From Dietzia lutea (GTDB taxonomy: Bacteria; Actinomycetota; Actinomycetes; Mycobacteriales; Mycobacteriaceae), in NCBI RefSeq assembly GCF_003096075.1, contig NZ_CP015449.1, positions 2,473,001 to 2,537,000 on the forward strand: a DNA stretch of 64,000 bases, written 5' to 3'. Position 1 is the first letter of the stretch; each line of letters opens with the position of its first letter. Under the pieces are notes generated by a model. It was not told where the DNA came from and did no database searches. It was given only the letters and a program-made list of their open reading frames with translations. Of this stretch, positions 1 through 64,000 are shown in pieces. The position numbers and the translations under genes were made by a program.

Positions 1-863
1 GCGTCGTCGAGCACCTCGGCGTGGTCCGCCTCAGGGGCGACCACCAGGTGGACGGTCCCCACGTCCATCCCGGACGTAAGGGTCCACAGGTGGAGGTCGT
101 GCACCTCCCTCACGTCGCGCAGGTCGCCGAGCCGGGCCTCGACCGCGACGGGCTCGACACCGGCCGGGGCGTGCTGGGCGAGGACGGCGAGCACCTGCCG
201 GCCGAGCGCCACCGCGCGGACCACGATGAACACGGCGATCGCCACGGCCACCACGAGATCCCAGACCGTCGACCCGGTGGTGCGTATCAGCAGCGCGGCC
301 GCGATCACCCCGACCGACCCGGCGGCGTCGGCGAGGACCTCGAGGTAGGCGCCGCGTACCGCGAGGCTCTCGTCGGATCCGCTACGGAGCAGCAGGAGGG
401 AGATGACGTTGACGACCAGGCCGAGCACGCCGACGAGGAGCATCGTCCCGGTGGCGACGGCCGCCTCGGAGCCGAGGCGGCCGAGCGCCTCGACCAGGAC
501 GTAGACGCCCATTCCGAGCATGATGAGCACGGCGAGGCCGGAGGCGAAGATCTCCACGCGGTAGCGGCCGAACGTCCGGCGGCCGGTGGAGTCGGGGCGG
601 GTCGCGATGATCGTCGCGAGAAGAGCCGCGCCGAGCGCGACGACGTCGGCCCCCATGTGGCCGGCGTCGGAGAGCAGGGCGAGGGAGCCGGAGACCAGGC
701 CGGCGACCAGTTCGACGACGAAGAACGCCGCCGTCAGCGCGAACGCGATCGCCAGCCTGGCGCGGTGCCGTTCACCGGCATGTCCGGCGGGGCGGGCGAG
801 TGTGTGTCCCGGGCCGTGACCGCCGTGTGCGCCGTGTGCACCGTGCGTGTGACCGACTCCCAT
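1..863 (-). CDS. CDF-family cation efflux transporter (partial, C-terminus beyond the left edge)
   Basis: The gene reads leftward and leaves the window, so only the first 287 codons are present. The N-terminus is His-rich (HTHGAHGAHGGHG within residues 5-17), typical of cytosolic metal-gathering tails of zinc or cobalt exporters. Transmembrane helices start near residue 37. The TM2 metal site is HMGAD (H69, D73). The TM5 site reads EVLAD (E175, D179), so Glu replaces the usual first His. The visible end lies in the cytosolic C-terminal domain. The family exchanges divalent metal for protons at the membrane. ATG at 861-863 was chosen because the His-rich tail follows it directly. A metal-sensor-like palindrome lies 18 bases upstream. 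The substrate metal cannot be decided. Confidence 0.9.
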   Translation of the reverse strand, partial: MGVGHTHGAHGAHGGHGPGHTLARPAGHAGERHRARLAIAFALTAAFFVVELVAGLVSGSLALLSDAGHMGADVVALGAALLATIIATRPDSTGRRTFGRYRVEIFASGLAVLIMLGMGVYVLVEALGRLGSEAAVATGTMLLVGVLGLVVNVISLLLLRSGSDESLAVRGAYLEVLADAAGSVGVIAAALLIRTTGSTVWDLVVAVAIAVFIVVRAVALGRQVLAVLAQHAPAGVEPVAVEARLGDLRDVREVHDLHLWTLTSGMDVGTVHLVVAPEADHAEVLDD

Positions 864-881
864 CCGACGACCCTCTCTGAT

Positions 882-901
882 ATATGCACCAATGCGCATA
901 T
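882..901. promoter_or_regulatory. palindromic operator in front of the cation efflux gene
   Basis: The arms are ATATGC and GCATAT, separated by 8 bases; 7 of 8 positions pair if the arms are extended to ATATGCRC. The A+T-rich palindrome stands out in this GC-rich sequence and sits 18 bases before the efflux gene start. Its form resembles operators of ArsR/SmtB metal sensors that control CDF exporters. No such regulator is in the window, so it would have to act from elsewhere. The regulator assignment is inference. Confidence 0.6.
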
Positions 902-933
902 TCTAACCAGTAGGGCGCGGGGTCTCAAGGACG

Positions 934-3900
934 TCAGCGCCGGATACGGAGCCCCTTAGGCGTGATGCCGAAGCCCGCCGCCTCGAACGCGGCGGCGTGT
1001 GGCGAGCCGTGCACGGGCTCTCCGCCCAGCGTGGTCACGGTCAACGGCCCGACCGCTCCCGCGCGGACGGCGTCGACGAGCGCACCCGCGGCGAGAGGCA
1101 CCGCACCGGTGCGGTCGTCGAAGACGAGGACGGTGCGTCCGCCGCGTTCCACGAACAGCACGCAGATCCCGTCGACCAGCACCACGAGAGCGCCCGCCTT
1201 CCGGCCGGGCCGGTGACCCGAGCCGCCCGCGACCGCCGCGGCGCCAGCGCTGGGGACGGCGGTCGGCCAGGGCAGCGCGGCGCCGTAGGGGTTGGCGGGG
1301 TCGGTGGCGGCGAGGACCCGGACGGTGGGTTCGTCGGTGCCGGAGGGCCAGTGGGCGTCGTCGGCGGTGTCGTCGAACGTGCGCAGTCGGTCGATGGTGT
1401 TGCCGGCCGCGAACTGCGCGGCGCCGAGGCCGTCGACGAAGTACCCGCGGCGACAGCGGCCCGAGTCCTCCATCTGCGCCAGCACCTTGTACACGGCGGC
1501 GAACCCGCCGGGTATCTCCTCGGCCTCGACCGCGCCCCGGGTGACGACGCCGTGGCGTAGCAGGAGGGTCTCGGCCCAGGCGTGCGCCCGCAGCGTGGCG
1601 TCGGTGATCGACTCCGGGACGAGGGACCAGCGGCCCGCCAGCACGGGTGGCGTCCTCGTCCCCGCGGCGACAGCACCGTTGAGCTGCGCCATCGCGGTGC
1701 GGCCGAACCGGGCGCGCCGTGGGCGGGCGGAGGCGCGGGGCGACCGGTGCGCGGTCCCCGACCCCGACGAGCCGCCGCCGGCGAGCACCGCGCGCAGCGG
1801 TGCGAGCGTGTCGTTGGTGACGACGCCGTCCCACACCAGGTCCCAGAGCGCGTCGCGCACCGCGGACTCGGTGACGGTCGGCGCGGTGTCAGTGGGCGCG
1901 GTGTCAGTGGGCGCGGTGTCAGTGGGCGCGGTGTCAGTGGGGACGGGGTCGGTGGGGGCGGTGAGTGCGTTCTTGACCGCGGTGACGATGTCGCGGAAGA
2001 ACAAGGCTCCGCCGCGCAGGGAGTCGACGACGGCGAGGTGGACCGGCCCCTCCGGCTGCGGTCGCTCCAGGGGCAGGGTGGCGCCGGCGGAATCGGCCGG
2101 GTGCAGGGAGACCCAGCCGTCGCGGGATCCGGCACGTCCGCGCCCGCTCCAGATGACCTCTCCCCCGGCCAGGAGTTCGTCGAGCATCGCCGGGGAGTAG
2201 TCGCTCACCCGGGGCGCCAGGACGAGCGGTTCGAGGGCGGAGGCGGGAAGCGCGAGCCCGTCGAGTTGCTCGATCACCGCGAGCAACCCGTCGACGCCGG
2301 ATTCGGCGCCACCCGAGCCCAGGCTCTGCCACCCGGGCAGGAAGCGGCCCAGCGCGGAGTGGGATACCGGCTCGATCTGCGAGCGCAGCGCGGCCAGTGA
2401 CCGGCGGCGGATGTGGCGCAGCACCTCGGCGTCGCACCACTCGGGCCCCGTCGCGCCGGGGCGGAACTCACCGGCCAGCAGAGTGCCGGAGGAGGTGAGC
2501 CTGTCGAGCACGCCGCGAGCGACCGCCACGCCGAGTCCGAATCGCTCGGCGACCGCCTCGACCGAGAAGGGGCCGTGGGTGCGTGCGTAGCGGCGGATCA
2601 GCTCGCCCAGCGGGTCGTCGACGTCGCCGAGGAAGGCCGACGGCACGCCGGGCGGGGGCGGGACGCCGAGGCCGTCGCGGAGCCGGGCCACGTCCTCGAC
2701 CCCGGCCCACCAGCTGCGGCCGGAGTGCTCCACCGGGACGATCCGCCACGTCCGGGCCAACTCGTCGAGCCAGCCCGGGACGGCGTCGGGATCGGCGGAC
2801 CGTTCGGTGATCTCGTCGACGGTGAGCGGGCCGAGCAGCCGGAGCAGGTCGACCACCGCCTCGGCGTCGCGCGCCGCGCGCTCGGGCTCGAGGTGCTGCA
2901 GGCGTCGTTCGATCGAGTCGAGCACCGCTACGTCGAGCAGTTCGCGCAGCTCGACTCGGCCCAGCAGCTGACCGAGCAGGCCGGGATCGATGCTCAGTGC
3001 GGCGGCCCGCTTCTCGGCGAGCGGGGAGTCGCCCTCGTAGAGGAAGGCGCCGACGTAGTCGAAGAGGAGCGACTGGGCGAACGGCGAGGCGCCGGGCGTG
3101 TCCACCTCGACGATCCGCACGCTGCGCGACTCGATCTCCCCCAGCAGACGCTCGAGCGCGGGCACGTCGTAGACGTCCTGGAGGCACTCCCGCACCGCCT
3201 CGAGGATCATTGGGAAGTCCGGATAACTCCGCGCGACGTCGAGCAGCTGCGCGGACTTCTGACGCTGCTGCCACAGCGGGGCCCGTCGGCCCGGATCCAG
3301 TCGGGGGAACAGCAGGGCGCGCGCGGAACACTCGCGGAAGCGTGAGGCGAACAGCGCCGACCCGCCCACGTGCCGGGTCACCAGATCGACCGCCTCCTCC
3401 GCGCCGATCGCGAACGTCTCGGCTCCCGGGCGCGCGCCCCCCTCGCCGTCGTCACCCGTGTCGGGGACCCGGAGGATGATGCCGTCGTCGGACACCACCG
3501 GCACCGCGTCGAAGCCGTGCGCGGCGGCCAGCCGGGCGCGCACCGCCTCCGCCCACGGCCAGTGCACCCGCGCGCCGAACGGCGAGTGCAGCACGATCCG
3601 CCAGTCCCCCACCTCGTCGCGGAACCGCTCCACGACCAAGGTCGTGTCGCTGGGCACGTGGCCGGTCGCCTCGCGCTGATCGGCCAGGTACCGCCGGAGG
3701 TTTGCGGCGGCGTAGGCGTCGAGGCCGGCGGCGTCCAGGCGCGCGGTGACCTCCGCCTCCGACCCGGCCGACACCTCGCGCAGGAATCCGCCGAGCGCGC
3801 GGCCGAGTTCAGCGGGACGGCCCTGGTCGTCGCCCAGCCAGAACGGCAGCCGGCCCGTGCCGCCGGGCGCGGGAGAGACCAGCACGCGGTCGTGGGTGAT

Positions 3901-5655
3901 CTCCTCGACGCGCCAGCTGGAGGCCCCGAGCGCGAAGACGTCACCGACCCGCGACTCGTAGACCATCTCCTCGTCCAGTTCGCCGACGCGGGTGGCCTTC
4001 TCCCCCACCATGAACACGCCGAACAGGCCGCGGTCCGGGATCGTGCCGCCGGAGGTGACGGCCAGCCGCTGGGCGCCGGGGCGGCCGGTGAGGGTGCCGG
4101 CGTCGCGGTCCCACACCAGCCGCGGTTTGAGCTCCGCGAAGTCCGCGGACGGGTACTTGCCGGCGAGCATGTCGAGGGTGGCCTCGAACGCCGACCGCGG
4201 CAGCCCGGCGTACGGGGCCGTGCGCCGGACGGCCGAGAACCACTCCTCCACGTCGATGGGCTCGAGCGCGCACGCGGCCACCGTCTGCTGCGCCAGCACG
4301 TCGAGCGGGTTGGCGATCACCGTGAGTCCCTCGATCGCGCCGGCGAGCATCCGCTCGACCGTCACCGCGCTGTGCACGAGGTCAGCGCGGTGCTTGGGGT
4401 AGACCACGGCCCGCGACACCTCACCGACCTGGTGTCCCGCGCGGCCCACGCGCTGCAGCCCCGAGGCCACCGACGGCGGGGACTCGACCTGCACGACCAG
4501 GTCCACCGCTCCCATGTCGATACCCAGCTCGAGCGAGGAGGTCGCCACCACCGCGCGGAGCCGGCCCGATTTGAGTGCGTCCTCGATGATCGCCCGGCGT
4601 TCCTTGGACACCGACCCGTGGTGGGCCATGGCCAGTTCCGGCGGCGCCCCGCGCGAGACCTCCGACGGCACCATGAGCTGCGCGGGCGGCCGGGCGGGGG
4701 GCTCGGGGAGCGACCCGGGGTCAGTGTCCTCGGCGTAGATCTCGTTGAGCCGGGCGGTGAGCCGCTCGGCCAGGCGCCGGGAGTTGACGAACACGATGGT
4801 CGAGCGGTGGGCGGCCACGAGGTCCACGACCTGACGCTCCACGTGCGGCCAGATGGAGCCCTGACCCGGCGTGCCGGGCGGCGCGGTGACCTCCGGGGCC
4901 GACGAGGACAGGTCCGCCATGTCCTCCACCGGCACGCGCACCGAGAGCTCGAAGCCCTTGTCCGACCCGGGCGCCACGATCGTGGTCGGCCGCTCCCCCG
5001 CGAGGAAGCGGGCGACCTCGCTGTGCGGCCGCACCGTCGCCGACAGCCCGACCCGCTGCGCGGGCGTGTCGAGCAGCTCGTCCAGCCGCTCGAGGCTCAG
5101 GGCGAGATGCGCCCCGCGTTTGCTGCCGGCGACCGCGTGGATCTCGTCGATGATGACCGTGTCCACCGTGGCGAGGGTCTCCCGCGCCGCGGAGGTGAGG
5201 AGCAGAAACAGCGACTCCGGGGTGGTCACGAGGATGTGCGGCGGCCGGGCGCGCTGGCGGCGACGCTCGTCCGGCGGGGTGTCACCGGTGCGGATCCCGA
5301 CGGTGACGTCCGGCGTCGGCACCCCCATCGACGCGGCCTCGCGGGCAATGCCGGCGAGCGGCGCGCGCAGGTTGCGCTCGACGTCCACCGCGAGCGCCTT
5401 GAGCGGCGATATGTAGAGGACACGGGTGCCGGGGCCGGGGTCCGGCGCGCCGTCCCGGTCGCCCAGGAGCAACCCGTCGAGCGCGGCGAGGAACGCCGAC
5501 AGGGTCTTGCCCGAACCGGTGGGCGCCACGACCAGGGTGTGCGATCCGCCGGCGAGCGCGGTCCACGCCCCCTCCTGGGCGGCGGTGGGCGCGTCGAACG
5601 CGCCTCGGAACCAGGAGGCGGTGGCCGGGTGGAACCGGTCCAGGGCGGCGGGCAT
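934..5655 (-). CDS. lhr: Lhr-type ATP-dependent helicase (large helicase-related protein)
   Basis: This protein of 1573 residues is a superfamily 2 DNA helicase of the Lhr family, a 3'-5' DNA translocase implicated in DNA repair. Walker A APTGSGKT lies near residues 43-50, and the DEIH box (VIIDEIHAVAG) follows about 115 residues later. The motif VGRAGHQVG (motif VI) closes the helicase core, after which come the winged-helix and Lhr-core regions and a long C-terminal extension, as in full-length mycobacterial Lhr (about 1500 residues). ATG 5655 was chosen because MPAALDRFHP begins the conserved N-terminus; a longer frame upstream would run into the divergent cysQ. A short Pro-Thr-Asp repeat near residues 1234-1258 is encoded by a 15-bp minisatellite. 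The gene is likely monocistronic. Confidence 0.95.
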   Translation of the reverse strand: MPAALDRFHPATASWFRGAFDAPTAAQEGAWTALAGGSHTLVVAPTGSGKTLSAFLAALDGLLLGDRDGAPDPGPGTRVLYISPLKALAVDVERNLRAPLAGIAREAASMGVPTPDVTVGIRTGDTPPDERRRQRARPPHILVTTPESLFLLLTSAARETLATVDTVIIDEIHAVAGSKRGAHLALSLERLDELLDTPAQRVGLSATVRPHSEVARFLAGERPTTIVAPGSDKGFELSVRVPVEDMADLSSSAPEVTAPPGTPGQGSIWPHVERQVVDLVAAHRSTIVFVNSRRLAERLTARLNEIYAEDTDPGSLPEPPARPPAQLMVPSEVSRGAPPELAMAHHGSVSKERRAIIEDALKSGRLRAVVATSSLELGIDMGAVDLVVQVESPPSVASGLQRVGRAGHQVGEVSRAVVYPKHRADLVHSAVTVERMLAGAIEGLTVIANPLDVLAQQTVAACALEPIDVEEWFSAVRRTAPYAGLPRSAFEATLDMLAGKYPSADFAELKPRLVWDRDAGTLTGRPGAQRLAVTSGGTIPDRGLFGVFMVGEKATRVGELDEEMVYESRVGDVFALGASSWRVEEITHDRVLVSPAPGGTGRLPFWLGDDQGRPAELGRALGGFLREVSAGSEAEVTARLDAAGLDAYAAANLRRYLADQREATGHVPSDTTLVVERFRDEVGDWRIVLHSPFGARVHWPWAEAVRARLAAAHGFDAVPVVSDDGIILRVPDTGDDGEGGARPGAETFAIGAEEAVDLVTRHVGGSALFASRFRECSARALLFPRLDPGRRAPLWQQRQKSAQLLDVARSYPDFPMILEAVRECLQDVYDVPALERLLGEIESRSVRIVEVDTPGASPFAQSLLFDYVGAFLYEGDSPLAEKRAAALSIDPGLLGQLLGRVELRELLDVAVLDSIERRLQHLEPERAARDAEAVVDLLRLLGPLTVDEITERSADPDAVPGWLDELARTWRIVPVEHSGRSWWAGVEDVARLRDGLGVPPPPGVPSAFLGDVDDPLGELIRRYARTHGPFSVEAVAERFGLGVAVARGVLDRLTSSGTLLAGEFRPGATGPEWCDAEVLRHIRRRSLAALRSQIEPVSHSALGRFLPGWQSLGSGGAESGVDGLLAVIEQLDGLALPASALEPLVLAPRVSDYSPAMLDELLAGGEVIWSGRGRAGSRDGWVSLHPADSAGATLPLERPQPEGPVHLAVVDSLRGGALFFRDIVTAVKNALTAPTDPVPTDTAPTDTAPTDTAPTDTAPTVTESAVRDALWDLVWDGVVTNDTLAPLRAVLAGGGSSGSGTAHRSPRASARPRRARFGRTAMAQLNGAVAAGTRTPPVLAGRWSLVPESITDATLRAHAWAETLLLRHGVVTRGAVEAEEIPGGFAAVYKVLAQMEDSGRCRRGYFVDGLGAAQFAAGNTIDRLRTFDDTADDAHWPSGTDEPTVRVLAATDPANPYGAALPWPTAVPSAGAAAVAGGSGHRPGRKAGALVVLVDGICVLFVERGGRTVLVFDDRTGAVPLAAGALVDAVRAGAVGPLTVTTLGGEPVHGSPHAAAFEAAGFGITPKGLRIRR
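1881..1955. repeat. 15-bp coding minisatellite inside lhr
   Basis: Four perfect head-to-tail copies of a 15-bp unit (plus-strand gcgcggtgtcagtgg) fill 1881-1940, and a degenerate fifth copy ends at 1955. The unit encodes the pentapeptide DTAPT on the minus strand, so changes in copy number keep the frame. It lies in a linker of the C-terminal extension, away from the helicase motifs. Confidence 0.95.
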
Positions 5656-5666
5656 GAACTCATGAT

Positions 5667-5712
5667 GGCCTACGCCTACGACAGGGCGGCCTACGACGGG
5701 CTGGCCTACGAC
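5667..5712. repeat. short direct repeats between lhr and cysQ
   Basis: The unit gcctacgac, mostly preceded by g, occurs three times at 15-bp spacing, with an extra gcctac at the left end. The repeats fall just upstream of the lhr start and 40 bases before cysQ, in the divergent promoter region. I see no clear -10/-35 pair here. They may be a degenerate minisatellite or a tandem binding site. Confidence 0.6.
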
Positions 5713-5751
5713 ACAGGCCGCCGCGCGCCGCGTGCTCCGTAGAGTGAGGGC

Positions 5752-6492
5752 ATGCGCGAACTCAGCGACCACGACCTGGCCCACCACCTCGCCACGGGTA
5801 TCGGGGACATCGTCCGGGGCACCCGGGCCGGCGGGTTGCTGCACGGGCGGTCACTCGCGCGGGTCGCCAACGAGGTCGCCCAGAACTGGACCGACGAGGT
5901 GCTCGCGGTGCACCGGCCGGACGACGGCACCCTGTCGGAGGGCGTCACCGACGACCTGAGCCGCCTGGACAAGTCGCGCGTGTGGATCATCGACGTGATC
6001 GACGGGACCAAGGAGTTCTCGACCGGCCGCTCGGACTGGTCGGTGCACGTGGCGCTCGTGGTGGACGGCCGGCCCGCCCTCGCCTCGGTGGGTCTGCCCG
6101 ACTCGGGCAGGGTGTTCCGGTCGGACCAGGTCGACCACGTCGACGGTCCCAGCTCCGGCACGATGGTGATCAGCCGCAACAACCCGCCGGCCGGCGTGCA
6201 CGATATCGCCGACGAGCTCGGGCTGCGCGTGCGTCCGATGGGCTCCGCCGGGGCCAAGATGCTCTCGGTGCTGCTCGGCGACGCCGACGTCTATCTCCAC
6301 GCCGGCGGGCAGTACGAGTGGGACCAGGCCGCGCCGGTCGCGGTGGCGCTGGCGTCCGGGTTGCACGCGTCCCGACCCGACGGCTCGCCGATCGAGTTCA
6401 ACAAGTCCGACGCCCACTCCCCGGACATCCTCGTGTGCCGACCGGATCTCACGGAGAAGGTGCTGGCCGCCACGGCGGGCTGGTCGGTGTGA
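5752..6492 (+). CDS. cysQ: 3'(2'),5'-bisphosphate nucleotidase CysQ (inositol monophosphatase superfamily)
   Basis: The 246-residue protein matches the mycobacterial CysQ pattern. CysQ hydrolyses PAP made during sulfate assimilation and often has inositol-phosphatase side activity. The metal-binding loop is WIIDVIDGTKEF (D81, D84), where the family usually has DPLDGT. The upstream acidic motif is LSEG (E63), where relatives have SEE, so its second Glu is lost. The third metal ligand is D191 in YEWDQAAP. SAGAK and the HAGGQYEWD block are well conserved. The ATG at 5752 gives the conserved N-terminus. A 20-bp tandem repeat starts at its stop codon. The gene runs in the same direction as thyA-dfrA, with 82 bases between. 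Confidence 0.9.
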   Translation: MRELSDHDLAHHLATGIGDIVRGTRAGGLLHGRSLARVANEVAQNWTDEVLAVHRPDDGTLSEGVTDDLSRLDKSRVWIIDVIDGTKEFSTGRSDWSVHVALVVDGRPALASVGLPDSGRVFRSDQVDHVDGPSSGTMVISRNNPPAGVHDIADELGLRVRPMGSAGAKMLSVLLGDADVYLHAGGQYEWDQAAPVAVALASGLHASRPDGSPIEFNKSDAHSPDILVCRPDLTEKVLAATAGWSV

Positions 6493-6546
6493 ACGGAGTG
6501 GGTCGGTATGAGCTTTAGTGGGTCGGTGTGAGCTTCAATGGGTCGG
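6480..6546. repeat. 20-bp tandem repeat across the cysQ stop and thyA leader
   Basis: The unit gggtcggtrtgagcttyart is repeated with period 20: a diverged copy at 6480-6499 contains the cysQ stop, near-identical copies lie at 6500-6519 and 6520-6539, and a partial copy runs to 6546. It ends 28 bases before the thyA start. Confidence 0.9.
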
Positions 6547-6574
6547 CCCCCGGATTTTCAGTAGACTCCGCCTC

Positions 6575-7375
6575 ATGACCGTCCCCACCCCGTACGAGGA
6601 TCTGCTCCGGCTCGTCCTGGAAGAGGGCACCCCGAAGGCGGATCGCACGGGAACGGGCACGCGGAGCCTGTTCGGTCACCAGATCAGGTACGACCTCGCC
6701 GCCGGGTTCCCGCTCCTCACCACCAAGCGCGTGCATTTCAAATCGGTCGCCTACGAGCTGCTGTGGTTCCTGCGCGGTGACTCCAACGTGCGGTGGCTGC
6801 AGGACCACGGCGTGAGCATCTGGGACGAGTGGGCGGACGAGGCCGGCGAGCTCGGCCCCGTCTACGGCGTCCAGTGGCGGTCGTGGCCGACCCCGGACGG
6901 CCGGCACATCGACCAGATCGCGGCGGCCGTCGACCTGCTCCGTACGGACCCGGATTCGCGGCGCAACATCGTCAGCGCGTGGAACGTCAGCGAGCTCTCG
7001 AATATGGCGCTGCCGCCGTGTCACCTGCTGTTCCAGTTTTACGTGGCCGACGGCAAGCTCAGCTGCCAGCTCTACCAGCGCAGCGCCGACCTCTTCCTGG
7101 GCGTGCCGTTCAACATCGCCTCGTACTCCCTGCTCACGCACATGGTCGCCCAGCAGGTGGGCCTCGAGGTGGGCGAGTTCATCTGGACCGGCGGGGACTG
7201 CCACATCTACGACAACCACGTCGAGCAGGTGCGCACCCAGCTGGAGCGCGAGCCGTACCCCTACCCGGAGCTGCGGCTGCGGAAGGCGGAGTCGATCTTC
7301 GACTACCGCTTCGAGGACTTCGAGGTCGTCGGCTACGAGCATCATCCGGGAATCAAGGCCCCGGTCGCCGTCTGA
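6575..7375 (+). CDS. thyA: thymidylate synthase ThyA
   Basis: ThyA (266 residues) methylates dUMP to dTMP using methylenetetrahydrofolate and releases dihydrofolate. The nucleophile is C149 in [10 protein letters not shown]. The phosphate-binding loop TGTGTRS (residues 25-31), the paired arginines DSRRN, the QRSAD-FLG segment and the HIYDNH motif are all present. ATG 6575 gives the expected YEDLL N-terminus; an earlier in-frame start would lie in the upstream repeat. dfrA starts one base after the stop, so the dihydrofolate made here is recycled by the product of the next gene. The length is normal for bacterial ThyA. Confidence 0.98.
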
Positions 7376-7376
7376 C

Positions 7377-7886
7377 GTGGTCGCCATGGTGTGGGCGCAG
7401 GCCCGCGGCGGCGTGATCGGCGACGGCCGCGACATGCCGTGGCACATCCCCGAGGACCTTGCCTTCTTCAAGCAGGCGACCGTCGGTCGTCCCGTGGTGA
7501 TGGGCCGCGCGACGTGGGACTCCCTGCCGGAGCGGTTCCGCCCCCTACCGGGGCGGCGCAACATCGTGTGCACGCGGGACGCCGGGTGGGCGGCCGACGG
7601 CGCCGAGCGCGCCGGGTCGGTGGGCGCCGCGTTGGCCTCGGCGGGCCACGACGCGGTGGTGATGGGCGGCGGACAGGTCTACGCCGCCGCGCTGCACGCG
7701 GCCGACGAGTGCCTGGTGACCGAGATCGACGCCGACGCCCCCGGGACGGTGCTGGCGCCCACGTTGGACGGGGCGTGGGAGCGGGTGGAGGTCGGCGAGT
7801 GGATCACCGATCCGCGGAGTCGCGTCGACGGGTACGACGACGAGGTGCGGCACCGGCACACCGTGTGGCGTCGCCGGGAGCGCTAG
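7377..7886 (+). CDS. dfrA: dihydrofolate reductase
   Basis: This 169-residue enzyme reduces dihydrofolate to tetrahydrofolate with NADPH. The catalytic acid is D27 in PWHIPED, the same spacing as in the M. tuberculosis enzyme. VVMGRATWDSLP is the NADPH-binding motif, and GGGQVYAAAL is the second cofactor loop. The start is GTG 7377, one base after the thyA stop, so the two are almost certainly cotranscribed and coupled. The 3' end overlaps the convergent DUF1707 gene by 4 bases. It would be the target of antifolates in this organism. Confidence 0.97.
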   Translation: MVAMVWAQARGGVIGDGRDMPWHIPEDLAFFKQATVGRPVVMGRATWDSLPERFRPLPGRRNIVCTRDAGWAADGAERAGSVGAALASAGHDAVVMGGGQVYAAALHAADECLVTEIDADAPGTVLAPTLDGAWERVEVGEWITDPRSRVDGYDDEVRHRHTVWRRRER

Positions 7887-8503
7887 AACCACTTCCAGGT
7901 CTTGGGGATCTTCTCCCCCGCGGCGAGGATCTTGATCTTGGCGCTGGCCATGAAGCCGTTGATCTCGATGTCCAGGTGCGGACCGCCGTGAACCTCGTAG
8001 CGTCCCTCGTCGATCTTGAGATCGGTCATCGTCCGGTTCCCGGTGATCGTGACCGAGACGCCCGGCGGGAGCAACACCCGGGCGTTGGCGGCCCACAGGT
8101 CCAGCTGGAGGTGGGTGCGGGGCCGGTCGACGACGGCCTCGCGGGCGTCGAGGTAGATCTCCCCCATCCACGAGGTGAGCCGGTAGTCGTCCGGCAGCAT
8201 CCACCGCCCCTCGCGCTTGAGGGTGTCGAAGATCGAGGTGGTCTTCTGGCCCTCGTCCACGACGATGGCGGCGCCGGGTCGGGGGGCCGGCGGTCCCGCG
8301 TGGTGCGCGGCGGGCGGGGCGGCCGGGTCGGACCCGGCGGGCAGTCCGCTCAGGGCCACCTCGAGTTCGGCGGGGCAGGTGGCCGCCCAGATCTTGGCGG
8401 CACGGTCGGAGAACTCGGCGAGCGAGAGCTCACCGCGCCCCACCATCGCCTCCAGTCGCCGTTGGGCCAGTGCTCTGGGGTCGTTGTCCTGCTCCGGATC
8501 CAT
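7883..8503 (-). CDS. DUF1707 and LiaF-like cell-envelope response protein
   Basis: The 206-residue protein begins with a DUF1707 domain (residues about 8-50, DPRALAQRRLEAMVGRGELS), a short helical module common in actinobacteria. A Pro/Ala/Gly linker follows (about 52-75). The C-terminal domain (about 85-200) carries beta-strand repeats such as LDLWAANARVLLPPGVSV, resembling the toast-rack C-terminus of LiaF-type cell-wall-stress proteins. No membrane span is visible, so it is probably cytosolic or peripheral. Its function is unknown. ATG 8503 gives the DUF1707 start. A strong hairpin lies just upstream of its promoter region. Confidence 0.8.
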   Translation of the reverse strand: MDPEQDNDPRALAQRRLEAMVGRGELSLAEFSDRAAKIWAATCPAELEVALSGLPAGSDPAAPPAAHHAGPPAPRPGAAIVVDEGQKTTSIFDTLKREGRWMLPDDYRLTSWMGEIYLDAREAVVDRPRTHLQLDLWAANARVLLPPGVSVTITGNRTMTDLKIDEGRYEVHGGPHLDIEINGFMASAKIKILAAGEKIPKTWKWF

Positions 8504-8556
8504 GGCCTCAGATTACCCAGCGACCGGGTTCTCGGCGGGAGGGGCCGGAACGCGAG

Positions 8557-8597
8557 ACCCCGCGGGCCCGCCGGCTGTGCCGGCGTTCCCGCGGGGT
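8557..8597. terminator. GC-rich hairpin terminator after the alcohol dehydrogenase gene
   Basis: Outer arms accccgcggg and cccgcggggt enclose inner arms gccggc/gccggc with a 3-base loop and a small internal loop. It lies 32 bases beyond the stop of the leftward dehydrogenase gene. There is no T-run, as is common for actinobacterial terminators. Confidence 0.75.
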
Positions 8598-8628
8598 GGG
8601 TGTGGGCCCGGATCGTGGGCCGCCGCGC

Positions 8629-9750
8629 TCAGTCCTCGTGAACGATGATGCCGCGCACCATGCCCTCGCCGCCCGACTCCATCATCTCGTAGCCCTCGTT
8701 GACCTGGTCCAGGTTGAAGCGGTGGGTGACGAGCTCGTCGAGCTTGAGCTGCTTCTCGTCCCACAGACGCAGGATGTTGGGGATGTCGTGGAACGCGTTG
8801 GCCGAGCCGAAGAGCGATCCCTTGATGACCTTCTCGTACTGGGAGACGAACAGGCCGGTGAGGGTGATCGACTGGTTGTCGAGGCCGCCCATCGAGGTGA
8901 GCACCACGACGCCGCGCTTGCCGACCATGTCGACGGCGTCGGCCGTGACCTTGGCGTCGGCCACGCCGATCGTGATGATGGCCTTCTCCGCCATGAGGCC
9001 CCAGGTCATCGCGGGCAGCTCGGCCTTGGCCTGCTCGACGTCCGTGTAGACGTGGGTGGCGCCGAACTCCTTGGCCTTGGCGAGCTTGGTCTCGTCGGTG
9101 TCGATCGCGAGGATGAACCGGGCGCCGGCGTGCTTGGCGCCCTGGATCGCGTTGATGCCGATGCCGCCGATGCCGAAGACCACGACGGTGTCGCCGGCCT
9201 TGACGTCGGCGGAGTAGACCGCCGATCCCCACCCCGTGGTGACACCGCAGCCGACGAGCGCGGCGACCTCGAAGGGGATCCAGTCCTGGATCTTGACCAC
9301 CGAGTTCATGTTGGCCACGGTGTACTGCGAGAACGTCCCGAGCGTGCACATGGCGCCGGCGGTCTCGCCGCCTGCCAGAGCAAAGGGGTAACGACCGTCG
9401 GCCATGACGCCGAACGTGCCGTTCAGGCCGCCGTCGCAGAGGTTGGACATGCCGCGGGCGCACGCCGGGCATTTGCCGCACGCGGGGATGAACGAGCCCA
9501 CCACATGGTCACCGGGCTGGACGTGCGTGACGCCCTCACCGACGGCCTCGACCACGCCCGCGCCCTCGTGCCCCAGCACGATCGGGAGCCGACCGGGCAG
9601 GTCCCCGGTCCGCATGTGCAGGTCCGAGTGGCACAGGCCGGCGACCTTCCACTTGACCAGCACCTCACCGAAGTGGGGTCCGTCGAGCTCGGCCTCGACG
9701 ATCTCGAACGGCTTACCGAGCTCACGGGCGATTACGGCCTTGGTCTTCAC
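8629..9750 (-). CDS. NDMA-dependent zinc alcohol dehydrogenase, mycofactocin-associated type
   Basis: This 373-residue enzyme belongs to the zinc-containing medium-chain alcohol dehydrogenases. Catalytic-zinc ligands C40 (GLCHSDLH) and H61 (GHEGAG) and the structural-zinc cysteines C91, C94, C97 and C105 are all present. A Rossmann glycine motif (FGIGGIGINA) lies near residues 190-200. The overall pattern fits the Rxyl_3153-type family, whose members hold NAD(H) tightly and pass electrons to mycofactocin, or to NDMA in vitro. The mycofactocin cluster two genes away supports this. Two copies of a GAACGTGTTC box lie in its promoter. ATG 9750 has a good GGAGGG site upstream. Confidence 0.92.
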   Translation of the reverse strand: MKTKAVIARELGKPFEIVEAELDGPHFGEVLVKWKVAGLCHSDLHMRTGDLPGRLPIVLGHEGAGVVEAVGEGVTHVQPGDHVVGSFIPACGKCPACARGMSNLCDGGLNGTFGVMADGRYPFALAGGETAGAMCTLGTFSQYTVANMNSVVKIQDWIPFEVAALVGCGVTTGWGSAVYSADVKAGDTVVVFGIGGIGINAIQGAKHAGARFILAIDTDETKLAKAKEFGATHVYTDVEQAKAELPAMTWGLMAEKAIITIGVADAKVTADAVDMVGKRGVVVLTSMGGLDNQSITLTGLFVSQYEKVIKGSLFGSANAFHDIPNILRLWDEKQLKLDELVTHRFNLDQVNEGYEMMESGGEGMVRGIIVHED

Positions 9751-9792
9751 TGCGACTCCCTCCGGGCGCGACGGTGGTGACCCCCGTCACTG

Positions 9793-9802
9793 GAACGTGT
9801 TC
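9793..9802. promoter_or_regulatory. proximal GAACGTGTTC palindromic box, alcohol dehydrogenase promoter
   Basis: The near-perfect palindrome GAACGTGTTC, in the context tgGAACGTGTTCtcgt, ends 43 bases upstream of the dehydrogenase start. The same extended box occurs 38 bases upstream of the hydrolase gene start at 11403. The core has the AACnnGTT form used by TetR-family regulators such as KstR. The identity of the regulator is inference. Confidence 0.65.
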
Positions 9803-9846
9803 TCGTCACACTAACCCCGGTACTGACATCTGTGGGGTGGCTACAA

Positions 9847-9856
9847 GAACGTGTTC
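9847..9856. promoter_or_regulatory. distal GAACGTGTTC palindromic box, alcohol dehydrogenase promoter
   Basis: This second identical copy is centred 54 bases, about five helical turns, further from the start codon than the proximal box, so bound proteins would lie on the same face of the DNA. It is also 58 bases past the 3' end of trxA. Confidence 0.65.
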
Positions 9857-9913
9857 TCGCCTCGGAGGGAGCGCGGTGTCAGAGCCCAGGCGGCCGAACC
9901 CAGGCACCCGGCC

Positions 9914-10297
9914 TCAGGGCTGCGCGTCGCCCTGCTGGGCCTGCGCCTCCTCGACGGCCTTGCGGACCTCGTCCATGTCGAGTCCCTTGATCTGGTCGAC
10001 CAGGTCGTCCAGGGCCTGCTCCGGGATCGCACCCGAGTGACGGAACACGGCGATGCCCTCACGGAACGCCATGAGCGTCGGGATCGACTGGATCTGCAGC
10101 ATCGCGCCGAGCTGCTGCTCGGCGTCGGTGTCGACCTTGGCGAAGGTCACCTCGGGGTTCTTGCCCGAGACCTTCTCGTAGACCGGGCCGAAGGCCTTGC
10201 ACGGGCCACACCACTCGGCCCAGAAGTCCACCAGGACGATGTCGTTCTCGGTGACGGTCTTCTCGAACTCGGCGGTCGTGATGTCGACGGTGCTCAT
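9914..10297 (-). CDS. trxA: thioredoxin
   Basis: The 127-residue protein has the classical thioredoxin fold and the active site WCGPCK (C30, C33). The cis-proline segment SIPTLM is present. The C-terminus has about 20 extra residues rich in Gln, Glu and Ala. It reduces protein disulfides in the cytosol, recycled by a thioredoxin reductase not in this window. ATG 10297 is preceded by an AAGGAGGG ribosome binding site. It lies between two genes carrying the GAACGTGTTC box but has none itself. Confidence 0.95.
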   Translation of the reverse strand: MSTVDITTAEFEKTVTENDIVLVDFWAEWCGPCKAFGPVYEKVSGKNPEVTFAKVDTDAEQQLGAMLQIQSIPTLMAFREGIAVFRHSGAIPEQALDDLVDQIKGLDMDEVRKAVEEAQAQQGDAQP

Positions 10298-10388
10298 ACG
10301 AATGCCCTCCTTGCGCGTACGGGGCGACTCTCGACCCGTCTGCTCGTCGCCAGCCTACGGATCGCGCGGGCCGACGACGAGATTCCCC

Positions 10389-10420
10389 GGCCACCGATAC
10401 CCGTCTGGGTATCGGTGGCC
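10389..10420. terminator. perfect 14-bp hairpin between the hydrolase gene and trxA
   Basis: The arms ggccaccgataccc and gggtatcggtggcc pair perfectly across the 4-base loop gtct. The hairpin is 72 bases past the hydrolase stop and 92 bases before the trxA start, on the strand that transcribes both. No T-run follows. A terminator for the hydrolase gene is the simplest reading; an operator of trxA is the alternative. Confidence 0.7.
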
Positions 10421-10491
10421 ACTCATCCAGGGCAACGTACACGGGGTGGGGTTATTCCCCGGACACCCCCGCGCCGTGGCTTGTCCGCGAC

Positions 10492-11403
10492 TCAGCGGAG
10501 GGGTGGCGAGTCGAGCACCTCGGCCAGGAACCACTCGAGCTGGTCGAGGAACACCGCGTTGTCGTCGCCGGCGACCATGTGACCGGCGTCGGCGACCTCC
10601 GTGGTGTGGGCGTGCGGGAGCAGCTCGAGCAGATGCTGCACGGAGTCGTCGCTGACGATGTCCGAGGCCGACCCGCGGATGAGCAGGGTGGGCTGGGTGA
10701 TCTTCGGGACGAGCTCCTCGAAGAAGGCGTTGCCGATCTCGGTGTTGTCGGCCGAGGCGTTACCGGCGAAGCGCGGGTCCCAGTGCCAGTGCCACCGCCC
10801 GTCCTCGCGCAGACGCAGGTTCTTGCGCAGCCCCTCGGGGTTCGGGGGCCGCTTGCGGTGGGGCTGGTAGGCGGCGATCGCGTCCGCGGCCTCCTCGAGG
10901 CTCGCGAACCCGTTGAACCCGGAGCGCATGAACTCCCCCACCCTCTCGACGCCCTTGGCCTCGAGCCTGGGGGTGACGTCGACCAGGACGAGCGCGCGGG
11001 CGACGTCCTTACCGGTGCCCAGCGAGAGCATCGCGGTCATCCCGCCGAGCGACGCGCCGACGACGACCGGACGCCGCTCGGGGAACCGCTCCGCGACGAT
11101 CGCCTCGAGATCGGCGGCGAGGCGATGGATGTCGTAGTCGCCTTCCGGGTCCCAGTCGCTGTCTCCGTGTCCGCGCGCGTCCATCGCGGTGACGCGGTAG
11201 CCCTCGCCGGAGAGGCGGCGTGAGGCCCGGCTCCAGGCGTGGCGGGTCTGCGCACCGCCGTGGAGCATGAGGATCTCGTCGACGGCCTCGGTGGGCCGGC
11301 CGTCCGGTCCGTGCGGTTCCCACACCTCCCCGACCAGCCGGACACCGTCCTCGCGCTCGACCGCGAACTGCTGTGGCTCGACGGTGGTCTCAGTACTCGG
11401 CAT
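10492..11403 (-). CDS. alpha/beta hydrolase
   Basis: The 303-residue protein has the alpha/beta-hydrolase fold: oxyanion segment LMLHGGAQTRHAW, MDARGHGDSD strand-turn, nucleophile elbow GASLGG, and the catalytic His in ADAGHMV near residue 280. The acid is probably an Asp in GSASDIVSDD. There is no signal peptide, so it is cytosolic. The substrate is unknown. ATG 11403 was chosen because GGGAGG lies 9 bases upstream; a longer frame starting at 11430 lacks this. A GAACGTGTTC box in the promoter suggests co-regulation with the alcohol dehydrogenase. Confidence 0.9.
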   Translation of the reverse strand: MPSTETTVEPQQFAVEREDGVRLVGEVWEPHGPDGRPTEAVDEILMLHGGAQTRHAWSRASRRLSGEGYRVTAMDARGHGDSDWDPEGDYDIHRLAADLEAIVAERFPERRPVVVGASLGGMTAMLSLGTGKDVARALVLVDVTPRLEAKGVERVGEFMRSGFNGFASLEEAADAIAAYQPHRKRPPNPEGLRKNLRLREDGRWHWHWDPRFAGNASADNTEIGNAFFEELVPKITQPTLLIRGSASDIVSDDSVQHLLELLPHAHTTEVADAGHMVAGDDNAVFLDQLEWFLAEVLDSPPLR

Positions 11404-11440
11404 GTGCGCGCCTCCCGGGCCGTCGCCCACCCTCTCGGTG

Positions 11441-11450
11441 GAACGTGTTC
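11441..11450. promoter_or_regulatory. GAACGTGTTC palindromic box, hydrolase promoter
   Basis: This is the third copy of the box, again as tgGAACGTGTTCtcgt, 38 bases from the hydrolase start and inside the 57-base gap after mftG. Its position relative to the start codon nearly equals that of the proximal box at the alcohol dehydrogenase gene. Confidence 0.65.
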
Positions 11451-11460
11451 TCGTGTCGTT

Positions 11461-12735
11461 CTACCACGCCCGCTCGGCGGCCACCCGCGCGGCGAGCTCC
11501 TCGGCCACCGCGAGGACCGAGTAGTACGGACCGCACCGCGGCAGCGCCGGCAGGACCGACGCGTCGGCCACCCGCAACCCCTCCACCCCGTGCACGCGAC
11601 CGGAGTCGTCGCACACCTCCCCGATCCGCGCCGCGCCCGACAGGTGCTGGGAGGTCGAGCGGGTGACGGCGCCGTCGATGCCCAGGCGTTCCGCCACGAG
11701 CGCCGTCGCCTCGGCCAACGCGGTCGCGTCGCGCGGGTCGTCCGCGAGGTGCACGCTCCCGTCGGCGTGGACCCGCCCCCGGCCGACGGGGTTCATCAGC
11801 GCCACCCCGACACGGTGCGGCGCCTCCTCGAGGCCGGGGATCACGCGGTGCATCGGGACCGCGTAGGGGCGCACCTCGATCTCCGGCACCCACCCGCGCT
11901 CCCGCTCGGGGAGCTCGAGTCGGACCACGTGGGAGAGAAGGGGCGGCAGCCCGGCGGCCGCGGCGGCCAGGCCCGCGGGGACGTCCAGCAACAGCTCGGG
12001 ATGCTCCTGCACCCCGTCGCCGACCGGGTGGCCGCCGGCCCGGTCGATGCCGGAGCCCAGCAGGAGAACGGTCGTCCCGATCGTCCCCGCGCACAGCACC
12101 ACCTGGCGGGTGGTGATCTCCTCGTCGTCGTCGAGGGCCACGCCCACACACCGCCGGGCGCCTCCCGTTCCGCCGACGGCTCCACCCGCCCACGACAGTT
12201 CACGCACCGCGGCGCCGGCGCGCACCCGTACGCCCGCTCCGGCGGGGTCCCACGCGTCGAACGCCGTCACCCTCCGCTCCCCGCTGCGCGCCTGCGCGAC
12301 GGCCGCGACGCGACCGGGGAACGCGGCGGCGACCCACGCGGCGACCGGCCCCATCGGCGCCAGGCGGGGGCGCAGGCGCTCGGCCGCCCGCGCCAGCCCC
12401 ACCGCGTAGCGCCGGGGCCAGTCCGGTCCCCACGCCTCGAGATCCGCCGGCCGGGCGGGCGCGCAGTATCCCCCGTTCACCGCGCCGGACCCGCCGACCG
12501 TCCGGCCGCGGGGCAGCTCCAGAACCGCGTCCCCGAGCGTGGCGGGGTGGCGTGCGACCACGCGGGAGTCGGGGCCGATGTCGAGCAGGCCCGCGCGTGG
12601 GGAGGCGGCGGCCGTGCCGGCCTCGAGCAGCAGGACGTCCGCGCCCGCGTCGGCGAGCCGCCGGGCCACCACGCACCCGGCGGCGCCCGCACCGACCACC
12701 ACGACATCCGCGTCCCCGCCCGGGCCGCCGGTCAT
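11461..12735 (-). CDS. mftG: mycofactocin dehydrogenase MftG (GMC-type flavoprotein)
   Basis: The 424-residue protein is a glucose-methanol-choline oxidoreductase. The FAD-binding motif GAGAAG starts near residue 14, followed by LLLEAG. The GMC signature PRGRTVGGSGAVNGG and the C-terminal active-site region with SQHLSGA and the final VADASVLP block are present. In mycobacteria MftG reoxidises reduced mycofactocin and delivers the electrons toward the respiratory chain, which fits its place as last gene of the cluster. ATG 12735 overlaps the mftF stop (ATGA), so translation is coupled. It is rather short for a GMC enzyme, as expected for MftG. Confidence 0.9.
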   Translation of the reverse strand: MTGGPGGDADVVVVGAGAAGCVVARRLADAGADVLLLEAGTAAASPRAGLLDIGPDSRVVARHPATLGDAVLELPRGRTVGGSGAVNGGYCAPARPADLEAWGPDWPRRYAVGLARAAERLRPRLAPMGPVAAWVAAAFPGRVAAVAQARSGERRVTAFDAWDPAGAGVRVRAGAAVRELSWAGGAVGGTGGARRCVGVALDDDEEITTRQVVLCAGTIGTTVLLLGSGIDRAGGHPVGDGVQEHPELLLDVPAGLAAAAAGLPPLLSHVVRLELPERERGWVPEIEVRPYAVPMHRVIPGLEEAPHRVGVALMNPVGRGRVHADGSVHLADDPRDATALAEATALVAERLGIDGAVTRSTSQHLSGAARIGEVCDDSGRVHGVEGLRVADASVLPALPRCGPYYSVLAVAEELAARVAAERAW

Positions 12736-14225
12736 CGCGTGAGTTCCGGGCGCAGGGCGGCCGGGGAACGCTCCGTCACCGCCGAGCGCCAGACCCCCAC
12801 GCCGTACGCCAGGTCGTCCAAGCGGTGCAGCAGGACGTGCCCGACCGGCTCGTCGGTAGGCCACCGGCCCGGTTCCCGTGCGCTCCACCAGTGCCACAGG
12901 CCCTCCGCCGCGATCGCGACCGCGAGGCGTCGGCGCAGCGCCCGCGCGGTCCGGCCCCGCGACCCGGCGGTGAGCGCCAGCGCCGCCGCGGTGATCGGCC
13001 AATACGGGCGTAGGACCGCCTCCGGCAGCTGCCTGATCGACGCCCCTGCGCCGCGCGCGACGAGCTCGGCGGCCGCGCGTCCGTCGCCGGTCAGCGCACG
13101 CGTGCGCCACCACGCCCTGGTCACGGCACCGAGCGCTATCACCGTGCCGAGCGGGCTCGCGCTCCACACACCGACCGCCACGGCCAGCGACCATGGCGCG
13201 GCGACGGCGGGCGCGACGTCTGCGCCGTGGCGCACCGCAAGGGGCGCGGCTCCACGCCCGTAGTAGGCGCGGCGGGTCAGCAGCGCGCGCACCCCGGTGC
13301 GGTGCCGGTGTGCGACGCGGGCGGCGGGCTCGTAGCGGATCCGACCCCCGGCGTCGTCGATGCGCCAGCACAGGTCCACGTCCTCCGCGACGTGCATGCG
13401 CTCGTCGAACGGCCCCTCGCCCCCGCCGACGGGGACCGGGGGCAGCAGGTCGGGACGGACCGCGAGCGCCGCACTGGGCACGTACGCCACGCCCGTGCGC
13501 GGCCTCACCCGCGCCGGTTCGGGGCCCATGTCCAGCGCCGAGCGCGCCGTCTCGTAGCCGCGCACCCCGAACCGGCCGGGCTCGGCGGCGACGACGCGCG
13601 GCGCGACCGCCGCGACCAGCGGGTCGTCGAGGCGGGCGAGGAGGATGTCGAGCCAGCCCGGCAGCGGGAGGACGTCCGCGTCGAGGTACACCACCACGTC
13701 GGCGCCGGCCGCGACCGCAGCGGACGTGCCGGCGTTGCGCGCGGCCGCCGGGCCGCGGGAGTGGTCGTGGCGCAGGACGGTGGCGGGCGCAGCGGTGAGG
13801 GGCACCGCCAGCGGCGGGGTGGAGCCGTCGTCGACGACGACGAGGTGGGCGCCCCGCGCGAGTTCGGGGGCGAGGGCCCGCGCGAGGGCGGCGACCCCGT
13901 CCGCGTCGTCACGGACGGGGACCACCACGGCGACGCCGTCCAGCGGGCGGTCCGCGGACACCGGGCCGGCGGGATGGGCCATCCCCCGGTCGGTGAGTGC
14001 ACGGGCGAGCGCGGCCCCAGCGGGCGTGTCCGTCGCGACAGCCCGGCCCCCGTCCAGGAGGCCCGCCACCGACGGCGCGGGCGTGATGAGCGTGACCGGG
14101 TCGCCGCCCAGGACCCGCACGAGGCCGCCGCGTCGCAGGATCCGCGTCCGGCGGTCGAGCAGCACGTGCGGCCGGTCGGCGGTGGGTGCGGCGGCTGCGG
14201 GCGTGCGGTGTCCGGCTGGTCTCAT
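12732..14225 (-). CDS. mftF: mycofactocin glycosyltransferase MftF
   Basis: The 497-residue protein is a family 2 glycosyltransferase. The N-terminal part (about 1-85) resembles the MftF-specific region. The GT-A domain starts near residue 95 (GVAVVVPVRDD), with VVDDGS and the metal-binding YLDADVLP. EDVDLCWRI is the acceptor-site motif. Hydrophobic segments after residue 340 suggest membrane attachment. MftF adds a chain of beta-1,4-linked glucose to premycofactocin. ATG 14225 overlaps the mftE stop (ATGA), and its own stop overlaps mftG. Confidence 0.92.
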   Translation of the reverse strand: MRPAGHRTPAAAAPTADRPHVLLDRRTRILRRGGLVRVLGGDPVTLITPAPSVAGLLDGGRAVATDTPAGAALARALTDRGMAHPAGPVSADRPLDGVAVVVPVRDDADGVAALARALAPELARGAHLVVVDDGSTPPLAVPLTAAPATVLRHDHSRGPAAARNAGTSAAVAAGADVVVYLDADVLPLPGWLDILLARLDDPLVAAVAPRVVAAEPGRFGVRGYETARSALDMGPEPARVRPRTGVAYVPSAALAVRPDLLPPVPVGGGEGPFDERMHVAEDVDLCWRIDDAGGRIRYEPAARVAHRHRTGVRALLTRRAYYGRGAAPLAVRHGADVAPAVAAPWSLAVAVGVWSASPLGTVIALGAVTRAWWRTRALTGDGRAAAELVARGAGASIRQLPEAVLRPYWPITAAALALTAGSRGRTARALRRRLAVAIAAEGLWHWWSAREPGRWPTDEPVGHVLLHRLDDLAYGVGVWRSAVTERSPAALRPELTR

Positions 14226-14923
14226 CGGAGCATCCCGTCGTCGCCCGGGCGCCACCCCGCGAGCCGCGCGCGGGCGTCGGCCACCAGCAGGTCCCACAGC
14301 CGCTCGCCGTCCGCGGCCGTGGCGGTGGTGGGGTCCCCCAGGACGCCGGACGGACTCACTGCGGCGACCCCGCCGTCGCGCATGGCGGGCAGGATCTGCG
14401 GCAGCGGCCGGACGCAGCCGCGGGCCGCGAGATCGACGCGCACGAGGTCCGCGTGCAGGTGCAGCATGAGCGAGGTCTCGGCGTGCCCTGCGTGGGTGTC
14501 GCGGGCGTCCTCGGCGGTGCGGCATGACAGCCACGCGACGTCGCGGCCCTCGTGCCGCAATCGCGGGATCGCGCGGCGGAGGGCGTCGACGTTGCCGCCG
14601 TGACCGTTGACCACGAGCAGTCGGTCCGCCCACGAGGACACGGACCTGCCGAACTCGAGGATCACCTCGCCGAGCGCCGCTGTCCCGATGGAGACGGTCC
14701 CCGCGAACGACTGGTGCTCCCCGCTCGAGCCGTAGGCCAGGGCGGGCAGCACGCGGGCGGTGACGCCGGCCGCCGCGTCGGCGACGGCGCGGGCCGTTGC
14801 CTCGGCGAGGAGGGTGTCGGTCTCCGGCGGCAGGTGCGGACCGTGCTGCTCGGTGGCCCCGAGTGGCAGCACGGCGAGCACGCCGCCGCCCGGCCGTCCG
14901 GCCGCGTCGATCGCGCCCGTCAT
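14222..14923 (-). CDS. mftE: mycofactocin precursor peptidase MftE (creatininase family)
   Basis: The 233-residue protein has the creatininase metal-binding motifs TEQHGPHLPPETD (near 24-36), NGHGGN and AGHAETS. MftE releases the C-terminal Val-Tyr-derived product from the modified MftA peptide, leaving AHDP for MftD. Its length is usual for the family. It lies downstream of an SDR gene that separates it from mftD by about 870 bases, and overlaps mftF at its 3' end. ATG 14923 is 6 bases past the SDR stop. Confidence 0.93.
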   Translation of the reverse strand: MTGAIDAAGRPGGGVLAVLPLGATEQHGPHLPPETDTLLAEATARAVADAAAGVTARVLPALAYGSSGEHQSFAGTVSIGTAALGEVILEFGRSVSSWADRLLVVNGHGGNVDALRRAIPRLRHEGRDVAWLSCRTAEDARDTHAGHAETSLMLHLHADLVRVDLAARGCVRPLPQILPAMRDGGVAAVSPSGVLGDPTTATAADGERLWDLLVADARARLAGWRPGDDGMLR

Positions 14924-14929
14924 GTCGGG

Positions 14930-15745
14930 TCAGACCTTGATCGCGCCCATGTCGACGGTGAAGGTCGAGGCGGTGATGGTGCGCGAGGCGTCCGACGCGA
15001 GGAATAGCACCGAGTCGGAGATGTCATCGGTGCTGGCCATGCCCATGCCCAGGATCGGGGTGAAGTGCGGCAGGAACTGCGGCATGTTGTTGAACACCTC
15101 GAGCGCGTCGGGGTCCTCGGCACCCATCGGCGTCTGCACGCCGTAGGGGTGGATCGTGTTGACCCGGATGCCGTGTTCACCGAGTTCCTTCGCGGCGGTC
15201 TGCGCGAGGCCCACCACGCCGTACTTGGAGGCCGAGTACGGGGATTGCACCGGCATGGCCTTGAGGCCCGCCACCGAACTGACCAGGATGATCGAGCCGC
15301 CGTTGCCCGCCTCGAGCATGTGCGGGATCGTGGCCCTGAGGGTCTTCCAGTACCCGGTGAGGTTGATGTCGATGGTGTCCTGCCACTGCTGCTCGTCGAG
15401 CTCCCAGACCTTGCCCCAGTTGCAGATGCCGGCGTTGGCGATCACCACGTCCAGACGCCCGCCGAAGCGCTCCACGCCGCGCGCGATGAGATCCTGCTGG
15501 AACGCCAGGTCCCGCACGTCCCCGACCTCCGCGCAGATCTCCCCGCCCTCGGCCTCGACGCGCTCGATGGTGTCGGCCAGGTCGTCCTCGGTGGCGGTCC
15601 GGTACTTGACGTACTCGGACGGCGCCGCGCACAGGTCGAGGCCGATGATCTTGGCGCCCTCGCGGGCGAACCGGATGGCGTGCTTGCGGCCCTGGCCGCG
15701 GGCCACGCCGGTGATGTAGACGACCTTGCCGTCGAAATCTCCCAT
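14930..15745 (-). CDS. mycofactocin-coupled SDR oxidoreductase
   Basis: This 271-residue short-chain dehydrogenase has the cofactor motif TGVARGQGR (TGxxxGxG) with the RGQGRKHA signature of mycofactocin-coupled SDRs, IANAGI, catalytic Ser at LVSSVAG, and YSASK. An extended segment after the first strand (about residues 40-60) is where this subfamily has an insertion thought to cover a non-exchangeable nicotinamide. Its position inside the biosynthetic operon, between mftD and mftE, supports a role as a mycofactocin-using alcohol dehydrogenase. ATG 15745 has a GGAGG site. Substrate unknown. Confidence 0.92.
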   Translation of the reverse strand: MGDFDGKVVYITGVARGQGRKHAIRFAREGAKIIGLDLCAAPSEYVKYRTATEDDLADTIERVEAEGGEICAEVGDVRDLAFQQDLIARGVERFGGRLDVVIANAGICNWGKVWELDEQQWQDTIDINLTGYWKTLRATIPHMLEAGNGGSIILVSSVAGLKAMPVQSPYSASKYGVVGLAQTAAKELGEHGIRVNTIHPYGVQTPMGAEDPDALEVFNNMPQFLPHFTPILGMGMASTDDISDSVLFLASDASRTITASTFTVDMGAIKV

Positions 15746-15790
15746 GGAGGAGGTGTCCTTTTCTCTGGGTTCTCGTGGGGTGGTGACGGG

Positions 15791-17014
15791 TCAGGCGCCG
15801 AGGCGGCGCATGAAGCCCTCGGGGATGACGTAGTCGTCGCGGCTCAGCTCGGAGATCGACGACTTGCTCAGCCCGATGAGGCTGGAGTCCAGACCGGAGC
15901 GCATGATGTCGAGGACGTTCTCCACGCCGGCCTGCCCGTTGGCGCCCAGGCCCCAGAGGTAGGCGCGGCCGATCATCACCGCGCGGGCGCCGAGCGCGAG
16001 CGCCTTGGCCACGTCCGAGCCGCGGCGGATACCGCCGTCGAGCAGCACCTCCACCCGGTCGCCGACCTCGTCGACGATCGGCGCGAGGCAGCGGATAGAG
16101 GCGGGGGTCGCATCGAGGTTGTTGCCGCCGTGGTTGGACACCGAGATCGCCGTGACCCCGGCGTCGACGGCCCGCTTGGCGTCGTCGATGCGGGTGATGC
16201 CCTTGAGCATGACCGGGCCGTCGTAGTTCTCCACGACCCAGGCGATGTCCTCCCACGTGGCCGGCGGGGTGTTCATCCACTCGCCGTAGGCGCCGAAGAA
16301 GGAGGGCCCCATCTCGCCCTGGTTGACAAGGTTGGGGGTCGTCAGGTCCGGGAAGCGCTTGTTGACCACCACGTCGCGGGCCCACTCGGCCGCCCAGCGC
16401 GGCCGCACGGCGATCTGCGGGGCGAGGGTGACCAGCGCCTTGGCGTCGAGGGTCTCGGGGATGGCCGGGCTCCCCCAGTCCCGTCCCATCGAGAACGACC
16501 AGTCCGTGGTGAGGATGACCCCGGCCGCGCCGGCGGCCTTGGCGCGCTCGAGCCGGCGCAGGACCTGCTCCTTGCCGCCCAGCCAGTACACCTGGAAGAA
16601 GGTCTGTGGGTTGGCCGCGATGACCTCCTCGATGGGCTTGGAGGCGAACGAGCTCAGGCCCATCGCGGTGCCGCGGGCGGCCGCCGCACGGGCGACGTCG
16701 ACCTCCCCGTCCGGGGTGACCGCCTGCACGCCGGTGGGCGAGATCATCACCGGCAGACTGATGGGCTGACCCATCACCGTGGTGGCCATGTCGCGGTCCT
16801 GCTTGGCGCCGATGACGTGCGGCTTGGGCTCGAGTTCGGAGAACGCGTCCATGTTGTCGCGGATCGTCACGCCCGCCTCGCTGCCACCGACGAGCGCCAT
16901 GTACACGCTCTTGGGCAGCTTCTTCTTCGCTCGACGCTGTGCCTCGGCGACGGACTCGAACCACGGGTTCTGCCGCCAGGGGTTGGCCTCGGCGATCTTG
17001 GACAGACGGGACAC
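15791..17014 (-). CDS. mftD: premycofactocin synthase MftD (FMN-dependent alpha-hydroxy-acid oxidase family)
   Basis: The 407-residue protein has the FMN-binding alpha/beta barrel of the lactate-oxidase family: PVMISPTGVQ near the N-terminus, the catalytic His region SNHGGNNLD, and the flavin phosphate loop DGGIRRGSDV followed by GRAYLWGL. MftD converts AHDP to premycofactocin, giving the redox-active alpha-keto amide. The start GTG 17014 was chosen because AGGAGG lies 11 bases before it and VSRLSKIAEAN begins the conserved N-terminus; the frame stays open much further upstream but inside mftC. Confidence 0.94.
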   Translation of the reverse strand: MSRLSKIAEANPWRQNPWFESVAEAQRRAKKKLPKSVYMALVGGSEAGVTIRDNMDAFSELEPKPHVIGAKQDRDMATTVMGQPISLPVMISPTGVQAVTPDGEVDVARAAAARGTAMGLSSFASKPIEEVIAANPQTFFQVYWLGGKEQVLRRLERAKAAGAAGVILTTDWSFSMGRDWGSPAIPETLDAKALVTLAPQIAVRPRWAAEWARDVVVNKRFPDLTTPNLVNQGEMGPSFFGAYGEWMNTPPATWEDIAWVVENYDGPVMLKGITRIDDAKRAVDAGVTAISVSNHGGNNLDATPASIRCLAPIVDEVGDRVEVLLDGGIRRGSDVAKALALGARAVMIGRAYLWGLGANGQAGVENVLDIMRSGLDSSLIGLSKSSISELSRDDYVIPEGFMRRLGA

Positions 17015-17073
17015 GGTGGGGGTTCCTCCTACGGGATTCGGTCCGGGGGCGCGGGTCGGCTCGGGACGCGCGG

Positions 17074-18333
17074 TCAGATCGGGGACTCGTCGCACAGGCT
17101 GGTGGGCCGGCGCGGCGGGGTGGTGATGAGCGTGAGCGGCACCGGGCCGGCGGGCTGCTTGCGCGCCGCCAGGCCCTTGGTGCGCGAGTGGTCCTGCGAC
17201 GGCGCCGGGATGGCGCGCTCGGCGGCGAGCAGGCCCTCCCCGTGGCCCTGGACGCACTCGGGGTCCGGGCCGTCCATCGGCAGGCCGGTGAAGAACTTCG
17301 CGGCCATGCAGCCGCCACGGCAGCTGTCGTAGAACCCGCAGGACCCGCACGCGCCCGCGGACTGGGGCTCGCGCAGCTCGCGGAACAGCTCCGACGTCTG
17401 CCACACCGACTCGAATCCGCCGTCGGCGACGACGTTGCCAGCGAGGAAGTTGTCGTGGATGGCGAACGGGCACGCGTAGACGTCCCCGATCGGGTCGATC
17501 AGACACACCACGCGGCCGGCGCCGCAGAGGTTGAGCCCCGGCAGCGAACCCTGGCCGTCGCCGAACGCGGACAGGTGGAAGAAACTGTCGCCCGTGAGCA
17601 CGTTCTCGCCGTGCGCGACCAGCCAGTCGTAGAGGTCCTTCTGCTGCTCGGGCAGCGGGTGCAGGTCGTCCCACACGTCGGCGCCGCGGCCGGACGGACG
17701 CAGTCGCGTGATGCGCAGGGTGGCGTCGTAGCGATCGGCCAGCGCCTTGAACTCGTCGAGCTGGGTGATGTTCTCGCGCGTGACGACGACCGAGATCTTG
17801 GCGTCGGTGAAGCCGGCGTCCTTGAGGTTCTGCAGCGCCCGCACGGCCATGTCGAACGAGCCCGGGCCGCGGACCGCGTCGTTGACCTCGGCGGTCGCGC
17901 CGTCGAGGGAGATCTGCACGTCGACGTAGTCACTCGCCGCCAGGCGCCGGGCGACCTTCTCGTCGATCCGCACGCCGTTGGTGGAGAACTTCACGCCCAC
18001 CTGGTGGCTGGTGGCGTAGTCGACGAGCTCCCAGAAGTCCGAGCGGACCGTGGGCTCGCCGCCGCCGATGTTGACGTAGAAGACCTGCATCTTCTGCAGT
18101 TCGTCGATGATCGCCTTGCACTGCTCGGTGCTCAGCTCCCGCGGATCGCGCTTGCCCGAGGAGCTCAGGCAGTGCACGCACGAGAGGTTGCACGCGTAGG
18201 TGAGCTCCCAGGTCAGGCAGATCGGCGCGTCGAGCCCGCGCTCGAACTGGTCCACGAGTCGGCCGACGGGAGCCGGAGCCGCGGTGGTGGGCGCCGCTCC
18301 GGACGTGGTCGAGCGGTCGAGCATGCTGGTCAT
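17074..18333 (-). CDS. mftC: mycofactocin radical SAM maturase MftC
   Basis: The 419-residue protein carries the radical SAM cluster motif CNLSCVHC (C48, C52, C55), the GGGEP motif (NIGGGEPTVRSD), and a C-terminal SPASM domain with cysteines in CGAGRVVC, YACPF and CGSCGFYDSCRGGC. MftC decarboxylates the last Tyr of MftA and links it to the neighbouring Val. ATG 18333 overlaps the mftB stop (ATGA). About 25 low-complexity Ala/Pro/Thr residues precede the conserved part, and the last 30 residues (Pro- and Thr-rich) extend beyond the SPASM core. Confidence 0.96.
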   Translation of the reverse strand: MTSMLDRSTTSGAAPTTAAPAPVGRLVDQFERGLDAPICLTWELTYACNLSCVHCLSSSGKRDPRELSTEQCKAIIDELQKMQVFYVNIGGGEPTVRSDFWELVDYATSHQVGVKFSTNGVRIDEKVARRLAASDYVDVQISLDGATAEVNDAVRGPGSFDMAVRALQNLKDAGFTDAKISVVVTRENITQLDEFKALADRYDATLRITRLRPSGRGADVWDDLHPLPEQQKDLYDWLVAHGENVLTGDSFFHLSAFGDGQGSLPGLNLCGAGRVVCLIDPIGDVYACPFAIHDNFLAGNVVADGGFESVWQTSELFRELREPQSAGACGSCGFYDSCRGGCMAAKFFTGLPMDGPDPECVQGHGEGLLAAERAIPAPSQDHSRTKGLAARKQPAGPVPLTLITTPPRRPTSLCDESPI

Positions 18334-18656
18334 GAGGTCTCCTCGATCATGCGCGAGGCGGCGAGCTGGCCGAGCGCGTGCAGGTACAGGCGGGCCGTGC
18401 CCGGGTCGTCGATCGGCACCCCCGCGGCCGCGCACGCGGCGCGGGCGGTGGGATGGTCCGCGAGCGTGCGCACGACCTCGACGATGGTCGGCGACTTGAG
18501 AAAGCTGAGCTTGCGGGTGTGGAAGTGGTAGAGAAGGGCCCCGAACGGCTCGGGCCGCAGGGCGACGCCCGGGTGCAGGCGCCAGCCGGCGTCGAGATCG
18601 AATGCCGCCGGGGCGGCCGTCTGCCCGGCGCCGGCCGGCGCTGCTGCGGAGGTCAT
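18330..18656 (-). CDS. mftB: mycofactocin peptide chaperone MftB
   Basis: The 108-residue protein is the RiPP-recognition-element partner that binds the MftA leader and presents it to MftC. FDLDAGWRLHPGVALRPEPFGALLY matches the MftB N-terminal domain, shown here only as its start FDLDAGWRLHPGVALR; the KLSFLKSP segment and the helical C-terminus follow. About 18 Ala-rich residues precede it. ATG 18656 lies one base past the mftA stop and its own stop overlaps mftC, so the three genes are tightly coupled. Confidence 0.93.
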   Translation of the reverse strand: MTSAAAPAGAGQTAAPAAFDLDAGWRLHPGVALRPEPFGALLYHFHTRKLSFLKSPTIVEVVRTLADHPTARAACAAAGVPIDDPGTARLYLHALGQLAASRMIEETS

Positions 18657-18657
18657 C

Positions 18658-18744
18658 TCAGTAGACCCCGCACATGCCGTCGATCGAGACCTCCTCGATG
18701 AGGGCCTCCTCCAGCACGACCTCGGTGTTCTGCGCGTTGTCCAT
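18658..18744 (-). CDS. mftA: mycofactocin precursor peptide MftA
   Basis: This gene encodes only 28 residues, ending in IDGMCGVY, the signature C-terminus of MftA. The final Val-Tyr pair becomes the cofactor core. The leader NTEVVLEEALIEEVSIDG is acidic, as expected for MftB binding. GGAGGGAAGG lies 7 bases before ATG 18744. A longer frame continues upstream, but it lacks a ribosome site and crosses the promoter. A consensus-like promoter with an operator in its spacer lies 58 bases upstream. This is the first gene of the leftward operon. Confidence 0.96.
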   Translation of the reverse strand: MDNAQNTEVVLEEALIEEVSIDGMCGVY

Positions 18745-18801
18745 CTCGCGTCCTTCCCTCCGGAACTGCGGGAACCCCACCACGGGCGTGGTGAGACCCG
18801 A

Positions 18802-18830
18802 ATCATATTGGCACTTGGTGCCAGTGGCAA
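18802..18830 (-). promoter_or_regulatory. mftA promoter with operator in the spacer
   Basis: On the minus strand, -35 TTGCCA (18825-18830) and -10 TATGAT (18802-18807) are separated by exactly 17 bases. The perfect palindrome TGGCAC-3-GTGCCA (18809-18823) fills the spacer. A repressor bound there would block RNA polymerase. The divergent mftR, a TetR-family gene 27 bases away, is the natural candidate. The promoter elements are the best match to the sigma-A consensus I found in the window. Confidence 0.8.
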
Positions 18831-18856
18831 GGATCACTGATCTAGGCTCTCGTGTC

Positions 18857-19462
18857 ATGGGAATGACGGGAATGACGGGAATAACCTCGGGACGGACGCC
18901 CGGACGTCGCCCGTCGACCACCCGCGCGTCGATCGTCGACGTGGCCCTCGACCTGTTCGCGCGCCAGGGTTACGAGGCGACCAGCGTCGACCAGATCGCC
19001 GAGGCAGCCCACATCTCGCGGCGCACCCTGTTCCGCTACTTCCCTGGCAAGGCCGCCATCGCGTGGGGCGAGTTCGACGAGCAGATCGAGCTCATGCTGG
19101 GGTACCTGGCCGGCGTCCCGGAGGACACCCCGCTGCGCGACGCGCTGGCGGACGCCCTCATCGCGTTCAACACGTTCCCGCCGTCGCAGACCGAGGTCCA
19201 CCGCCTACGGATGCGCCTACTCCTGGGCGTGGACGAGCTCCAGGCCCACTCGACGCTCGTGTACGCCGACTGGCGGCGGGCCGTGGCCGGATTCGTCGCC
19301 GACCGGCGGGGCGAGACGGTGGACGACCTCGTGCCCGCCGCCACCGCGCACGCCGCCCTCGGGATAGCGCTGTCCGCCTACCGCCTGTGGGTGGCCGAGC
19401 CCGGGGCGGACCAGGATCGCCTCCACGAGCTCCTGCGCCGCGGGACGCAGATCTTGGCTTGA
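18857..19462 (+). CDS. mftR: mycofactocin system TetR-family regulator MftR
   Basis: The 201-residue protein has an N-terminal TetR helix-turn-helix (about 20-65: SIVDVALDLFARQGYEATSV, then AHISRRTLFRYFPGK) and an all-helical ligand domain. In M. smegmatis MftR represses the mft genes and responds to long-chain acyl-CoA. It is divergent from mftA. The first codons are made of a 9-bp repeat containing ATG at 18857, 18863 and 18872, so the exact start is uncertain. A TAGGCT -10 element (18843-18848) so close to the start suggests a leaderless transcript. Confidence 0.9.
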   Translation: MGMTGMTGITSGRTPGRRPSTTRASIVDVALDLFARQGYEATSVDQIAEAAHISRRTLFRYFPGKAAIAWGEFDEQIELMLGYLAGVPEDTPLRDALADALIAFNTFPPSQTEVHRLRMRLLLGVDELQAHSTLVYADWRRAVAGFVADRRGETVDDLVPAATAHAALGIALSAYRLWVAEPGADQDRLHELLRRGTQILA

Positions 19463-19491
19463 CGCGGTGAGCACTCGCGCGCTCCGGGTGG

Positions 19492-19518
19492 CCGCGGGGC
19501 AACTTACCGCGGGGTAAC
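19492..19518. promoter_or_regulatory. repeat and palindrome upstream of the DUF4442 gene
   Basis: Direct repeats ccgcggggcaac (19492-19503) and ccgcggggtaac (19507-19518) are 15 bp apart. The second is part of the palindrome-like ttaccgcggggtaa (TTACC-4-GGTAA). It ends 9 bases before the GTG start, where a repressor would block initiation. The ligand and regulator are unknown. Confidence 0.5.
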
Positions 19519-19527
19519 CTCGTCGTC

Positions 19528-20034
19528 GTGACCGACACCTCGCCCCGCCCCACCGCCGACACCTCCACCTACCGCCTGTGGAAGTCCGCCACCCGCCTGC
19601 CGTTCGGATCCCGTCTGTTCAGCGCCGCGGTGAGCCTCAAGGCCCCCTACTTCCGCACGGCCCATCCGCACGTCACCGAGCTCCGGCCCGGGCGCTGCGT
19701 CGTGCGCGGGCCGGGATGGTGGGGCAACCGCAACCACATCGGCACCTTCCACGTGATCGCCGCGTGCAACCTCGCGGAGATGGCGATGGGCATGCTCGCC
19801 GAGGCCACCGTGCCCTCGACCCACCGCTGGATCCCCGTGGGCATGAACGTGCGCTACCCCGCCAAGTCGACGGGCGGGATGACCGTCACGGCCGAGTGGA
19901 CCGAGCTGCCCGACTTCGCGTCCATGTCCACCGGGCAGGACATCGAGGTGCCCCTGCGGTTCGTCGACGACGCGGGGGTCGAGCCCGTGGTCGGCAGCAT
20001 CACGATCCGGGTCTCGCCCAAGAAGAGGACGTGA
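19528..20034 (+). CDS. DUF4442 hotdog-fold protein, probable acyl-CoA thioesterase
   Basis: The 168-residue protein fits the DUF4442/PaaI-like hotdog family. LWKSATRLPFGSRLFSAAVS forms the N-terminal helix; the core NRNHIGTFHVIAACNLAEMAMGM contains the His and Asn/Glu expected near the thioester. It has no signal peptide. A cytosolic acyl-CoA hydrolase is likely but unproven. GTG 19528 is the only start that keeps the full N-terminal helix. A repeat/palindrome lies just upstream. It follows mftR in the same direction, 65 bases apart, and could be weakly cotranscribed with it. Confidence 0.75.
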   Translation: MTDTSPRPTADTSTYRLWKSATRLPFGSRLFSAAVSLKAPYFRTAHPHVTELRPGRCVVRGPGWWGNRNHIGTFHVIAACNLAEMAMGMLAEATVPSTHRWIPVGMNVRYPAKSTGGMTVTAEWTELPDFASMSTGQDIEVPLRFVDDAGVEPVVGSITIRVSPKKRT

Positions 20035-20061
20035 GCCGGGACCACTTCTGATTTTCCCTTG

Positions 20062-20092
20062 CGGAAACGGAAAGAGACCCCTACCGTTTCCG
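20062..20092. promoter_or_regulatory. inverted repeat upstream of the membrane protein/regulator pair
   Basis: The arms cggaaacgg (20062-20070) and ccgtttccg (20084-20092) are perfect 9-bp inverted repeats 13 bases apart, ending 2 bases before the start codon. It is a good candidate for autoregulation by the winged-helix protein encoded second in this operon. Confidence 0.65.
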
Positions 20093-20094
20093 TC

Positions 20095-20592
20095 ATGGAA
20101 AACAACGCGTCGCCCCCGTACGATCCCGCCGCCGCCCTCGCCGACGTCGACTCGGCCCGCCGATCCGTGGCCGACAGGCTCATCACCCCGTGGTGGTACC
20201 ACCCCACCCTCGGCGCGATCCTCGCCGCGATCATGCTGGTGGCCGCTCTCGACCTGCACGACGTCGTCCGCCTCGTGGTCTCCCTGGGCGGGGCGATCGG
20301 CATCGGCCTGCTGGTCGGGGCCTACCAGCGCACCACCGGCCTGTGGGTCGACATGCGCAACCTCGGCCCCACCTCCCGCAGGTGGTGGTTCGCCTACGCG
20401 GTGATCGTGATGGTGGTGACCGGCTCCTCGCTCATCCCCACCGCCTCGGGCCGGGCACTCCCCGTCTGGCTGGCCGTCCTGCTCGCCGCCGTCGCCCTGG
20501 TCGCCACGATCGTCCTGGGCCGCCGCGTCGACAGCGCGATGCGCGAGGAGATCCGCTCCGGCGCCGCCGCCCTCCCGAAGGCGCGTCGATGA
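20095..20592 (+). CDS. four-helix membrane protein of unknown function
   Basis: The 165-residue protein has four hydrophobic segments (about residues 40-58, 62-82, 98-118 and 122-142), a charged N-terminus with two Trp (TPWWYHP) and a basic C-terminus (LPKARR). I do not recognise a family with confidence. It is coupled to a winged-helix regulator by an ATGA overlap, a common arrangement in which the membrane protein is the regulated partner. ATG 20095 was chosen since it follows the inverted repeat directly. Confidence 0.75.
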   Translation: MENNASPPYDPAAALADVDSARRSVADRLITPWWYHPTLGAILAAIMLVAALDLHDVVRLVVSLGGAIGIGLLVGAYQRTTGLWVDMRNLGPTSRRWWFAYAVIVMVVTGSSLIPTASGRALPVWLAVLLAAVALVATIVLGRRVDSAMREEIRSGAAALPKARR

Positions 20593-20999
20593 TGGCCAGG
20601 CGCGCCGCCGCCCGGTTCGACGAGATCATCCACGCCCCCCACCGGCTGCGGATCTGTGCCCTGCTCGCCCCGGTCGAATCGATGGAGTTCGGCACCGTCC
20701 GGGACGACCTCGGCGTCGCCGACTCGGTCCTGTCCAAGCAGTTCAAGGTCCTCACCGACGCCGGCTACGCCACCACCTCGAAGGCCGCCGCCCCCACCGG
20801 ACGGGCGCGTACGTGGCTGGCCCTGACCCGCAGCGGACGCAAGGCGTTCGCCGGTCACCTCCAGGCGCTGCGCGAACTCGCCGCCGCCGCGGAGGGCGAG
20901 CCGCTCGCCCGGAGCGCCTCAGTCGCGGGTGCGGGCGTCGAAAGCCCGGATCGCGATCGGGGCGATGAGCACGGTCAGGCCGACGATCCACAGCAGTGA
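20589..20999 (+). CDS. winged-helix transcriptional regulator (MarR/ArsR-like)
   Basis: The 136-residue protein has a winged-helix domain (about 10-80): LRICALLAPVESMEFGTVRDDLGVADSVLSKQFK contains the recognition helix, named here by its ends LRICALLAP and SVLSKQFK, and a wing with GRARTWLALTRSGRKAF. No metal-binding cysteines are seen. ATG 20589 overlaps the previous stop. Its last 27 codons overlap the convergent ABC permease gene by 81 bases and read as low-complexity DRDRGDEHG, so the true ancestral end was probably near 20920. It may bind the 9-bp inverted repeat upstream of the pair. Confidence 0.85.
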   Translation: MMARRAAARFDEIIHAPHRLRICALLAPVESMEFGTVRDDLGVADSVLSKQFKVLTDAGYATTSKAAAPTGRARTWLALTRSGRKAFAGHLQALRELAAAAEGEPLARSASVAGAGVESPDRDRGDEHGQADDPQQ

Positions 21000-21785
21000 C
21001 GAGAGCAGCGGATACTGCAACGGCAGCGCCGCCTCCGGCCCCACGGCCGGGGCGTTGCCCCACAGCTGCCGCATCGCCTGCACCACCGACGACAGCGGGT
21101 TCCACTCCGCGAACACCCGCAGCCAGTCCGGCATCGACTCCGGCGGGGCGAACGTGTTGGCCAGGAAGGTGATCGGGAACGTGGTCGTGAACATGACGCC
21201 GTTGACCGCCTCGATCGTCTTCAGTCGAGACCCCACGACGATCCCGATCCAGATCATGACGAACCCGAACCCGACCAGCACGACGTAGCCCAGCAGGGCG
21301 TCGAGGAGGTTCGAGCGGATCCGCCATCCCACGATCAGCCCGGTCAACGACATCACCACCACCCCGATCGAGGAGTGGATGAGGCTCGACGCGCTACGCG
21401 CGATGAGGATGGACGCCCGCTGGATGGGCAGCGACCGGAAGCGGTCGATGATGCCCTTGTTGAGGTCGTTGCACAGCCCCGACGCCACGACGAACGACGA
21501 GAACGCCATGGTCTGCGCCATGATCCCCGGCAGCAGCCACTCGCGGTAATTCACCCCGCCCGCCACGGCGATCGCGCCGCCAAAGACGTACGCGAACAGC
21601 AGCACGAACATCACCGGCTGGATGGTGACGTCCGCCAGGTTCTCCGGCTGCCGCCGGATGTGGAACAGATTGCGGCGCACCAGCGCCGAGACCTGCCGGC
21701 CGAACGAGGGGCCGTCCGGGCGGGCCGGGACGGCGAAGCCGTCTGCGCTGGTGGTCCCCACGGCGGGGTCCGCGACGGTGCTCAT
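20919..21785 (-). CDS. DrrB-type ABC transporter permease
   Basis: The 288-residue protein is an ABC-2 type permease with six membrane helices, starting with QPVMFVLLFAYVFGGAI. The ABC-2 signature lies around PLSSVVQAMRQLWG. It pairs with the ATPase encoded immediately upstream (ATGA overlap) to form an exporter of the daunorubicin-resistance type. Cargo is unknown: drug or lipid export are the known roles. The N-terminal 30 residues are Pro/Ala-rich. It converges on the winged-helix regulator gene and overlaps it. Confidence 0.93.
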   Translation of the reverse strand: MSTVADPAVGTTSADGFAVPARPDGPSFGRQVSALVRRNLFHIRRQPENLADVTIQPVMFVLLFAYVFGGAIAVAGGVNYREWLLPGIMAQTMAFSSFVVASGLCNDLNKGIIDRFRSLPIQRASILIARSASSLIHSSIGVVVMSLTGLIVGWRIRSNLLDALLGYVVLVGFGFVMIWIGIVVGSRLKTIEAVNGVMFTTTFPITFLANTFAPPESMPDWLRVFAEWNPLSSVVQAMRQLWGNAPAVGPEAALPLQYPLLSSLLWIVGLTVLIAPIAIRAFDARTRD

Positions 21786-22864
21786 ACCCGGTGCTCCTGA
21801 TCGGTGGTACCGAGACCGGCGGTCTCGGATCTGGCGGTCTCGGGTTCGGCGGTCCGTGTCCCGGCGTCCTCGCGGTCGGCGGCCCCCTCCCCGGCAGACT
21901 CGAGTCGGGGGTCCTCCGCCTTCCGCCCGGTCAGCGAGAGGAAGACATCGTCCAGGCTCGGGCGCTGCAGGCCGATGTCGTCGAGCTCGATACCGGCCTC
22001 GGTGAACGCCGCGGCGATCCCCGCGAGCGCGGAGACACCTTCCGACGGCGCGGTGAGGCGGCGCGCGTCCCGGTCGACGTGGAAGTCGGCGATACGGGTC
22101 GTCAGCACCCGCGCGGCCTCGTCGACGTCCTCCGGACGCGACACCGTGATCACCAGGCTGGCCGCCCCCGAACGGTCCTTGAGCTGCAGCGGCGTGCCCT
22201 CGGCGATCACGCGTCCGTGGTCGATCACGATCACCCGGTCGGCGAGCTGATCGGCCTCGTCGAGGTACTGCGTGGTGAGCAGCAGTGTGGTCCCGTCACG
22301 GACCAGTCCGCGCAGCACGTCCCACAGTTCGTTGCGCGACCGCGGATCCAGGCCGGTGGTCGGCTCGTCGAGGAACAGCACCGGCGGGGCCGCGACGAGA
22401 CTGGCCGCCAGGTCGAGGCGGCGCCGCATCCCGCCGGAGTAGCTCTTGGCGACTCGGATGGCCGCCTCGGTGAGCGAGAACTTCTCCAGCAGTTCGTCCG
22501 CCCGCGCCTTCACCGCCTTCTTCGGCAGTCCGTACAGGTCACCGATCAGGCGGAGGTTCTCCCGCCCGGTGAGCAGCTCGTCGACCGTGGCCGACTGGGC
22601 CGTCAGTCCCATCTTCTTGCGCACCAGCGCGGGCTCGGAGACGACGTCGTGGCCGGCGACCCGGGCGGTTCCCGAGGTCGGCGGACTCAGGGTGGTCATC
22701 ATCCGGATCGTGGTGGTCTTGCCGGAACCGTTCGGACCGAGCAGCCCGAGGACCGACCCGGTGGGGACGGTGAACGAGATGTCGTCGACGGCGGTGAAGT
22801 CGCCGAATCGCTTGACGAGGTGTTCGGCCTCGATCGCCGGTGCGGACGTGGTTCGGGTACTCAC
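21782..22864 (-). CDS. DrrA-type ABC transporter ATP-binding protein
   Basis: The 360-residue protein has Walker A LGPNGSGKTTT, the Q-loop region, signature YSGGMRRRLDLA, Walker B PPVLFLDEPTTGLD and the switch His replaced by Gln in LLLTTQYLDEA, as is usual in DrrA proteins. A DrrA-specific C-terminal domain follows residue 230. The last 40 residues are an acidic/Thr-rich tail with RTAEPETARSETAG-like repeats. GTG 22864 was preferred; TTG 22870 is two codons further upstream. Its stop overlaps the permease start. Confidence 0.93.
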   Translation of the reverse strand: MSTRTTSAPAIEAEHLVKRFGDFTAVDDISFTVPTGSVLGLLGPNGSGKTTTIRMMTTLSPPTSGTARVAGHDVVSEPALVRKKMGLTAQSATVDELLTGRENLRLIGDLYGLPKKAVKARADELLEKFSLTEAAIRVAKSYSGGMRRRLDLAASLVAAPPVLFLDEPTTGLDPRSRNELWDVLRGLVRDGTTLLLTTQYLDEADQLADRVIVIDHGRVIAEGTPLQLKDRSGAASLVITVSRPEDVDEAARVLTTRIADFHVDRDARRLTAPSEGVSALAGIAAAFTEAGIELDDIGLQRPSLDDVFLSLTGRKAEDPRLESAGEGAADREDAGTRTAEPETARSETAGLGTTDQEHRV

Positions 22865-22995
22865 CCTCAAAGGGTGGCCCGCTCCCGTGGAGTAGTCAAC
22901 AGTCCCGCCGCGCCGTGCGGACAGATACTGTCAGCAATGCGGCCCGCGGCACCGGATCGGATGCCGGCGGGCCCCGACCGGCCTACCGTCGTGCC

Positions 22996-23391
22996 ATGCC
23001 CCGCATCGCCATCACCTCCGTCCACGTCGACGACCAGTCGCGTGCGCTCACCTTCTACACCGAGGTCCTGGGGTTCGTCCTCAAACACGACCTCCCCGCA
23101 GGCGACTTCCGCTGGCTCACGGTGGTCGACCCGGGCGACCCGAACGGCACCCAGCTGCTGCTCGAGCCCGACCAGCACCCCGCCGCCCGGGCCTACGTCA
23201 CCGCGTTGCACGCCGACGGTATCCCGGCCGCGCAGTTCGAGGTGGACGACATCCACCGGGCGCACGCCGAGCTGCAGGAGCGGGGCGCGCGGATCGTCCA
23301 GCCGCCCACCGAGATGGGTCCGGTGTGGACGATGATCCTCGACGACACCTGCGGCAACCTCGTCCAGCTCGTCACCGCCCCGGACGTCTGA
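22996..23391 (+). CDS. VOC (glyoxalase/dioxygenase superfamily) protein
   Basis: The 131-residue protein has the paired beta-alpha-beta-beta-beta modules of the vicinal oxygen chelate fold: SVHVDDQSRALTFYTEVLGF starts the first and HADGIPAAQFEVDDIHRAHAEL the second. GNLVQLV near the C-terminus contains the region where a metal ligand usually lies, but Glu is replaced here by Gln. The substrate is unknown; similar proteins are often named glyoxalase. ATG 22996 directly precedes the first strand. The gene is divergent from the ABC exporter. Confidence 0.85.
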   Translation: MPRIAITSVHVDDQSRALTFYTEVLGFVLKHDLPAGDFRWLTVVDPGDPNGTQLLLEPDQHPAARAYVTALHADGIPAAQFEVDDIHRAHAELQERGARIVQPPTEMGPVWTMILDDTCGNLVQLVTAPDV

Positions 23392-23489
23392 GGCCCGGCT
23401 CCGCGGGGCCGCGCCCACCTTCCGCGACGTATCGTGGGGAGGCCGCCAGCGCCTTCCGACGCCCCACGACCAAAGGATGACCGGTACCC

Positions 23490-24320
23490 GTGAGCCCCCA
23501 GTCGACCATCCCGCCGACCATCGCCCGCTCGTGGCTCCTGCTGCCCGCGGACAAGTCCGAGCGTTTCGATGACGCCGTGAACTCCGAGATGGACGTGGTG
23601 GTCCTCGACGTGGAGGACGGGGTGCGGCAGTCCGAGAAGGAGCGCTCGCGCCGTGAGGTGCGCCAGTGGCTCGAGGCGGGCAACCACGCGTGGATCCGCA
23701 TCAACGACGTCCGTTCCCCGGAGTGGGAGAAGGACCTCATGGCTCTGGGTCACTGCCCCGGGCTGGACGGCGTGATGCTGGCCAAGACCGAGAACGCCGA
23801 GCACGTCGCCCTCACCGCGGCCCGCCTGGCCGAGGGCACCCCGATCGTCGCCCTGATCGAGTCCGCGGACGGCCTGGCACAGGCGGCGGAGATCGCCAAG
23901 ACCGAGCAGGTGGTGCGCCTGGCGTTCGGCGTCGGGGACTACCGGCGCGACACCGGCATCGGATCCTCTCAGATCGCGCTGGCCTACACGCGTTCGCAGT
24001 TCGTAGTGGCCAGCCGGATCGCGCGCGTGGCCCCGCCGATCGACGGGCCGACCATCTCCAACGACACGGGGGTGCTGATGGACGCGGCAGAGCACGCCGT
24101 CGAGATGGGCATGACCGGCAAGCTGTGTCTCCGGGTCGACCAGGCGCCGTACATCAACGAGGTCCTCTCCCCCTCCGCCGCGGACGTCTCGTGGGCCGAG
24201 TCGGTCATCGACGAGCTCGGGAACGGCGGCGAGCGCTGCCGCGACGGATCCGACCTGCCGCGCCTGGCCCGCGCGCAGAAGATCGCCCGGCTCGCGCAGG
24301 CGTACGCCGTCGCGCGCTGA
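23490..24320 (+). CDS. HpcH/HpaI aldolase / citrate lyase beta-subunit-like protein (CitE family)
   Basis: The 276-residue protein is a CitE-like TIM barrel: RSWLLLPADKSERF binds the acyl-CoA phosphate region, VVVLDVEDGV and VALIESADGLAQ hold the magnesium ligands, and AFGVGDYRRD completes the site. No citF or citD genes are near, so it is a stand-alone CitE-like lyase acting on acyl-CoA thioesters such as malyl- or citramalyl-CoA; the substrate cannot be read from sequence. Start GTG 23490 has AAGGATGA 12 bases upstream. It ends in front of a strong bidirectional terminator. Confidence 0.88.
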   Translation: MSPQSTIPPTIARSWLLLPADKSERFDDAVNSEMDVVVLDVEDGVRQSEKERSRREVRQWLEAGNHAWIRINDVRSPEWEKDLMALGHCPGLDGVMLAKTENAEHVALTAARLAEGTPIVALIESADGLAQAAEIAKTEQVVRLAFGVGDYRRDTGIGSSQIALAYTRSQFVVASRIARVAPPIDGPTISNDTGVLMDAAEHAVEMGMTGKLCLRVDQAPYINEVLSPSAADVSWAESVIDELGNGGERCRDGSDLPRLARAQKIARLAQAYAVAR

Positions 24321-24352
24321 CGGAAGCCGCGAACGCCGAGCTCGTCGCGGAC

Positions 24353-24394
24353 ATGACAGGGCCCCGGCCGCGTGTGCGGTCGGGGCCCTGTCAT
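24353..24394. terminator. bidirectional terminator between the citE-like and rhodanese genes
   Basis: The arms atgacaggccccg-like (24353-24366, atgacagggccccg) and cggggccctgtcat (24381-24394) pair perfectly over 14 bases, extended by 5 more pairs with one G-U, around a gtgt loop. It lies between convergent genes and would serve both. Confidence 0.9.
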
Positions 24395-24442
24395 CGCTCC
24401 CGGGTCGTTCAGCGGGGCGAGTCGGTCAGCGGGTCGGTTCGG

Positions 24443-25315
24443 TCAGCGGGGCGAGTCGCCGGTGACCAGCGGCAGGTCGGGATCACCGGCCCACGCGGTC
24501 ATCGAACCGTCGTACACCGCCACGTCCCCGCGGCCGGCCAGCGCCAGCGCGTGGGCGACCCCGGTGGCCGCGATCCCACCGCCGCAGTAGGTGACGACCT
24601 CGCGGTCCTCGTCGAGCAGCCCGGCCGCCTCGAACTCGGCGCGCAGTTCCTCGACAGGACGCAGCGCGCCGGTCTCGGGGTCCCGGAGGCGGGCCACCGG
24701 CAGGTTGATGCTGCCGGGGATGTGGCCGGGACGACCGTACGAGTCGACGTCACCGCGGTACGTGGCCTCGTCGAGGACGTTGACGAGAATCGTGTTCTCG
24801 TCGTCGAGGGCCGCGGCCACGTCCTCGGTGGACCGGATCAGTTCCGGTCGTCGGACGCCGGTGAAGGTGCGCGGCGTGGGCACCGCGATCTCGTCGGTGA
24901 CCTCGTATCCCGCGGCCTTCCACGCCGGCAGGCCGCCGTCGAGGACGGCGACGTCGTCGAAGCCCTCGAAGCGCAGGTGCCACCAGAGGCGGGTGGCCCA
25001 GAACCCCTCGTGCTGGCCGTAGACCACCACGGTCGCGCCGTCCCCGATGCCGAGCCCGCTCGCGGCGGCCGCGAAGCGCTCGTGATCCGGCGCGGTGGCG
25101 GGCAGGGGGCTGCCCGGGTCGGCGAAGTCACCGAGCAGGTCGGCGAACAGGGCGCCGGGGATGTGCTCGGGCCGGTACGTCTCCAGGCCCGAGACCGGGC
25201 GCGGGGTGCCGTCCGCGTCGGCGGTCAGGTGAGTGGTGGCGTCGACGACGACGAGGTCGGCGTCACCCAGGTGCTCGCGCAGCCACCCGGGGCTCACGGT
25301 GAGCGGAGTCGTCAT
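24443..25315 (-). CDS. sulfurtransferase (tandem rhodanese domains)
   Basis: The 290-residue protein has two rhodanese domains. In the N-terminal one the active loop lacks Cys (VVYGQHEG, Q101), so it is structural. The C-terminal one has the persulfide-forming C244 in TYCGGGIAATG, a CGGGxxA loop typical of thiosulfate or mercaptopyruvate sulfurtransferases. It is probably cytosolic. It resembles mycobacterial SseA/CysA-type enzymes; which sulfur donor is used cannot be told. ATG 25315 has AAAGGACGAGAC upstream. Confidence 0.93.
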   Translation of the reverse strand: MTTPLTVSPGWLREHLGDADLVVVDATTHLTADADGTPRPVSGLETYRPEHIPGALFADLLGDFADPGSPLPATAPDHERFAAAASGLGIGDGATVVVYGQHEGFWATRLWWHLRFEGFDDVAVLDGGLPAWKAAGYEVTDEIAVPTPRTFTGVRRPELIRSTEDVAAALDDENTILVNVLDEATYRGDVDSYGRPGHIPGSINLPVARLRDPETGALRPVEELRAEFEAAGLLDEDREVVTYCGGGIAATGVAHALALAGRGDVAVYDGSMTAWAGDPDLPLVTGDSPR

Positions 25316-25364
25316 GTCTCGTCCTTTCGATGGGGTACGCCCTTTCGAGGATAGACAGATCTGT

Positions 25365-26723
25365 TCATCTGACGCGCTGGAGCCGAACGTTGGCGAACTC
25401 GGTCAGGCCCCATCGGCCCAGCTCACGCCCGTACCCGGAGCGCTTGACGCCGCCGAACGGCAGCCCCGGCATGGTGGTGCCGTGCTCGTTGACGTAGGCC
25501 ATGCCCACCTCGAGCCGCTCCGCCACCTCGGAGGCGCGCTCGGTGTCGGTGCCCCACACGGACCCGGACAGTCCGAAGTGGGTGTCGTTGGCGATGCGCA
25601 CGGCCTCGTCGACAGAGTCGTAGGTGTACACCATCGCGACGGGGCCGAAGATCTCCTCGCGGTAGGCGTCCATCTCCTCGGTGATGCCGGTGAGGATGGT
25701 GGGCTGCATGAACGCGCCGGGCCGGTCGATCGCCGCGCCGCCGGTGACGAGGGTCGCGCCCTGCCGGACGGCCGTCTCGACCTGCTCGACGACGCCGTCG
25801 CGGGCGTCCTCGGATGACAGGGGCCCGAGCTCGGTGCCCTCGTCGGCGGCGGGCCCGACGGCCAGTTCCTCGTAGAGGTTCTTCAGCCGGCCGAGGAAGT
25901 CCTCCTCGAGCTGCGACGGGACGAAGATCCGCTTGGGCGAGTTGCACGCCTGCCCGCAGTTCGACAGCCGTGCCCGGCCCACGGTCTCGGTGAGCTCGTC
26001 GAGATCGTCGGCGTCGAGGATGATGAGCGGGTCGGACCCGCCGAGTTCGAGCACGCTCGGCTTGAGGTTCTCCGCGGCCACCGTGGCCACCGCGGCGCCG
26101 GCTCCCTCGCTCCCGGTGAGGGAGACGCCCTTGATCCGCGGGTCGGCGATCATCTCGGCGACCGTGTCGCTCGAGGCGTAGACGTTGACGAAGACGTCGT
26201 CGGGAAGGCCCGCCGCGCGCTGGACCTTCTCGATGGCCGCGGACGAGCGGGCGCAGATGCTCGCGTGCTTGAGGACGACGGTGTTGCCGAGCAGCAGGTT
26301 GGGCGCGGCGAACCGGGCGACCTGGTAGTAGGGGTAGTTCCACGGCATGATCCCCACCAGCGGCCCGACGGGCTCGTAGGTGACCCGGTTGAGACGCGCC
26401 TCGGGCACGTCCAGCGACTCGGGCTCGAGGAGGGCGGGGCCGTGCTCGCCGTACCAGCGGTAGATCGACGCCGCGAGCTCCACCTCGCCCTGCGCCTGGT
26501 CGGGAAGCTTGCCCATCTCGGTGGTGATCGCCTTGCCGAGTTCCTCGCGGTGCTCGTCGAAGGCGTCGGCGATCGCCACGAGGATGCGGGCCCGCTCGGC
26601 CACGTCGGTGTCGCGCCAGGTGGTGAATCCCTCGGTGACGGTGTCCAGGACGCCGTCGACGTCCCGGATCTGCTCGTACTCGCGGTCGGTCTGACCGGTG
26701 GACGGGTCGTGCGTGACGTACAT
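25365..26723 (-). CDS. aldehyde dehydrogenase (succinate-semialdehyde dehydrogenase-like)
   Basis: The 452-residue NAD(P)-dependent enzyme oxidises an aldehyde to its acid. N123 (MPWNYPY), E226 (LELGGSD) and the nucleophile C260 (GQACNSPKR) form the active site; TGSEGAG is the cofactor loop. The closest pattern is the short GabD/YneI type (about 455 residues). The nearby alcohol dehydrogenase and SDR would supply aldehydes, but it is not in their operon. ATG 26723 was chosen because GGGAGG lies 5 bases upstream; the frame stays open much further without a ribosome site. Confidence 0.93.
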   Translation of the reverse strand: MYVTHDPSTGQTDREYEQIRDVDGVLDTVTEGFTTWRDTDVAERARILVAIADAFDEHREELGKAITTEMGKLPDQAQGEVELAASIYRWYGEHGPALLEPESLDVPEARLNRVTYEPVGPLVGIMPWNYPYYQVARFAAPNLLLGNTVVLKHASICARSSAAIEKVQRAAGLPDDVFVNVYASSDTVAEMIADPRIKGVSLTGSEGAGAAVATVAAENLKPSVLELGGSDPLIILDADDLDELTETVGRARLSNCGQACNSPKRIFVPSQLEEDFLGRLKNLYEELAVGPAADEGTELGPLSSEDARDGVVEQVETAVRQGATLVTGGAAIDRPGAFMQPTILTGITEEMDAYREEIFGPVAMVYTYDSVDEAVRIANDTHFGLSGSVWGTDTERASEVAERLEVGMAYVNEHGTTMPGLPFGGVKRSGYGRELGRWGLTEFANVRLQRVR

Positions 26724-26821
26724 GCGGTCCTCCCTCTTCTCGCGGCGGCCGGTGGTGGTACCCGGTCGTGTCACGCGACGGTAGGCGGCGGGTGGGACCG
26801 GTGCATCCGGTCGGTGCGCCT

Positions 26822-26856
26822 CGACCCCGCCACCGCGGTGGGGCGGGGCGGGGTCG
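26822..26856. terminator. hairpin after the esxT-like gene
   Basis: The arms cgaccccgcc (26822-26831) and ggcggggtcg (26847-26856) pair perfectly; the loop contains the palindrome ccaccgcggtgg. It lies 35 bases past the stop of the leftward esx operon and separates it from the aldehyde dehydrogenase gene. Confidence 0.7.
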
Positions 26857-26890
26857 CGGGAGGTCGGATGTGGGTGTCGGGCCCGGTGGA

Positions 26891-27184
26891 TCAGTCCCAG
26901 CCCTGGGCGGCACGACGATCCGCGTCGGCCATGCCCTGGTTGCCCTGGGCGGCGGCGCGGGAGATCTCGGCGAGCATCGCCTGCAGCGCTGCCGCGGCCT
27001 GGTCCCAGTCGTTCTGGTGCGCCTGGTAGGCGACCGCGGCGTCGCCCTCCCACTCGGCGACCAGCGGGGCGAGGTAGGCCTCGAGGTCGTCGAGGGTGGT
27101 GCGCAGGTTGGTGGACGCCTGCGCGACCTGGCCGACGAGGGCCTCGATCGGGCCGTGGTTGTAGGTGATCTGTCCAGAGGTCAT
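26891..27184 (-). CDS. esxT: WXG100-family secreted protein, EsxT-like
   Basis: The 97-residue protein has the helix-turn-helix of ESAT-6-like proteins with W45-E-G47 at the turn. It is expected to form a 1:1 helical hairpin dimer with the EsxU-like protein encoded just before it and to be secreted through the ESX-4 apparatus. Size and gene order match M. tuberculosis esxU-esxT (about 105 and 100 residues). No obvious YxxxD/E motif is present at its own C-terminus. ATG 27184 has GGAAGGGACC upstream. It is last in the leftward operon. Confidence 0.9.
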   Translation of the reverse strand: MTSGQITYNHGPIEALVGQVAQASTNLRTTLDDLEAYLAPLVAEWEGDAAVAYQAHQNDWDQAAAALQAMLAEISRAAAQGNQGMADADRRAAQGWD

Positions 27185-27217
27185 GACGGTCCCTTCCGGT
27201 GGTGGTGGTGTCGGCGA

Positions 27218-27538
27218 TCAGAGGTTGAGCGGGCCGGTGCCGCCAGCCCGGGTGATGAGGGCGGCCGAGTCCTGGTCCGCGGCGTCGAACGACGAGCTGT
27301 TGGTCCGCATCGTCTCGGAGATCCCGGCGAGCGCGTTGTTGAGCTTGGCGCTCTGCTGCTGCCACTCGGTCATGATCTGGGTGAAGCGTGCCTGCGCGGC
27401 GCCGCGCCAGACCGAGCCGCCGAGCTGGGACACCGAGTCCCGCACGGTGCCGAGCAGCCGGTCGATCTCGAGGTTCACGTCGTCGACCCTCCTGGCCGCC
27501 GTGTCCATGGTCCCGATGTGGGTGTTGAACCCGGTCAT
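27218..27538 (-). CDS. esxU: WXG100-family secreted protein, EsxU-like
   Basis: The 106-residue WXG100 protein has W44-R-G46 at the turn between its two helices. The C-terminus contains F84-DAA-D88, an FxxxD variant of the YxxxD/E export motif normally placed after the second helix of one partner. That suggests this partner carries the signal for the pair. ATG 27538 was chosen because GGGGAGGA lies 5 bases upstream; 16 further codons are open but unlikely. The gene begins 112 bases after the stop of the Rv3446c-like gene, so it may have its own promoter. Confidence 0.9.
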   Translation of the reverse strand: MTGFNTHIGTMDTAARRVDDVNLEIDRLLGTVRDSVSQLGGSVWRGAAQARFTQIMTEWQQQSAKLNNALAGISETMRTNSSSFDAADQDSAALITRAGGTGPLNL

Positions 27539-27650
27539 CTCATCCTCCCCTGTGGTCGCTGCGGACTCCCGTTCTGGGTCCGTCACAGTGTTCGACGCGG
27601 CCGGGAGGCCGTTCGGTTCCGCGGGAACGGGAAATTCTCCGCCGGGATCG

Positions 27651-28502
27651 TCAGGAGGTCGTGTAGAGCCGGGCCGCCGCCTCGACCGGCGCGACGTCGG
27701 GTATCACGAACGACAACAGACGGGCCCGGTCGCACGCGTCCACGACCCGCTCGGCGACCCGGCCGCGCACGAGGACCTCCGTGGACCCGGTGGCCGCCTC
27801 GCGCCGCCGGCGCCGCAGTCCGGCGACCGCGTCGAGGACGCGCGGCACCTCGTCGTCGACGGCGGAGTCGCGGAACGGGTCACGGCGGTGCACCACGGCG
27901 CGGTCGACCAGGGTCAGTCCGCCGCGCGCACGTTCGACGAGCGAGACCGTGGTGCGCGTGCGGGAGGATTCCACGCACACCGCCCAGCGCGCCGACGACG
28001 ACGGCAGCGCCTCGGCCGTGACCAGGGCTGAGCGGACCACGCGGGCGGCGACCCCCACGCCCCGGGCGGCGGCCACGAGCCGGGTGGTACGGCTCGTGCC
28101 CCAGTCACTGGGCACCACCAGCACAGCGGTGTCGCCATCACCGTCACTGTCACCGACCCCGGCCCCGGCCCCGGCCCCGGCCCAGCGAAGTGCGCGCGCG
28201 ACGGGGGCCGCGAGGAGCTCGGGGACGGGCACCGAGAGGCCGGCGACGTCCACGCGGTCGCGGTGTGCGTGGGCGACGGGGTCTGCGAGGCACCGGCCCG
28301 GGAAGCGGGCGGCGGCCGCGTCGGCCCGATCCGAGCACTCGATGCGGTCCCCACCGGGCGGGAGCGCCGATCCGTCGAGGCCGGCGAGGACGGAGGCGGG
28401 GGCGACCGCCGGGGACAGCACCGCCGAGGCGGACGCCGCCGCGACGGCCAACCCCGAACAGGACAGGTCGACGGCCAGGGTCGCCGCCCGCCCGTCGGTC
28501 AC
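27651..28502 (-). CDS. type VII secretion-associated protein, Rv3446c-like
   Basis: The 283-residue protein sits where Rv3446c lies in the M. tuberculosis ESX-4 locus, between eccC and the esx pair. The N-terminus (TLAVDLSCSGLAVAA) and the later VLVVPSDWGTSRTTRLVAAA resemble the nucleotide-binding strands of the Hsp70/actin fold. The middle has low-complexity AGAGAGAG and DSDGDGD encoded by a GGCCCC run. Its biochemical role is not known. The GTG start overlaps the eccC stop (GTGA), so it is made together with EccC. Confidence 0.8.
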   Translation of the reverse strand: MTDGRAATLAVDLSCSGLAVAAASASAVLSPAVAPASVLAGLDGSALPPGGDRIECSDRADAAAARFPGRCLADPVAHAHRDRVDVAGLSVPVPELLAAPVARALRWAGAGAGAGVGDSDGDGDTAVLVVPSDWGTSRTTRLVAAARGVGVAARVVRSALVTAEALPSSSARWAVCVESSRTRTTVSLVERARGGLTLVDRAVVHRRDPFRDSAVDDEVPRVLDAVAGLRRRRREAATGSTEVLVRGRVAERVVDACDRARLLSFVIPDVAPVEAAARLYTTS

Positions 28503-31500
28503 GGTTCGGACAGTGCGGTCTGGACCAGCCGCACGCCGCCGTCACGGGTGATGAGCCGCCCCCGCCCGGCCGGCAGCGGGCCGGGTCGCACGCCGCCGAG
28601 CAACGGTCCCTCCTCGCGGCTGCCGGACATGAGGAACCCGGCGCCGCCCAGGTCGCGGATCCGGGCCACAAAGGGGTCGAACAGCGCGCGCGAGGCGCCG
28701 GCGCTGCGCCGCGCCAGGACGACCGACAGGCCGATGTCCCGGGCGTGGGGCAGGAAGCGGGCCAGGGGCTGCAACGGGTTGCCCCCGCCGGTGATGACGA
28801 GGTCCAGGTCGTCGACGAGCAGGTAGATCCTCGGTCCGCTCCACCACGACCGCGCGCGCAGCTCCTCGGCCGTGACGTCGGCGCCGGGCATGCGCTCCTC
28901 GAGGACGCGCGCCAGGTGCTCGACCATGGGCACGAGGGCCGTCTCGGTGGGCGCGTAACCCGCCAGGTGGTCCCCTTCGACCTCGCCGAGCATCGTGCGC
29001 CGGTAGTCCACCACGATGAGCTTGGCGTGCTCGGGGGTGTTCCCCGCGACCAGGCCGCGGGACAGCGACCGCAGGAGGGAGGTCTTCCCGCACTCCGAGT
29101 CGCCCAGCACCAGCATGAGCGGGTCGCCCTCGAGGTCGGCGTAGACCACCGTGAGATCGGCCTCGTCGACGCCGAGCGGGACGCGGGAGCGACGACCGTC
29201 GGCGTCGGGGCGGGCCAGGCTCGCGACCTGCGCGTAGGGCAGGACCTCGGGCAGCATCCGGACGGGGGCCGCGCCGACGTCGCCCACCCGGGCGCGCCAC
29301 CGCCGGGCGAGGTGACGCGAGGCCTCGGCGGTCGCGTCGGCCATGCCCTCCGGGTCGACGCGGCCGTCGAGCCGGGGTTGGTAGACGAGCATGTGGTCTC
29401 GGGCGCGGGTGAGTCCCCGCCCCGGGGCGGCAGGGACCGTCATCGCCGCGCGCCGGTCGATCATGGAGTCGGTGGGATCGCCCAGCCGCAACTCGACCCT
29501 CGTGCCGAGGGCGTCGCGCAGCGCCGGCCGCAGGTCCGCCCAGCGGGAGGCGGACAGCACCACGTGGACGCCGTAGGACAGCCCGTCCGCGGCCAGGCCC
29601 AGGACCACGGCCTCGAGGTCCTCGAACCCGGTGCGCAGGGCCTGCCACCCGTCGAGCACCAGCAGGACGTCGGGGTACTCCGTCACGGGGCGCCCGTTCC
29701 GCTCGATCTTCCGACGGCGCGCCTGGTCGACGGAGGTGATGTCCGCCTCGCGGAACGCGGCTTCACGACGGCGACGCTCGGCGTCCACCTCGGCGATCGT
29801 GCGCCGGATCCTCTCCTCCTCGCCGCGGCGGGCGACCCCGCCCACGTGCGGCAGGTCCGAGACCGACTGCAGCAGGCCGCCGCCGAGGTCCACGACGTAC
29901 ACCGACAGCCGGTCGGGCTCGGTGGTCGCGGCCGCGGACAGCACGAGGGTGCACAGCGTCGTCGACTTGCCGGAGCGGGTGCCGCCGACGACGGCGACGT
30001 TGCCGTCGGCACCGGACAGGTCCACGTACCAGGTGTCGCGGCGCTGCTCGAACGGCAGGTCCACCTCGGCGAGCGGGAACCGCAGCCCGACCGGCCGGAC
30101 GCCCGCGATCGCGGTCCCCGTCGGTTCGGCGCGCGTAGGTTCGGTGCCCGCGGCCGCGGCGTCCATCGATGCGGTGCCCGTCGGTTCGGTGCCCACGGCC
30201 GAGTCCAGCGGAGCGCCCTCCCCCAGCGGGGCCAGCCACACTTCGTGCGCGGGTCGGCCGTGCCCGGCGAGTCGGCCCACCAGGACGTCGAGCAGGCTCG
30301 CCGACTCCTCCGTGCCGTCGGCGTCCGCGGCGTCGCCGGGAACGAGGTCCTCGTCGTCGTCGGCCCCGACTACCACCGGCGGCGTCGGCACCGGCATGTA
30401 CCAGGCGGTGAACGGCCGCACCGCCGCCCGCGCGGCGACCGTGGCCACCGACGAGCCGTCGAGGCGGCGGTCCTCGGTGTACGGGCCGGACACGTAGGCG
30501 GCGTCGAACCTCACCGGCTCACCGGCGTCCACCTTGAGGTAGCCGGCGCCCGGCGTGGCGGGCAGGTGGTAGGCGTCGGTCACGCCGAGGACGGTGCGAG
30601 ACTCGGTCGCCGAGAACGTCTTGAGGGCGATCCGGTAGGACAGGTGGCTGTCCAGCCCGCGCAGCCGTCCTTCCTCGAGGCGCTGGGACGCGAGCAGCAG
30701 GTGGATGTGCAGGGAGCGCCCGAGGCGCCCGATCGTGAGGAACAGCTCGGCGAACTCGGGCTTGGAGGACAGCAGCTCGGAGAACTCGTCGACCACGATC
30801 ACCAGCGCGGGGAGCGGGTCCAGCGGGGCGCCCTTGGCGCGGGCGGCCTCGTACTCCGCCACGTTCGAGTAGTTGCCGGCCGCGCGGAGCACCTCCTGGC
30901 GCCGGGTGAGCTCCCCCTCGAGGGCGTCCCGCATGCGGTCGACCATGGTGATCTCGGCCTGCAGATTGGTGATGACCGCGGCGACGTGTGCCAACGACTC
31001 CAGCCCGAGGAACGTGGCGCCGCCCTTGAAGTCCACCAGCACGAGGTTGAGCGAATCGGGGTCGTGGGTGGCGACCAGGCCCAGCACGAGGGTGCGCAGG
31101 AACTCGGACTTGCCCGACCCGGTCGCGCCGATACACAGCCCGTGCGGGCCCATGCCGCCGTGCGCGGCCTCCTTGAGGTCGAGCTCCACGGGCGCGCCGT
31201 CGGGACTGACCCCCACGGGCACGCGCAGCCGGTCGCGTTCTCCGCGGCGCCGCCACGCGACCGCCGGGTCGACCTGGGTGGCCACGCCGATCCCCAGCAG
31301 GTCGGGCAGGCCGGGCGCGCGGCGGGTCGAGGTGGAGCCGTCGGCGTGGGTCACCGTGTCGGCGGGCCGGTAGCGCGACAGCGCCATGGCCAGTCGCTCG
31401 GCCTCCGGCGGGCTCATCGCGTCGACCCGCGCGACCTCCTCCTCGCCCGCCTCGGTGCGGACGCGCGCCACGCGGTCGTCGCCGACGCGGATGCACAGAC

Positions 31501-32593
31501 CCCGGCGCAGCGCGAGGTCGCGCAGCTGCCCCGCACGGCTGCCGGAGACCTCGAGCACGGTGACGCCGTCGAGTCCGTCCTCGGCCAGGAGACGCTCGGC
31601 GCCGGTGACGCCGACCCCGTCGACGACGACGACGAGGTGCGCCCGCCCCGGGACACCGGCCGCGCTCGGGGAGAAGGCGGGTCGGTCCGAGATGTCGGTC
31701 CCGAGCATCGACTCGACCCCGGCGAGCGAGAACTCGGTGAGCCGGACCCGCCCGCCGCCGTCGGTGTAGACGTGGTGTTCGTGGTGCGGGAGCCACTTGA
31801 GCCACTCCCAGGCCCGGCGGGCGTCGCCCTCGCTCGCGGCCACCGCGACGCGGACCCGGCCGGGGCCGTGGGCCACCACGAGGCCGCCGATCATGGCGCG
31901 CACGGCGGCGCGCACCCGGTCGACGTCGCCGTCGAGGGACAGGGCGGCGAACGCGCGCAGCTCCAGCGCGACGGGCAGCTCGTCGACCACCGAGTGCACG
32001 CGGACGAAGCGTCGCATGCTCACCACCGACACCGGCTCCAGGTCGTCGACGGGACCCGTGTCCGGGGCCTCGAGCCGGGTCGCGAGCGACTGGCGGCCGG
32101 GGCCCACGCGGATGGTGAGGTCGTCGGGGTCCGACTCGTCGCGCTCCCACATGCGGGACGTACCGACGAGCGCGGGCAGCTCGACGGGGTCCGGGTGGCG
32201 CCAGAGGGCGGCCGCCCGCTGCGCGGCCGCGGTCTCGCGGACGGTGTCCCGGGTCTGGCCGAGGTAGCGCAGGTAGTCCTTGCGCAGTTCGTCCGTCTCG
32301 GCGGTCTTGTTCCCGCCGGTCAGCGTGCCGGCGAGCATGCCCACCGCCGAGACGGCCATCATCACCGGGAAGAGCATGAACATGGGGTTGCGCATCATCC
32401 CCGTGCGCATCATCACCACGACCATCCCGCCCACGGCCACCACCAGGACGATGGGCAGGACGATCTGGATGAGCGGGCGCGGGGTCGGCCGCGGCAGGGC
32501 GGGCGGCGCCTGCAGTGCGATCTCGCCGCCGGGCGTGGGCGGGGCGTCGAGCTTCTCGGCGCGCGCGAACACGACGTCACCCATCAGCGGCAC
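28499..32593 (-). CDS. eccC: type VII secretion ATPase EccC (ESX-4 type, three ATPase domains)
   Basis: The 1364-residue FtsK/SpoIIIE-like motor drives substrate export. Two membrane helices lie at about 41-62 and 69-91. Domain 1 has Walker A GATGSGKS (489-496) and Walker B VIVVDEF (to 604). Domain 2 has GGTRSGKST (870-878), but its Walker B reads LLVLDGW, with Gly in place of the second acid. Domain 3 has GDSECGKTS (1164-1172) and LLVDDLD. A repeat-rich linker with EPTGTA units (about 800-830) joins domains 1 and 2. EccC is unsplit here. Start GTG 32593 or ATG 32584; the choice is uncertain. It is divergent from eccD. Confidence 0.96.
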   Translation of the reverse strand: MPLMGDVVFARAEKLDAPPTPGGEIALQAPPALPRPTPRPLIQIVLPIVLVVAVGGMVVVMMRTGMMRNPMFMLFPVMMAVSAVGMLAGTLTGGNKTAETDELRKDYLRYLGQTRDTVRETAAAQRAAALWRHPDPVELPALVGTSRMWERDESDPDDLTIRVGPGRQSLATRLEAPDTGPVDDLEPVSVVSMRRFVRVHSVVDELPVALELRAFAALSLDGDVDRVRAAVRAMIGGLVVAHGPGRVRVAVAASEGDARRAWEWLKWLPHHEHHVYTDGGGRVRLTEFSLAGVESMLGTDISDRPAFSPSAAGVPGRAHLVVVVDGVGVTGAERLLAEDGLDGVTVLEVSGSRAGQLRDLALRRGLCIRVGDDRVARVRTEAGEEEVARVDAMSPPEAERLAMALSRYRPADTVTHADGSTSTRRAPGLPDLLGIGVATQVDPAVAWRRRGERDRLRVPVGVSPDGAPVELDLKEAAHGGMGPHGLCIGATGSGKSEFLRTLVLGLVATHDPDSLNLVLVDFKGGATFLGLESLAHVAAVITNLQAEITMVDRMRDALEGELTRRQEVLRAAGNYSNVAEYEAARAKGAPLDPLPALVIVVDEFSELLSSKPEFAELFLTIGRLGRSLHIHLLLASQRLEEGRLRGLDSHLSYRIALKTFSATESRTVLGVTDAYHLPATPGAGYLKVDAGEPVRFDAAYVSGPYTEDRRLDGSSVATVAARAAVRPFTAWYMPVPTPPVVVGADDDEDLVPGDAADADGTEESASLLDVLVGRLAGHGRPAHEVWLAPLGEGAPLDSAVGTEPTGTASMDAAAAGTEPTRAEPTGTAIAGVRPVGLRFPLAEVDLPFEQRRDTWYVDLSGADGNVAVVGGTRSGKSTTLCTLVLSAAATTEPDRLSVYVVDLGGGLLQSVSDLPHVGGVARRGEEERIRRTIAEVDAERRRREAAFREADITSVDQARRRKIERNGRPVTEYPDVLLVLDGWQALRTGFEDLEAVVLGLAADGLSYGVHVVLSASRWADLRPALRDALGTRVELRLGDPTDSMIDRRAAMTVPAAPGRGLTRARDHMLVYQPRLDGRVDPEGMADATAEASRHLARRWRARVGDVGAAPVRMLPEVLPYAQVASLARPDADGRRSRVPLGVDEADLTVVYADLEGDPLMLVLGDSECGKTSLLRSLSRGLVAGNTPEHAKLIVVDYRRTMLGEVEGDHLAGYAPTETALVPMVEHLARVLEERMPGADVTAEELRARSWWSGPRIYLLVDDLDLVITGGGNPLQPLARFLPHARDIGLSVVLARRSAGASRALFDPFVARIRDLGGAGFLMSGSREEGPLLGGVRPGPLPAGRGRLITRDGGVRLVQTALSEP

Positions 32594-32774
32594 CCGTGTG
32601 CGTCACCAGCGATCGTCCCCTCCACTGCCGCCGGGCGCGCGGCGCGCCGCCGGGAGTTGGGCCCCCCACGAGCGCCCTTCCGCCCCGACAATGATCGGCG
32701 TATCGGGTGGCGATGTTAGGGCAGTACACGTCCTGGCGGGGGCACCAACCGGGAGCGAGCGGGAGGTCGGCGAG

Positions 32775-34295
32775 ATGTCGGCGGACAGTGAGATCAGGGG
32801 CGTCGCCGCGGGCGTCGAACCCCTGGACCAGCGCCGGGTGTCGGTGGTGTGCCGCTCCACCCGCGTGGACCTGAGTCTGCCCGCCCACCTCGAGCTGGTC
32901 GCGGTGATCCCGGAGGTCGTGGACCTCGTCCGTGACCACATCCGCGCGGTCGCGGGCCCGGCGTCGGGGGTGGACGTCGACGCCCGGATGGGCGGCGGCA
33001 CCGGCGGGTCCTGGCAGCTGTCCCGACTGGCCGGCGGCCCGCTGGCCGTGTCGGAGACCCTCGCCCAGCAGCGCGTCCACGACGGCGAGATCCTCGTGCT
33101 GGACCACCGCCCGGTGCCGACGCCCGCCCCACTGTTCGACGACGTCCTGCAGGGACTGACCGAGCCGGACGTGGCCCGCTCCGCCTCGTGGGACCGTCGT
33201 GACGCGGTCACCACCGCGACCGCCGCGACCGCTGTCGTGGCGGTCGCCGCCGCGGTGGCGGCGACCCGGCAGTGGTGGCTCGACGGCGGGCTCACGACCC
33301 CGCTGGTGTCGTTGCTGCTCGCGCTGCTCGGCCTGGCCGCGGTCCTCGCCCTGCGTCGCGCCTCCGTGCACGGGTTCGCGGACGCCGTCGCGGGTGCGTG
33401 TGCGGTGGGCTTCACGGTGCTCGCGGGGTCCACCGTGGGTGGCCCTCCCGTCGGCGCCGGGCACCTCCTGGGCGGGCTCACGGCCGGGGCGGTCCTCGCC
33501 GGGGTGCTGCGGTCGACCGTCTTCCGCCCGGGGCCGGTCCACGGCTACGACACCGCCGCCGGGTACCTCGCGGCGTGCGTGGCGCTCGCGACGGGCGCGG
33601 TCGGTGCGCTCGTGGCGGCGACGACCCGCACGCCGGCCCCCGCGGTGGGCGCCGGCGCAGTGCTCGTCGGGCTCCTCCTGCTCACCGCGGCCCCGCGGAT
33701 CGCCGTCTGGGCCGCCCGCATCCCCATCCCTCCGGTGCCCGCCCCGGGCGAGGACGTCGAGGCCGGCGACCTCGAGGACATCGACCACGACGTGCGTGGT
33801 CGCGCCCGCGGTCCCCTGCCCACGCCGGACGTGTTGCGGCACCGGTTCCTCACCTCGCGGTCCTGGCTCACCGGCCTGCTGGCCGCGGCGGGGGCGGTCT
33901 GCACCGCCGGGTCGCTGACGTCTCTGACCGGCGACAGCGACAGCACCCGCTGGTCGGCTCCGCTGGCGCTGGTCCTCATCGTCGTGCTGGTGCTGCGCGG
34001 ACTGGGCTACGCCGACCGGGTCCACACCGCCGTGCTGCTGATCTCGGCGCTCGTGCTGACCGCCGGCGTGCTGGTGGGCGCGGGCGTGACCGTCGACTCG
34101 CCGGTGGGGGTCGTCGTCCCGGCCGCGGTGGCCGTCGCCGCGGCGGTCGTCGTGGCCGCGTCGGTCCTGCCGCACGTCGACCTCTCCCCCGGCGCGCTCC
34201 GGGCCGTGGGGGTGGTCGAGGCCGTCGCCCTCTGCGCGATCGTCCCCCTCGCGGTGGGCGCCATGGAGGTCTACTCCCTCGTCCGCCAGCGATGA
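32775..34295 (+). CDS. eccD: type VII secretion membrane channel protein EccD
   Basis: The 506-residue protein has an N-terminal ubiquitin-like (YukD) domain (about 18-110, RVSVVCRSTRVDLSLPAHLE at its start) and then about 11 membrane helices from residue 138. It forms the lipid-filled membrane vestibule of the ESX complex with EccB, EccC and EccE. ATG 32775 was chosen because GGGAGG lies 8 bases upstream and MSADSE leads into the ubiquitin fold. Its stop overlaps the mycP start (ATGA). Confidence 0.94.
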   Translation: MSADSEIRGVAAGVEPLDQRRVSVVCRSTRVDLSLPAHLELVAVIPEVVDLVRDHIRAVAGPASGVDVDARMGGGTGGSWQLSRLAGGPLAVSETLAQQRVHDGEILVLDHRPVPTPAPLFDDVLQGLTEPDVARSASWDRRDAVTTATAATAVVAVAAAVAATRQWWLDGGLTTPLVSLLLALLGLAAVLALRRASVHGFADAVAGACAVGFTVLAGSTVGGPPVGAGHLLGGLTAGAVLAGVLRSTVFRPGPVHGYDTAAGYLAACVALATGAVGALVAATTRTPAPAVGAGAVLVGLLLLTAAPRIAVWAARIPIPPVPAPGEDVEAGDLEDIDHDVRGRARGPLPTPDVLRHRFLTSRSWLTGLLAAAGAVCTAGSLTSLTGDSDSTRWSAPLALVLIVVLVLRGLGYADRVHTAVLLISALVLTAGVLVGAGVTVDSPVGVVVPAAVAVAAAVVVAASVLPHVDLSPGALRAVGVVEAVALCAIVPLAVGAMEVYSLVRQR

Positions 34296-35764
34296 CGGAC
34301 CCGGGACCGGCCGCCGCGCGCCCCACCCTCGGCCACCGTGCCACCCGTGCCTTCCGGCGGATTGCGGCCACGGCAACCGTGGCCGCGGTGGTGGCCGGTC
34401 AGCTGCTCGCCCACCCGGCGGGGACGCCCGCCGCGTCCGCGGTGGAGCGCCCGTCAATCGACGGCCCGGTCCCCGAGGGCTCGGGGCTGGACTCCGGGCC
34501 CCTGCGCCTGGACGGCCCGTGCCGCACCACCGCCGCCGTCCTCGACCCGACCGCCCCGCCCGCCTCGGCGACCGCCGCCGAGCTGGCCGACGCGTGGATC
34601 CACGGCCGCGGGGAGGGCCAGGTCGTGGCCGTCATCGACACCGGGGTCAACCCCGGGCCGCGGCTGCCGCGGGTCCGCGGGGCCGGTGACGTGGTGCCCG
34701 GCCGGGACGGCACGGAGGACTGTGACGCCCACGGCACGCTCGTGGCCGGGGTGCTCGCGGCCACCGAGGACACCGCCGGGCACTCGGGCATCGCGCCCGG
34801 CGTCGAGATCGTCTCTATCCGCCAGTCCAGCAGCGTCCTCCGCGCCGAGAGCCCCGGCCCCGGCGGTCCGACGGTCGGCGCCGGGGTCGGCACCCTGTCC
34901 ACCCTCGCCCGGTCGATCCGGGCCGCCGTCGACGCCGGCGCCGGGGTCATCAACATCTCGGAGGTCGCCTGCGTCCCCGCGGGCACCGTGCTCGCCGACG
35001 CCACCCTCGGCGGCGCGATCCGCTACGCCGCCGTCGACCACGACGTCGTGGTGGTCGCCGCCGCCGGGAACGTCGGCGAGGCGTGCGGCGAACAGAACCC
35101 GCCCGCCACCGACCCGTCCGCACCGGGCGCCGACGGCTGGGACGACGTCCTCACGATCGCCTCCCCCGCCTGGTACGACGACCACGTGCTCACCGTCGGC
35201 GGCGTCGACGCGGACGGCGCCCCCGCGGAGTTCTCGCTGCGCGGCCCGTGGGTGGACGTCGCCGCGCCCGCCGTGGGGCTGCGGTCCGTGGGCGCCGACG
35301 GCGCGGGCGTGTCCGACTTCGTCGTGGCCGGCGACGGCTCGCGCACCCCGATCAGCGGCACCAGCTTCGCCGCGCCGTTCGTCGCCGGCACCGCCGCGCT
35401 CGTCCGTCAGGCCCACCCCGGGCTCACCGCGCGCCAGGTGATCGCCAGGATCGAGGACACCGCGATCCCCGCCGCGGGCGGGCACGACCACGCGATCGGC
35501 CACGGGGTGGTGGACCCGGTGGCCGCCGTGACCGGCGTCCGCAGAGCCGGCCGGCCCGCCCCGTCGACCACCACGATCGCCGCTCCCCCGCCCGATTCCG
35601 GCCCACCGGGTGCGGGCGCCGGCGCGGGCGTGGCGGCGGGCGCGCTGGCCCTGGGGGCGATCGCCCTCGTCGTCGTCACCCTGCTCGGGTCCCGCGACAC
35701 CGGGCCGGACCGTCACAGGCCCCGCGACACCGGGCCGGGCGGCACCAGGCGCCGCGCCGACTGA
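34292..35764 (+). CDS. mycP: mycosin, subtilisin-like membrane protease MycP
   Basis: The 490-residue protein has a signal peptide (hydrophobic about 25-40), a subtilase domain with D116 (VIDTGVN), H147 (DAHGTLVAG) and S358 (SGTSFAAP), oxyanion N260 (AAAGN), a Pro/Ala linker, and a C-terminal membrane helix (about 443-465) that anchors it on the outside of the membrane. Mycosins stabilise and regulate the ESX complex. The C-terminal tail is built of a 30-bp repeat unit. The gene is translationally coupled to eccD. Confidence 0.95.
   Translation: MTDPGPAAARPTLGHRATRAFRRIAATATVAAVVAGQLLAHPAGTPAASAVERPSIDGPVPEGSGLDSGPLRLDGPCRTTAAVLDPTAPPASATAAELADAWIHGRGEGQVVAVIDTGVNPGPRLPRVRGAGDVVPGRDGTEDCDAHGTLVAGVLAATEDTAGHSGIAPGVEIVSIRQSSSVLRAESPGPGGPTVGAGVGTLSTLARSIRAAVDAGAGVINISEVACVPAGTVLADATLGGAIRYAAVDHDVVVVAAAGNVGEACGEQNPPATDPSAPGADGWDDVLTIASPAWYDDHVLTVGGVDADGAPAEFSLRGPWVDVAAPAVGLRSVGADGAGVSDFVVAGDGSRTPISGTSFAAPFVAGTAALVRQAHPGLTARQVIARIEDTAIPAAGGHDHAIGHGVVDPVAAVTGVRRAGRPAPSTTTIAAPPPDSGPPGAGAGAGVAAGALALGAIALVVVTLLGSRDTGPDRHRPRDTGPGGTRRRAD
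35691..35738. repeat. 30-bp-period repeat at the mycP 3' end
   Basis: The unit cccgcgacaccgggccgg occurs at 35691-35708 and again at 35721-35738, encoding RDTGPD/RDTGPG in the cytosolic tail of MycP after its membrane anchor. The tail appears to have grown by duplication. Confidence 0.85.
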
Positions 35765-35771
35765 CCTCGCC

Positions 35772-35820
35772 CCACCGCCCGTCGCGGGCCACCGCCCGTC
35801 GCGGCCACCTCCCGTCGCGG
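35772..35820. repeat. three 16-bp tandem repeats between mycP and eccB
   Basis: The unit ccaccgcccgtcgcgg is present at 35772-35787 and 35789-35804, with a one-base-changed copy at 35805-35820. It fills most of the 80-base gap between the convergent mycP and eccB genes, where a terminator would be expected; no simple long stem is visible there. Confidence 0.9.
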
Positions 35821-35844
35821 GCTTTCGCCCGCCACACGCCCGGG

Positions 35845-37299
35845 TCAGCCCGTCGTGTCGTCCTGTCCCGCCAGCGCCAGATCCGAGCCGTCCCGGGCGA
35901 CCAGCGCCGATCCGCGGTCCAGGCGCGGCCCGGCCGGGAGGCGGTCGAGGATCGCGGTGTCCACCGGCACCGGCGCGCCACCCAGGCCGAGCACCGCGGC
36001 GGTCGGCGCGTCGGGGACGTCGAACCGCACCCCCGTGTCGGCCACGATCGTCGTGACCGCGCTGCGGGTCGTCGTGCCCCGTCCCGTCGCCGCGACGAGC
36101 AGCCCGCCGCCCGGCACGCCCACCGCGTCGACCGCCGGGCCCCCGCCGTCGGCGCCGGCCACCGCCCGGGCCTCCCCGGGGCCGGGAGCCGGCGCGCCCG
36201 CCACCAGGGACACCCGGCGCGCGGCCGGGCCCGGCCCGCCCGCGTCGCGCACGCACAACACCGGGGAGGCGGACGTCTCGAGCACCGTCGGGCGCTCGCC
36301 GGGGTAGGCCTCCACATCCAGTGCCACCGACCGCGGTACGGCCATCCGGTCCGGCGGCACCTGCGCGACCGCCCCGACCGTCGCGGTGGAGCGGATCACG
36401 TCGGCGAGCACCGGACCGACCTCCTGCACGCCGTCGGCCAGCGCGACATGGGTCCGCGTCCCCGTGGCCGTCTCCACGGTGAACACCTGACCGATTCGCA
36501 GCCCGTCGAGTCCGTAGTCGACCGGCTCGCCCGCCATCTCGATCACCGGCCGGCGCACCGGGTCAACCTCCGGCAGCGGGTCCACCAGGGCCGCCGTGAC
36601 CGGACGCGGGTCGACCCCGCCGAGGCCGAGGATCTCCAGCAGGTCGCCGTCGCCGAGGTCGATGCGCGCGCGGGTGCCGTCGCGGAGCAGCCAGCCGGTG
36701 CCGTCCTGGTCCGCCAGCACGATCTCGTCCGGGCCCGTCTCGCGACCGGGCGCGGCCCCGACGTCCGCGTCCTCCCGCGCGACGATGCTCGTGCCGGTCA
36801 CGCGCGGGCGTCCGCGATCGGCGTCGGCGACCTCGTCGCACACCGTCCACGACACGGCGGCCGCCGCCTCGGCGTCCCGGTGACCGGGTAGCGCCGACGG
36901 CGCGCCGGGGATGCCGAGCAGGCCGCCGCGCGGGGTGCCGGCGAGGTCGTCGTCGCGCACGGTCCGCGGCTCCGCGGGCTCGCCCAGCACGAGGCGCGCG
37001 GACGCGAGGTTGAGCACGGGGTGCACGGTCTGACCGGCCCGCACGTACATCTGCCCGGAGTCCCGCCCGACCATGATCGTCGTGCTCCCGACGTCCGGGG
37101 CCGGGTCGAGCAGGGCCAGCACCGCGGCACCGGCCACGCCGAGGACCGCCGCGACCACGCCCACCGTCAGCCCCGTCGACTGACGTCTCAGCGGGTCGTG
37201 CAGCATCCGGACGTCCTGGGAGACCACGGCGTGGCGGGCCCGGCGGGCGAGGAAACGGTGGCCGTCCACCTGCGCCCGGGTCGTCGGCTTGAGCGGCAC
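35845..37299 (-). CDS. eccB: type VII secretion protein EccB
   Basis: The 484-residue protein starts with the conserved cytosolic segment (PTTRAQVDGHRFLARRARHA, residues 5-24), one membrane helix (about 43-64) and a large extracytoplasmic domain with the R-repeat fold. Two cysteines there (VCDEV and VLCVRD) may form the family disulfide. EccB is part of the membrane complex, with reported ATPase activity in ESX-1. GTG 37299 has GGAAAGGGGG upstream; a longer open frame is antisense to eccE and was not used. It is convergent with mycP and divergent from eccE. Confidence 0.94.
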   Translation of the reverse strand: MPLKPTTRAQVDGHRFLARRARHAVVSQDVRMLHDPLRRQSTGLTVGVVAAVLGVAGAAVLALLDPAPDVGSTTIMVGRDSGQMYVRAGQTVHPVLNLASARLVLGEPAEPRTVRDDDLAGTPRGGLLGIPGAPSALPGHRDAEAAAAVSWTVCDEVADADRGRPRVTGTSIVAREDADVGAAPGRETGPDEIVLADQDGTGWLLRDGTRARIDLGDGDLLEILGLGGVDPRPVTAALVDPLPEVDPVRRPVIEMAGEPVDYGLDGLRIGQVFTVETATGTRTHVALADGVQEVGPVLADVIRSTATVGAVAQVPPDRMAVPRSVALDVEAYPGERPTVLETSASPVLCVRDAGGPGPAARRVSLVAGAPAPGPGEARAVAGADGGGPAVDAVGVPGGGLLVAATGRGTTTRSAVTTIVADTGVRFDVPDAPTAAVLGLGGAPVPVDTAILDRLPAGPRLDRGSALVARDGSDLALAGQDDTTG

Positions 37300-37450
37300 C
37301 GGCGCGGCCCCCTTTCCACGGATGTGGCGCCCCCGCAGCCGGGGGCACCGGGGGTAGGGTACGCCAGGATCCGGCCCCCGTGGCCGGTCATCCGGGGGCG
37401 CCGTCCGCACGCGCCCGAGGGCTCGCGACAGGCGTGAAGGGGGCGCGTGG

Positions 37451-39112
37451 ATGACGGCGGTTCCCACCCTGGCCGGGCTCGCCGCCGCGATCGTCGCGAC
37501 GGTCGTTCTCACCGTGGTCTGCCCGCCGCAGGCGCAGCCGTGGGCCCAGTTCGTGGCGGTCGTGCTCGTCGCCGCCGTGATCACCGCGCGGCGCAGCGGC
37601 CGCCCGGTGCTGGCGCGCCCGCGGGCCGCGCGTCGGCGTCCCGTCGACGTGGTGGACCTCGTCGCCCCGGATCGCTCCCCCGTCGGATGTGTGGAGGGCG
37701 AGCGGGTGGTGACGACCGCCGTGGAGATCTCGGCCGGCGCGCTCGTGACCACCGAGGTGGGGCGGGACGACCCGGCCGACCACCGCGGCGTCCGCCTCCC
37801 GTTGGCGGTGGTGGCGCGCCAGCTCGAGCAGGGCGGGGTGCGCCTCGAGGGGATCGACGTGGTGGTCGACGGTCGCCGCGCCGCGACGGGTGACGACGGC
37901 GAGGTGTACGACGCGCTCGTCGGCCCGCTCGCGCTGATCTCGCACCGACGCGTCCACCTGCTGCTGCGGTTCGACCTCGCACTGCTCGCGCTGGGGCCCG
38001 CCGGACGGGCCGACGGCTCGCTGGAGCAGGTGGTCACGGTGGCCACCGAGCGGCTGCGCCGGTCGCTCGTGCATCACGGGGTGCCGTGTCGGGTCCTCGA
38101 CGCGGCCGAACTCGCCGACCTCTACCTGGACGCCGAGGGGGACCCCGGGCCGGGCGTCGGGGTGGTGGTGCGCCCGTCCGCCGACCCGAGGGCGGTGATC
38201 GACGGGCTCACCACCGTGCGGGCCGCGCGCGTCACCGAGGTGCTCCGCCTGCGGCGCGTGGGGGGTCGCGACGACGTGGTGGACGTGGCGACCACCGTGG
38301 GCCTGACCGGCGTGGCCGTCGGGGCGGTGGGCGGGGAGGCGGTCGCCGCGGAGGCGGTGGCCGAGCGTATATCGCCACTCATCGCAGACACCTGTCATCG
38401 GCTGCCGTCGGCGGGCGTCCTGCCCGTTCCCGGCGAGGAGATGCCCGTGGCCGTCGCCGGGTCGCTGGTCCGGCGACGTGTCGACGACCTCGCCGTCCTC
38501 GCCCCGCCGGCGCACGGCTGCGGCCAGATCCTCGGCGCGACGCGCACCGGGGGCGCGGCGGCGGTCCAGCTGGCCGGCCCGCACCTGCGGTCGGTCCTGC
38601 TCGCCGCGCGACCCGCGGTCTGCCGACAGGTCGCCTTCCGCGCGGTCGCGGCCGGGTACCGGGTCGCCGTGGTCACCGACGTCCCCGACCGGTGGCGGCC
38701 ACTGACCGCGATCGGCGACGAGTCCCGCTACCGGATCGTCGACCCCGACGCCTCCGACGCGGGAGCCCCGGTCGACGCCGTGATGTGGGATGTGGACGGC
38801 CCGTTGACCGAGGGGCGCATCGACGCCCTCGCCGGACCGGGCGGACCGGACGTCACCCCGCCCACCGTCATCCGGGTCGACGCCGACTGGGAGCTGCGGG
38901 GCGAGCGGTACGCGGACACCGCGGCCCCGCCGGACCTCGTGCTGGACGGGCGGATCGACGGGTGGATCTCGGTCGAGCCGCGCGCGGGCGAGTCCCGCCG
39001 CGTCTCGGTGGTGGCCGGGCCCGGCGAGGAGGCGTTCGTCGGCCCCCTCAGCGTGCCGGGCGAGCTCACACCCGCAGGTGCTGCACCTTCCGCCAGCCCG
39101 GGTCATCCGTGA
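37451..39112 (+). CDS. eccE: type VII secretion protein EccE
   Basis: The 553-residue protein has two N-terminal membrane helices (about 6-24 and 31-46) followed by a long cytosolic region including VVTTAVEISAGALVTTEVG, named by its start VVTTAVEISAG, as in EccE proteins that sit at the edge of the ESX membrane complex. Sequence conservation in this family is low, so the call rests on topology, size and position beside eccB. M. tuberculosis ESX-4 lacks eccE; other actinobacterial ESX-4 loci have it. Its 3' end overlaps the convergent DUF695 gene by 47 bases. Confidence 0.85.
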   Translation: MTAVPTLAGLAAAIVATVVLTVVCPPQAQPWAQFVAVVLVAAVITARRSGRPVLARPRAARRRPVDVVDLVAPDRSPVGCVEGERVVTTAVEISAGALVTTEVGRDDPADHRGVRLPLAVVARQLEQGGVRLEGIDVVVDGRRAATGDDGEVYDALVGPLALISHRRVHLLLRFDLALLALGPAGRADGSLEQVVTVATERLRRSLVHHGVPCRVLDAAELADLYLDAEGDPGPGVGVVVRPSADPRAVIDGLTTVRAARVTEVLRLRRVGGRDDVVDVATTVGLTGVAVGAVGGEAVAAEAVAERISPLIADTCHRLPSAGVLPVPGEEMPVAVAGSLVRRRVDDLAVLAPPAHGCGQILGATRTGGAAAVQLAGPHLRSVLLAARPAVCRQVAFRAVAAGYRVAVVTDVPDRWRPLTAIGDESRYRIVDPDASDAGAPVDAVMWDVDGPLTEGRIDALAGPGGPDVTPPTVIRVDADWELRGERYADTAAPPDLVLDGRIDGWISVEPRAGESRRVSVVAGPGEEAFVGPLSVPGELTPAGAAPSASPGHP

Positions 39113-40151
39113 CGGTCACCGTCACCTCGCCCTGATCCCAGCCCGACGCCGCCACCCGCAGCTGCTCGTGGGCGGGGGTCGTGGAGTCGACGTAGAAGTG
39201 CAGCAGACGGCGCCCGTCGCAGCTCTCCGCCCCCACGCACTCGCCGTTGCCCTCGAGGCGCTCGACGAGGTGGTCCTCGAGGTCCCGCAGGCCGGGCAGC
39301 GAGCGCGAGCCGGGCAGTCCCCCGTCCTCGACGTCCGTGTACGGCACGTGGACGGCGACGTGGCGGTCGAACTCCGGCGCCGACAGGGCGACCAGCGGGA
39401 CGCGGACGACGGCCACGAGCGGGCCCCGGTCGGTGTCCCCGTGGAGGATCTGCCATGCCGGCTCGCCCAGCTCGTCGGTGTTGTCCGCGGCGAGCTCACG
39501 CAGGATCTGGGGCAGGTCGGCGAGCGGCACCGCGTCGACGCCGGGCGCGGTGGCGTTGGCCCTGATGAGCCCGACCCACGTCTCCACCTGCTCCTCGCCG
39601 CACAGGGCGTCCAGCAGGAGGTAGGCGGCGATCGACGAATCGGCCCCGGTCAGCGCGGTGAACGCCGGGTGGTGCACCGTGACGTCGGCCCGGGACAGCC
39701 CCAGGTCCACCACGACCTCGGCGTCGTCGAACCCCAACCGGTGGTCGCGGAAGTACATCGCGCAGCCCCTGACCGGCTCACGCAGGTCGGCGAACGACCA
39801 CGTCTCGTCGGCCCGCGGCGCGGCGGCCAACCACCGACGGGCGGCGCCCCGCAACTCGGGCACTCCCGCCGCGGTGACGGTCAGCCGGTGGGGCACGTCC
39901 TCGCAGCCCGGGACGAACTCCCACGACAGGCCCGGGTCGATGGCCTCGATGAGCGAACTGATCTCCGGGACCACCCGCCCGGTGTCGCCGGAGTCGATCG
40001 CCGCGGTGGCCCGGCGCCTGCCGTCGGCGGACCACCAGCGCCAGAAGGTGGTGATGGCCCGGTCCGATCGCAGGCGGGCCGTCTCGATGCGCACGCCGGA
40101 GAAGTCCAGCGATCGCGAGAGCTGCCGGGGTCGAGCCGCGCGAATCGCCAT
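39066..40151 (-). CDS. DUF695 domain protein
   Basis: The 361-residue protein has no signal peptide or membrane segment. The N-terminal part contains TFWRWWSADGRRRA. The C-terminal third matches the DUF695 pattern: LEDHLVERLEGNGECVG, then GRRLLHFYVDS and VTVTDDPGWRKVQ. The function of this family is unknown. It abuts the type VII locus in the place where M. tuberculosis has cutinase genes. ATG 40151 has GGGAGGAG upstream. Whether it takes part in secretion is open; it is convergent with eccE. Confidence 0.75.
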   Translation of the reverse strand: MAIRAARPRQLSRSLDFSGVRIETARLRSDRAITTFWRWWSADGRRRATAAIDSGDTGRVVPEISSLIEAIDPGLSWEFVPGCEDVPHRLTVTAAGVPELRGAARRWLAAAPRADETWSFADLREPVRGCAMYFRDHRLGFDDAEVVVDLGLSRADVTVHHPAFTALTGADSSIAAYLLLDALCGEEQVETWVGLIRANATAPGVDAVPLADLPQILRELAADNTDELGEPAWQILHGDTDRGPLVAVVRVPLVALSAPEFDRHVAVHVPYTDVEDGGLPGSRSLPGLRDLEDHLVERLEGNGECVGAESCDGRRLLHFYVDSTTPAHEQLRVAASGWDQGEVTVTVTDDPGWRKVQHLRV

Positions 40152-40305
40152 GTGTTCTCCTCCCGTGGCCGCGGTCCGTGGGTGCGTGTCTCCCCCAGTA
40201 TCCGGATAACCCGCCGATCGCGCCCGCGCCGACACACCCGGACAGGTCAGAAGGCTGATCGCGGAGCGGGTGCGGCGGGACGGCGACGGTGGCAGGGTCG
40301 GGACC

Positions 40306-41406
40306 ATGACCTCCTCCCAGGACCTGGCCGGGTTGTCCTCCGGAGCGCCGCACGGCCGGCGGGTGCTCGTGATCGGCGCGACCGGGTACATCGGATCGCG
40401 GCTCGTACCCCGGCTCGTCGCGGGCGGCGCCGAGGTCTCGGTGCTCGCGCGCACCCCCGCCAGGCTCGACGACGTGCCGTGGCGGGACGAGGTGACCGTG
40501 CGCTCCGGCGGACTCGGGGACACCGACGCGCTGCTCGCGGCGTTGCGCGAGGTGGACGTGGCCTGCCACCTCGTGCACTCGATGGGCGACTCGGAGGACT
40601 TCGCCCGCGAGGAGCGCGAGACCACCGAGGCGTTCGTCCGCGCCGCCGAGGAGGCGGGCGTCGAGCGCATCGTGCACCTGTCCGGGCTGCACCCCGAGGA
40701 CGACGACGACCTGTCCCCGCACCTGCGCTCGCGCGCCGAGGTGGCGGACGTCATGCTCGCCTCCTCCGTGCCGGCGCTCGTGATCCGGGCCGGGGTGGTG
40801 ATCGGGTCGGGCTCGGCGTCGTTCGAGATGATCCGGCACCTCTCCACCCGGCTCCCGGCGATGGTCACGCCCAGGTGGGTGCACAACCGTATCCAGCCGA
40901 TCGCCGTGCGCGACGTGGTCCGCTACCTGTCCGCCGCCACGGCGTGCCCGCTCGAGGGCGACCTCGCGGGCGGCCGCGCGATCGACGTGGGCGCACCCGA
41001 CGTGCTCACCTACGGCGAGATGATGCAGGTCTTCGCCGAGGAGGCGGGCCTGCGTCGTCGCCTCATGGTCCCGGTGCCCGTGCTCACCCCCGAACTGTCG
41101 GCACTGTGGATGGGCCTGGTCACCCCGCTCGACCGCGGCCTCGCCGGGCCGCTGGTCGAGTCACTGCGTTGCGAGGCCGTGGTGGGCGTCGACGACGCCG
41201 ACGAGGTGCTCGGTCCTCCGCCGGGCGGGCGCACGACCTACCGCGACGCCCTGCGTGAGGCGCTCCGGGTCCCGCACGGTCCGGCGCGTCCGCCCCTGTG
41301 GGAGGGCGCGGATCCGCTCGGCGATCCCGCGCGACTGCTGCCGTCCGACGCCGACTGGGCCGGGGTCCGCCCGCCCACCCTCGGGCGCACGCGCTCCCGG
41401 CCGTGA
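40306..41406 (+). CDS. NAD(P)-binding extended SDR / epimerase-like protein
   Basis: The 366-residue protein has the dinucleotide motif GATGYIGSRL (about 24-33) and the pattern of atypical extended SDRs acting as NAD(P)H-binding reductases or epimerases. HLVHSMGDSEDF and IVHLSGLHPEDDDD replace the usual YxxxK site, so catalysis, if any, is atypical. VIRAGVVIGSGSASFEM is conserved in this group. Substrate unknown. ATG 40306 was chosen at the conserved region start. The next gene starts inside its stop codon (GTGA). Confidence 0.82.
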   Translation: MTSSQDLAGLSSGAPHGRRVLVIGATGYIGSRLVPRLVAGGAEVSVLARTPARLDDVPWRDEVTVRSGGLGDTDALLAALREVDVACHLVHSMGDSEDFAREERETTEAFVRAAEEAGVERIVHLSGLHPEDDDDLSPHLRSRAEVADVMLASSVPALVIRAGVVIGSGSASFEMIRHLSTRLPAMVTPRWVHNRIQPIAVRDVVRYLSAATACPLEGDLAGGRAIDVGAPDVLTYGEMMQVFAEEAGLRRRLMVPVPVLTPELSALWMGLVTPLDRGLAGPLVESLRCEAVVGVDDADEVLGPPPGGRTTYRDALREALRVPHGPARPPLWEGADPLGDPARLLPSDADWAGVRPPTLGRTRSRP

Positions 41407-42122
41407 CGTCCGGACAGCGGGACCGGGACACGCCCGCCGGCCGCTACCTGCGGGCGCTGCGGACCGGTGACATGGACACCGCGCCGTCGCACCCGTCCCG
41501 GCGGCGCGTCCTCGTCGTCGTCGTCACCCTCGTCGTCGGCGCGGCGGTGGGCGCGTGGGCGCTCCGGATCCCCGCCGGGGACGCCCTCTTCTACCCCGCC
41601 ACCGCCCTCCTCGCCGCGGTGTGGCTGACCGGCGCGTTCGCCTCGGGGCCGATCCGGGTGGGGTGCGAACCGTACCGCCCGCGCCGGCCGGTGCTGTCCT
41701 CGGTGCTCACGGCCGCCGCGCTCGCTCTGGTGTTCTGCCTGGGGGCCCTCGTCGTGGCGCGCATCGAATCACTCCGCGACCCGGTCGACGCTCTCCTCGC
41801 CCACGCGACCGTGGGGAACCTCGCGCTCGTCGCGGTCCTCACGGCGGTCAACGGGGTCGCCGAGGAGTGCTTCCACCGCGGCGCGGTGTACTCGGCGGCC
41901 TCACGCGTCCGGCCGGTCCTCACCACCACCGTCGTGTACGCCGCTGTCACGGCCACCGCGGGGATCCCCCTGCTGGCGCTCGCGGCCGTCATCGTGGGTG
42001 TCGTGACGGCGCTCCAGCGGCGCGCCACCGGCGGCGTCCTGGGGCCGGCGATCACGCACGTCGCGTGGTCGATGGTGATGTTGTTCGCGCTCGGCCCGAT
42101 CCTCGACGCCGCGCGGGCCTGA
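41403..42122 (+). CDS. CPBP-family intramembrane metalloprotease
   Basis: The 239-residue protein has about six membrane helices and the CPBP/CAAX-protease motif EECFHRG (E154, E155, the EExxxR form) with a later THVAWS carrying a metal-binding His. A second conserved His usually lies between them and is not obvious here. Such proteins cleave membrane substrates or confer bacteriocin self-immunity; the substrate here is unknown. GTG 41403 overlaps the stop of the SDR gene, so the two are coupled. Confidence 0.85.
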   Translation: MTSGQRDRDTPAGRYLRALRTGDMDTAPSHPSRRRVLVVVVTLVVGAAVGAWALRIPAGDALFYPATALLAAVWLTGAFASGPIRVGCEPYRPRRPVLSSVLTAAALALVFCLGALVVARIESLRDPVDALLAHATVGNLALVAVLTAVNGVAEECFHRGAVYSAASRVRPVLTTTVVYAAVTATAGIPLLALAAVIVGVVTALQRRATGGVLGPAITHVAWSMVMLFALGPILDAARA

Positions 42123-42156
42123 TCCCCGCAGGACCCCGCCGCGCCGCCCTGCGCGG

Positions 42157-43044
42157 CTATCCTCCGCAGCACCCCGCCGCGCCGCCGCCCGGGCCCGGCC
42201 GCACCTCGCGCGTGACGAGGTTGCGCGCGGCGAGCTCGTCGTCGGCCGGGTAGTCGACGCCGATCAGCGACAACCCGCACGCGGGCGCCACGGGGACCGC
42301 GGAGGACCGCTCGGTCTCGGCCAGCAGACCGCTGATCCACTCGAGGCTGCGCCGCCCCTCCCCCACGGCCATCACGGCGCCCACGAGGCTGCGGACCATC
42401 GACCAGCAGAACGCGTCCGCGCTCACCGACGCCGTCCACACCTCGGTCGCACCGGGCGCGTCGGCGCCGCGCGGGTCCGGCTCGGTGCGCCACTCGAAGC
42501 GCTGCAGCTCCCGGATGGTGGTGGCGCCCTCCCGGCGGCGGCAGAACGCGGCGAAGTCGTGCAAGCCCAGCAGTCGCTCCGAGGCCGCGCGCACCGCCTC
42601 GAGGTCCGCGGTGCGGGTCCACGCCGCCGTGTCGCGGGCGCGGGTGGGTTCGGCGCCCCACGGCGCGGTGGTGAGGCGGTACTCGTAGTGTCGGCGCAGG
42701 GCGGAGAAGCGGGCGTCGAACTCGTCCGGCACCCATCGGGCGTCCATCACCGCGATGTCCGCGGGCAGCAGCCGTGCGAGCCTGCGGACCAGCGCCTCGG
42801 GGCGCCCGTCCAGCGAGCGCTGGTCGAGCCAGGCCGGGTCCACGTCGAGGTGGCAGACCTGCGCGCGGGCGTGCACCCCGGCGTCGGTGCGTCCGGCGAC
42901 GGTCAGCACGACGGGGTGGCGCAGGACCGTGCCGAGTTCGCCCTCGAGCACCCCGCACACCGTCCGCAGCCCGGGCTGGCGCGCCCACCCGGAGAAGTCG
43001 GTGCCGTCGTAGGCGACGTCGAGGCGAATCCGGCGGGTGCTCAC
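42157..43044 (-). CDS. truA: tRNA pseudouridine synthase A
   Basis: The 295-residue enzyme makes pseudouridine at positions 38-40 of tRNA anticodon arms. The catalytic Asp is D54 in [24 protein letters not shown] and the [14 protein letters not shown] block are present. Following rplQ is its usual position, but here an SGNH lipoprotein gene on the other strand separates them. Start GTG 43044. The last residues ([12 protein letters not shown]) are unusually Gly/Cys-rich. Confidence 0.95.
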
Positions 43045-43121
43045 GGCCTACAGACGCTAGACCACGCCCGCGCGCGACCGCCACACCAGCCCGCCGCCGC
43101 CCCGTCCGGCACGATGGGCCC

Positions 43122-44138
43122 ATGTCGTCGTCGCCGTCCTCACCGTCGTCCCCGTCCCCGTCCCGACAGGGGTCGGGGCCGTCCGCCCCGTCGGTCCCTC
43201 CCCCGCACCGCGCGACACGTGGCCGTTCACACCGCGCCGCGCGCGGCCGCCCACACAACGCCGCGCTCCTCGCCGCCGGCGTGGCCGTCGCCCTCGCGCT
43301 GGGGGCCTGTTCCGGGGGCGACGACGACGAGGCCCCGCCCGCCGCGTCCCCTCCCGCGCCCACCGACACCGCGGAACGGCCCGGTCCCGACGTGACCCGG
43401 TACGTGGCCCTCGGCGACTCGTTCGCCGCCCTGGGGCCGACCGACGCCCCCACGAGCGGGCCGGAGGCGTGCCTGCGCTCCACCCGCAACTACCCGTCCC
43501 TGCTCGCCGGCGACATCGGGCCGGGCGAGTTCGTCGACGCCACCTGCGGCGGCGCGCGGACGGTCGACATGACCGCGCCCCAGATCCCCGAGACCCCGCC
43601 GCAGTTCGACGCCCTCACCGCCGACACGGACCTGGTGACGCTGTCGATCGGCGGCAACGACATCGGGTTCGGCGACATCGTGGGCTGCGTGGTGCGGGCA
43701 CCCCGCGTCGCCGACGGGGCGCCCTGCCGCGAGCGGCTGGACGTGGTCACCTCGGACGCGTTGGCGGGGCTGCCGGGCCGACTGGACGCCGTCTACGCCG
43801 GCATCCGGGAGCGCTCACCCGACGCCCGGATCGTCACCACCGCGTACCTCCCGCTGGTTCCCGAGCACGGCGGCTGCGACTTCGTGGAGCGGATGAGCCC
43901 GGGTGACGTGGACTGGAGCCGGTCCGTCACCGAGCGGATCAACCGGGTCGTCGTGGACGCGGCAGACCGCGCCGGCGCCGAGGCGGTCCTGCCCGACGAC
44001 GCCGCGAGCCGCAATGCCTGCGCGCCGGTGGCGGAGCGCTACACCGACTTCACCGGCATCGAGACCGCCTCGCACCCGATGCACCCCACGGCCGCCGGGC
44101 ACCGGGCGATGGCCGAGGCTGTCGCTGACGTGCTCTGA
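43122..44138 (+). CDS. SGNH/GDSL-family hydrolase, predicted lipoprotein
   Basis: The 338-residue protein has a long basic Ser/Pro-rich N-terminus, a hydrophobic segment (47-60) and a lipobox ending LALGAC (C63), so it is likely an outer-surface lipoprotein. The SGNH blocks are VALGDSF (S100), CGGARTVDM, and GGNDIGFG; the catalytic His is in SHPMHPTAAGH, where Ser stands in place of the usual Asp three residues before His. Ser-His dyads are known in some actinomycete esterases. A lipid ester is the probable substrate. It ends at a terminator shared with rplQ. Confidence 0.9.
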   Translation: MSSSPSSPSSPSPSRQGSGPSAPSVPPPHRATRGRSHRAARGRPHNAALLAAGVAVALALGACSGGDDDEAPPAASPPAPTDTAERPGPDVTRYVALGDSFAALGPTDAPTSGPEACLRSTRNYPSLLAGDIGPGEFVDATCGGARTVDMTAPQIPETPPQFDALTADTDLVTLSIGGNDIGFGDIVGCVVRAPRVADGAPCRERLDVVTSDALAGLPGRLDAVYAGIRERSPDARIVTTAYLPLVPEHGGCDFVERMSPGDVDWSRSVTERINRVVVDAADRAGAEAVLPDDAASRNACAPVAERYTDFTGIETASHPMHPTAAGHRAMAEAVADVL

Positions 44139-44156
44139 CCGGTGGCGCATACGACG

Positions 44157-44192
44157 AGGGCCCCGTCTCCGCGGGTGCGGTGACGGGGCCCT
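44157..44192. terminator. bidirectional terminator between the SGNH gene and rplQ
   Basis: The arms agggccccgtc (44157-44167) and gacggggccct (44182-44192) pair perfectly, with 4 inner pairs (ccgc/gcgg) around gggt. It ends the rightward SGNH gene and the leftward alpha operon. Confidence 0.9.
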
Positions 44193-44212
44193 GCATCTGG
44201 AGCCGGAGTGGA

Positions 44213-44803
44213 TCAGGCCTTGTCGGCGTCCGAACCCTCCGCGTGGGTCGCGTCCTCGGACACGGCCTCGGCGGTCTCCTCGGCGGCGTCCACCCGGGCG
44301 TCGTCGGCGGCCTCGACCTGGTCGGCGATCGGGCTGTTGGCCTCGGCCTCGGCGGTCACGTCATCGGTCGACTCGGTGGCGGCGGGTGCAGCGGCGGCCT
44401 TGGAGGCGGCGGCGCGGGTGGCGCGGGAGGCCTCGGCGGAGGCGAGCTCCTCGGTGACGAGCGCGATCATCGCCATGGGCGCGTTGTCGCCCTTGCGGTT
44501 CTCGAGCTTGACGATCCGGGTGTAGCCGCCGTCGCGGTTGGCCGCGCGCGGGCCGATCTCGGCGAACAGCTTGTGCAGGACGTCCTTGTCGCGGATGACC
44601 TTGGCGGCCTCACGACGGTCGGCCAGCGTGCCGCGGCGGGCCTTGGTGATGAGCTTCTCCGCGTAGGGGCGCAGCAGCTTCGCCTTGGTCTCCGTGGTGC
44701 GGATGGCATCGTGCTCGAACAGCTGGGTGGCCAGGTTCGAGAGGATGAGCCGCTGGTGGGCGGCGGATCCGCCGAGGCGGGCGCCCTTCTTGGGCTTGGG
44801 CAT
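44213..44803 (-). CDS. rplQ: 50S ribosomal protein L17
   Basis: The first 118 of 196 residues are the standard L17 domain ([38 protein letters not shown] region). The remaining 78 residues form an Ala/Glu/Asp-rich acidic tail with ATESTDD and [13 protein letters not shown], longer than in most bacteria but common in actinobacteria. It is the last gene of the alpha operon, 34 bases after rpoA. Confidence 0.97.
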
Positions 44804-44837
44804 CAGATTCTCCTAGGAATGGTGTTCCGGGCGCTCG

Positions 44838-45872
44838 TCAGAGCTGCTCGGTCTCGGCGTAATCCTCGCCGCCCTCGTCGGTCCACGTCCCGGTCTCGGC
44901 GTCGTAGCCGGCGACCGAGGCGGGATCGAATCCGGGGGGCGCGTCCTTGAGCGACAGGCCCAGCTCGACGAGCTTGACCTTGACCTCGTCGATCGACTTC
45001 TGGCCGAAGTTGCGGATGTCGAGCAGGTCCGACTCGCTGCGCGCCACGAGCTCGCCCACCGTGTGGACGCCCTCGCGCTTGAGGCAGTTGTAGGACCGGA
45101 CCGACAGGTCCAGGTCGTCGATGGGCATGCCGTAGGCGGCGATGTGGTCGGCCTCGGCCGGGCTGGGCCCGATCTCGATGCCCTCCGCCTCCTCGTTGAG
45201 CTCACGGGCGAGACCGAAGAGCTCGACGAGGGTCTTACCGGCGGACGCCAGGGCGTCCCGGGCGGTCATCGAGTTCTTGGTCTCGACGTCCAGGACCAGG
45301 CGGTCGAAGTCGGTGCGCTGGTGCACACGGGTGGCCTCGACCTTGTAGGTCACCTTGAGGACGGGCGAGTAGATCGAGTCGACCGGGATCCGGCCGATCT
45401 CGTGGCCCGCGTCCTTGTTGAGCCCGGCGGGCACGTAGCCACGGCCACGCTCGACGACCAGCTCGATCTCCAGACGGCCCTTCTCGTTGAGAGTGGCGAT
45501 GTGCAGGTCCGGATTGTGCACCTCGACGCCGGCGGGCGGGACGATGTCACCGGCGGTGACGGCGCCCGGGCCCTGCTTCTTGAGGTACATGGTGACCGGC
45601 TCGTCCTCGACGGACGAGACGACCAGGCCCTTGAGGTTGAGGATGATGTCGGTGACATCCTCCTTGACACCCGGCACGGTGGTGAACTCGTGCAGGACGC
45701 CCTCGATGCGGATGCTGGTCACGGCCGCGCCCGGGATGGACGACAGCAGCGTGCGCCGCAGCGAGTTGCCGATGGTGTAGCCGAAACCGGGCTCGAGGGG
45801 CTCGAGCACGAACCGCGAGCGGTTCTCGGAGACGACCTCCTCGGTGAGGGTGGGCCGCTGGGAGATGAGCAT
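44838..45872 (-). CDS. rpoA: DNA-directed RNA polymerase subunit alpha
   Basis: The 344-residue protein has the N-terminal dimerisation domain ([21 protein letters not shown] begins near residue 24, cited by its start [17 protein letters not shown]), a linker, and the C-terminal domain with the DNA-contacting helix-hairpin-helix ([20 protein letters not shown], then [12 protein letters not shown]). The tail after residue 310 is acidic. An 18-bp GC hairpin separates it from rpsD. Confidence 0.98.
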
Positions 45873-45925
45873 GTGCTACCTCTTTCGATTCTCGGCGCCC
45901 GCTATTTGACGCCGTGGGAACCCAC

Positions 45926-45966
45926 CGTCGCCGGGCGGGCCGCGGTGTGCGGCCCGCCCGGCGACG
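45926..45966 (-). terminator. 18-bp perfect hairpin between rpsD and rpoA
   Basis: The arms cgtcgccgggcgggccgc (45926-45943) and gcggcccgcccggcgacg (45949-45966) pair perfectly around ggtgt. It lies inside the alpha operon, 12 bases after the rpsD stop and 53 bases before rpoA. It could attenuate transcription, be an RNA-processing site or halt decay; with no T-run, full termination is uncertain. Confidence 0.7.
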
Positions 45967-45978
45967 AGGGAGGACAGA

Positions 45979-46584
45979 TCACTTCGAGTAGAGCTCGACG
46001 ATCAGCTGCTCCTGCAGCGGCACCTCGATCTGGGCGCGCTCGGGGAGCTGGTGGACGAGGATCCGCAGGGTCGTGGGGACGACCTGCAGCCACGCCGGGA
46101 CGGGACGCTCACCGAGCGTCTCCTGGGCGATCTCGAACCAGTCCATCTTGGTGGACTTGGGACGGACATCGATGATGTCGTACTGCGAGACGCGGTAGCT
46201 CGGGATGGTCACCTTCTGGTCGTTGACCAGGAAGTGGCCGTGCGCCACGAGCTGACGGGCCTGACGGCGCGTCCGCGCGAGACCCGCGCGGTACACGACG
46301 TTGTCCAGTCGCGACTCGAGGATCTGGAGGAGGTTCTCGCCGGTCTTACCGGCGCGGCGGTTGGCCTCCTCGTAGTAGCGACGGAACTGCTTCTCCATCA
46401 CGCCGTAGGTGAAGCGGGCCTTCTGCTTCTCCTGGAGCTGGGTGCGGTACTCGGACTCCTTGATCCGCGCACGGCCGTGGTGACCGGGCGGGAAGGGCCG
46501 ACGCTCGAATGCGGTGTCTCCACCCACGAGGTCCACGCCGAGGCGGCGGGACTTGCGGGTGACGGGGCCGGTGTAACGTGCCAT
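45979..46584 (-). CDS. rpsD: 30S ribosomal protein S4
   Basis: The 201-residue primary 16S rRNA-binding protein has the N-terminal MARYTGPVTRKSRRLGVDL and the S4 RNA-binding fold (LDNVVYRAGLARTRRQARQLVAHGH region, cited in part as LDNVVYRAGLARTRRQARQ). The zinc-binding cysteines of some S4 proteins are absent. It is 22 bases after rpsK. Confidence 0.98.
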   Translation of the reverse strand: MARYTGPVTRKSRRLGVDLVGGDTAFERRPFPPGHHGRARIKESEYRTQLQEKQKARFTYGVMEKQFRRYYEEANRRAGKTGENLLQILESRLDNVVYRAGLARTRRQARQLVAHGHFLVNDQKVTIPSYRVSQYDIIDVRPKSTKMDWFEIAQETLGERPVPAWLQVVPTTLRILVHQLPERAQIEVPLQEQLIVELYSK

Positions 46585-46606
46585 GGTCTAGTGCGTTCCT
46601 TCCGGC

Positions 46607-47014
46607 TCAGACTCGACGCCGCTTGGGCGGACGACAGCCGTTGTGGGGCTGGGGGGTGACATCGGAGATCGTGCCCACCTCGAGGCCTGCGGCCTGGAGG
46701 GAGCGGATCGCGGTCTCACGTCCCGAGCCGGGGCCCTTGACGAACACGTCGACCTTCTTGACGCCGTGCTCCTGCGCCTTGCGGGCCGCGTTCTCGGCGG
46801 CGAGCTGGGCGGCGAAGGGCGTCGACTTACGCGAGCCCTTGAAGCCGACGTGGCCGGAGGACGCCCATGCGAGGACGCCACCGGACGGGTCGGTGATCGA
46901 GACGATCGTGTTGTTGAACGTGCTCTTGATGTGGGCCTGGCCCAGGGGCACGTTCTTCTTATCCTTGCGACGGCCCGTCTTCTTGGGGCCCGCAGCGCGT
47001 GACTTGGGGGGCAT
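46607..47014 (-). CDS. rpsK: 30S ribosomal protein S11
   Basis: The 135-residue platform protein has the conserved [37 protein letters not shown] and the basic C-terminus [14 protein letters not shown] 47014 overlaps the rpsM stop by one base (TAATG), so translation is coupled. Confidence 0.98.
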
Positions 47015-47382
47015 TACTTCTTCTTTCCGGCGACGGTCTTCTTCGGACCCTTACGGGTACGGGCATTGGTCTTGGTGCGCTGACCACGGACGGGTAGGCC
47101 ACGACGGTGACGCAGTCCCTGGTAGCTACCGATCTCGATCTTCCGGCGGATGTCGCCCTGGATCTCGCGGCGGAGGTCACCCTCCACCTTGTAGTTGCCC
47201 TCGATGTCGTCACGAAGGACGGTCAGCTGCTCGTCGGTGAGGTCCTTGGTGCGCAGGTCGGGGCTGATGCCCGTACGCTCCAGGATCTCCAGCGACCGGG
47301 TGCGACCGATGCCGAAAATGTAGGTGAGCGCGATCTCCATGCGCTTGTCGCGTGGGAGATCGACGCCGGCAAGGCGTGCCAT
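47014..47382 (-). CDS. rpsM: 30S ribosomal protein S13
   Basis: The 122-residue head protein begins [19 protein letters not shown], has GIGRTRS and ends in the basic tail [17 protein letters not shown]. In most bacteria rpmJ lies just upstream; here the 168 bases between infA and rpsM hold no such gene. Confidence 0.98.
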
Positions 47383-47550
47383 GTGGCGTATCTCTTTCGT
47401 CGTGCGGTAGGTCTGCTCCCCGACCGCCCCCGATCCGGATGGTCATCTCTCGATGAGCAGCCGTCCGGGGCCCCGGCCTCCGCAACCGGGGGTACGAACC
47501 CGCCGACCCCTTTCGCGGAGGCGGCGGCTGGTACGGGGAGTTGAGCGTCT

Positions 47551-47772
47551 TTACTTGTAGCGGTAGACGATCCGACCACGCGTCAGGTCGTAGGGCGAGA
47601 GCTCCACGACGACGCGGTCCTCCGGGAGGATGCGGATGTAGTGCTGCCGCATCTTCCCGCTGATGTGGGCGAGGACCTTGTGCCCGTTCTCGAGCTCGAT
47701 GCGGAACATTGCGTTCGGCAACGGCTCGACGACACGGCCCTCGACCTCGATGGCTCCGTCTTTCTTTGCCAT
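47551..47772 (-). CDS. infA: translation initiation factor IF-1
   Basis: The 73-residue OB-fold protein binds the ribosomal A site during initiation. [20 protein letters not shown] and the ending [10 protein letters not shown] are canonical. ATG 47772 has GGAGGACC upstream. A TTGGCG/TAGGCT promoter lies 77 bases before the start, so it heads the alpha operon transcript. Confidence 0.98.
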
Positions 47773-47848
47773 GCTGGTTACGGTCCTCCACGATTCCCCG
47801 GATGACGTCTACCGGATTGTGGTGCACTGGTGGGCACACCGACGTATA

Positions 47849-47878
47849 AGCCTACGGCAGGCCGGGGCTGCGCGCCAA
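47849..47878 (-). promoter_or_regulatory. promoter of infA and the alpha operon
   Basis: On the minus strand, -35 TTGGCG (47873-47878) and -10 TAGGCT (47849-47854) are separated by 18 bases, a common form for actinobacterial housekeeping promoters. Transcription would start about 70 bases before the infA ATG. It lies just past the stop of the lipase gene. Confidence 0.65.
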
Positions 47879-47885
47879 TCGAGGC

Positions 47886-49166
47886 TCAGACGGTACAGCG
47901 CGGCCCGGCGGCCACACCGTCGAACCGCTGCTGCAGCCACGTCATCGCGGCCGGCAGCTTCTCCACGGCGCCCACGAGGTGCTCGGGCGCGATCCCCGGT
48001 TCCCAGGTCAGCGGGGTGCCCTCCGCGCAGTAGCGGCGGGCGGTCTCCTCCGCGTCCCAGAACGGCACCAGGGGATCCGTGCGCGCGTGCCACATGAACA
48101 CCGGGACGCGGGGGACGTCGGGGCTGAGCCGGACGCTGTTGTCCGCGAAGGCGCGCATGAGCCCCTCCTCCGCCATCAGGTCGCCCCCGTGGAGCACCAT
48201 GGGTACCGATTTGAACGCCCCGAGGGCGAGGAGCGTGGCGGTACACCGACCGCGCAGCTGCTCGAAGAGCGCCCACCCCTCCGGTGTGAGCTTGTCCTCG
48301 AGACGGATGGCCTCCGGGTACTCCCGCGCCATGCCCACCGCGGCCGCGAAGGCCAGACCGAACGCCGGATGCGGCGCGTTCCCGATCATGCGGGCCATGG
48401 TGGTCATGTCCGTCGGGACACCGCCCTGCGCGACCCCGACGAGGTCGACGTCGGGCGCGTACTCGTCGTGCATCAGGGCCACCCACGCACTGGCGATGCC
48501 GCCGCCGGAGTAGCCCAACGCTCCGAACCTGCTCGCGGCGGAGTCGAACCGGGGATCGTCCCGCACCGCACGCATGCCGTCGAGGACGATCCTCGCGGAC
48601 AGCTGACCGCCCGGATAGGCGACCTTCGGGCCGAGGTGATCGGGGATGACCACGGTCCACCCCTGGTCGAGCCGCACCCGCAAGAACGCCATGACGTTGT
48701 CCTGGACCGTCTCCAGCGTCGGGTTGACCAGCGTCTCCGTCGGGGCGCACCGTTGACCGAGCGCGTTGAGGTAGTGCTGGTAACTCAGAACCGGCCCGTT
48801 CGGGCGGGCGTGCGGGGGCCTGACGACGGTGGCGGTGGCCAGCAGCGGCCGATCGGCGGTGTCGGTCGACCGATAGGCGATCTCGGTGGTCCGGTACCCG
48901 AGGAACACGGGCATCGTCACGTCGCGTGTGTTGATGACCTGCCCGTTACGGGCGGCGGCGAGCACACCGGGGTCCGCGTGGTAGAAGGGCGCCGGCTGCG
49001 GCGGCTCCATCACCGGTCCCCCGGGGCGGTCCATGACGGACTGCGCGGCTGCCAGCGGAGCCCACGGCGTCCAGGACTGCGTCAGGGCCACCGCGACACC
49101 GACGATCAACGCGAACAGGACCCGGGCCGCCGACCGCGGCACCGGGTACTCAGGCCGGGCGCGCAC
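47886..49166 (-). CDS. secreted lipase (LIP/secretory lipase family)
   Basis: The 426-residue protein has a signal peptide (hydrophobic 14-29, cleavage near AAAQS at 39-43) and the secretory lipase fold: TATVVRPPHARPNGPVLSYQ-type lid region, nucleophile S220 in GYSGGG, and late MWHARTDPLVPF with the acid and PEHLVG with the His. It likely hydrolyses triacylglycerols or other esters outside the cell. GTG 49166 has AAGGGGAG upstream. It sits between map and infA, inside the ribosomal cluster, and reads the same way. Confidence 0.9.
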   Translation of the reverse strand: MRARPEYPVPRSAARVLFALIVGVAVALTQSWTPWAPLAAAQSVMDRPGGPVMEPPQPAPFYHADPGVLAAARNGQVINTRDVTMPVFLGYRTTEIAYRSTDTADRPLLATATVVRPPHARPNGPVLSYQHYLNALGQRCAPTETLVNPTLETVQDNVMAFLRVRLDQGWTVVIPDHLGPKVAYPGGQLSARIVLDGMRAVRDDPRFDSAASRFGALGYSGGGIASAWVALMHDEYAPDVDLVGVAQGGVPTDMTTMARMIGNAPHPAFGLAFAAAVGMAREYPEAIRLEDKLTPEGWALFEQLRGRCTATLLALGAFKSVPMVLHGGDLMAEEGLMRAFADNSVRLSPDVPRVPVFMWHARTDPLVPFWDAEETARRYCAEGTPLTWEPGIAPEHLVGAVEKLPAAMTWLQQRFDGVAAGPRCTV

Positions 49167-49199
49167 TCCACACTCCCCTTCTCGCGGATTCCGCCGACG

Positions 49200-49997
49200 T
49201 CACGGCCGCGGCGTGAGGATCCGCGGACCGTCGGCGGTCACGGCGACGGTGTGTTCCCAGTGCGAGGCGGGAGAGCCGTCGACGGTGACGACCGTCCAGT
49301 CGTCCGACAGGGTCCGGGTATCGGTCTCCCCGCCGAGAACCAGCATCGGCTCGATCGCCAGCACGGAGCCCTCCTGGAGGCGCGGTCCCCTACCGGGCTT
49401 GCCCTCGTTGGCGAGGAACGGCCATTCGTGCATCTCGCGGCCGATGCCGTGGCCGCCGAAACCGTCGACGATCCCGAGAGAGACGCCGTGCCGTTCCTCG
49501 GCCCGCCGGGTGGCCACCTCGAGTGCGTGCGACACGTCGGTCAGCCTGTTCCCGGGGAGCATCGCGAGCATGCCCTCCTCGAGGACCTCACGCGTCGCGT
49601 CGTTGAGGGCGGCGACGTCCGGCGCGAGGGACCCCACGCCGAAGGACCACGCCGAATCCCCGTGCCATCCCTCCAGGATGGCGCCGCAGTCTATCGAGAC
49701 GAGGTCGCCATCGCGCAGCACCGTGTCCGGCCCGGGGATCCCGTGCACCACGACCTCGTTGACCGAGGAACAGATGGAACCGGGGAAACCTTCGTAGCCC
49801 TTGAAGGACGGTATCGCGCCGGCCTCGCGGATCAACTGCTCAGCGACCTCGTCGAGATCACCCGTCGTCGCACCCGGGACGGCGGCGTCCCGGACCGCGA
49901 TGAGCGTGCGGCCGACGATGCGCCCCGCCGCCTCCATCGCGTCCAGTTCCCCCGCGGTGCGGGCGGTGACGACGCCCTTGCGCGACCGGCCGAACAC
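49200..49997 (-). CDS. map: methionine aminopeptidase, type I
   Basis: The 265-residue enzyme removes N-terminal Met from new proteins. The five metal ligands are visible in SIDCGA, WHGDSAW, GHGIG, AIEPM and WEHTV. It lacks the N-terminal SH3-binding extension of longer mycobacterial MapB-type enzymes. GTG 49997 begins 8 bases after the adk stop, so it is in the secY-adk-map operon. Confidence 0.97.
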
Positions 49998-50005
49998 GGC
50001 GGGCG

Positions 50006-50551
50006 TCAGCGACCCAGCGCGGCGAGCGCGCGGGCGTTGATCTCCTCGACCTCACCGACGGCGTCGATGCTCTTGACGTCGCCCCCGTAGTACTCGAGCA
50101 GCGGGGCGGTCTCGGACCGGTACACCGACATGCGGTTACGGATGACGTCCTCGGTGTCGTCCTCGCGACCACGGGCCAGCATCCGCTGGACCACCGTGTC
50201 GTCGTCGACCTTGAACTCCAGCACCGCGTCGAGGGAGCATCCCGCCTCGGAGAGCATCTCCTTGAGGGCGTCGGCCTGCGCGACGCTGCGGGGGTATCCG
50301 TCGAGCAGGAAGCCCTCGTCGGCGTCGGGCTCCGCGATGCGGGCCTTGACCATGCGGTTGGTCACCTCGGCGGGCACCAGGTTGCCGGCGTCGATGTACC
50401 CCTTCGCCTCCTTGCCCAGGTCGGTGCCCTGCGAGATGTTGGCGCGGAAGAGGTCACCGGTCGAGATGTGGGGGACGCCGAGCTTCTCCGACAACAGAGC
50501 CGCCTGGGTTCCCTTGCCGGCACCGGGAGGGCCGAGGAGGACGAGACGCAT
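50006..50551 (-). CDS. adk: adenylate kinase
   Basis: The 181-residue enzyme interconverts ATP, AMP and ADP. The P-loop is GPPGAGKGT (7-15), with LDGYPRS for the AMP site. The LID is the short form ([11 protein letters not shown]), without zinc cysteines, as in other actinobacteria. It is 48 bases after secY. Confidence 0.98.
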
Positions 50552-50599
50552 GGTGGGGACCAGCCTTTCTACAGTGGGGTTGCTCTGACGAGGCCGCGG

Positions 50600-51922
50600 C
50601 TACTTGAGGAAGCCCTCGTAGTTGCGCTGCATCAACTGGGCTTCGATCTGCTTCACGGTGTCGAGGCCCACGGAGACCATGATGAGCACGGCGGTGCCGC
50701 CGAACGGCATGTTCTGCATGTCGCCACCCCCGCTGCCCATGTCGAGGAAGATGTTCGGGAGCACGGCGATGAGGCCGAGGTACAACGAGCCGAAGAGCAG
50801 GATCCGGTTGAGGACGTAGCCCAGGTACTCGGCGGTCGGACGACCGGGACGGATCCCCGGGATGAAGCCGCCGTACTTCTTCATGTTCTCGGCCTGCTCC
50901 ATGGGATCGAACTGGATGGCCACGTAGAAGTATGCGAAGAAGATGATGAGGGCGAAGTACAGGACGATGTAGCCCCAGCTCGACGGGTTCTGGAGGTACT
51001 GCATCACGTACCGCTGCCAGAACCCGTCGCCCGACGGCTCGGGGCCCTGCACCAGCTGGGTGATGAGGATCGGCACGTACATGAGCGACGACGCGAAGAT
51101 CACGGGGATGACGCCGGCCTGGTTGACCTTCAGCGGGAGGTAGGTCGAGGTCCCGCCGTATTGGCGGCGACCGACCATCCGCTTGGCGTACTGGACGGGG
51201 ATCCGGCGCTGTCCCTGCTCGACGAACACGACGGCGACGACGATGAGCACGACCGCGAACATGACCGCGGCGAACTTCATGGTCGACGAGTTCTGGTAGA
51301 TGTTCACGCCCTCGGCGGGGATGCGGGACGCGATGCCGGCGAAGATGAGCAGCGACATGCCGTTGCCGACGCCGCGGTCGGTGATGAGCTCGCCGAACCA
51401 CATCACGAGGGCCGCGCCGGCGGTCATGACGATGACGATCGTGATGAGCGTGAGCACGTCGTCGTCCATGAGGACGGACTGCCCGTTACCGAGGAGCTGT
51501 CCCCGGTCGGCCAGCGCGACGATGCCGGCGGACTGGAGCACGGCCAGCGCGATGGTCAGATAACGCGTGTACTGCGTCATCTTGGCCTGGCCGGACTGCC
51601 CCTCCTTCTTCAGCTGCTCGAAGTAGGGGATGACCACGGTGAGCAGCTGGACGATGATGCTCGCCGTGATGAACGGCATGATGCCGATCGCGAAAACGGA
51701 CAGCTGCAGCAGCGCGCCACCGGAGAACAGGTTGACCAGGGAGTACAACTGGGCGTTGTCCCCGGTCATCGCGGTGTCGAGCAGGCCGCGCAGCTTGGGG
51801 TAGTCGACGCCGGGCGACGGGATCTGCGCGCCGATCCGGTAGAGGATGATGATCCCGAGGGTGAAGAGGATCTTCTTCCTCAGGTCCCGGTCCTTGATCG
51901 CGGACGCGAGTGCGGAGAGCAC
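50600..51922 (-). CDS. secY: preprotein translocase subunit SecY
   Basis: The 440-residue channel protein has ten membrane helices. DRDLRKKILFTLGIIILYRIG starts helix 1 (cited by DRDLRKKILFTLG); SLLIFAGIASRIP and the loop GQRRIPVQYAKRMVG are conserved SecY motifs. Start GTG 51922 was chosen with AGGAGG just upstream; the longer open frame would include the terminator of rplO. A hairpin terminator separates it from rplO, so secY probably has its own promoter as well. Confidence 0.97.
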   Translation of the reverse strand: MLSALASAIKDRDLRKKILFTLGIIILYRIGAQIPSPGVDYPKLRGLLDTAMTGDNAQLYSLVNLFSGGALLQLSVFAIGIMPFITASIIVQLLTVVIPYFEQLKKEGQSGQAKMTQYTRYLTIALAVLQSAGIVALADRGQLLGNGQSVLMDDDVLTLITIVIVMTAGAALVMWFGELITDRGVGNGMSLLIFAGIASRIPAEGVNIYQNSSTMKFAAVMFAVVLIVVAVVFVEQGQRRIPVQYAKRMVGRRQYGGTSTYLPLKVNQAGVIPVIFASSLMYVPILITQLVQGPEPSGDGFWQRYVMQYLQNPSSWGYIVLYFALIIFFAYFYVAIQFDPMEQAENMKKYGGFIPGIRPGRPTAEYLGYVLNRILLFGSLYLGLIAVLPNIFLDMGSGGGDMQNMPFGGTAVLIMVSVGLDTVKQIEAQLMQRNYEGFLK

Positions 51923-52053
51923 ATGTCCTCCTGGTCGTGGTCGGCTGTGGGCCGCCGGTCGTCGAAAGCAGATGCGCCGGGAGCGGGTCGGTTGGACCGC
52001 ACGGCGGTTGCCGGGCCCGGAGCGCACAACGGGAAAACTCTATCAAGACGAGG

Positions 52054-52092
52054 GCAGGGGCCGGATCCGAGACTCTCGGACCCGACCCCTGC
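52054..52092 (-). terminator. terminator after rplO
   Basis: The arms gcaggggccggatccgaga (52054-52072) and tctcggacccgacccctgc (52074-52092) pair along 19 positions with two mismatches. It starts 34 bases past the rplO stop; a moderately T-rich stretch (gatagagttttccc) follows on the transcribed strand. It splits the spc operon from secY. Confidence 0.85.
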
Positions 52093-52126
52093 GCACCTCA
52101 GCGGCCCGCGGGGGGCCGACCGGGGA

Positions 52127-52573
52127 TCAGGCCCCGGCCTCCGACACGCTTCCGCCCGCGGCCTCGATCTTGCTCTTGGCCGACGCGGAGACCTTGTCGA
52201 CGGTCAGGGTGACGGCGACGGAGATCTCCCCGTCACCGAGCACCTTGACCGGCTGGTTCTTGCGGACCGCGCCCGCGCCGACGAGCTCGGTCACGCCGAC
52301 CTCGCCGCCGTTCGGGAACAGCCGCTGGATGTCGGACACGTTGACGACCTGGAAGACGACCTTGTTGCGGTTCTTGAAGCCCTTGAGCTTCGGGAGCCGC
52401 ATGTGGATCGGCATCTGGCCGCCCTCGAACGCCGCGGGGACGTTCTTGCGCGCCTTGGTGCCCTTGGTACCGCGGCCGGCGGTCTTGCCCTTCGATCCCT
52501 CACCACGACCCACGCGGGTCTTGTCGGTGTGGGCGCCGGGCGCCGGGCGCAGATGGTGCAACTTGATGGTCAT
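52127..52573 (-). CDS. rplO: 50S ribosomal protein L15
   Basis: The 148-residue protein has the basic N-terminus [21 protein letters not shown] and [20 protein letters not shown] (cited in part). ATG 52573 was preferred because GGAG lies 5 bases before it; GTG 52579 overlaps the rpmD stop (GTGA) and is the alternative. Confidence 0.97.
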
Positions 52574-52575
52574 GC

Positions 52576-52758
52576 TCACTCCGTCTCTTCGACCACGACG
52601 AGGTGGTTCACGACGTTGATGAGACCCCGGGTCTGCGCGTTGTCCTCACGCACGACCGACTTCCGGATGCCCTTGAGGCCGAGCGTACGCAGGGAGTCCC
52701 GCTGGTTCTTCTTGGTCCCGACGGTCCCACGGACCTGGGTGATCTTGAGGTTAGCCAT
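52576..52758 (-). CDS. rpmD: 50S ribosomal protein L30
   Basis: The 60-residue protein [20 protein letters not shown] is the standard short L30 with the [12 protein letters not shown]-terminal part. It starts 3 bases after the rpsE stop and its stop overlaps an alternative rplO start. Confidence 0.97.
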
Positions 52759-52761
52759 GAT

Positions 52762-53421
52762 CTAGGCCCCCTGTCCGGCACGCGCACGGAGCATGCCCGC
52801 GGGCGCGACGTCCTCGATCGGCAGGCCACGACGTGCCGCGACCTCCTCGGGACGGTGCAGACCCTTGAGGGCGGCCACGGTCGCGTGAACGACGTTGATG
52901 GCGTTGTCCGAGCCGAGCGACTTGCACAGGATGTCGTTCACCCCGGCGGCCTCGAGCACGGCGCGGGCGGCGCCACCGGCGATGACACCGGTACCCGGGG
53001 AGGCCGGACGGAGCATGACGACACCGGCGGCCGCCTCACCCTGGATGGGGTGCGGGATGGTGGAGCCGATGAGCGGGACGCGGAAGAAGTTCTTCCGGGC
53101 CTCCTCCGATCCCTTCTGGATCGCGGCCGGCACCTCCTTGGCCTTGCCGTAGCCGACGCCCACCATGCCGTTGCCGTCACCGAGGATCACGAGCGCGGTG
53201 AAGCTGAAGCGACGACCGCCCTTCACGACCTTGGAGACACGGTTGATGGTGACGACGCGCTCGATGTACTGCGACTTCTCGTCGTCGTGGCGGCCACGAC
53301 GATCGTCGCGGCCCCGCCCGCGGCCGCGGTCGCCGCCGCGCCCCTGGGCGTTGTCGTTGGTGTTCTTGTTGTCTGCGGCGGGCCCGTTGCTTCCGCCGTC
53401 ACGACGCTGACGTCCCGGCAT
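52762..53421 (-). CDS. rpsE: 30S ribosomal protein S5
   Basis: The 219-residue protein has a 45-residue Gly/Arg/Asp-rich N-terminal extension ([17 protein letters not shown]), then the S5 double-stranded RNA-binding domain ([21 protein letters not shown], cited as [14 protein letters not shown]) and the C-terminal domain. The extension is typical of actinobacteria. The start is 43 bases after the rplR stop. Confidence 0.97.
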
Positions 53422-53464
53422 CAGACGGTCCTTCCATTAGCGGTCAGTGCAGTGGTGTTGGTCA

Positions 53465-53860
53465 TCAGAACTCCAGCCCACCCTCGCGGGCGGCGTCGGC
53501 GAGCGAGGCGATCCGGCCGTGGTACTTGTTGCCACCACGGTCGAACACGACGGCGTCGATGCCGGCGGCCTTGGCGCGCTCGGCCAGGAGCTGGCCGACC
53601 TTCGCGCTGCGGGCCTTCTTGTCGCCCTCGAGGGCGCGCACATCGGCCTCGATGGTCGACGCGGCGGCGAGCGTGCGGCCCGCCTGGTCGTCGACGATCT
53701 GGGCGTGGATGTGGCGCGAGGACCGGTTGACGACCAACCGCGGGCGCTCCGAAGTGCCGGAGACCTTCTTGCGGAGGCGGTAATGGCGCCGGGCGCGACC
53801 CTCGCGACGTGCGGTCGAGGCGTCGGTTCCCAGCGGGGAACGCTTCTTGGTGCTGCTCAT
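53465..53860 (-). CDS. rplR: 50S ribosomal protein L18
   Basis: The 131-residue 5S rRNA-binding protein has [20 protein letters not shown] and the ending [22 protein letters not shown] 53860 was preferred; GTG 53866 overlaps the rplF stop (GTGA) and would add two residues. Confidence 0.97.
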
Positions 53861-53862
53861 GA

Positions 53863-54399
53863 TCACTTACCCGTCTTTCCGACCTTGCGACGGACCTGCT
53901 CGCCGGCGTAGCGGATGCCCTTGCCCTTGTACGGGTCGTGCTTCCGCAGTCGCTTGATGTTGGCGGCGATCTGGCCCACCTGCTGCTTGTCGATACCGGA
54001 GACCGAGAACTTGGTCGCACCGTCCACGGCGAACGTGATGCCGTCCGGAGCGGCGACCGGCACCGGATGCGAGTAGCCGAGGGCGAACTCGAGGTCCGAG
54101 CCCTTGGCTACGACGCGGTAACCGACGCCGAAGATCTCCATGTCCTGCTTGTAACCTTCGGTCACGCCCACGACCATGTTGTTGACCAGCGAGCGGGAGA
54201 GGCCGTGCAGGGAGCGGTTGTCCCGGTGGTCGTCGGGACGGTTCACCGTGATGGTGTTGTCCTCGATAGTCACCGAGATGGGCTCGGGCAGCACCTGGGT
54301 GAGCTCACCCTTGGGGCCCTTGACCGTGATGGTCTGGCCGTCGACCTTGATGTCGACACCGGACGGGACTGTGATAGGAGCCTTGCCGATACGTGACAT
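53863..54399 (-). CDS. rplF: 50S ribosomal protein L6
   Basis: The 178-residue protein begins [17 protein letters not shown] and has the C-terminal signature [21 protein letters not shown]. It lies 12 bases after rpsH. Confidence 0.98.
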
Positions 54400-54411
54400 T
54401 TCGTCGCCCCC

Positions 54412-54810
54412 TTACCAGACGTAGGCGAGGACTTCCCCGCCCACCTTCTTGTTGTTCGCCTGACGGTCGGTGAGCAGACCCTGGGACGTCGAGATGATCG
54501 CGACGCCCAGTCCGCCGAGGACCTTGGGCAGTTCGGTGGACTTGGCGTACACGCGCAGACCCGGCTTCGAGATGCGCTTGATGCCCTGGATGCTCCGCTG
54601 GCGGGACGGGCCGTACTTCAGATCGATGGTGAGCTTCTTGCCCACCTCGGCGTCGGAGACGGCGTAGTCGGCGATGTAACCCTCCTGCTTGAGGATCGCC
54701 GCGATGTTGCCCTTGAGCTTGGAATGCGGCATCGACACGGTGTCGTGGAACGCCGAGTTGGCGTTACGCACACGCGTCAGCATGTCCGCGATGGGATCGG
54801 TCATCGACAT
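54412..54810 (-). CDS. rpsH: 30S ribosomal protein S8
   Basis: The 132-residue protein starts [18 protein letters not shown] and ends [16 protein letters not shown]...[10 protein letters not shown], with length equal to the mycobacterial protein. ATG 54810 was chosen for that match; a longer frame upstream has no ribosome site. It is the first gene after a 271-base gap where rpsN would usually be. Confidence 0.98.
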
Positions 54811-55081
54811 GGATGGACCATGTTCCTTTCTCGTAACGGTTCCCATGCAACACGTCCGTCCGGCGACCTGTGGGTCGCCCACGAACGTCGTGGGCCTATC
54901 ACGAAGAGTGCGAATGTTCTCTTGTGTGGGATCCGGCTCCCCGTGGGGCGCGCGGGTGTCCCGCCGTTCACAGTGCTCTTCTCACTGTTCACGACCAGAC
55001 GACTGGGCCGTCTGCCCGTCGCCGGGGATCCGCGATGCGGTGTCCCGGCGAGGACGGCCGGTCCGGCCTGGCAGGAGAGGC
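54811..55081. other. non-coding gap between rplE and rpsH where rpsN is usually found
   Basis: No frame in these 271 bases encodes S14: there is no CxxC zinc pair and no S14-like sequence. It contains a perfect hairpin at 54877-54895 (gcccacga/tcgtgggc around acg) and the repeated cactgttc-like segment near 54985. It probably contains the 3' end of the rplN-rplX-rplE transcript and a promoter for rpsH-rplO. Confidence 0.75.
54877..54895. terminator. small perfect hairpin in the rplE-rpsH gap
   Basis: The arms gcccacga and tcgtgggc pair perfectly around a 3-base loop. It may be a weak terminator of rplE or part of the rpsH leader. Confidence 0.5.
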
Positions 55082-55654
55082 TCAGTTCTCCTTGAAGGGG
55101 AACCCGAGCTGCTTGAGCAGCGCCCGGCCCTCTTCGTCGTTCGTCGCGGTGGTGACGACGGTGATGTCCATACCACGCGGACGATCGACCTTGTCGACGT
55201 CGATCTCGTAGAACATCGTCTGCTCGTTGAGACCGAAGGTGTAGTTGCCGTGGCCGTCGAACTGCTTGCCGGAGAGGCCGCGGAAATCGCGGATACGCGG
55301 CAGGGCGACCGTGGTCAGACGGTCCAGGAACTCCCACATGCGGTCGCCTCGCAGGGTGACGCGCGCACCGATGGGCATGCCCTCACGCAGCTTGAACTGC
55401 GCGATGGACTTGCGGGCCCGGCGGACCTCGGGCTTCTGACCGGTGATCAGGGTGAGGTCGTTGATCGCGCCGTTGATGAGCTTGGCGTCGCGAGCGGCGT
55501 CGCCCACGCCCATGTTGACGACGACCTTGACGACGCCCGGGATCTGCATGACGTTCGTGTACTCGAACGTCTCGTTCAGGGCCGGCTTGATCTCATTGCG
55601 GTACTTCGCCTTGAGACGCGGGGTGTAGCCGGAGGGAAGTGCGGTCTCGGTCAT
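55082..55654 (-). CDS. rplE: 50S ribosomal protein L5
   Basis: The 190-residue 5S rRNA-binding protein has [22 protein letters not shown] near residues 33-55 (cited by [13 protein letters not shown]) and the [18 protein letters not shown] segment. ATG 55654 was preferred with AAGGA 9 bases upstream; GTG 55660 overlaps the rplX stop. Confidence 0.98.
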
Positions 55655-55656
55655 GG

Positions 55657-55971
55657 TCACAGGTCCTTCCCGGTCTTACGCGAGACACGGACGCGCTTGC
55701 CGTTCTCGTCGGTGCGGATTCCCACCCGGGTCGGGGTGCCGTCGGCGTCCACGACCATCACGTTGGACACGTGGATCGGGGCCTCCTGGGTGACGATGCC
55801 ACCGGAGGAGGCGCCACGCTCGGCAGCCGAGTTGGAGGTGTGCTTCTTGATGCGGTTGACGCCCTCGACGAGGACCTTCTCCTGCGCGGGGTAGGCCTGG
55901 ATGACCTTGCCCTTCGCGCCCTTGTCCTTGCCCGAGATGACGAGCACGGTGTCGCCCTTGTGAACCTTCAT
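55657..55971 (-). CDS. rplX: 50S ribosomal protein L24
   Basis: The 104-residue assembly protein has the KOW motif [19 protein letters not shown] and ends in [16 protein letters not shown] 55971 is one base past the rplN stop. Confidence 0.98.
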
Positions 55972-55972
55972 G

Positions 55973-56341
55973 TCAGAGCACCTCCGGAGCCAGCGAGACG
56001 ATGCGCATGAACTTCTTGTCGCGCAGCTCGCGGCCGACGGGCCCGAAGATGCGCGTGCCGCGCGGGTCGTTGTCGTTCTTGATGATGACGGCGGCGTTCT
56101 CGTCGAACTTGATGTACGACCCGTCGGGGCGACGACGCTCCTTGGCGGTGCGCACGATGACGGCCTTGACGACCTCACCCTTCTTGACGTTGCCGCCGGG
56201 GATGGCGTCCTTGACGGTGGCGACGATGATGTCGCCCACGCCCGCGTAGCGACGCTTGGACCCGCCGAGAACGCGGATGCAGAGAATCTCCTTGGCACCC
56301 GTGTTGTCGGCGACCTTCAGCCGCGACTCCTGCTGGATCAT
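55973..56341 (-). CDS. rplN: 50S ribosomal protein L14
   Basis: The 122-residue protein begins [20 protein letters not shown] and ends [10 protein letters not shown]. It starts a new transcription unit: a mycolyltransferase gene lies upstream and a promoter maps 108 bases before its ATG. Confidence 0.98.
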
Positions 56342-56448
56342 GGTTCTCCTGACCAGGTCTGTTCGATGTGTGCCGGATACCGACCCGACACACGCGGTCA
56401 TGCAGCCCGGGCACGCGAGAGGTACGCGTCAGCTCGGGCAACTGTTCC

Positions 56449-56478
56449 AGTGTAGGGTGCGGTGCCTGCGCAGCCCAA
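56449..56478 (-). promoter_or_regulatory. probable promoter of rplN-rplX-rplE
   Basis: On the minus strand, -10 TACACT (56449-56454) and a weak -35 TTGGGC (56473-56478) are separated by 18 bases. It lies just past the stop of the mycolyltransferase gene, where the ribosomal operon would need a new start. Confidence 0.55.
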
Positions 56479-56485
56479 ATCCCGG

Positions 56486-57961
56486 TCAGCTGCCCCCCGA
56501 CCCCGCCGACCCGCCGCCCGCCCCCCGGAGCGGCCCGGATGAGTCGACCGAGCCGGCGGAACCCGCGGAACCGGAAGAGCCGGTGGAGCCGAGAGAGCCG
56601 AGCGGTCCGTTATCCCGGTCCGCCACCCCCCCGGTCGTGGCGCGGAAGTTGGGAACGGCGGGATCGAGACCGGAGAGGATGTGCCGCAGGCCCGGAAGCA
56701 TCTGTGGGACGAAGGCCGGCCAGTTGTGGATACCGGCGTCCATGTAGACGACCTCGAGATCGACGTCCGGGACCCCGCCCAGTGCGGCCTCGAGCGCGAG
56801 GGTGCTCTCGTATGACCCCTTCTCGAGGACGTGCCCGTCCAGCAGCACGAGTTCGTTGCTCCCGAAGTACCCCAGCTCGGTCGAGCCGACGAGCCCGGTG
56901 GCAGCGCTGAGGAACACGGACTGTCCGGCCAGCCCGCTCGGGTCGGCGACGGTGTCGTGGTCCTCCCACGCCTGCGATCCACGTGGTCCCCACATGTTGG
57001 CCACCTCACCGTGGCGGGCGGCCACGGTCAGACGGGCGTACTGGTACCCGAGCTCGTCCAGTGTCGAATAGGCACCCGACACTCCCCCGGCCCCGCTGAA
57101 CATCTCCGGAGTGGAGTTGGCCAGGTGGAGCGCCGACGCCGCCCCCATCGAGACACCCAACACGCCCCAGTCCCCGTTGTGCGCGAGCCCGTCGGCGGTG
57201 CCTTCGAGACCCTGCTCGAGCAGTGGCGGCAGCTCCTCGGTCAGGAACGTCTCCCAACTGTTGGGGCCGAGGACCGGATCGTCGGTCCGCCAGTCGGACC
57301 ACATCGATGACGGAGCACCCGTCGGTGCGATCACGTTGACGTCGAGGTCTCGCACCGCGGGATCGCCCCAACCCATGCCCCCACTCCACCCCGAGGGTGA
57401 CTCACTACCCACACCGTCCAGGAAGTAGACGTTGGGGGCGTCGACGCCGGCGGGCGCGCGGTAGACCTCCACCCGCACGACCCGCTGCATCGTCGCCGAT
57501 GTGACCGTCCATACCTCGGCGCGCCCGTCGACCTCGTGCGCGGACGCCGGGAAGAGCGGGGCGATGCTCCGCACCTCGGACCGGGTGATCGACCGGTCGC
57601 GGACCGCTATCGGCTGCCCGGGCGGCAGCGAGCTGCCGGGCCGCGCGAAGTCCCCGGATCCGGCGTCCGCGAGTGATCCGAGGACGCCCGTCAACGGGAT
57701 CGGCGCGCCTAGCTGCGTCGAGGCCGCGATGCTCAGCGACGGGACCCCCAACAGGCTCCCGGGCGCGACGCTCGGCGCCAGCGACGCCGGGTCGACGGAT
57801 CCCGGCCCGATCGAGCCGGCGTCGGGACTCTGCGCGGCGGCCGGCACCACCCCGCCGACGGTCAGAGCCACCGCGGCTGCCGACGCGGCGAGGGCGCGCA
57901 GCCCGGTGGCGACCCCGGTTCGCACTCCCCGCCGCTGGTCGATGTCCACTCGTACGGTCAT
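56486..57961 (-). CDS. secreted mycolyltransferase, antigen 85-like
   Basis: The 491-residue protein has a signal peptide (about 20-44, ending AAAQS), a long Ser/Pro-rich N-terminal part, then an esterase D-type hydrolase domain from about residue 150: nucleophile S271 (GVSMGA), probable acid E385 (YESTLALE) and H412 (GIHNWPAF), matching the Ser-Glu-His triad of antigen 85. It transfers mycolic acids to trehalose or arabinogalactan outside the membrane. The tail from 456 is a Gly/Ser repeat (GSTGSSGSAGSAGS). It lies between rpsQ and rplN, with a terminator before it. ATG 57961 gives a normal signal peptide. Confidence 0.9.
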   Translation of the reverse strand: MTVRVDIDQRRGVRTGVATGLRALAASAAAVALTVGGVVPAAAQSPDAGSIGPGSVDPASLAPSVAPGSLLGVPSLSIAASTQLGAPIPLTGVLGSLADAGSGDFARPGSSLPPGQPIAVRDRSITRSEVRSIAPLFPASAHEVDGRAEVWTVTSATMQRVVRVEVYRAPAGVDAPNVYFLDGVGSESPSGWSGGMGWGDPAVRDLDVNVIAPTGAPSSMWSDWRTDDPVLGPNSWETFLTEELPPLLEQGLEGTADGLAHNGDWGVLGVSMGAASALHLANSTPEMFSGAGGVSGAYSTLDELGYQYARLTVAARHGEVANMWGPRGSQAWEDHDTVADPSGLAGQSVFLSAATGLVGSTELGYFGSNELVLLDGHVLEKGSYESTLALEAALGGVPDVDLEVVYMDAGIHNWPAFVPQMLPGLRHILSGLDPAVPNFRATTGGVADRDNGPLGSLGSTGSSGSAGSAGSVDSSGPLRGAGGGSAGSGGS

Positions 57962-58077
57962 GTGGCGTCCTGTCCTGCCTGGGCGATGTCGCTGACGTGT
58001 GTGGAGATCCGGTCCGTACCGGACCGATGACACAGTACGTTCCCTGCCGTATCAGCGTCTACTCATGTGACAAATGC

Positions 58078-58117
58078 GAACAACCCGCTCCCAGGATATC
58101 CCGGGGGCGGGTTGTTC
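58078..58117 (-). terminator. terminator of the S10 operon after rpsQ
   Basis: The arms gaacaacccgctccc (58078-58092) and gggggcgggttgttc (58103-58117) pair along 15 bases with one G-U. It is 19 bases past the rpsQ stop; gcatttgtc follows on the transcribed strand. It ends rpsJ-rpsQ before the mycolyltransferase gene. Confidence 0.9.
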
Positions 58118-58135
58118 GTGTGGAGCGGGACGGAC

Positions 58136-58432
58136 CTACTTGGCCCGCTCGAGGACCTCGACGAGGCGGTACCGCTTGGAGGCGGACAGCGGGCGGGTCT
58201 CCATGATCCGCACGCGGTCGCCGACACCGGCGGTGTTGGTCTCGTCGTGCGCCTTGACGCGCTCGGTACGACGCATGATCTTGCCGTACAGCGGGTGCTT
58301 CACGCGGTCCTCGAGCTCGACGACGACGGTCTTCTCCATCTTGTCGGACACGACGTACCCGATCCGCACCTTGCGGCTGTTGCGCTCGGTGTTCTCGTTG
58401 GACTCAGTCACAACTGCTTCCTTGTCACTCAC
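58136..58432 (-). CDS. rpsQ: 30S ribosomal protein S17
   Basis: The 98-residue protein has the OB-fold segment [20 protein letters not shown] and [21 protein letters not shown] 58432 overlaps the rpmC stop (GTGA). GTG 58411, seven codons later, has a better ribosome site (AAGGA 7 bases before), so the true start is uncertain. Confidence 0.96.
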
Positions 58433-58659
58433 TTGGCATCACCCGGCGCCGCCGACAGCCCGAGCTCGCGCTCGCGCATGACGGTGTAGATGCGAGCGAT
58501 GTCGTGACGGACGACACGCAGGCGACGGTTGTTGGTCAGCTGACCGGTGGCCATCTGGAAGCGCAGGTTGAAAAGCTCTTCCTTGGCCTCACGCAGACGC
58601 GCGGTCAGCGCTTCCGCGTCGAGCTCGCGCAGCTCGGGGGCGGTGGTTCCACTAGCCAT
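58429..58659 (-). CDS. rpmC: 50S ribosomal protein L29
   Basis: The 76-residue protein has [20 protein letters not shown] and [24 protein letters not shown] 58659 overlaps the rplP stop by one base. Confidence 0.97.
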
Positions 58660-59075
58660 CAGAACTGCTCCTCCCGGGTCACGATGCGGGTCTTACAGGG
58701 GAGCTTGTGCTGCGCGCGGCGAAGCGCCTCGCGAGCGGTCTCCTCGTTCGGGTACGACATCTCGAAGAGGATGCGTCCCGGCTTGACGTTGGCGACCCAC
58801 CACTCGACCGAACCCTTACCGGAGCCCATTCGGACCTCGGCGGGCTTCTTGGTCAGCGGGCGATCGGGGTAGATGTTGATCCACACCTTGCCGCCACGCT
58901 TGATGTGGCGGTTGATCGCGATACGGGCCGACTCGATCTGACGGTTCGTGACGTAGGCCGGCTCGAGAGCCTGGATGCCGTAGTCACCGAAGGTCACCTT
59001 GGTTCCGCCCTTGGCCCCGCCCTTGCGGCCGGGGTGATGCTGCTTGCGGTGCTTGACGCGCTTCGGGATAAGCAC
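58659..59075 (-). CDS. rplP: 50S ribosomal protein L16
   Basis: The 138-residue protein lies near the peptidyl transferase centre and the antibiotic avilamycin site. [19 protein letters not shown] starts at GTG 59075, which has GGAGG 7 bases upstream and gives the usual length; GTG 59081 overlaps the rpsC stop but is too close to that site. Confidence 0.97.
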
Positions 59076-59077
59076 TG

Positions 59078-59911
59078 TCACGCCTCCCTGGTCTGGTTCT
59101 GCGGAGCCTCGGCAGGAGCCTCGGCGGCCGACCCGGAACCGGCGCGGCCGGTCTCTGTGCTGGTCGCCGTGGTGCCCTGGGCGCCCGAACGACGCGGACG
59201 ACCGGCGCCGCGCTCGCGGCGGGGACCGCGGTCGGCACCGCCACGGTTGCTGGACTGGGCGTACTGGTCGGACTCGCGACGGCCGCCGACGACGTCACCC
59301 TTGTAGATCCACACCTTGACGCCGATACGACCGAAGGTCGTCTTGGCCTCGTAGGTGCCGTAGTCGATCTCGGCACGCAGGGTGTGCAGAGGGACGCGTC
59401 CCTCGTGGTAGCGCTCCGAGCGGGACATCTCGGCACCGCCGAGACGACCCGAGCAGACGACCTTGATGCCCTTGACCTGCGGCTGACGCATCGCCGACTG
59501 GATGCCCTTACGCATCGCGCGGCGGAAGGCCACACGGTTGGAGAGCTGCTCGGCGATCCCCTGGGCCACGAGCTGCGCGTCGGCCTCGGTGTTCTTGATC
59601 TCGAGGATGTTGAGGTGGACCTGCTTGCCGGTGAGCTTCTCGAGCTCACCGCGCAGCCGGTCGGCCTCGGCACCCCGGCGACCGATCACGATGCCCGGAC
59701 GAGCGGTGTGGATGTCCACGTGCACCCGGTCGCGGGTACGCGAGATGTCCACGCCCGAGATGCCGGCCCGCTCCATGCCCTTCGACAGGAGCTGGCGGAT
59801 CTTGATGTCCTCGGACACGTAGTCGGCGTACTGCTTGTCGGCGAACCACTTGGACGTCCAGTCCGAGGTGATGCCCAGACGGAAGCCGTGCGGATGGATC
59901 TTCTGTCCCAT
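59078..59911 (-). CDS. rpsC: 30S ribosomal protein S3
   Basis: The 277-residue protein starts [18 protein letters not shown] and has the KH domain motif [18 protein letters not shown]. The last 60 residues are a Gly/Arg/Ala-rich tail ([18 protein letters not shown]), an actinobacterial extension. It starts directly after the rplV stop. Confidence 0.98.
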
Positions 59912-60349
59912 TTAGCGGGCACCTCCCTGGTTACGACGTCCCCGGCCGGCCCCGGCCTTCTCGGGCACGCTGGTCACCTCGACGGTGATGTGGCTCGTGC
60001 GCTTCCGCACGCGGAAGGCCCGGCCCTGGGCGCGCGGGCGGAACCGCTTGAGGGTCGGCCCCTCGTCGGCGTAGGCCGTGGTCACGACGAGGGTCCGGGG
60101 ATCCAGGTCGAGGTTGTTCTCGGCGTTGGCCATCGCGGAGGCGAGGACCTTGGCGACCGGCTCGCTGGCGGACTGCGGTGCGAACCGCAGAATGTCCAGC
60201 GCGTCGGACGCGTCCTTCCCGCGGATCAGGTCGATCACACGACGCGCCTTCATGGGCGTGACGCGGACGAACTTGGCGGTGGCACGCGCGGTGAGCTTCT
60301 GCTCGGACTCCACCGTGCCGTCGGCGGTCTTCTTCGTATCAGTGCTCAT
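59912..60349 (-). CDS. rplV: 50S ribosomal protein L22
   Basis: The 145-residue protein has the core [20 protein letters not shown] and the exit-tunnel loop [18 protein letters not shown]. Its N-terminus is extended by about 18 residues. ATG 60349 overlaps the rpsS stop (ATGA). Confidence 0.97.
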
Positions 60350-60627
60350 CGACGCTTACTCTTCCGATCGTCCTTGATGTGCCCCTTGAACGTGCGCGTC
60401 GGCGCGAACTCGCCGAGCTTGTGACCCACCATCGAGTCGGACACGAACACGGGCACATGCTTGCGGCCGTCATGGACGGCGAACGTGTGGCCGATGAAAT
60501 CGGGCAGGATCGTCGAGCGACGCGACCAGGTCTTGATGACCTGATGAGTGCCCTTGTCGTTCTGCACGTCCACCTTCGCGAGGAGGTGTTCGTCGACGAA
60601 CGGACCCTTCTTGAGACTACGAGGCAT
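60346..60627 (-). CDS. rpsS: 30S ribosomal protein S19
   Basis: The 93-residue protein has [19 protein letters not shown] and [19 protein letters not shown]. It follows rplB by 14 bases. Confidence 0.98.
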
Positions 60628-60641
60628 CCTAGTTTCCCTCC

Positions 60642-61478
60642 TTAGCGCTTCTTACCGGTGCGACGGCGACGGACGATGAGGCTGTCGCTCGCCTTGTTGG
60701 GCTTACGGGTCCGGCCCTCGGGCTGGCCCCACGGGCTGACGGGGTGACGTCCACCGGACGTCTTGCCCTCGCCACCACCGTGCGGGTGGTCGACGGGGTT
60801 CATGACCACGCCACGGACGGTCGGGCGGACGCCCTTCCACCGCATGCGGCCGGCCTTACCCCAGTTGATGTTGGCCTGCTCGGCGTTGCCGACCTCGCCG
60901 ATCGTGGCGCGGCAGCGCACGTCGACGCGGCGGATCTCGCCGGACGGCATACGCAGGGACGCGTACGTGCCCTCCTTGCCGAGCAGCTGGATACCGGCGC
61001 CGGCGGCGCGGGCCATCTTGGCGCCGCCGCCCGGGCGCAGCTCCACCGCGTGCACGACCGTGCCGGCGGGGATGTTGCGGAGCGGCAGGTTGTTGCCGGT
61101 CTTGATGTCGGCGCCTGCGCCCGACTCGACCTTCATGCCCTGCTTGAGGTTGCGGGGGGCGAGGATGTAACGCTTCTCGCCGTCCGCGTAGTGCAGGAGC
61201 GCGATGTTCGCGGTGCGGTTCGGGTCGTACTCGATGTGCGCCACGGTGGCGAGCACGCCGTCCTTGTCGTTCCGACGGAAGTCGATGACGCGGTACTGGC
61301 GCTTGTGCCCACCGCCCTTGTGACGGGTGGTGATGCGGCCGTGGCCGTTACGGCCGCCGGTCTTGCTCAGCGGGCGCAGCAGCGACTTCTCGGGCGTCGA
61401 GCGGGTGATCTCGGCGAAGTCCGAGACGCTCGAGCCGCGACGACCGGGGGTCGTGGGCTTGTACTTGCGGATAGCCAT
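60642..61478 (-). CDS. rplB: 50S ribosomal protein L2
   Basis: The 278-residue peptidyl-transferase protein begins [19 protein letters not shown] and has the conserved [20 protein letters not shown] with the catalytically important His. Length is normal. Confidence 0.98.
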
Positions 61479-61509
61479 GAGGTTCTCTCGTCCTTAACTC
61501 TTCCCGCCG

Positions 61510-61812
61510 TCAGGCGGTCAGACCCGGGATCTCGATGGGCTTGCTGTCGGCCGCGAGGGTCACGATGGCGCGCTTGGTGCTCTTGCGCTGTCCGTACCCG
61601 GTGCGGGTGCGCTTGCGCTTGCCCTGACGGTTAGCGGTGTTCACGGACTCCACCGTGACGCCGAAGATCTCCTGGATGGCGATCTTGATCTGCGTCTTGT
61701 TGGCGTCCGGGGCCACCAGGAACGTGTACACGCCCTGCTCGAGCAGGCCGTAGGCCTTCTCGGAGACGACCGGGGCGAGGATCACGTCCCGGGGATCGGC
61801 GACGGTGCTCAC
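61510..61812 (-). CDS. rplW: 50S ribosomal protein L23
   Basis: The 100-residue exit-site protein, docking point of trigger factor and SRP, has [19 protein letters not shown] and [18 protein letters not shown] 61812 overlaps the rplD stop (GTGA). Confidence 0.97.
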
Positions 61813-62498
61813 TTGTCGGCCTCCTTCGCAGCCTTGCCGGCGAGCGAACGGCTCGCCTGCGTGACGAACGCGTCCAGAGCCTCGACCGAGAACACGACGT
61901 CGTCGGCGTTCAGGACGTCGTAGGTGTTGAGCTGATCCGGAGCGATCGGGTGGACATGATCGAGGTTGGCGGCGGAGCGCCATGCGGCGAGGTCCTCACG
62001 TCCGACCACGATCAGGAACTTCTTCCGGTCGGACAGGGTGCCGAGGAAGTCACGGACACCGGAGGTCGACGGCTTCTGACCCTCGACGAACTCGGTGACC
62101 ACGTGGATGCGCTCGCTGGCGGCCCGGTCGGACAGGGCGCCGCGGAGAGCGGCGGCCTTCATCTTCTTGGGTGTGCGCTGCGAGTAGTCGCGCGGCTTGG
62201 GGCCGTGGACCGTACCGCCGCCGGTGTAGGCGGGGGCGCGGGTCGAGCCCTGGCGGGCGCGGCCGGTGCCCTTCTGGCGGAACGGCTTACGACCGCCGCC
62301 GCTGACCTCGCCGCGGGTCTTGGTCGAGTGCGTGCCCTGGCGCGCCGCGGCGAGCTGGGCCACCACGACCTGGTGCATCAGGGGCAGGTTGGGCTCAGCT
62401 CCGAAGATCTCGGCGGGGAGCTCGACCGAGCCGTCGGTCGAGCCGGCCGGGGTACGGACATCCAGCTTGAGGTTCACGGTGTTCTCCGTCGTGGTCAT
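61809..62498 (-). CDS. rplD: 50S ribosomal protein L4
   Basis: The 229-residue protein has the tunnel loop [20 protein letters not shown] with ARQGSTRAP following. The start ATG 62498 overlaps the rplC stop (ATGA). In E. coli L4 represses its own operon; that is not known here. Confidence 0.97.
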
Positions 62499-63160
62499 GC
62501 GCGCGCACCGCCCTTCACAGCGGAACGGACCATCACGAGGCCGCCGTTGCGACCCGGGATGGCTCCCTTGATGAGGAGGACGCCGGCCTCGGCGTCCACC
62601 TTGTGGACCTTGAGGTTCATGGTGGTCACGCGCTCGTTGCCCATGCGGCCGGCCATGGCCTTGCCCTTGAAGACACGGCCGGGCGTCGAGGCGCCGCCGA
62701 TGGAACCCGGCTTACGGTGCACGGCCTGGGTACCGTGCGAGGCACCCTGACCGGCGAAGCCGTGGCGCTTCATGGTGCCGGCGAAACCCTTGCCCTTCGA
62801 CGTGCCGGTGACGTCGACGAAAGCGCCGTCCTCGAACACGTCGGCGCCGATCTCCTGGCCGATCTCGAAACCGGCGGCCTGCTCGGCGTTGTCGAGGCGG
62901 ATCTCGGCGATGTGGCGGCGCGGGGTGACCCCGGCCTTCTCGAACTGACCCGCGACCGGCTTGGTGACCTTGCGGGGGTCGACCGCGCCGAACGCGATCT
63001 GGACGGCGTTGTAGCCGTCGTTCTCTTCGGTACGAATCCCGGTCACGACGCACGGCCCGGCCTTCACGACGGTCACCGGGACCACCCGGTTGTTCTCGTC
63101 GAAGACCTGGGTCATGCCGAGCTTGGCGCCCAGGATGCCCTTGATCTCGGTGTTACTCAT
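62495..63160 (-). CDS. rplC: 50S ribosomal protein L3
   Basis: The 221-residue protein starts with [20 protein letters not shown] and has the central extension [20 protein letters not shown] that reaches the peptidyl transferase centre. Confidence 0.98.
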
Positions 63161-63212
63161 CTGTTCACTGTCTCCGCTGCACGTTGCTTACTGACCGCTA
63201 CGCGGTCGGAGG

Positions 63213-63518
63213 TCACTGGATGTTGACGTCGACGCTGGCAGGCAGGTCGATGCGCATGAGCGCGTCCACGGTCTTCGGCGTGGGGTCGAGGATGTCGATC
63301 AACCGCTTGTGGGTACGCATCTCGAAGTGCTCACGCGAATCCTTGTACTTGTGCGGCGAGCGGATGACGCAGTAGACGTTCTTCTCGGTGGGCAGCGGCA
63401 CCGGGCCGACGACACGAGCACCCGTACGGGTCACCGTCTCGACGATCTTGCGCGCCGAGGCGTCGATGGCCTCGTGGTCATAGGCCTTGAGCCGGATGCG
63501 GATCTTTTGTCCCGCCAC
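63213..63518 (-). CDS. rpsJ: 30S ribosomal protein S10
   Basis: The 101-residue protein also serves as NusE in antitermination. It begins [18 protein letters not shown] and has [23 protein letters not shown] 63518 has GAGGACGAA just upstream. It is first in the S10 operon; the 52-base gap to rplC has no hairpin. In the frame upstream of GTG there are no conserved residues. Confidence 0.98.
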
Positions 63519-64000
63519 TTCGTCCTCTTCTCCTCCCGCCCGTGAAGGCGGCTGTCGTGAGCGCCCTCGCCGCGCGGGGACACTGCTGTGTTCGCTTGTC
63601 ATACGTGACACCGTCAGACCGTCGATAGCCCGGTCTCGTGCATCGGTGCCCGTCGTGGAGGGCTCCCCCGTGCACACACGTGACACGACTACGAGGCCTC
63701 CAGAGGACGGGAGTGCCGCACACTCGCGAGACGCGAGGATGACGGCGGACCGATCCGCTGCCGCTGTTGACGTGTCACGACGCGTCCACGCGGTCGGGCG
63801 TGTCGCCCTCCCGCTTTTCCGGCGGATGATCGCTCACCCGCCCTTGTCGTGCTCGCCCGACCAACCCGACACCGCGAACCGATCCGTGAGGACCCATACG
63901 CGGACGCCGACTTATCCGGGCAACTTGACCAGTATGCAGTACGTCGCCGCCGGGGGCAAAATCGGCGGCCCCGGCACCCGACGCCCGCGCCGTCTCAGAC
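63519..64000 (-). other. S10 operon leader and promoter region, 482 bases without a gene
   Basis: No convincing gene is seen on either strand. On the transcribed (minus) strand it holds a candidate promoter at 63931-63959 and therefore an untranslated leader of about 400 bases. The octamer cgtgacac occurs at 63604-63611 and 63679-63686, and inverted at 63772-63779. I see no leader hairpin that resembles the E. coli L4 target. Confidence 0.7.
63931..63959 (-). promoter_or_regulatory. candidate promoter of the S10 operon
   Basis: On the minus strand, -35 TTGCCC (63954-63959) and -10 CATACT (63931-63936) are separated by 17 bases. The match is moderate. Other promoters nearer rpsJ cannot be excluded. 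Confidence 0.5.

Follow-up and report, generated by a model that had tools for sequence, protein, structure and literature searches.

Does an SDR gene lodged among the mycofactocin (mft) maturation genes of Dietzia lutea mark its product as the main user of the cofactor, or does the gene occupy a place that is ordinary for such loci? The question is raised by the window (the whole stretch of 64,000 nucleotides that was analysed), where the original prediction had set the embedding of a client enzyme in the biosynthetic operon against the mycobacterial order. Our analysis indicates that the window very probably carries a standard actinobacterial mft locus, in which the position of a mycofactocin-dependent SDR between mftD and mftE is old and inherited.

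Genes were named using curated NCBIfam models with their family cut-offs (in bits). The minus strand carries, in order, mftA, mftB, mftC, mftD, a TIGR03971 SDR, mftE, mftF and mftG, followed by genes for an alpha/beta-hydrolase, a thioredoxin and a TIGR03989 alcohol dehydrogenase (ADH). The mftA–mftF set is complete and each member exceeds its own family cut-off, which identifies a predicted mycofactocin biosynthetic locus: mftA, whose translation is a precursor peptide of 28 aa (18658..18744; TIGR03969, 49.5 bits, cut-off 25), the chaperone gene mftB (18330..18656; TIGR03967, 105.9 bits, cut-off 33), the radical SAM maturase gene mftC (17074..18333; TIGR03962, 656.5 bits, cut-off 265), the pre-mycofactocin synthase gene mftD (15791..~17014, with a GTG start assumed; TIGR03966, 662.2 bits, cut-off 470.85), mftE for a creatininase-family peptidase (14222..14923; TIGR03964, 282.3 bits, cut-off 172) and the glycosyltransferase gene mftF (12732..14225; TIGR03965, 371.3 bits, cut-off 280). 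The interval between mftD and mftE holds the gene of the mycofactocin-coupled SDR of 271 aa (14930..15745; TIGR03971, 342.8 bits, cut-off 300). Adjoining mftF is mftG (11461..12735; NF038210, 736.2 bits, cut-off 300), a Dietzia-type GMC oxidoreductase gene whose product, by homology, would re-oxidise reduced mycofactocin. An NDMA-type zinc ADH, a predicted mycofactocin client that passes its cut-off narrowly (8629..9750; TIGR03989, 463.5 bits, cut-off 440), stands apart from the tight mft operon. These scores and coordinates bear out the original description of mftA–F, an SDR between mftD and mftE, MftG and an NDMA-type ADH within 11 kb. The interval between mftG and the ADH contains two genes beyond those listed in that description, namely the alpha/beta-hydrolase (10492..11430, starting at GTG 11430 or at ATG 11400; PF00561, 79.8 bits), which at an mft locus might, at a guess, be an esterase or lactonase, and the thioredoxin (9914..10297; PF00085, 94.5 bits).

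The longest open reading frames overstate several genes of the locus, and the starts of mftF (14225), mftG (12735), mftD (~17014), mftC (18333) and also mftB were picked from the homologous part. With these starts, mftA and mftB are separated by 1 bp, mftB and mftC overlap by 4 bp, and 59 bp lie between mftC and mftD. The SDR gene begins 45 bp downstream of mftD and ends 6 bp ahead of mftE; mftE–mftF and mftF–mftG overlap by 4 bp each, and the hydrolase follows mftG after 30 bp (60 bp if its ATG start is used). Divergent from the mftA–G operon, on the plus strand, lies mftR, a TetR-family regulator gene (18863..19462, start chosen by us) whose TIGR03968 score of 224.9 bits equals the cut-off. 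Upstream of mftA we found an MftR-type operator palindrome, TGGCAC-N3-GTGCCA (18809..18823), judged by comparison with the M. smegmatis operator (PMC8728441). Its core, GGCA-N5-TGCC, is 78 bp ahead of mftA. The same core occurs upstream of mftA in 17 of 21 Dietzia loci (the window and 20 fetched stretches) and is absent from four; outside Dietzia it was present in only 16 of 46 loci, none of them from Gordonia or Rhodococcus. The full palindrome has a second copy in the genome, at C1:786358, with about 0.4 copies expected from base composition by our estimate. A promoter-like site on the minus strand (18802..18830) was the sole match in 8400–19700, against 0.2 expected, and a terminator scan gave two matches against 1.6 expected. 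The gene spacing and the MftR-type box make it likely that in Dietzia mftA, the SDR gene, mftG and the genes between them are transcribed together.

The sequence of the SDR places it in the mycofactocin-coupled nicotinoprotein family. Among solved structures, 3PGX (E 2e-85) is nearest to it in sequence. This M. paratuberculosis carveol dehydrogenase is likewise a TIGR03971 SDR; according to PMC5264612, it is encoded close to mftA–E and an insertion buries its NAD. The window SDR aligns with 3PGX at this insertion without gaps. At the NAD adenosine site it is 11–16 residues longer than five of six aligned classical SDRs of the same genome; the sixth, L090, is just 4 residues shorter. Both the family score and the retained insertion support the earlier suggestion that the SDR is mycofactocin-using. 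We also count among the near parallels LimC, the carveol dehydrogenase of R. erythropolis, which is described as reducing mycofactocins in the presence of carveol.

Within Dietzia the arrangement is stable. The SDR adjoins mftD in all 23 Dietzia genomes. Of 20 fetched stretches, 12 extend to the ADH, and these have the order mftR, then mftABCD-SDR-EFG-hydrolase-thioredoxin-ADH, except that one (L130) begins past mftR at a contig end; the remaining eight stop sooner, with the order intact as far as they extend. In one genome (G022) the ADH at the corresponding locus scores 426.9 bits, under the TIGR03989 cut-off of 440. Comparison of the window with 10 of the 20 fetched stretches gave dN/dS values of 0.08–0.27 for the SDR, near those of MftC (0.08–0.15) and MftD (0.05–0.21) and below those of MftE, MftF and MftG in 10 out of 10 comparisons. 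Thus, the SDR is strongly constrained in Dietzia.

We surveyed mft gene order in 116 mftD-bearing genomes from 24 genera of the window's family. Of these genomes, 64, belonging to 10 of the genera, have an SDR gene between mftD and mftE; 46 have another arrangement with no SDR at this place, and six could not be resolved. Loci recorded under the names Gordonia, Williamsia, Rhodococcus and Skermania also show the SDR there. The original prediction had regarded the order as unusual and had itself set a comparison across genera against its reading; this comparison shows the order to be common and spread over many genera. Its statement that mycobacteria have no SDR there was correct: it is missing from all 13 loci that bear the name Mycobacterium or Mycolicibacterium. 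These loci share with Dietzia the order mftR, mftABCDEFG, and six of the 13 stretches have a related SDR upstream of mftR. An apparent horizontal transfer into Kitasatospora (L013) was rejected, as the record looks misnamed and the position of its mftD equals that of G122, from the window's family.

The mftD-SDR-mftE order was already implied by Table 4 of Haft 2011 (PMC3023750), which lists for R. jostii RHA1 (gi 111023033–041) a TetR regulator, MftB, the radical SAM protein, MftD (036), a TIGR03971 SDR (038), a creatininase (040) and a glycosyltransferase (041). From the consecutive gi numbers in this table, the RHA1 SDR gene would lie between mftD and mftE, as in Dietzia; gi 037 and 039 are missing from it. 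In the related locus of R. wratislaviensis (L011) the SDR has a flavoprotein on either side (TIGR03996 and TIGR03997). Neither is present at the Dietzia mft locus, and TIGR03997 did not score above cut-off in any of 23 Dietzia genomes. Skermania sp. ID1734 (L021) has a compact mftD-SDR-mftE block, nothing else in between, followed by mftF and mftG, and an SDR 59% identical to that of the window; in its fetched stretch neither the hydrolase nor the ADH of the window found a match. The mycofactocin literature as retrieved for Dietzia, carveol dehydrogenase and Rhodococcus mft order contained no description of the Dietzia island.

In phylogenetic trees, 33 SDRs from the mftD/mftE place are set apart from the rest by a single branch (88/79; recovered in 90% of 200 bootstrap trees), so that they form, with moderate support, one clade. 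A wider group with 100/100 support joins this locus SDR lineage to the SDRs upstream of mftR from six mycobacterial loci, one further SDR and a D. lutea paralogue. The large tree contained 28 paralogue rows, 26 of them distinct (L214 and L232 duplicate a neighbour's sequence). The place of the lineage between mftD and mftE is seemingly old and inherited. Since the arrangement is both common and seemingly old in relatives, it is ordinary and no special feature.

We consider it unlikely that the location of a client within the maturation operon is exceptional and marks the SDR as the main mycofactocin user. The constant adjacency to mftD and strong constraint in Dietzia, together with the likely single transcript, speak for such a role, as may the reported requirement of the M. 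tuberculosis TIGR03971 SDR Rv0687 for survival in vitro and in vivo (title of PMC11277061). However, the same order occurs in 10 of the 24 mftD-bearing genera sampled, and the D. lutea genome encodes four TIGR03971 SDRs, three besides that of the locus, and three TIGR03989 ADHs, of which the two non-locus paralogues score higher (~564 bits). Elsewhere the SDR at the mftD/mftE place is antisense to mftD (3/53 non-Dietzia genomes) or parted from mftE by an antisense CoA-transferase gene (24/53). The step from embedding to main physiological client thus does not hold. The proposed coupling of enzyme and cofactor supply on one transcript is likely for Dietzia itself, but these antisense and separated SDRs mean that a shared transcript does not explain retention of the SDR across the family. 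Moreover, the alcohol-growth phenotypes of M. smegmatis and R. jostii are tied, in the reports available, to the alcohol dehydrogenases Mno/Mdo and EgaA. We take these to be TIGR03989-type.

That the mftD–mftE gap is merely a tolerant landing site, to which the SDR has no special tie, is improbable. The cargo of the gap does differ between genera (two OYE-like flavoproteins, an antisense CoA-transferase, an oleate hydratase); yet the SDRs found there cluster as one clade apart from random paralogues, and NCBI assigns both flavoprotein families (TIGR03996, TIGR03997) by name to the mycofactocin system. Seven long gaps (five g5, one g11 and one g17) gave no match to the families tested. We regard as very improbable that the SDR makes or maintains the cofactor, for example by keeping mycofactocin reduced, instead of being its client. 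Such a role would fit the persistence of the lineage at the locus across genera, its 100/100 grouping with the mycobacterial SDRs upstream of mftR, and the reduction of mycofactocins by carveol dehydrogenase reported in PMC7491314. Against it, the M. smegmatis pathway is reported, in the sources at hand, to run on mftA–F, and the SDR is dispensable for the mft locus in general because 46 of 116 mftD-bearing genomes are arranged otherwise, with no SDR at this place. A further thought, with a small but real chance of being right, is that the locus SDR lineage, found in 10 genera at mftD/mftE and in some mycobacteria upstream of mftR, was the founding, dedicated partner of mycofactocin and has one conserved endogenous substrate, the other TIGR03971 paralogues being later clients for outside alcohols. 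This substrate might be a hydroxylated fatty-acid-derived alcohol, which would suit a locus that MftR controls in response to acyl-CoA.

If the mft genes of the window are taken as a standard locus with an inherited SDR, the operation of this locus can be sketched by analogy with relatives. MftR bound to the operator upstream of mftA would keep the operon off until released, on the model of M. smegmatis MftR, by long-chain acyl-CoA. A single transcript would then supply the precursor peptide, the maturases, the SDR and MftG. The SDR would oxidise its alcohol using an enzyme-retained, non-exchangeable NAD, and the electrons of the bound NADH would pass to mycofactocin, which MftG would re-oxidise, delivering them to respiration.

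Gene order by itself alters little. Mycobacteria, the organisms most studied for mycofactocin, nevertheless belong to those genera that have no SDR in the mftD–mftE interval, while their relatives widely have one. The locus SDR lineage is therefore a better first pick than a random TIGR03971 paralogue in the search for a native mycofactocin substrate.

Profile matches and comparison of loci confirmed that all genes named in the original prediction are present and in the order it gave. Running along the minus strand from 18744 to 8629 are mftA, mftB, mftC, mftD, the SDR gene (14930-15745), mftE, mftF, mftG, an alpha/beta-hydrolase gene, a thioredoxin gene and the NDMA-type alcohol dehydrogenase (ADH) gene (8629-9750), with mftR (18863-19462) divergent from the operon; the hydrolase and thioredoxin are additions to the predicted gene list. 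In a profile search of the window the mft gene products, together with the SDR and ADH, reached curated cut-offs, the MftR score being exactly equal to its cut-off and the ADH clearing its own narrowly. Window MftD shares 96% identity with its Dietzia natronolimnaea counterpart. According to a passage of PMC11778925, the MftG model NF038210 is exclusive to Dietzia. The thioredoxin gene (9914-10297) is kept between the hydrolase and ADH genes in Dietzia. In one divergent Dietzia genome (locus L131) 957 bases separate the mftE and mftF matches, compared with at most about 60 in the other stretches.

The SDR inside the operon had been considered unusual. Our family sample comprised 151 genomes from 31 genera, own genome included, with MftD in 116 genomes (24 genera) and MftE in 118. 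mftD and mftE were paired by position, all non-Dietzia gaps of 600-16,000 bases (n = 75) were fetched, and an SDR was called at ≥40% identity across 200 residues. An SDR was found in 53 of these 75 genomes, representing 9 genera; with the sample's 11 Dietzia genomes added, the order mftD-SDR-mftE occurs in 64 of the 116 mftD-bearing genomes and in 10 of the 24 genera, and thus is not unusual. The remaining 52 genomes have other or unidentified cargo (22), a gap shorter than 600 bases (17, nine of them from genus label g29 with 201-317 bases), mftE ahead of mftD (7, all g22; the same is seen in named Nocardia loci), or genes that could not be paired on a single contig and strand (6).

Named loci were the best 80 of 585 with a gene for an MftD relative; not all of the 80 stretches include an mft cluster. 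Among these best 80, 21 have an SDR between mftD and mftE: Williamsia (6), Dietzia, Gordonia and Rhodococcus (4 each), Prescottella, Skermania and a record labelled Kitasatospora (1 each). One Dietzia and one Gordonia stretch that stop after the SDR were counted apart. The prediction that mycobacteria lack an SDR at this position held for the same best 80 loci (0 of 13 named Mycobacterium or Mycolicibacterium). In a Cryobacterium locus (L069) an SDR follows mftD, with no mftE match within the locus. Seven loci (Microbacteriaceae, Arthrobacter and an actinomycete MAG) carry SDRs between mftC and mftD, 28 copies in total. The Kitasatospora arboriphila NRRL B-24581 record bears a Williamsia-like mft locus, and its counterpart in the family sample is classed with the window's family; it is probably a misnamed genome. 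In five Gordonia loci (L036, at 12126-12941, L056, and L182, L190 and L193, the last three labelled g8) the mftD-mftE SDR is opposed to the operon direction.

The compact Dietzia form is one among several layouts of the gap, since three of them bear an SDR: SDR between two OYE-like flavoproteins (26 genomes; g9, g23 and g27), identified as TIGR03996 and TIGR03997 in two scanned loci; SDR followed by an antisense family III CoA-transferase (24 genomes; g8, g10, g12 and g18); and SDR alone (14 genomes: 11 Dietzia, two of g15 and one of g26). Gaps without an SDR hold the two flavoproteins (13 genomes), the CoA-transferase alone (1) or an oleate hydratase (1), and in 7 genomes the tested families were absent from the gap. 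TIGR03997 exceeded its cut-off in none of 23 Dietzia genomes, which is compatible with loss. The oleate hydratase (NF010584, 896 bits), in a g5 genome, is encoded on the mftE strand at a distance of about 0.5 kb from mftE; it and its neighbour, by eye 3-hydroxyacyl-CoA dehydrogenase-like, occupy 1264-3027 and 3058-3924 of locus L160. Together with the acyl-CoA control of M. smegmatis MftR, this find would make hydroxy fatty acids candidate mycofactocin substrates.

In an 83-row tree (77 different), 33 SDRs from the mftD-mftE position were set against SDRs from other loci and the TIGR03971 paralogues of five genomes. A single branch separated the 33 from all other rows (88/79; recovered in 90% of 200 bootstrap trees), giving moderate support to a single lineage. 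The 33 rows had been thinned beforehand by removing five named near-copies and the Cryobacterium row and by keeping one or two anonymous rows per genus, and the tree leaves out most mftC-mftD copies. In an earlier 68-row tree, 24 mftD-mftE rows formed one clade (91/91) and the Cryobacterium SDR belonged to a different one. Adjacent to the 33 is a group of eight, to which six mycobacterial loci contribute SDRs located upstream of mftR; the other two members are a further SDR and L084, a paralogue from the own genome. The 41 rows together form a 100/100 group. Because L084 falls within this sister group, both lineages are present in Dietzia, and the mycobacterial copy is not necessarily the same gene moved.

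A site scan of 8400-19700 revealed a single promoter-like site, directly ahead of mftA, overlapping the palindrome TGGCAC-N3-GTGCCA. The palindrome agrees with the M. smegmatis MftR operator core, GGCA-N5-TGCC, described in part of PMC8728441, and lies at a similar distance; in full it occurs at two places in the own genome. Of 21 Dietzia loci, 17 have the core; outside Dietzia it occurs in 16 of 46 loci, chiefly mycobacterial, and is absent from all Gordonia and Rhodococcus loci among the 46. It was not found ahead of the locus ADH. This pattern would fit a putative operator under which the SDR is expressed with the mft operon and the ADH lies outside that control.

By sequence, the closest solved relative of the window SDR is 3PGX from M. 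paratuberculosis, whose gene lies near mft genes and in which an insertion buries NAD; sections of the same paper report no NAD exchange by NMR for two M. avium relatives and no carveol binding for one of them (PMC5264612). The alignment with 3PGX is gap-free across the insertion region, where the window SDR is 11-16 residues longer than five of the six classical SDRs compared from the same genome and 4 longer than the sixth, L090. Since mycofactocins are reduced by the carveol dehydrogenase LimC using carveol, according to an excerpt of PMC7491314, and the window SDR has a 3PGX-type NAD insertion, the predicted electron route from SDR to mycofactocin appears reasonable for this candidate client.

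For the SDR as main client, as originally proposed, the evidence points both ways. In favour, the SDR adjoins mftD in all 23 Dietzia genomes, and its dN/dS resembles the values for MftC and MftD and was lower than those for MftE, MftF and MftG in 10 of 10 comparisons. In M. tuberculosis, strains lacking the TIGR03971 SDR Rv0687 had impaired survival with NADH/NAD+ unchanged, as stated in part of PMC11277061. However, the alcohol-growth phenotypes in the published excerpts concern alcohol dehydrogenases, and elsewhere in the family SDR placement does not always allow a common transcript with mftE. The own genome encodes four TIGR03971 SDRs over the cut-off. It also has three TIGR03989 ADHs, the one at the locus having the lowest score of the three. 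SDR-like matches also recur about every 6.3 kb on two of its contigs, C3 (3775, 10109 and 16446) and C4 (6386, 12629, 18950 and 25284), several scoring the same as C1:380784; C3 and C4 look like tandem or concatemer contigs.

PMC5264612 notes that TIGR03971 SDRs are in general associated with mft clusters. For R. jostii RHA1, Table 4 of PMC3023750 gives MftD (gi 111023036), a TIGR03971 SDR (111023038) and MftE (111023040), from which, taking consecutive gi numbers as gene order, we infer mftD-SDR-mftE. Three Rhodococcus loci (L011, L012 and L016) agree with RHA1: the SDR there has roughly 2 kb to either side, enough for a single gene. The arrangement in the window is a further case of a known type rather than a novel order.
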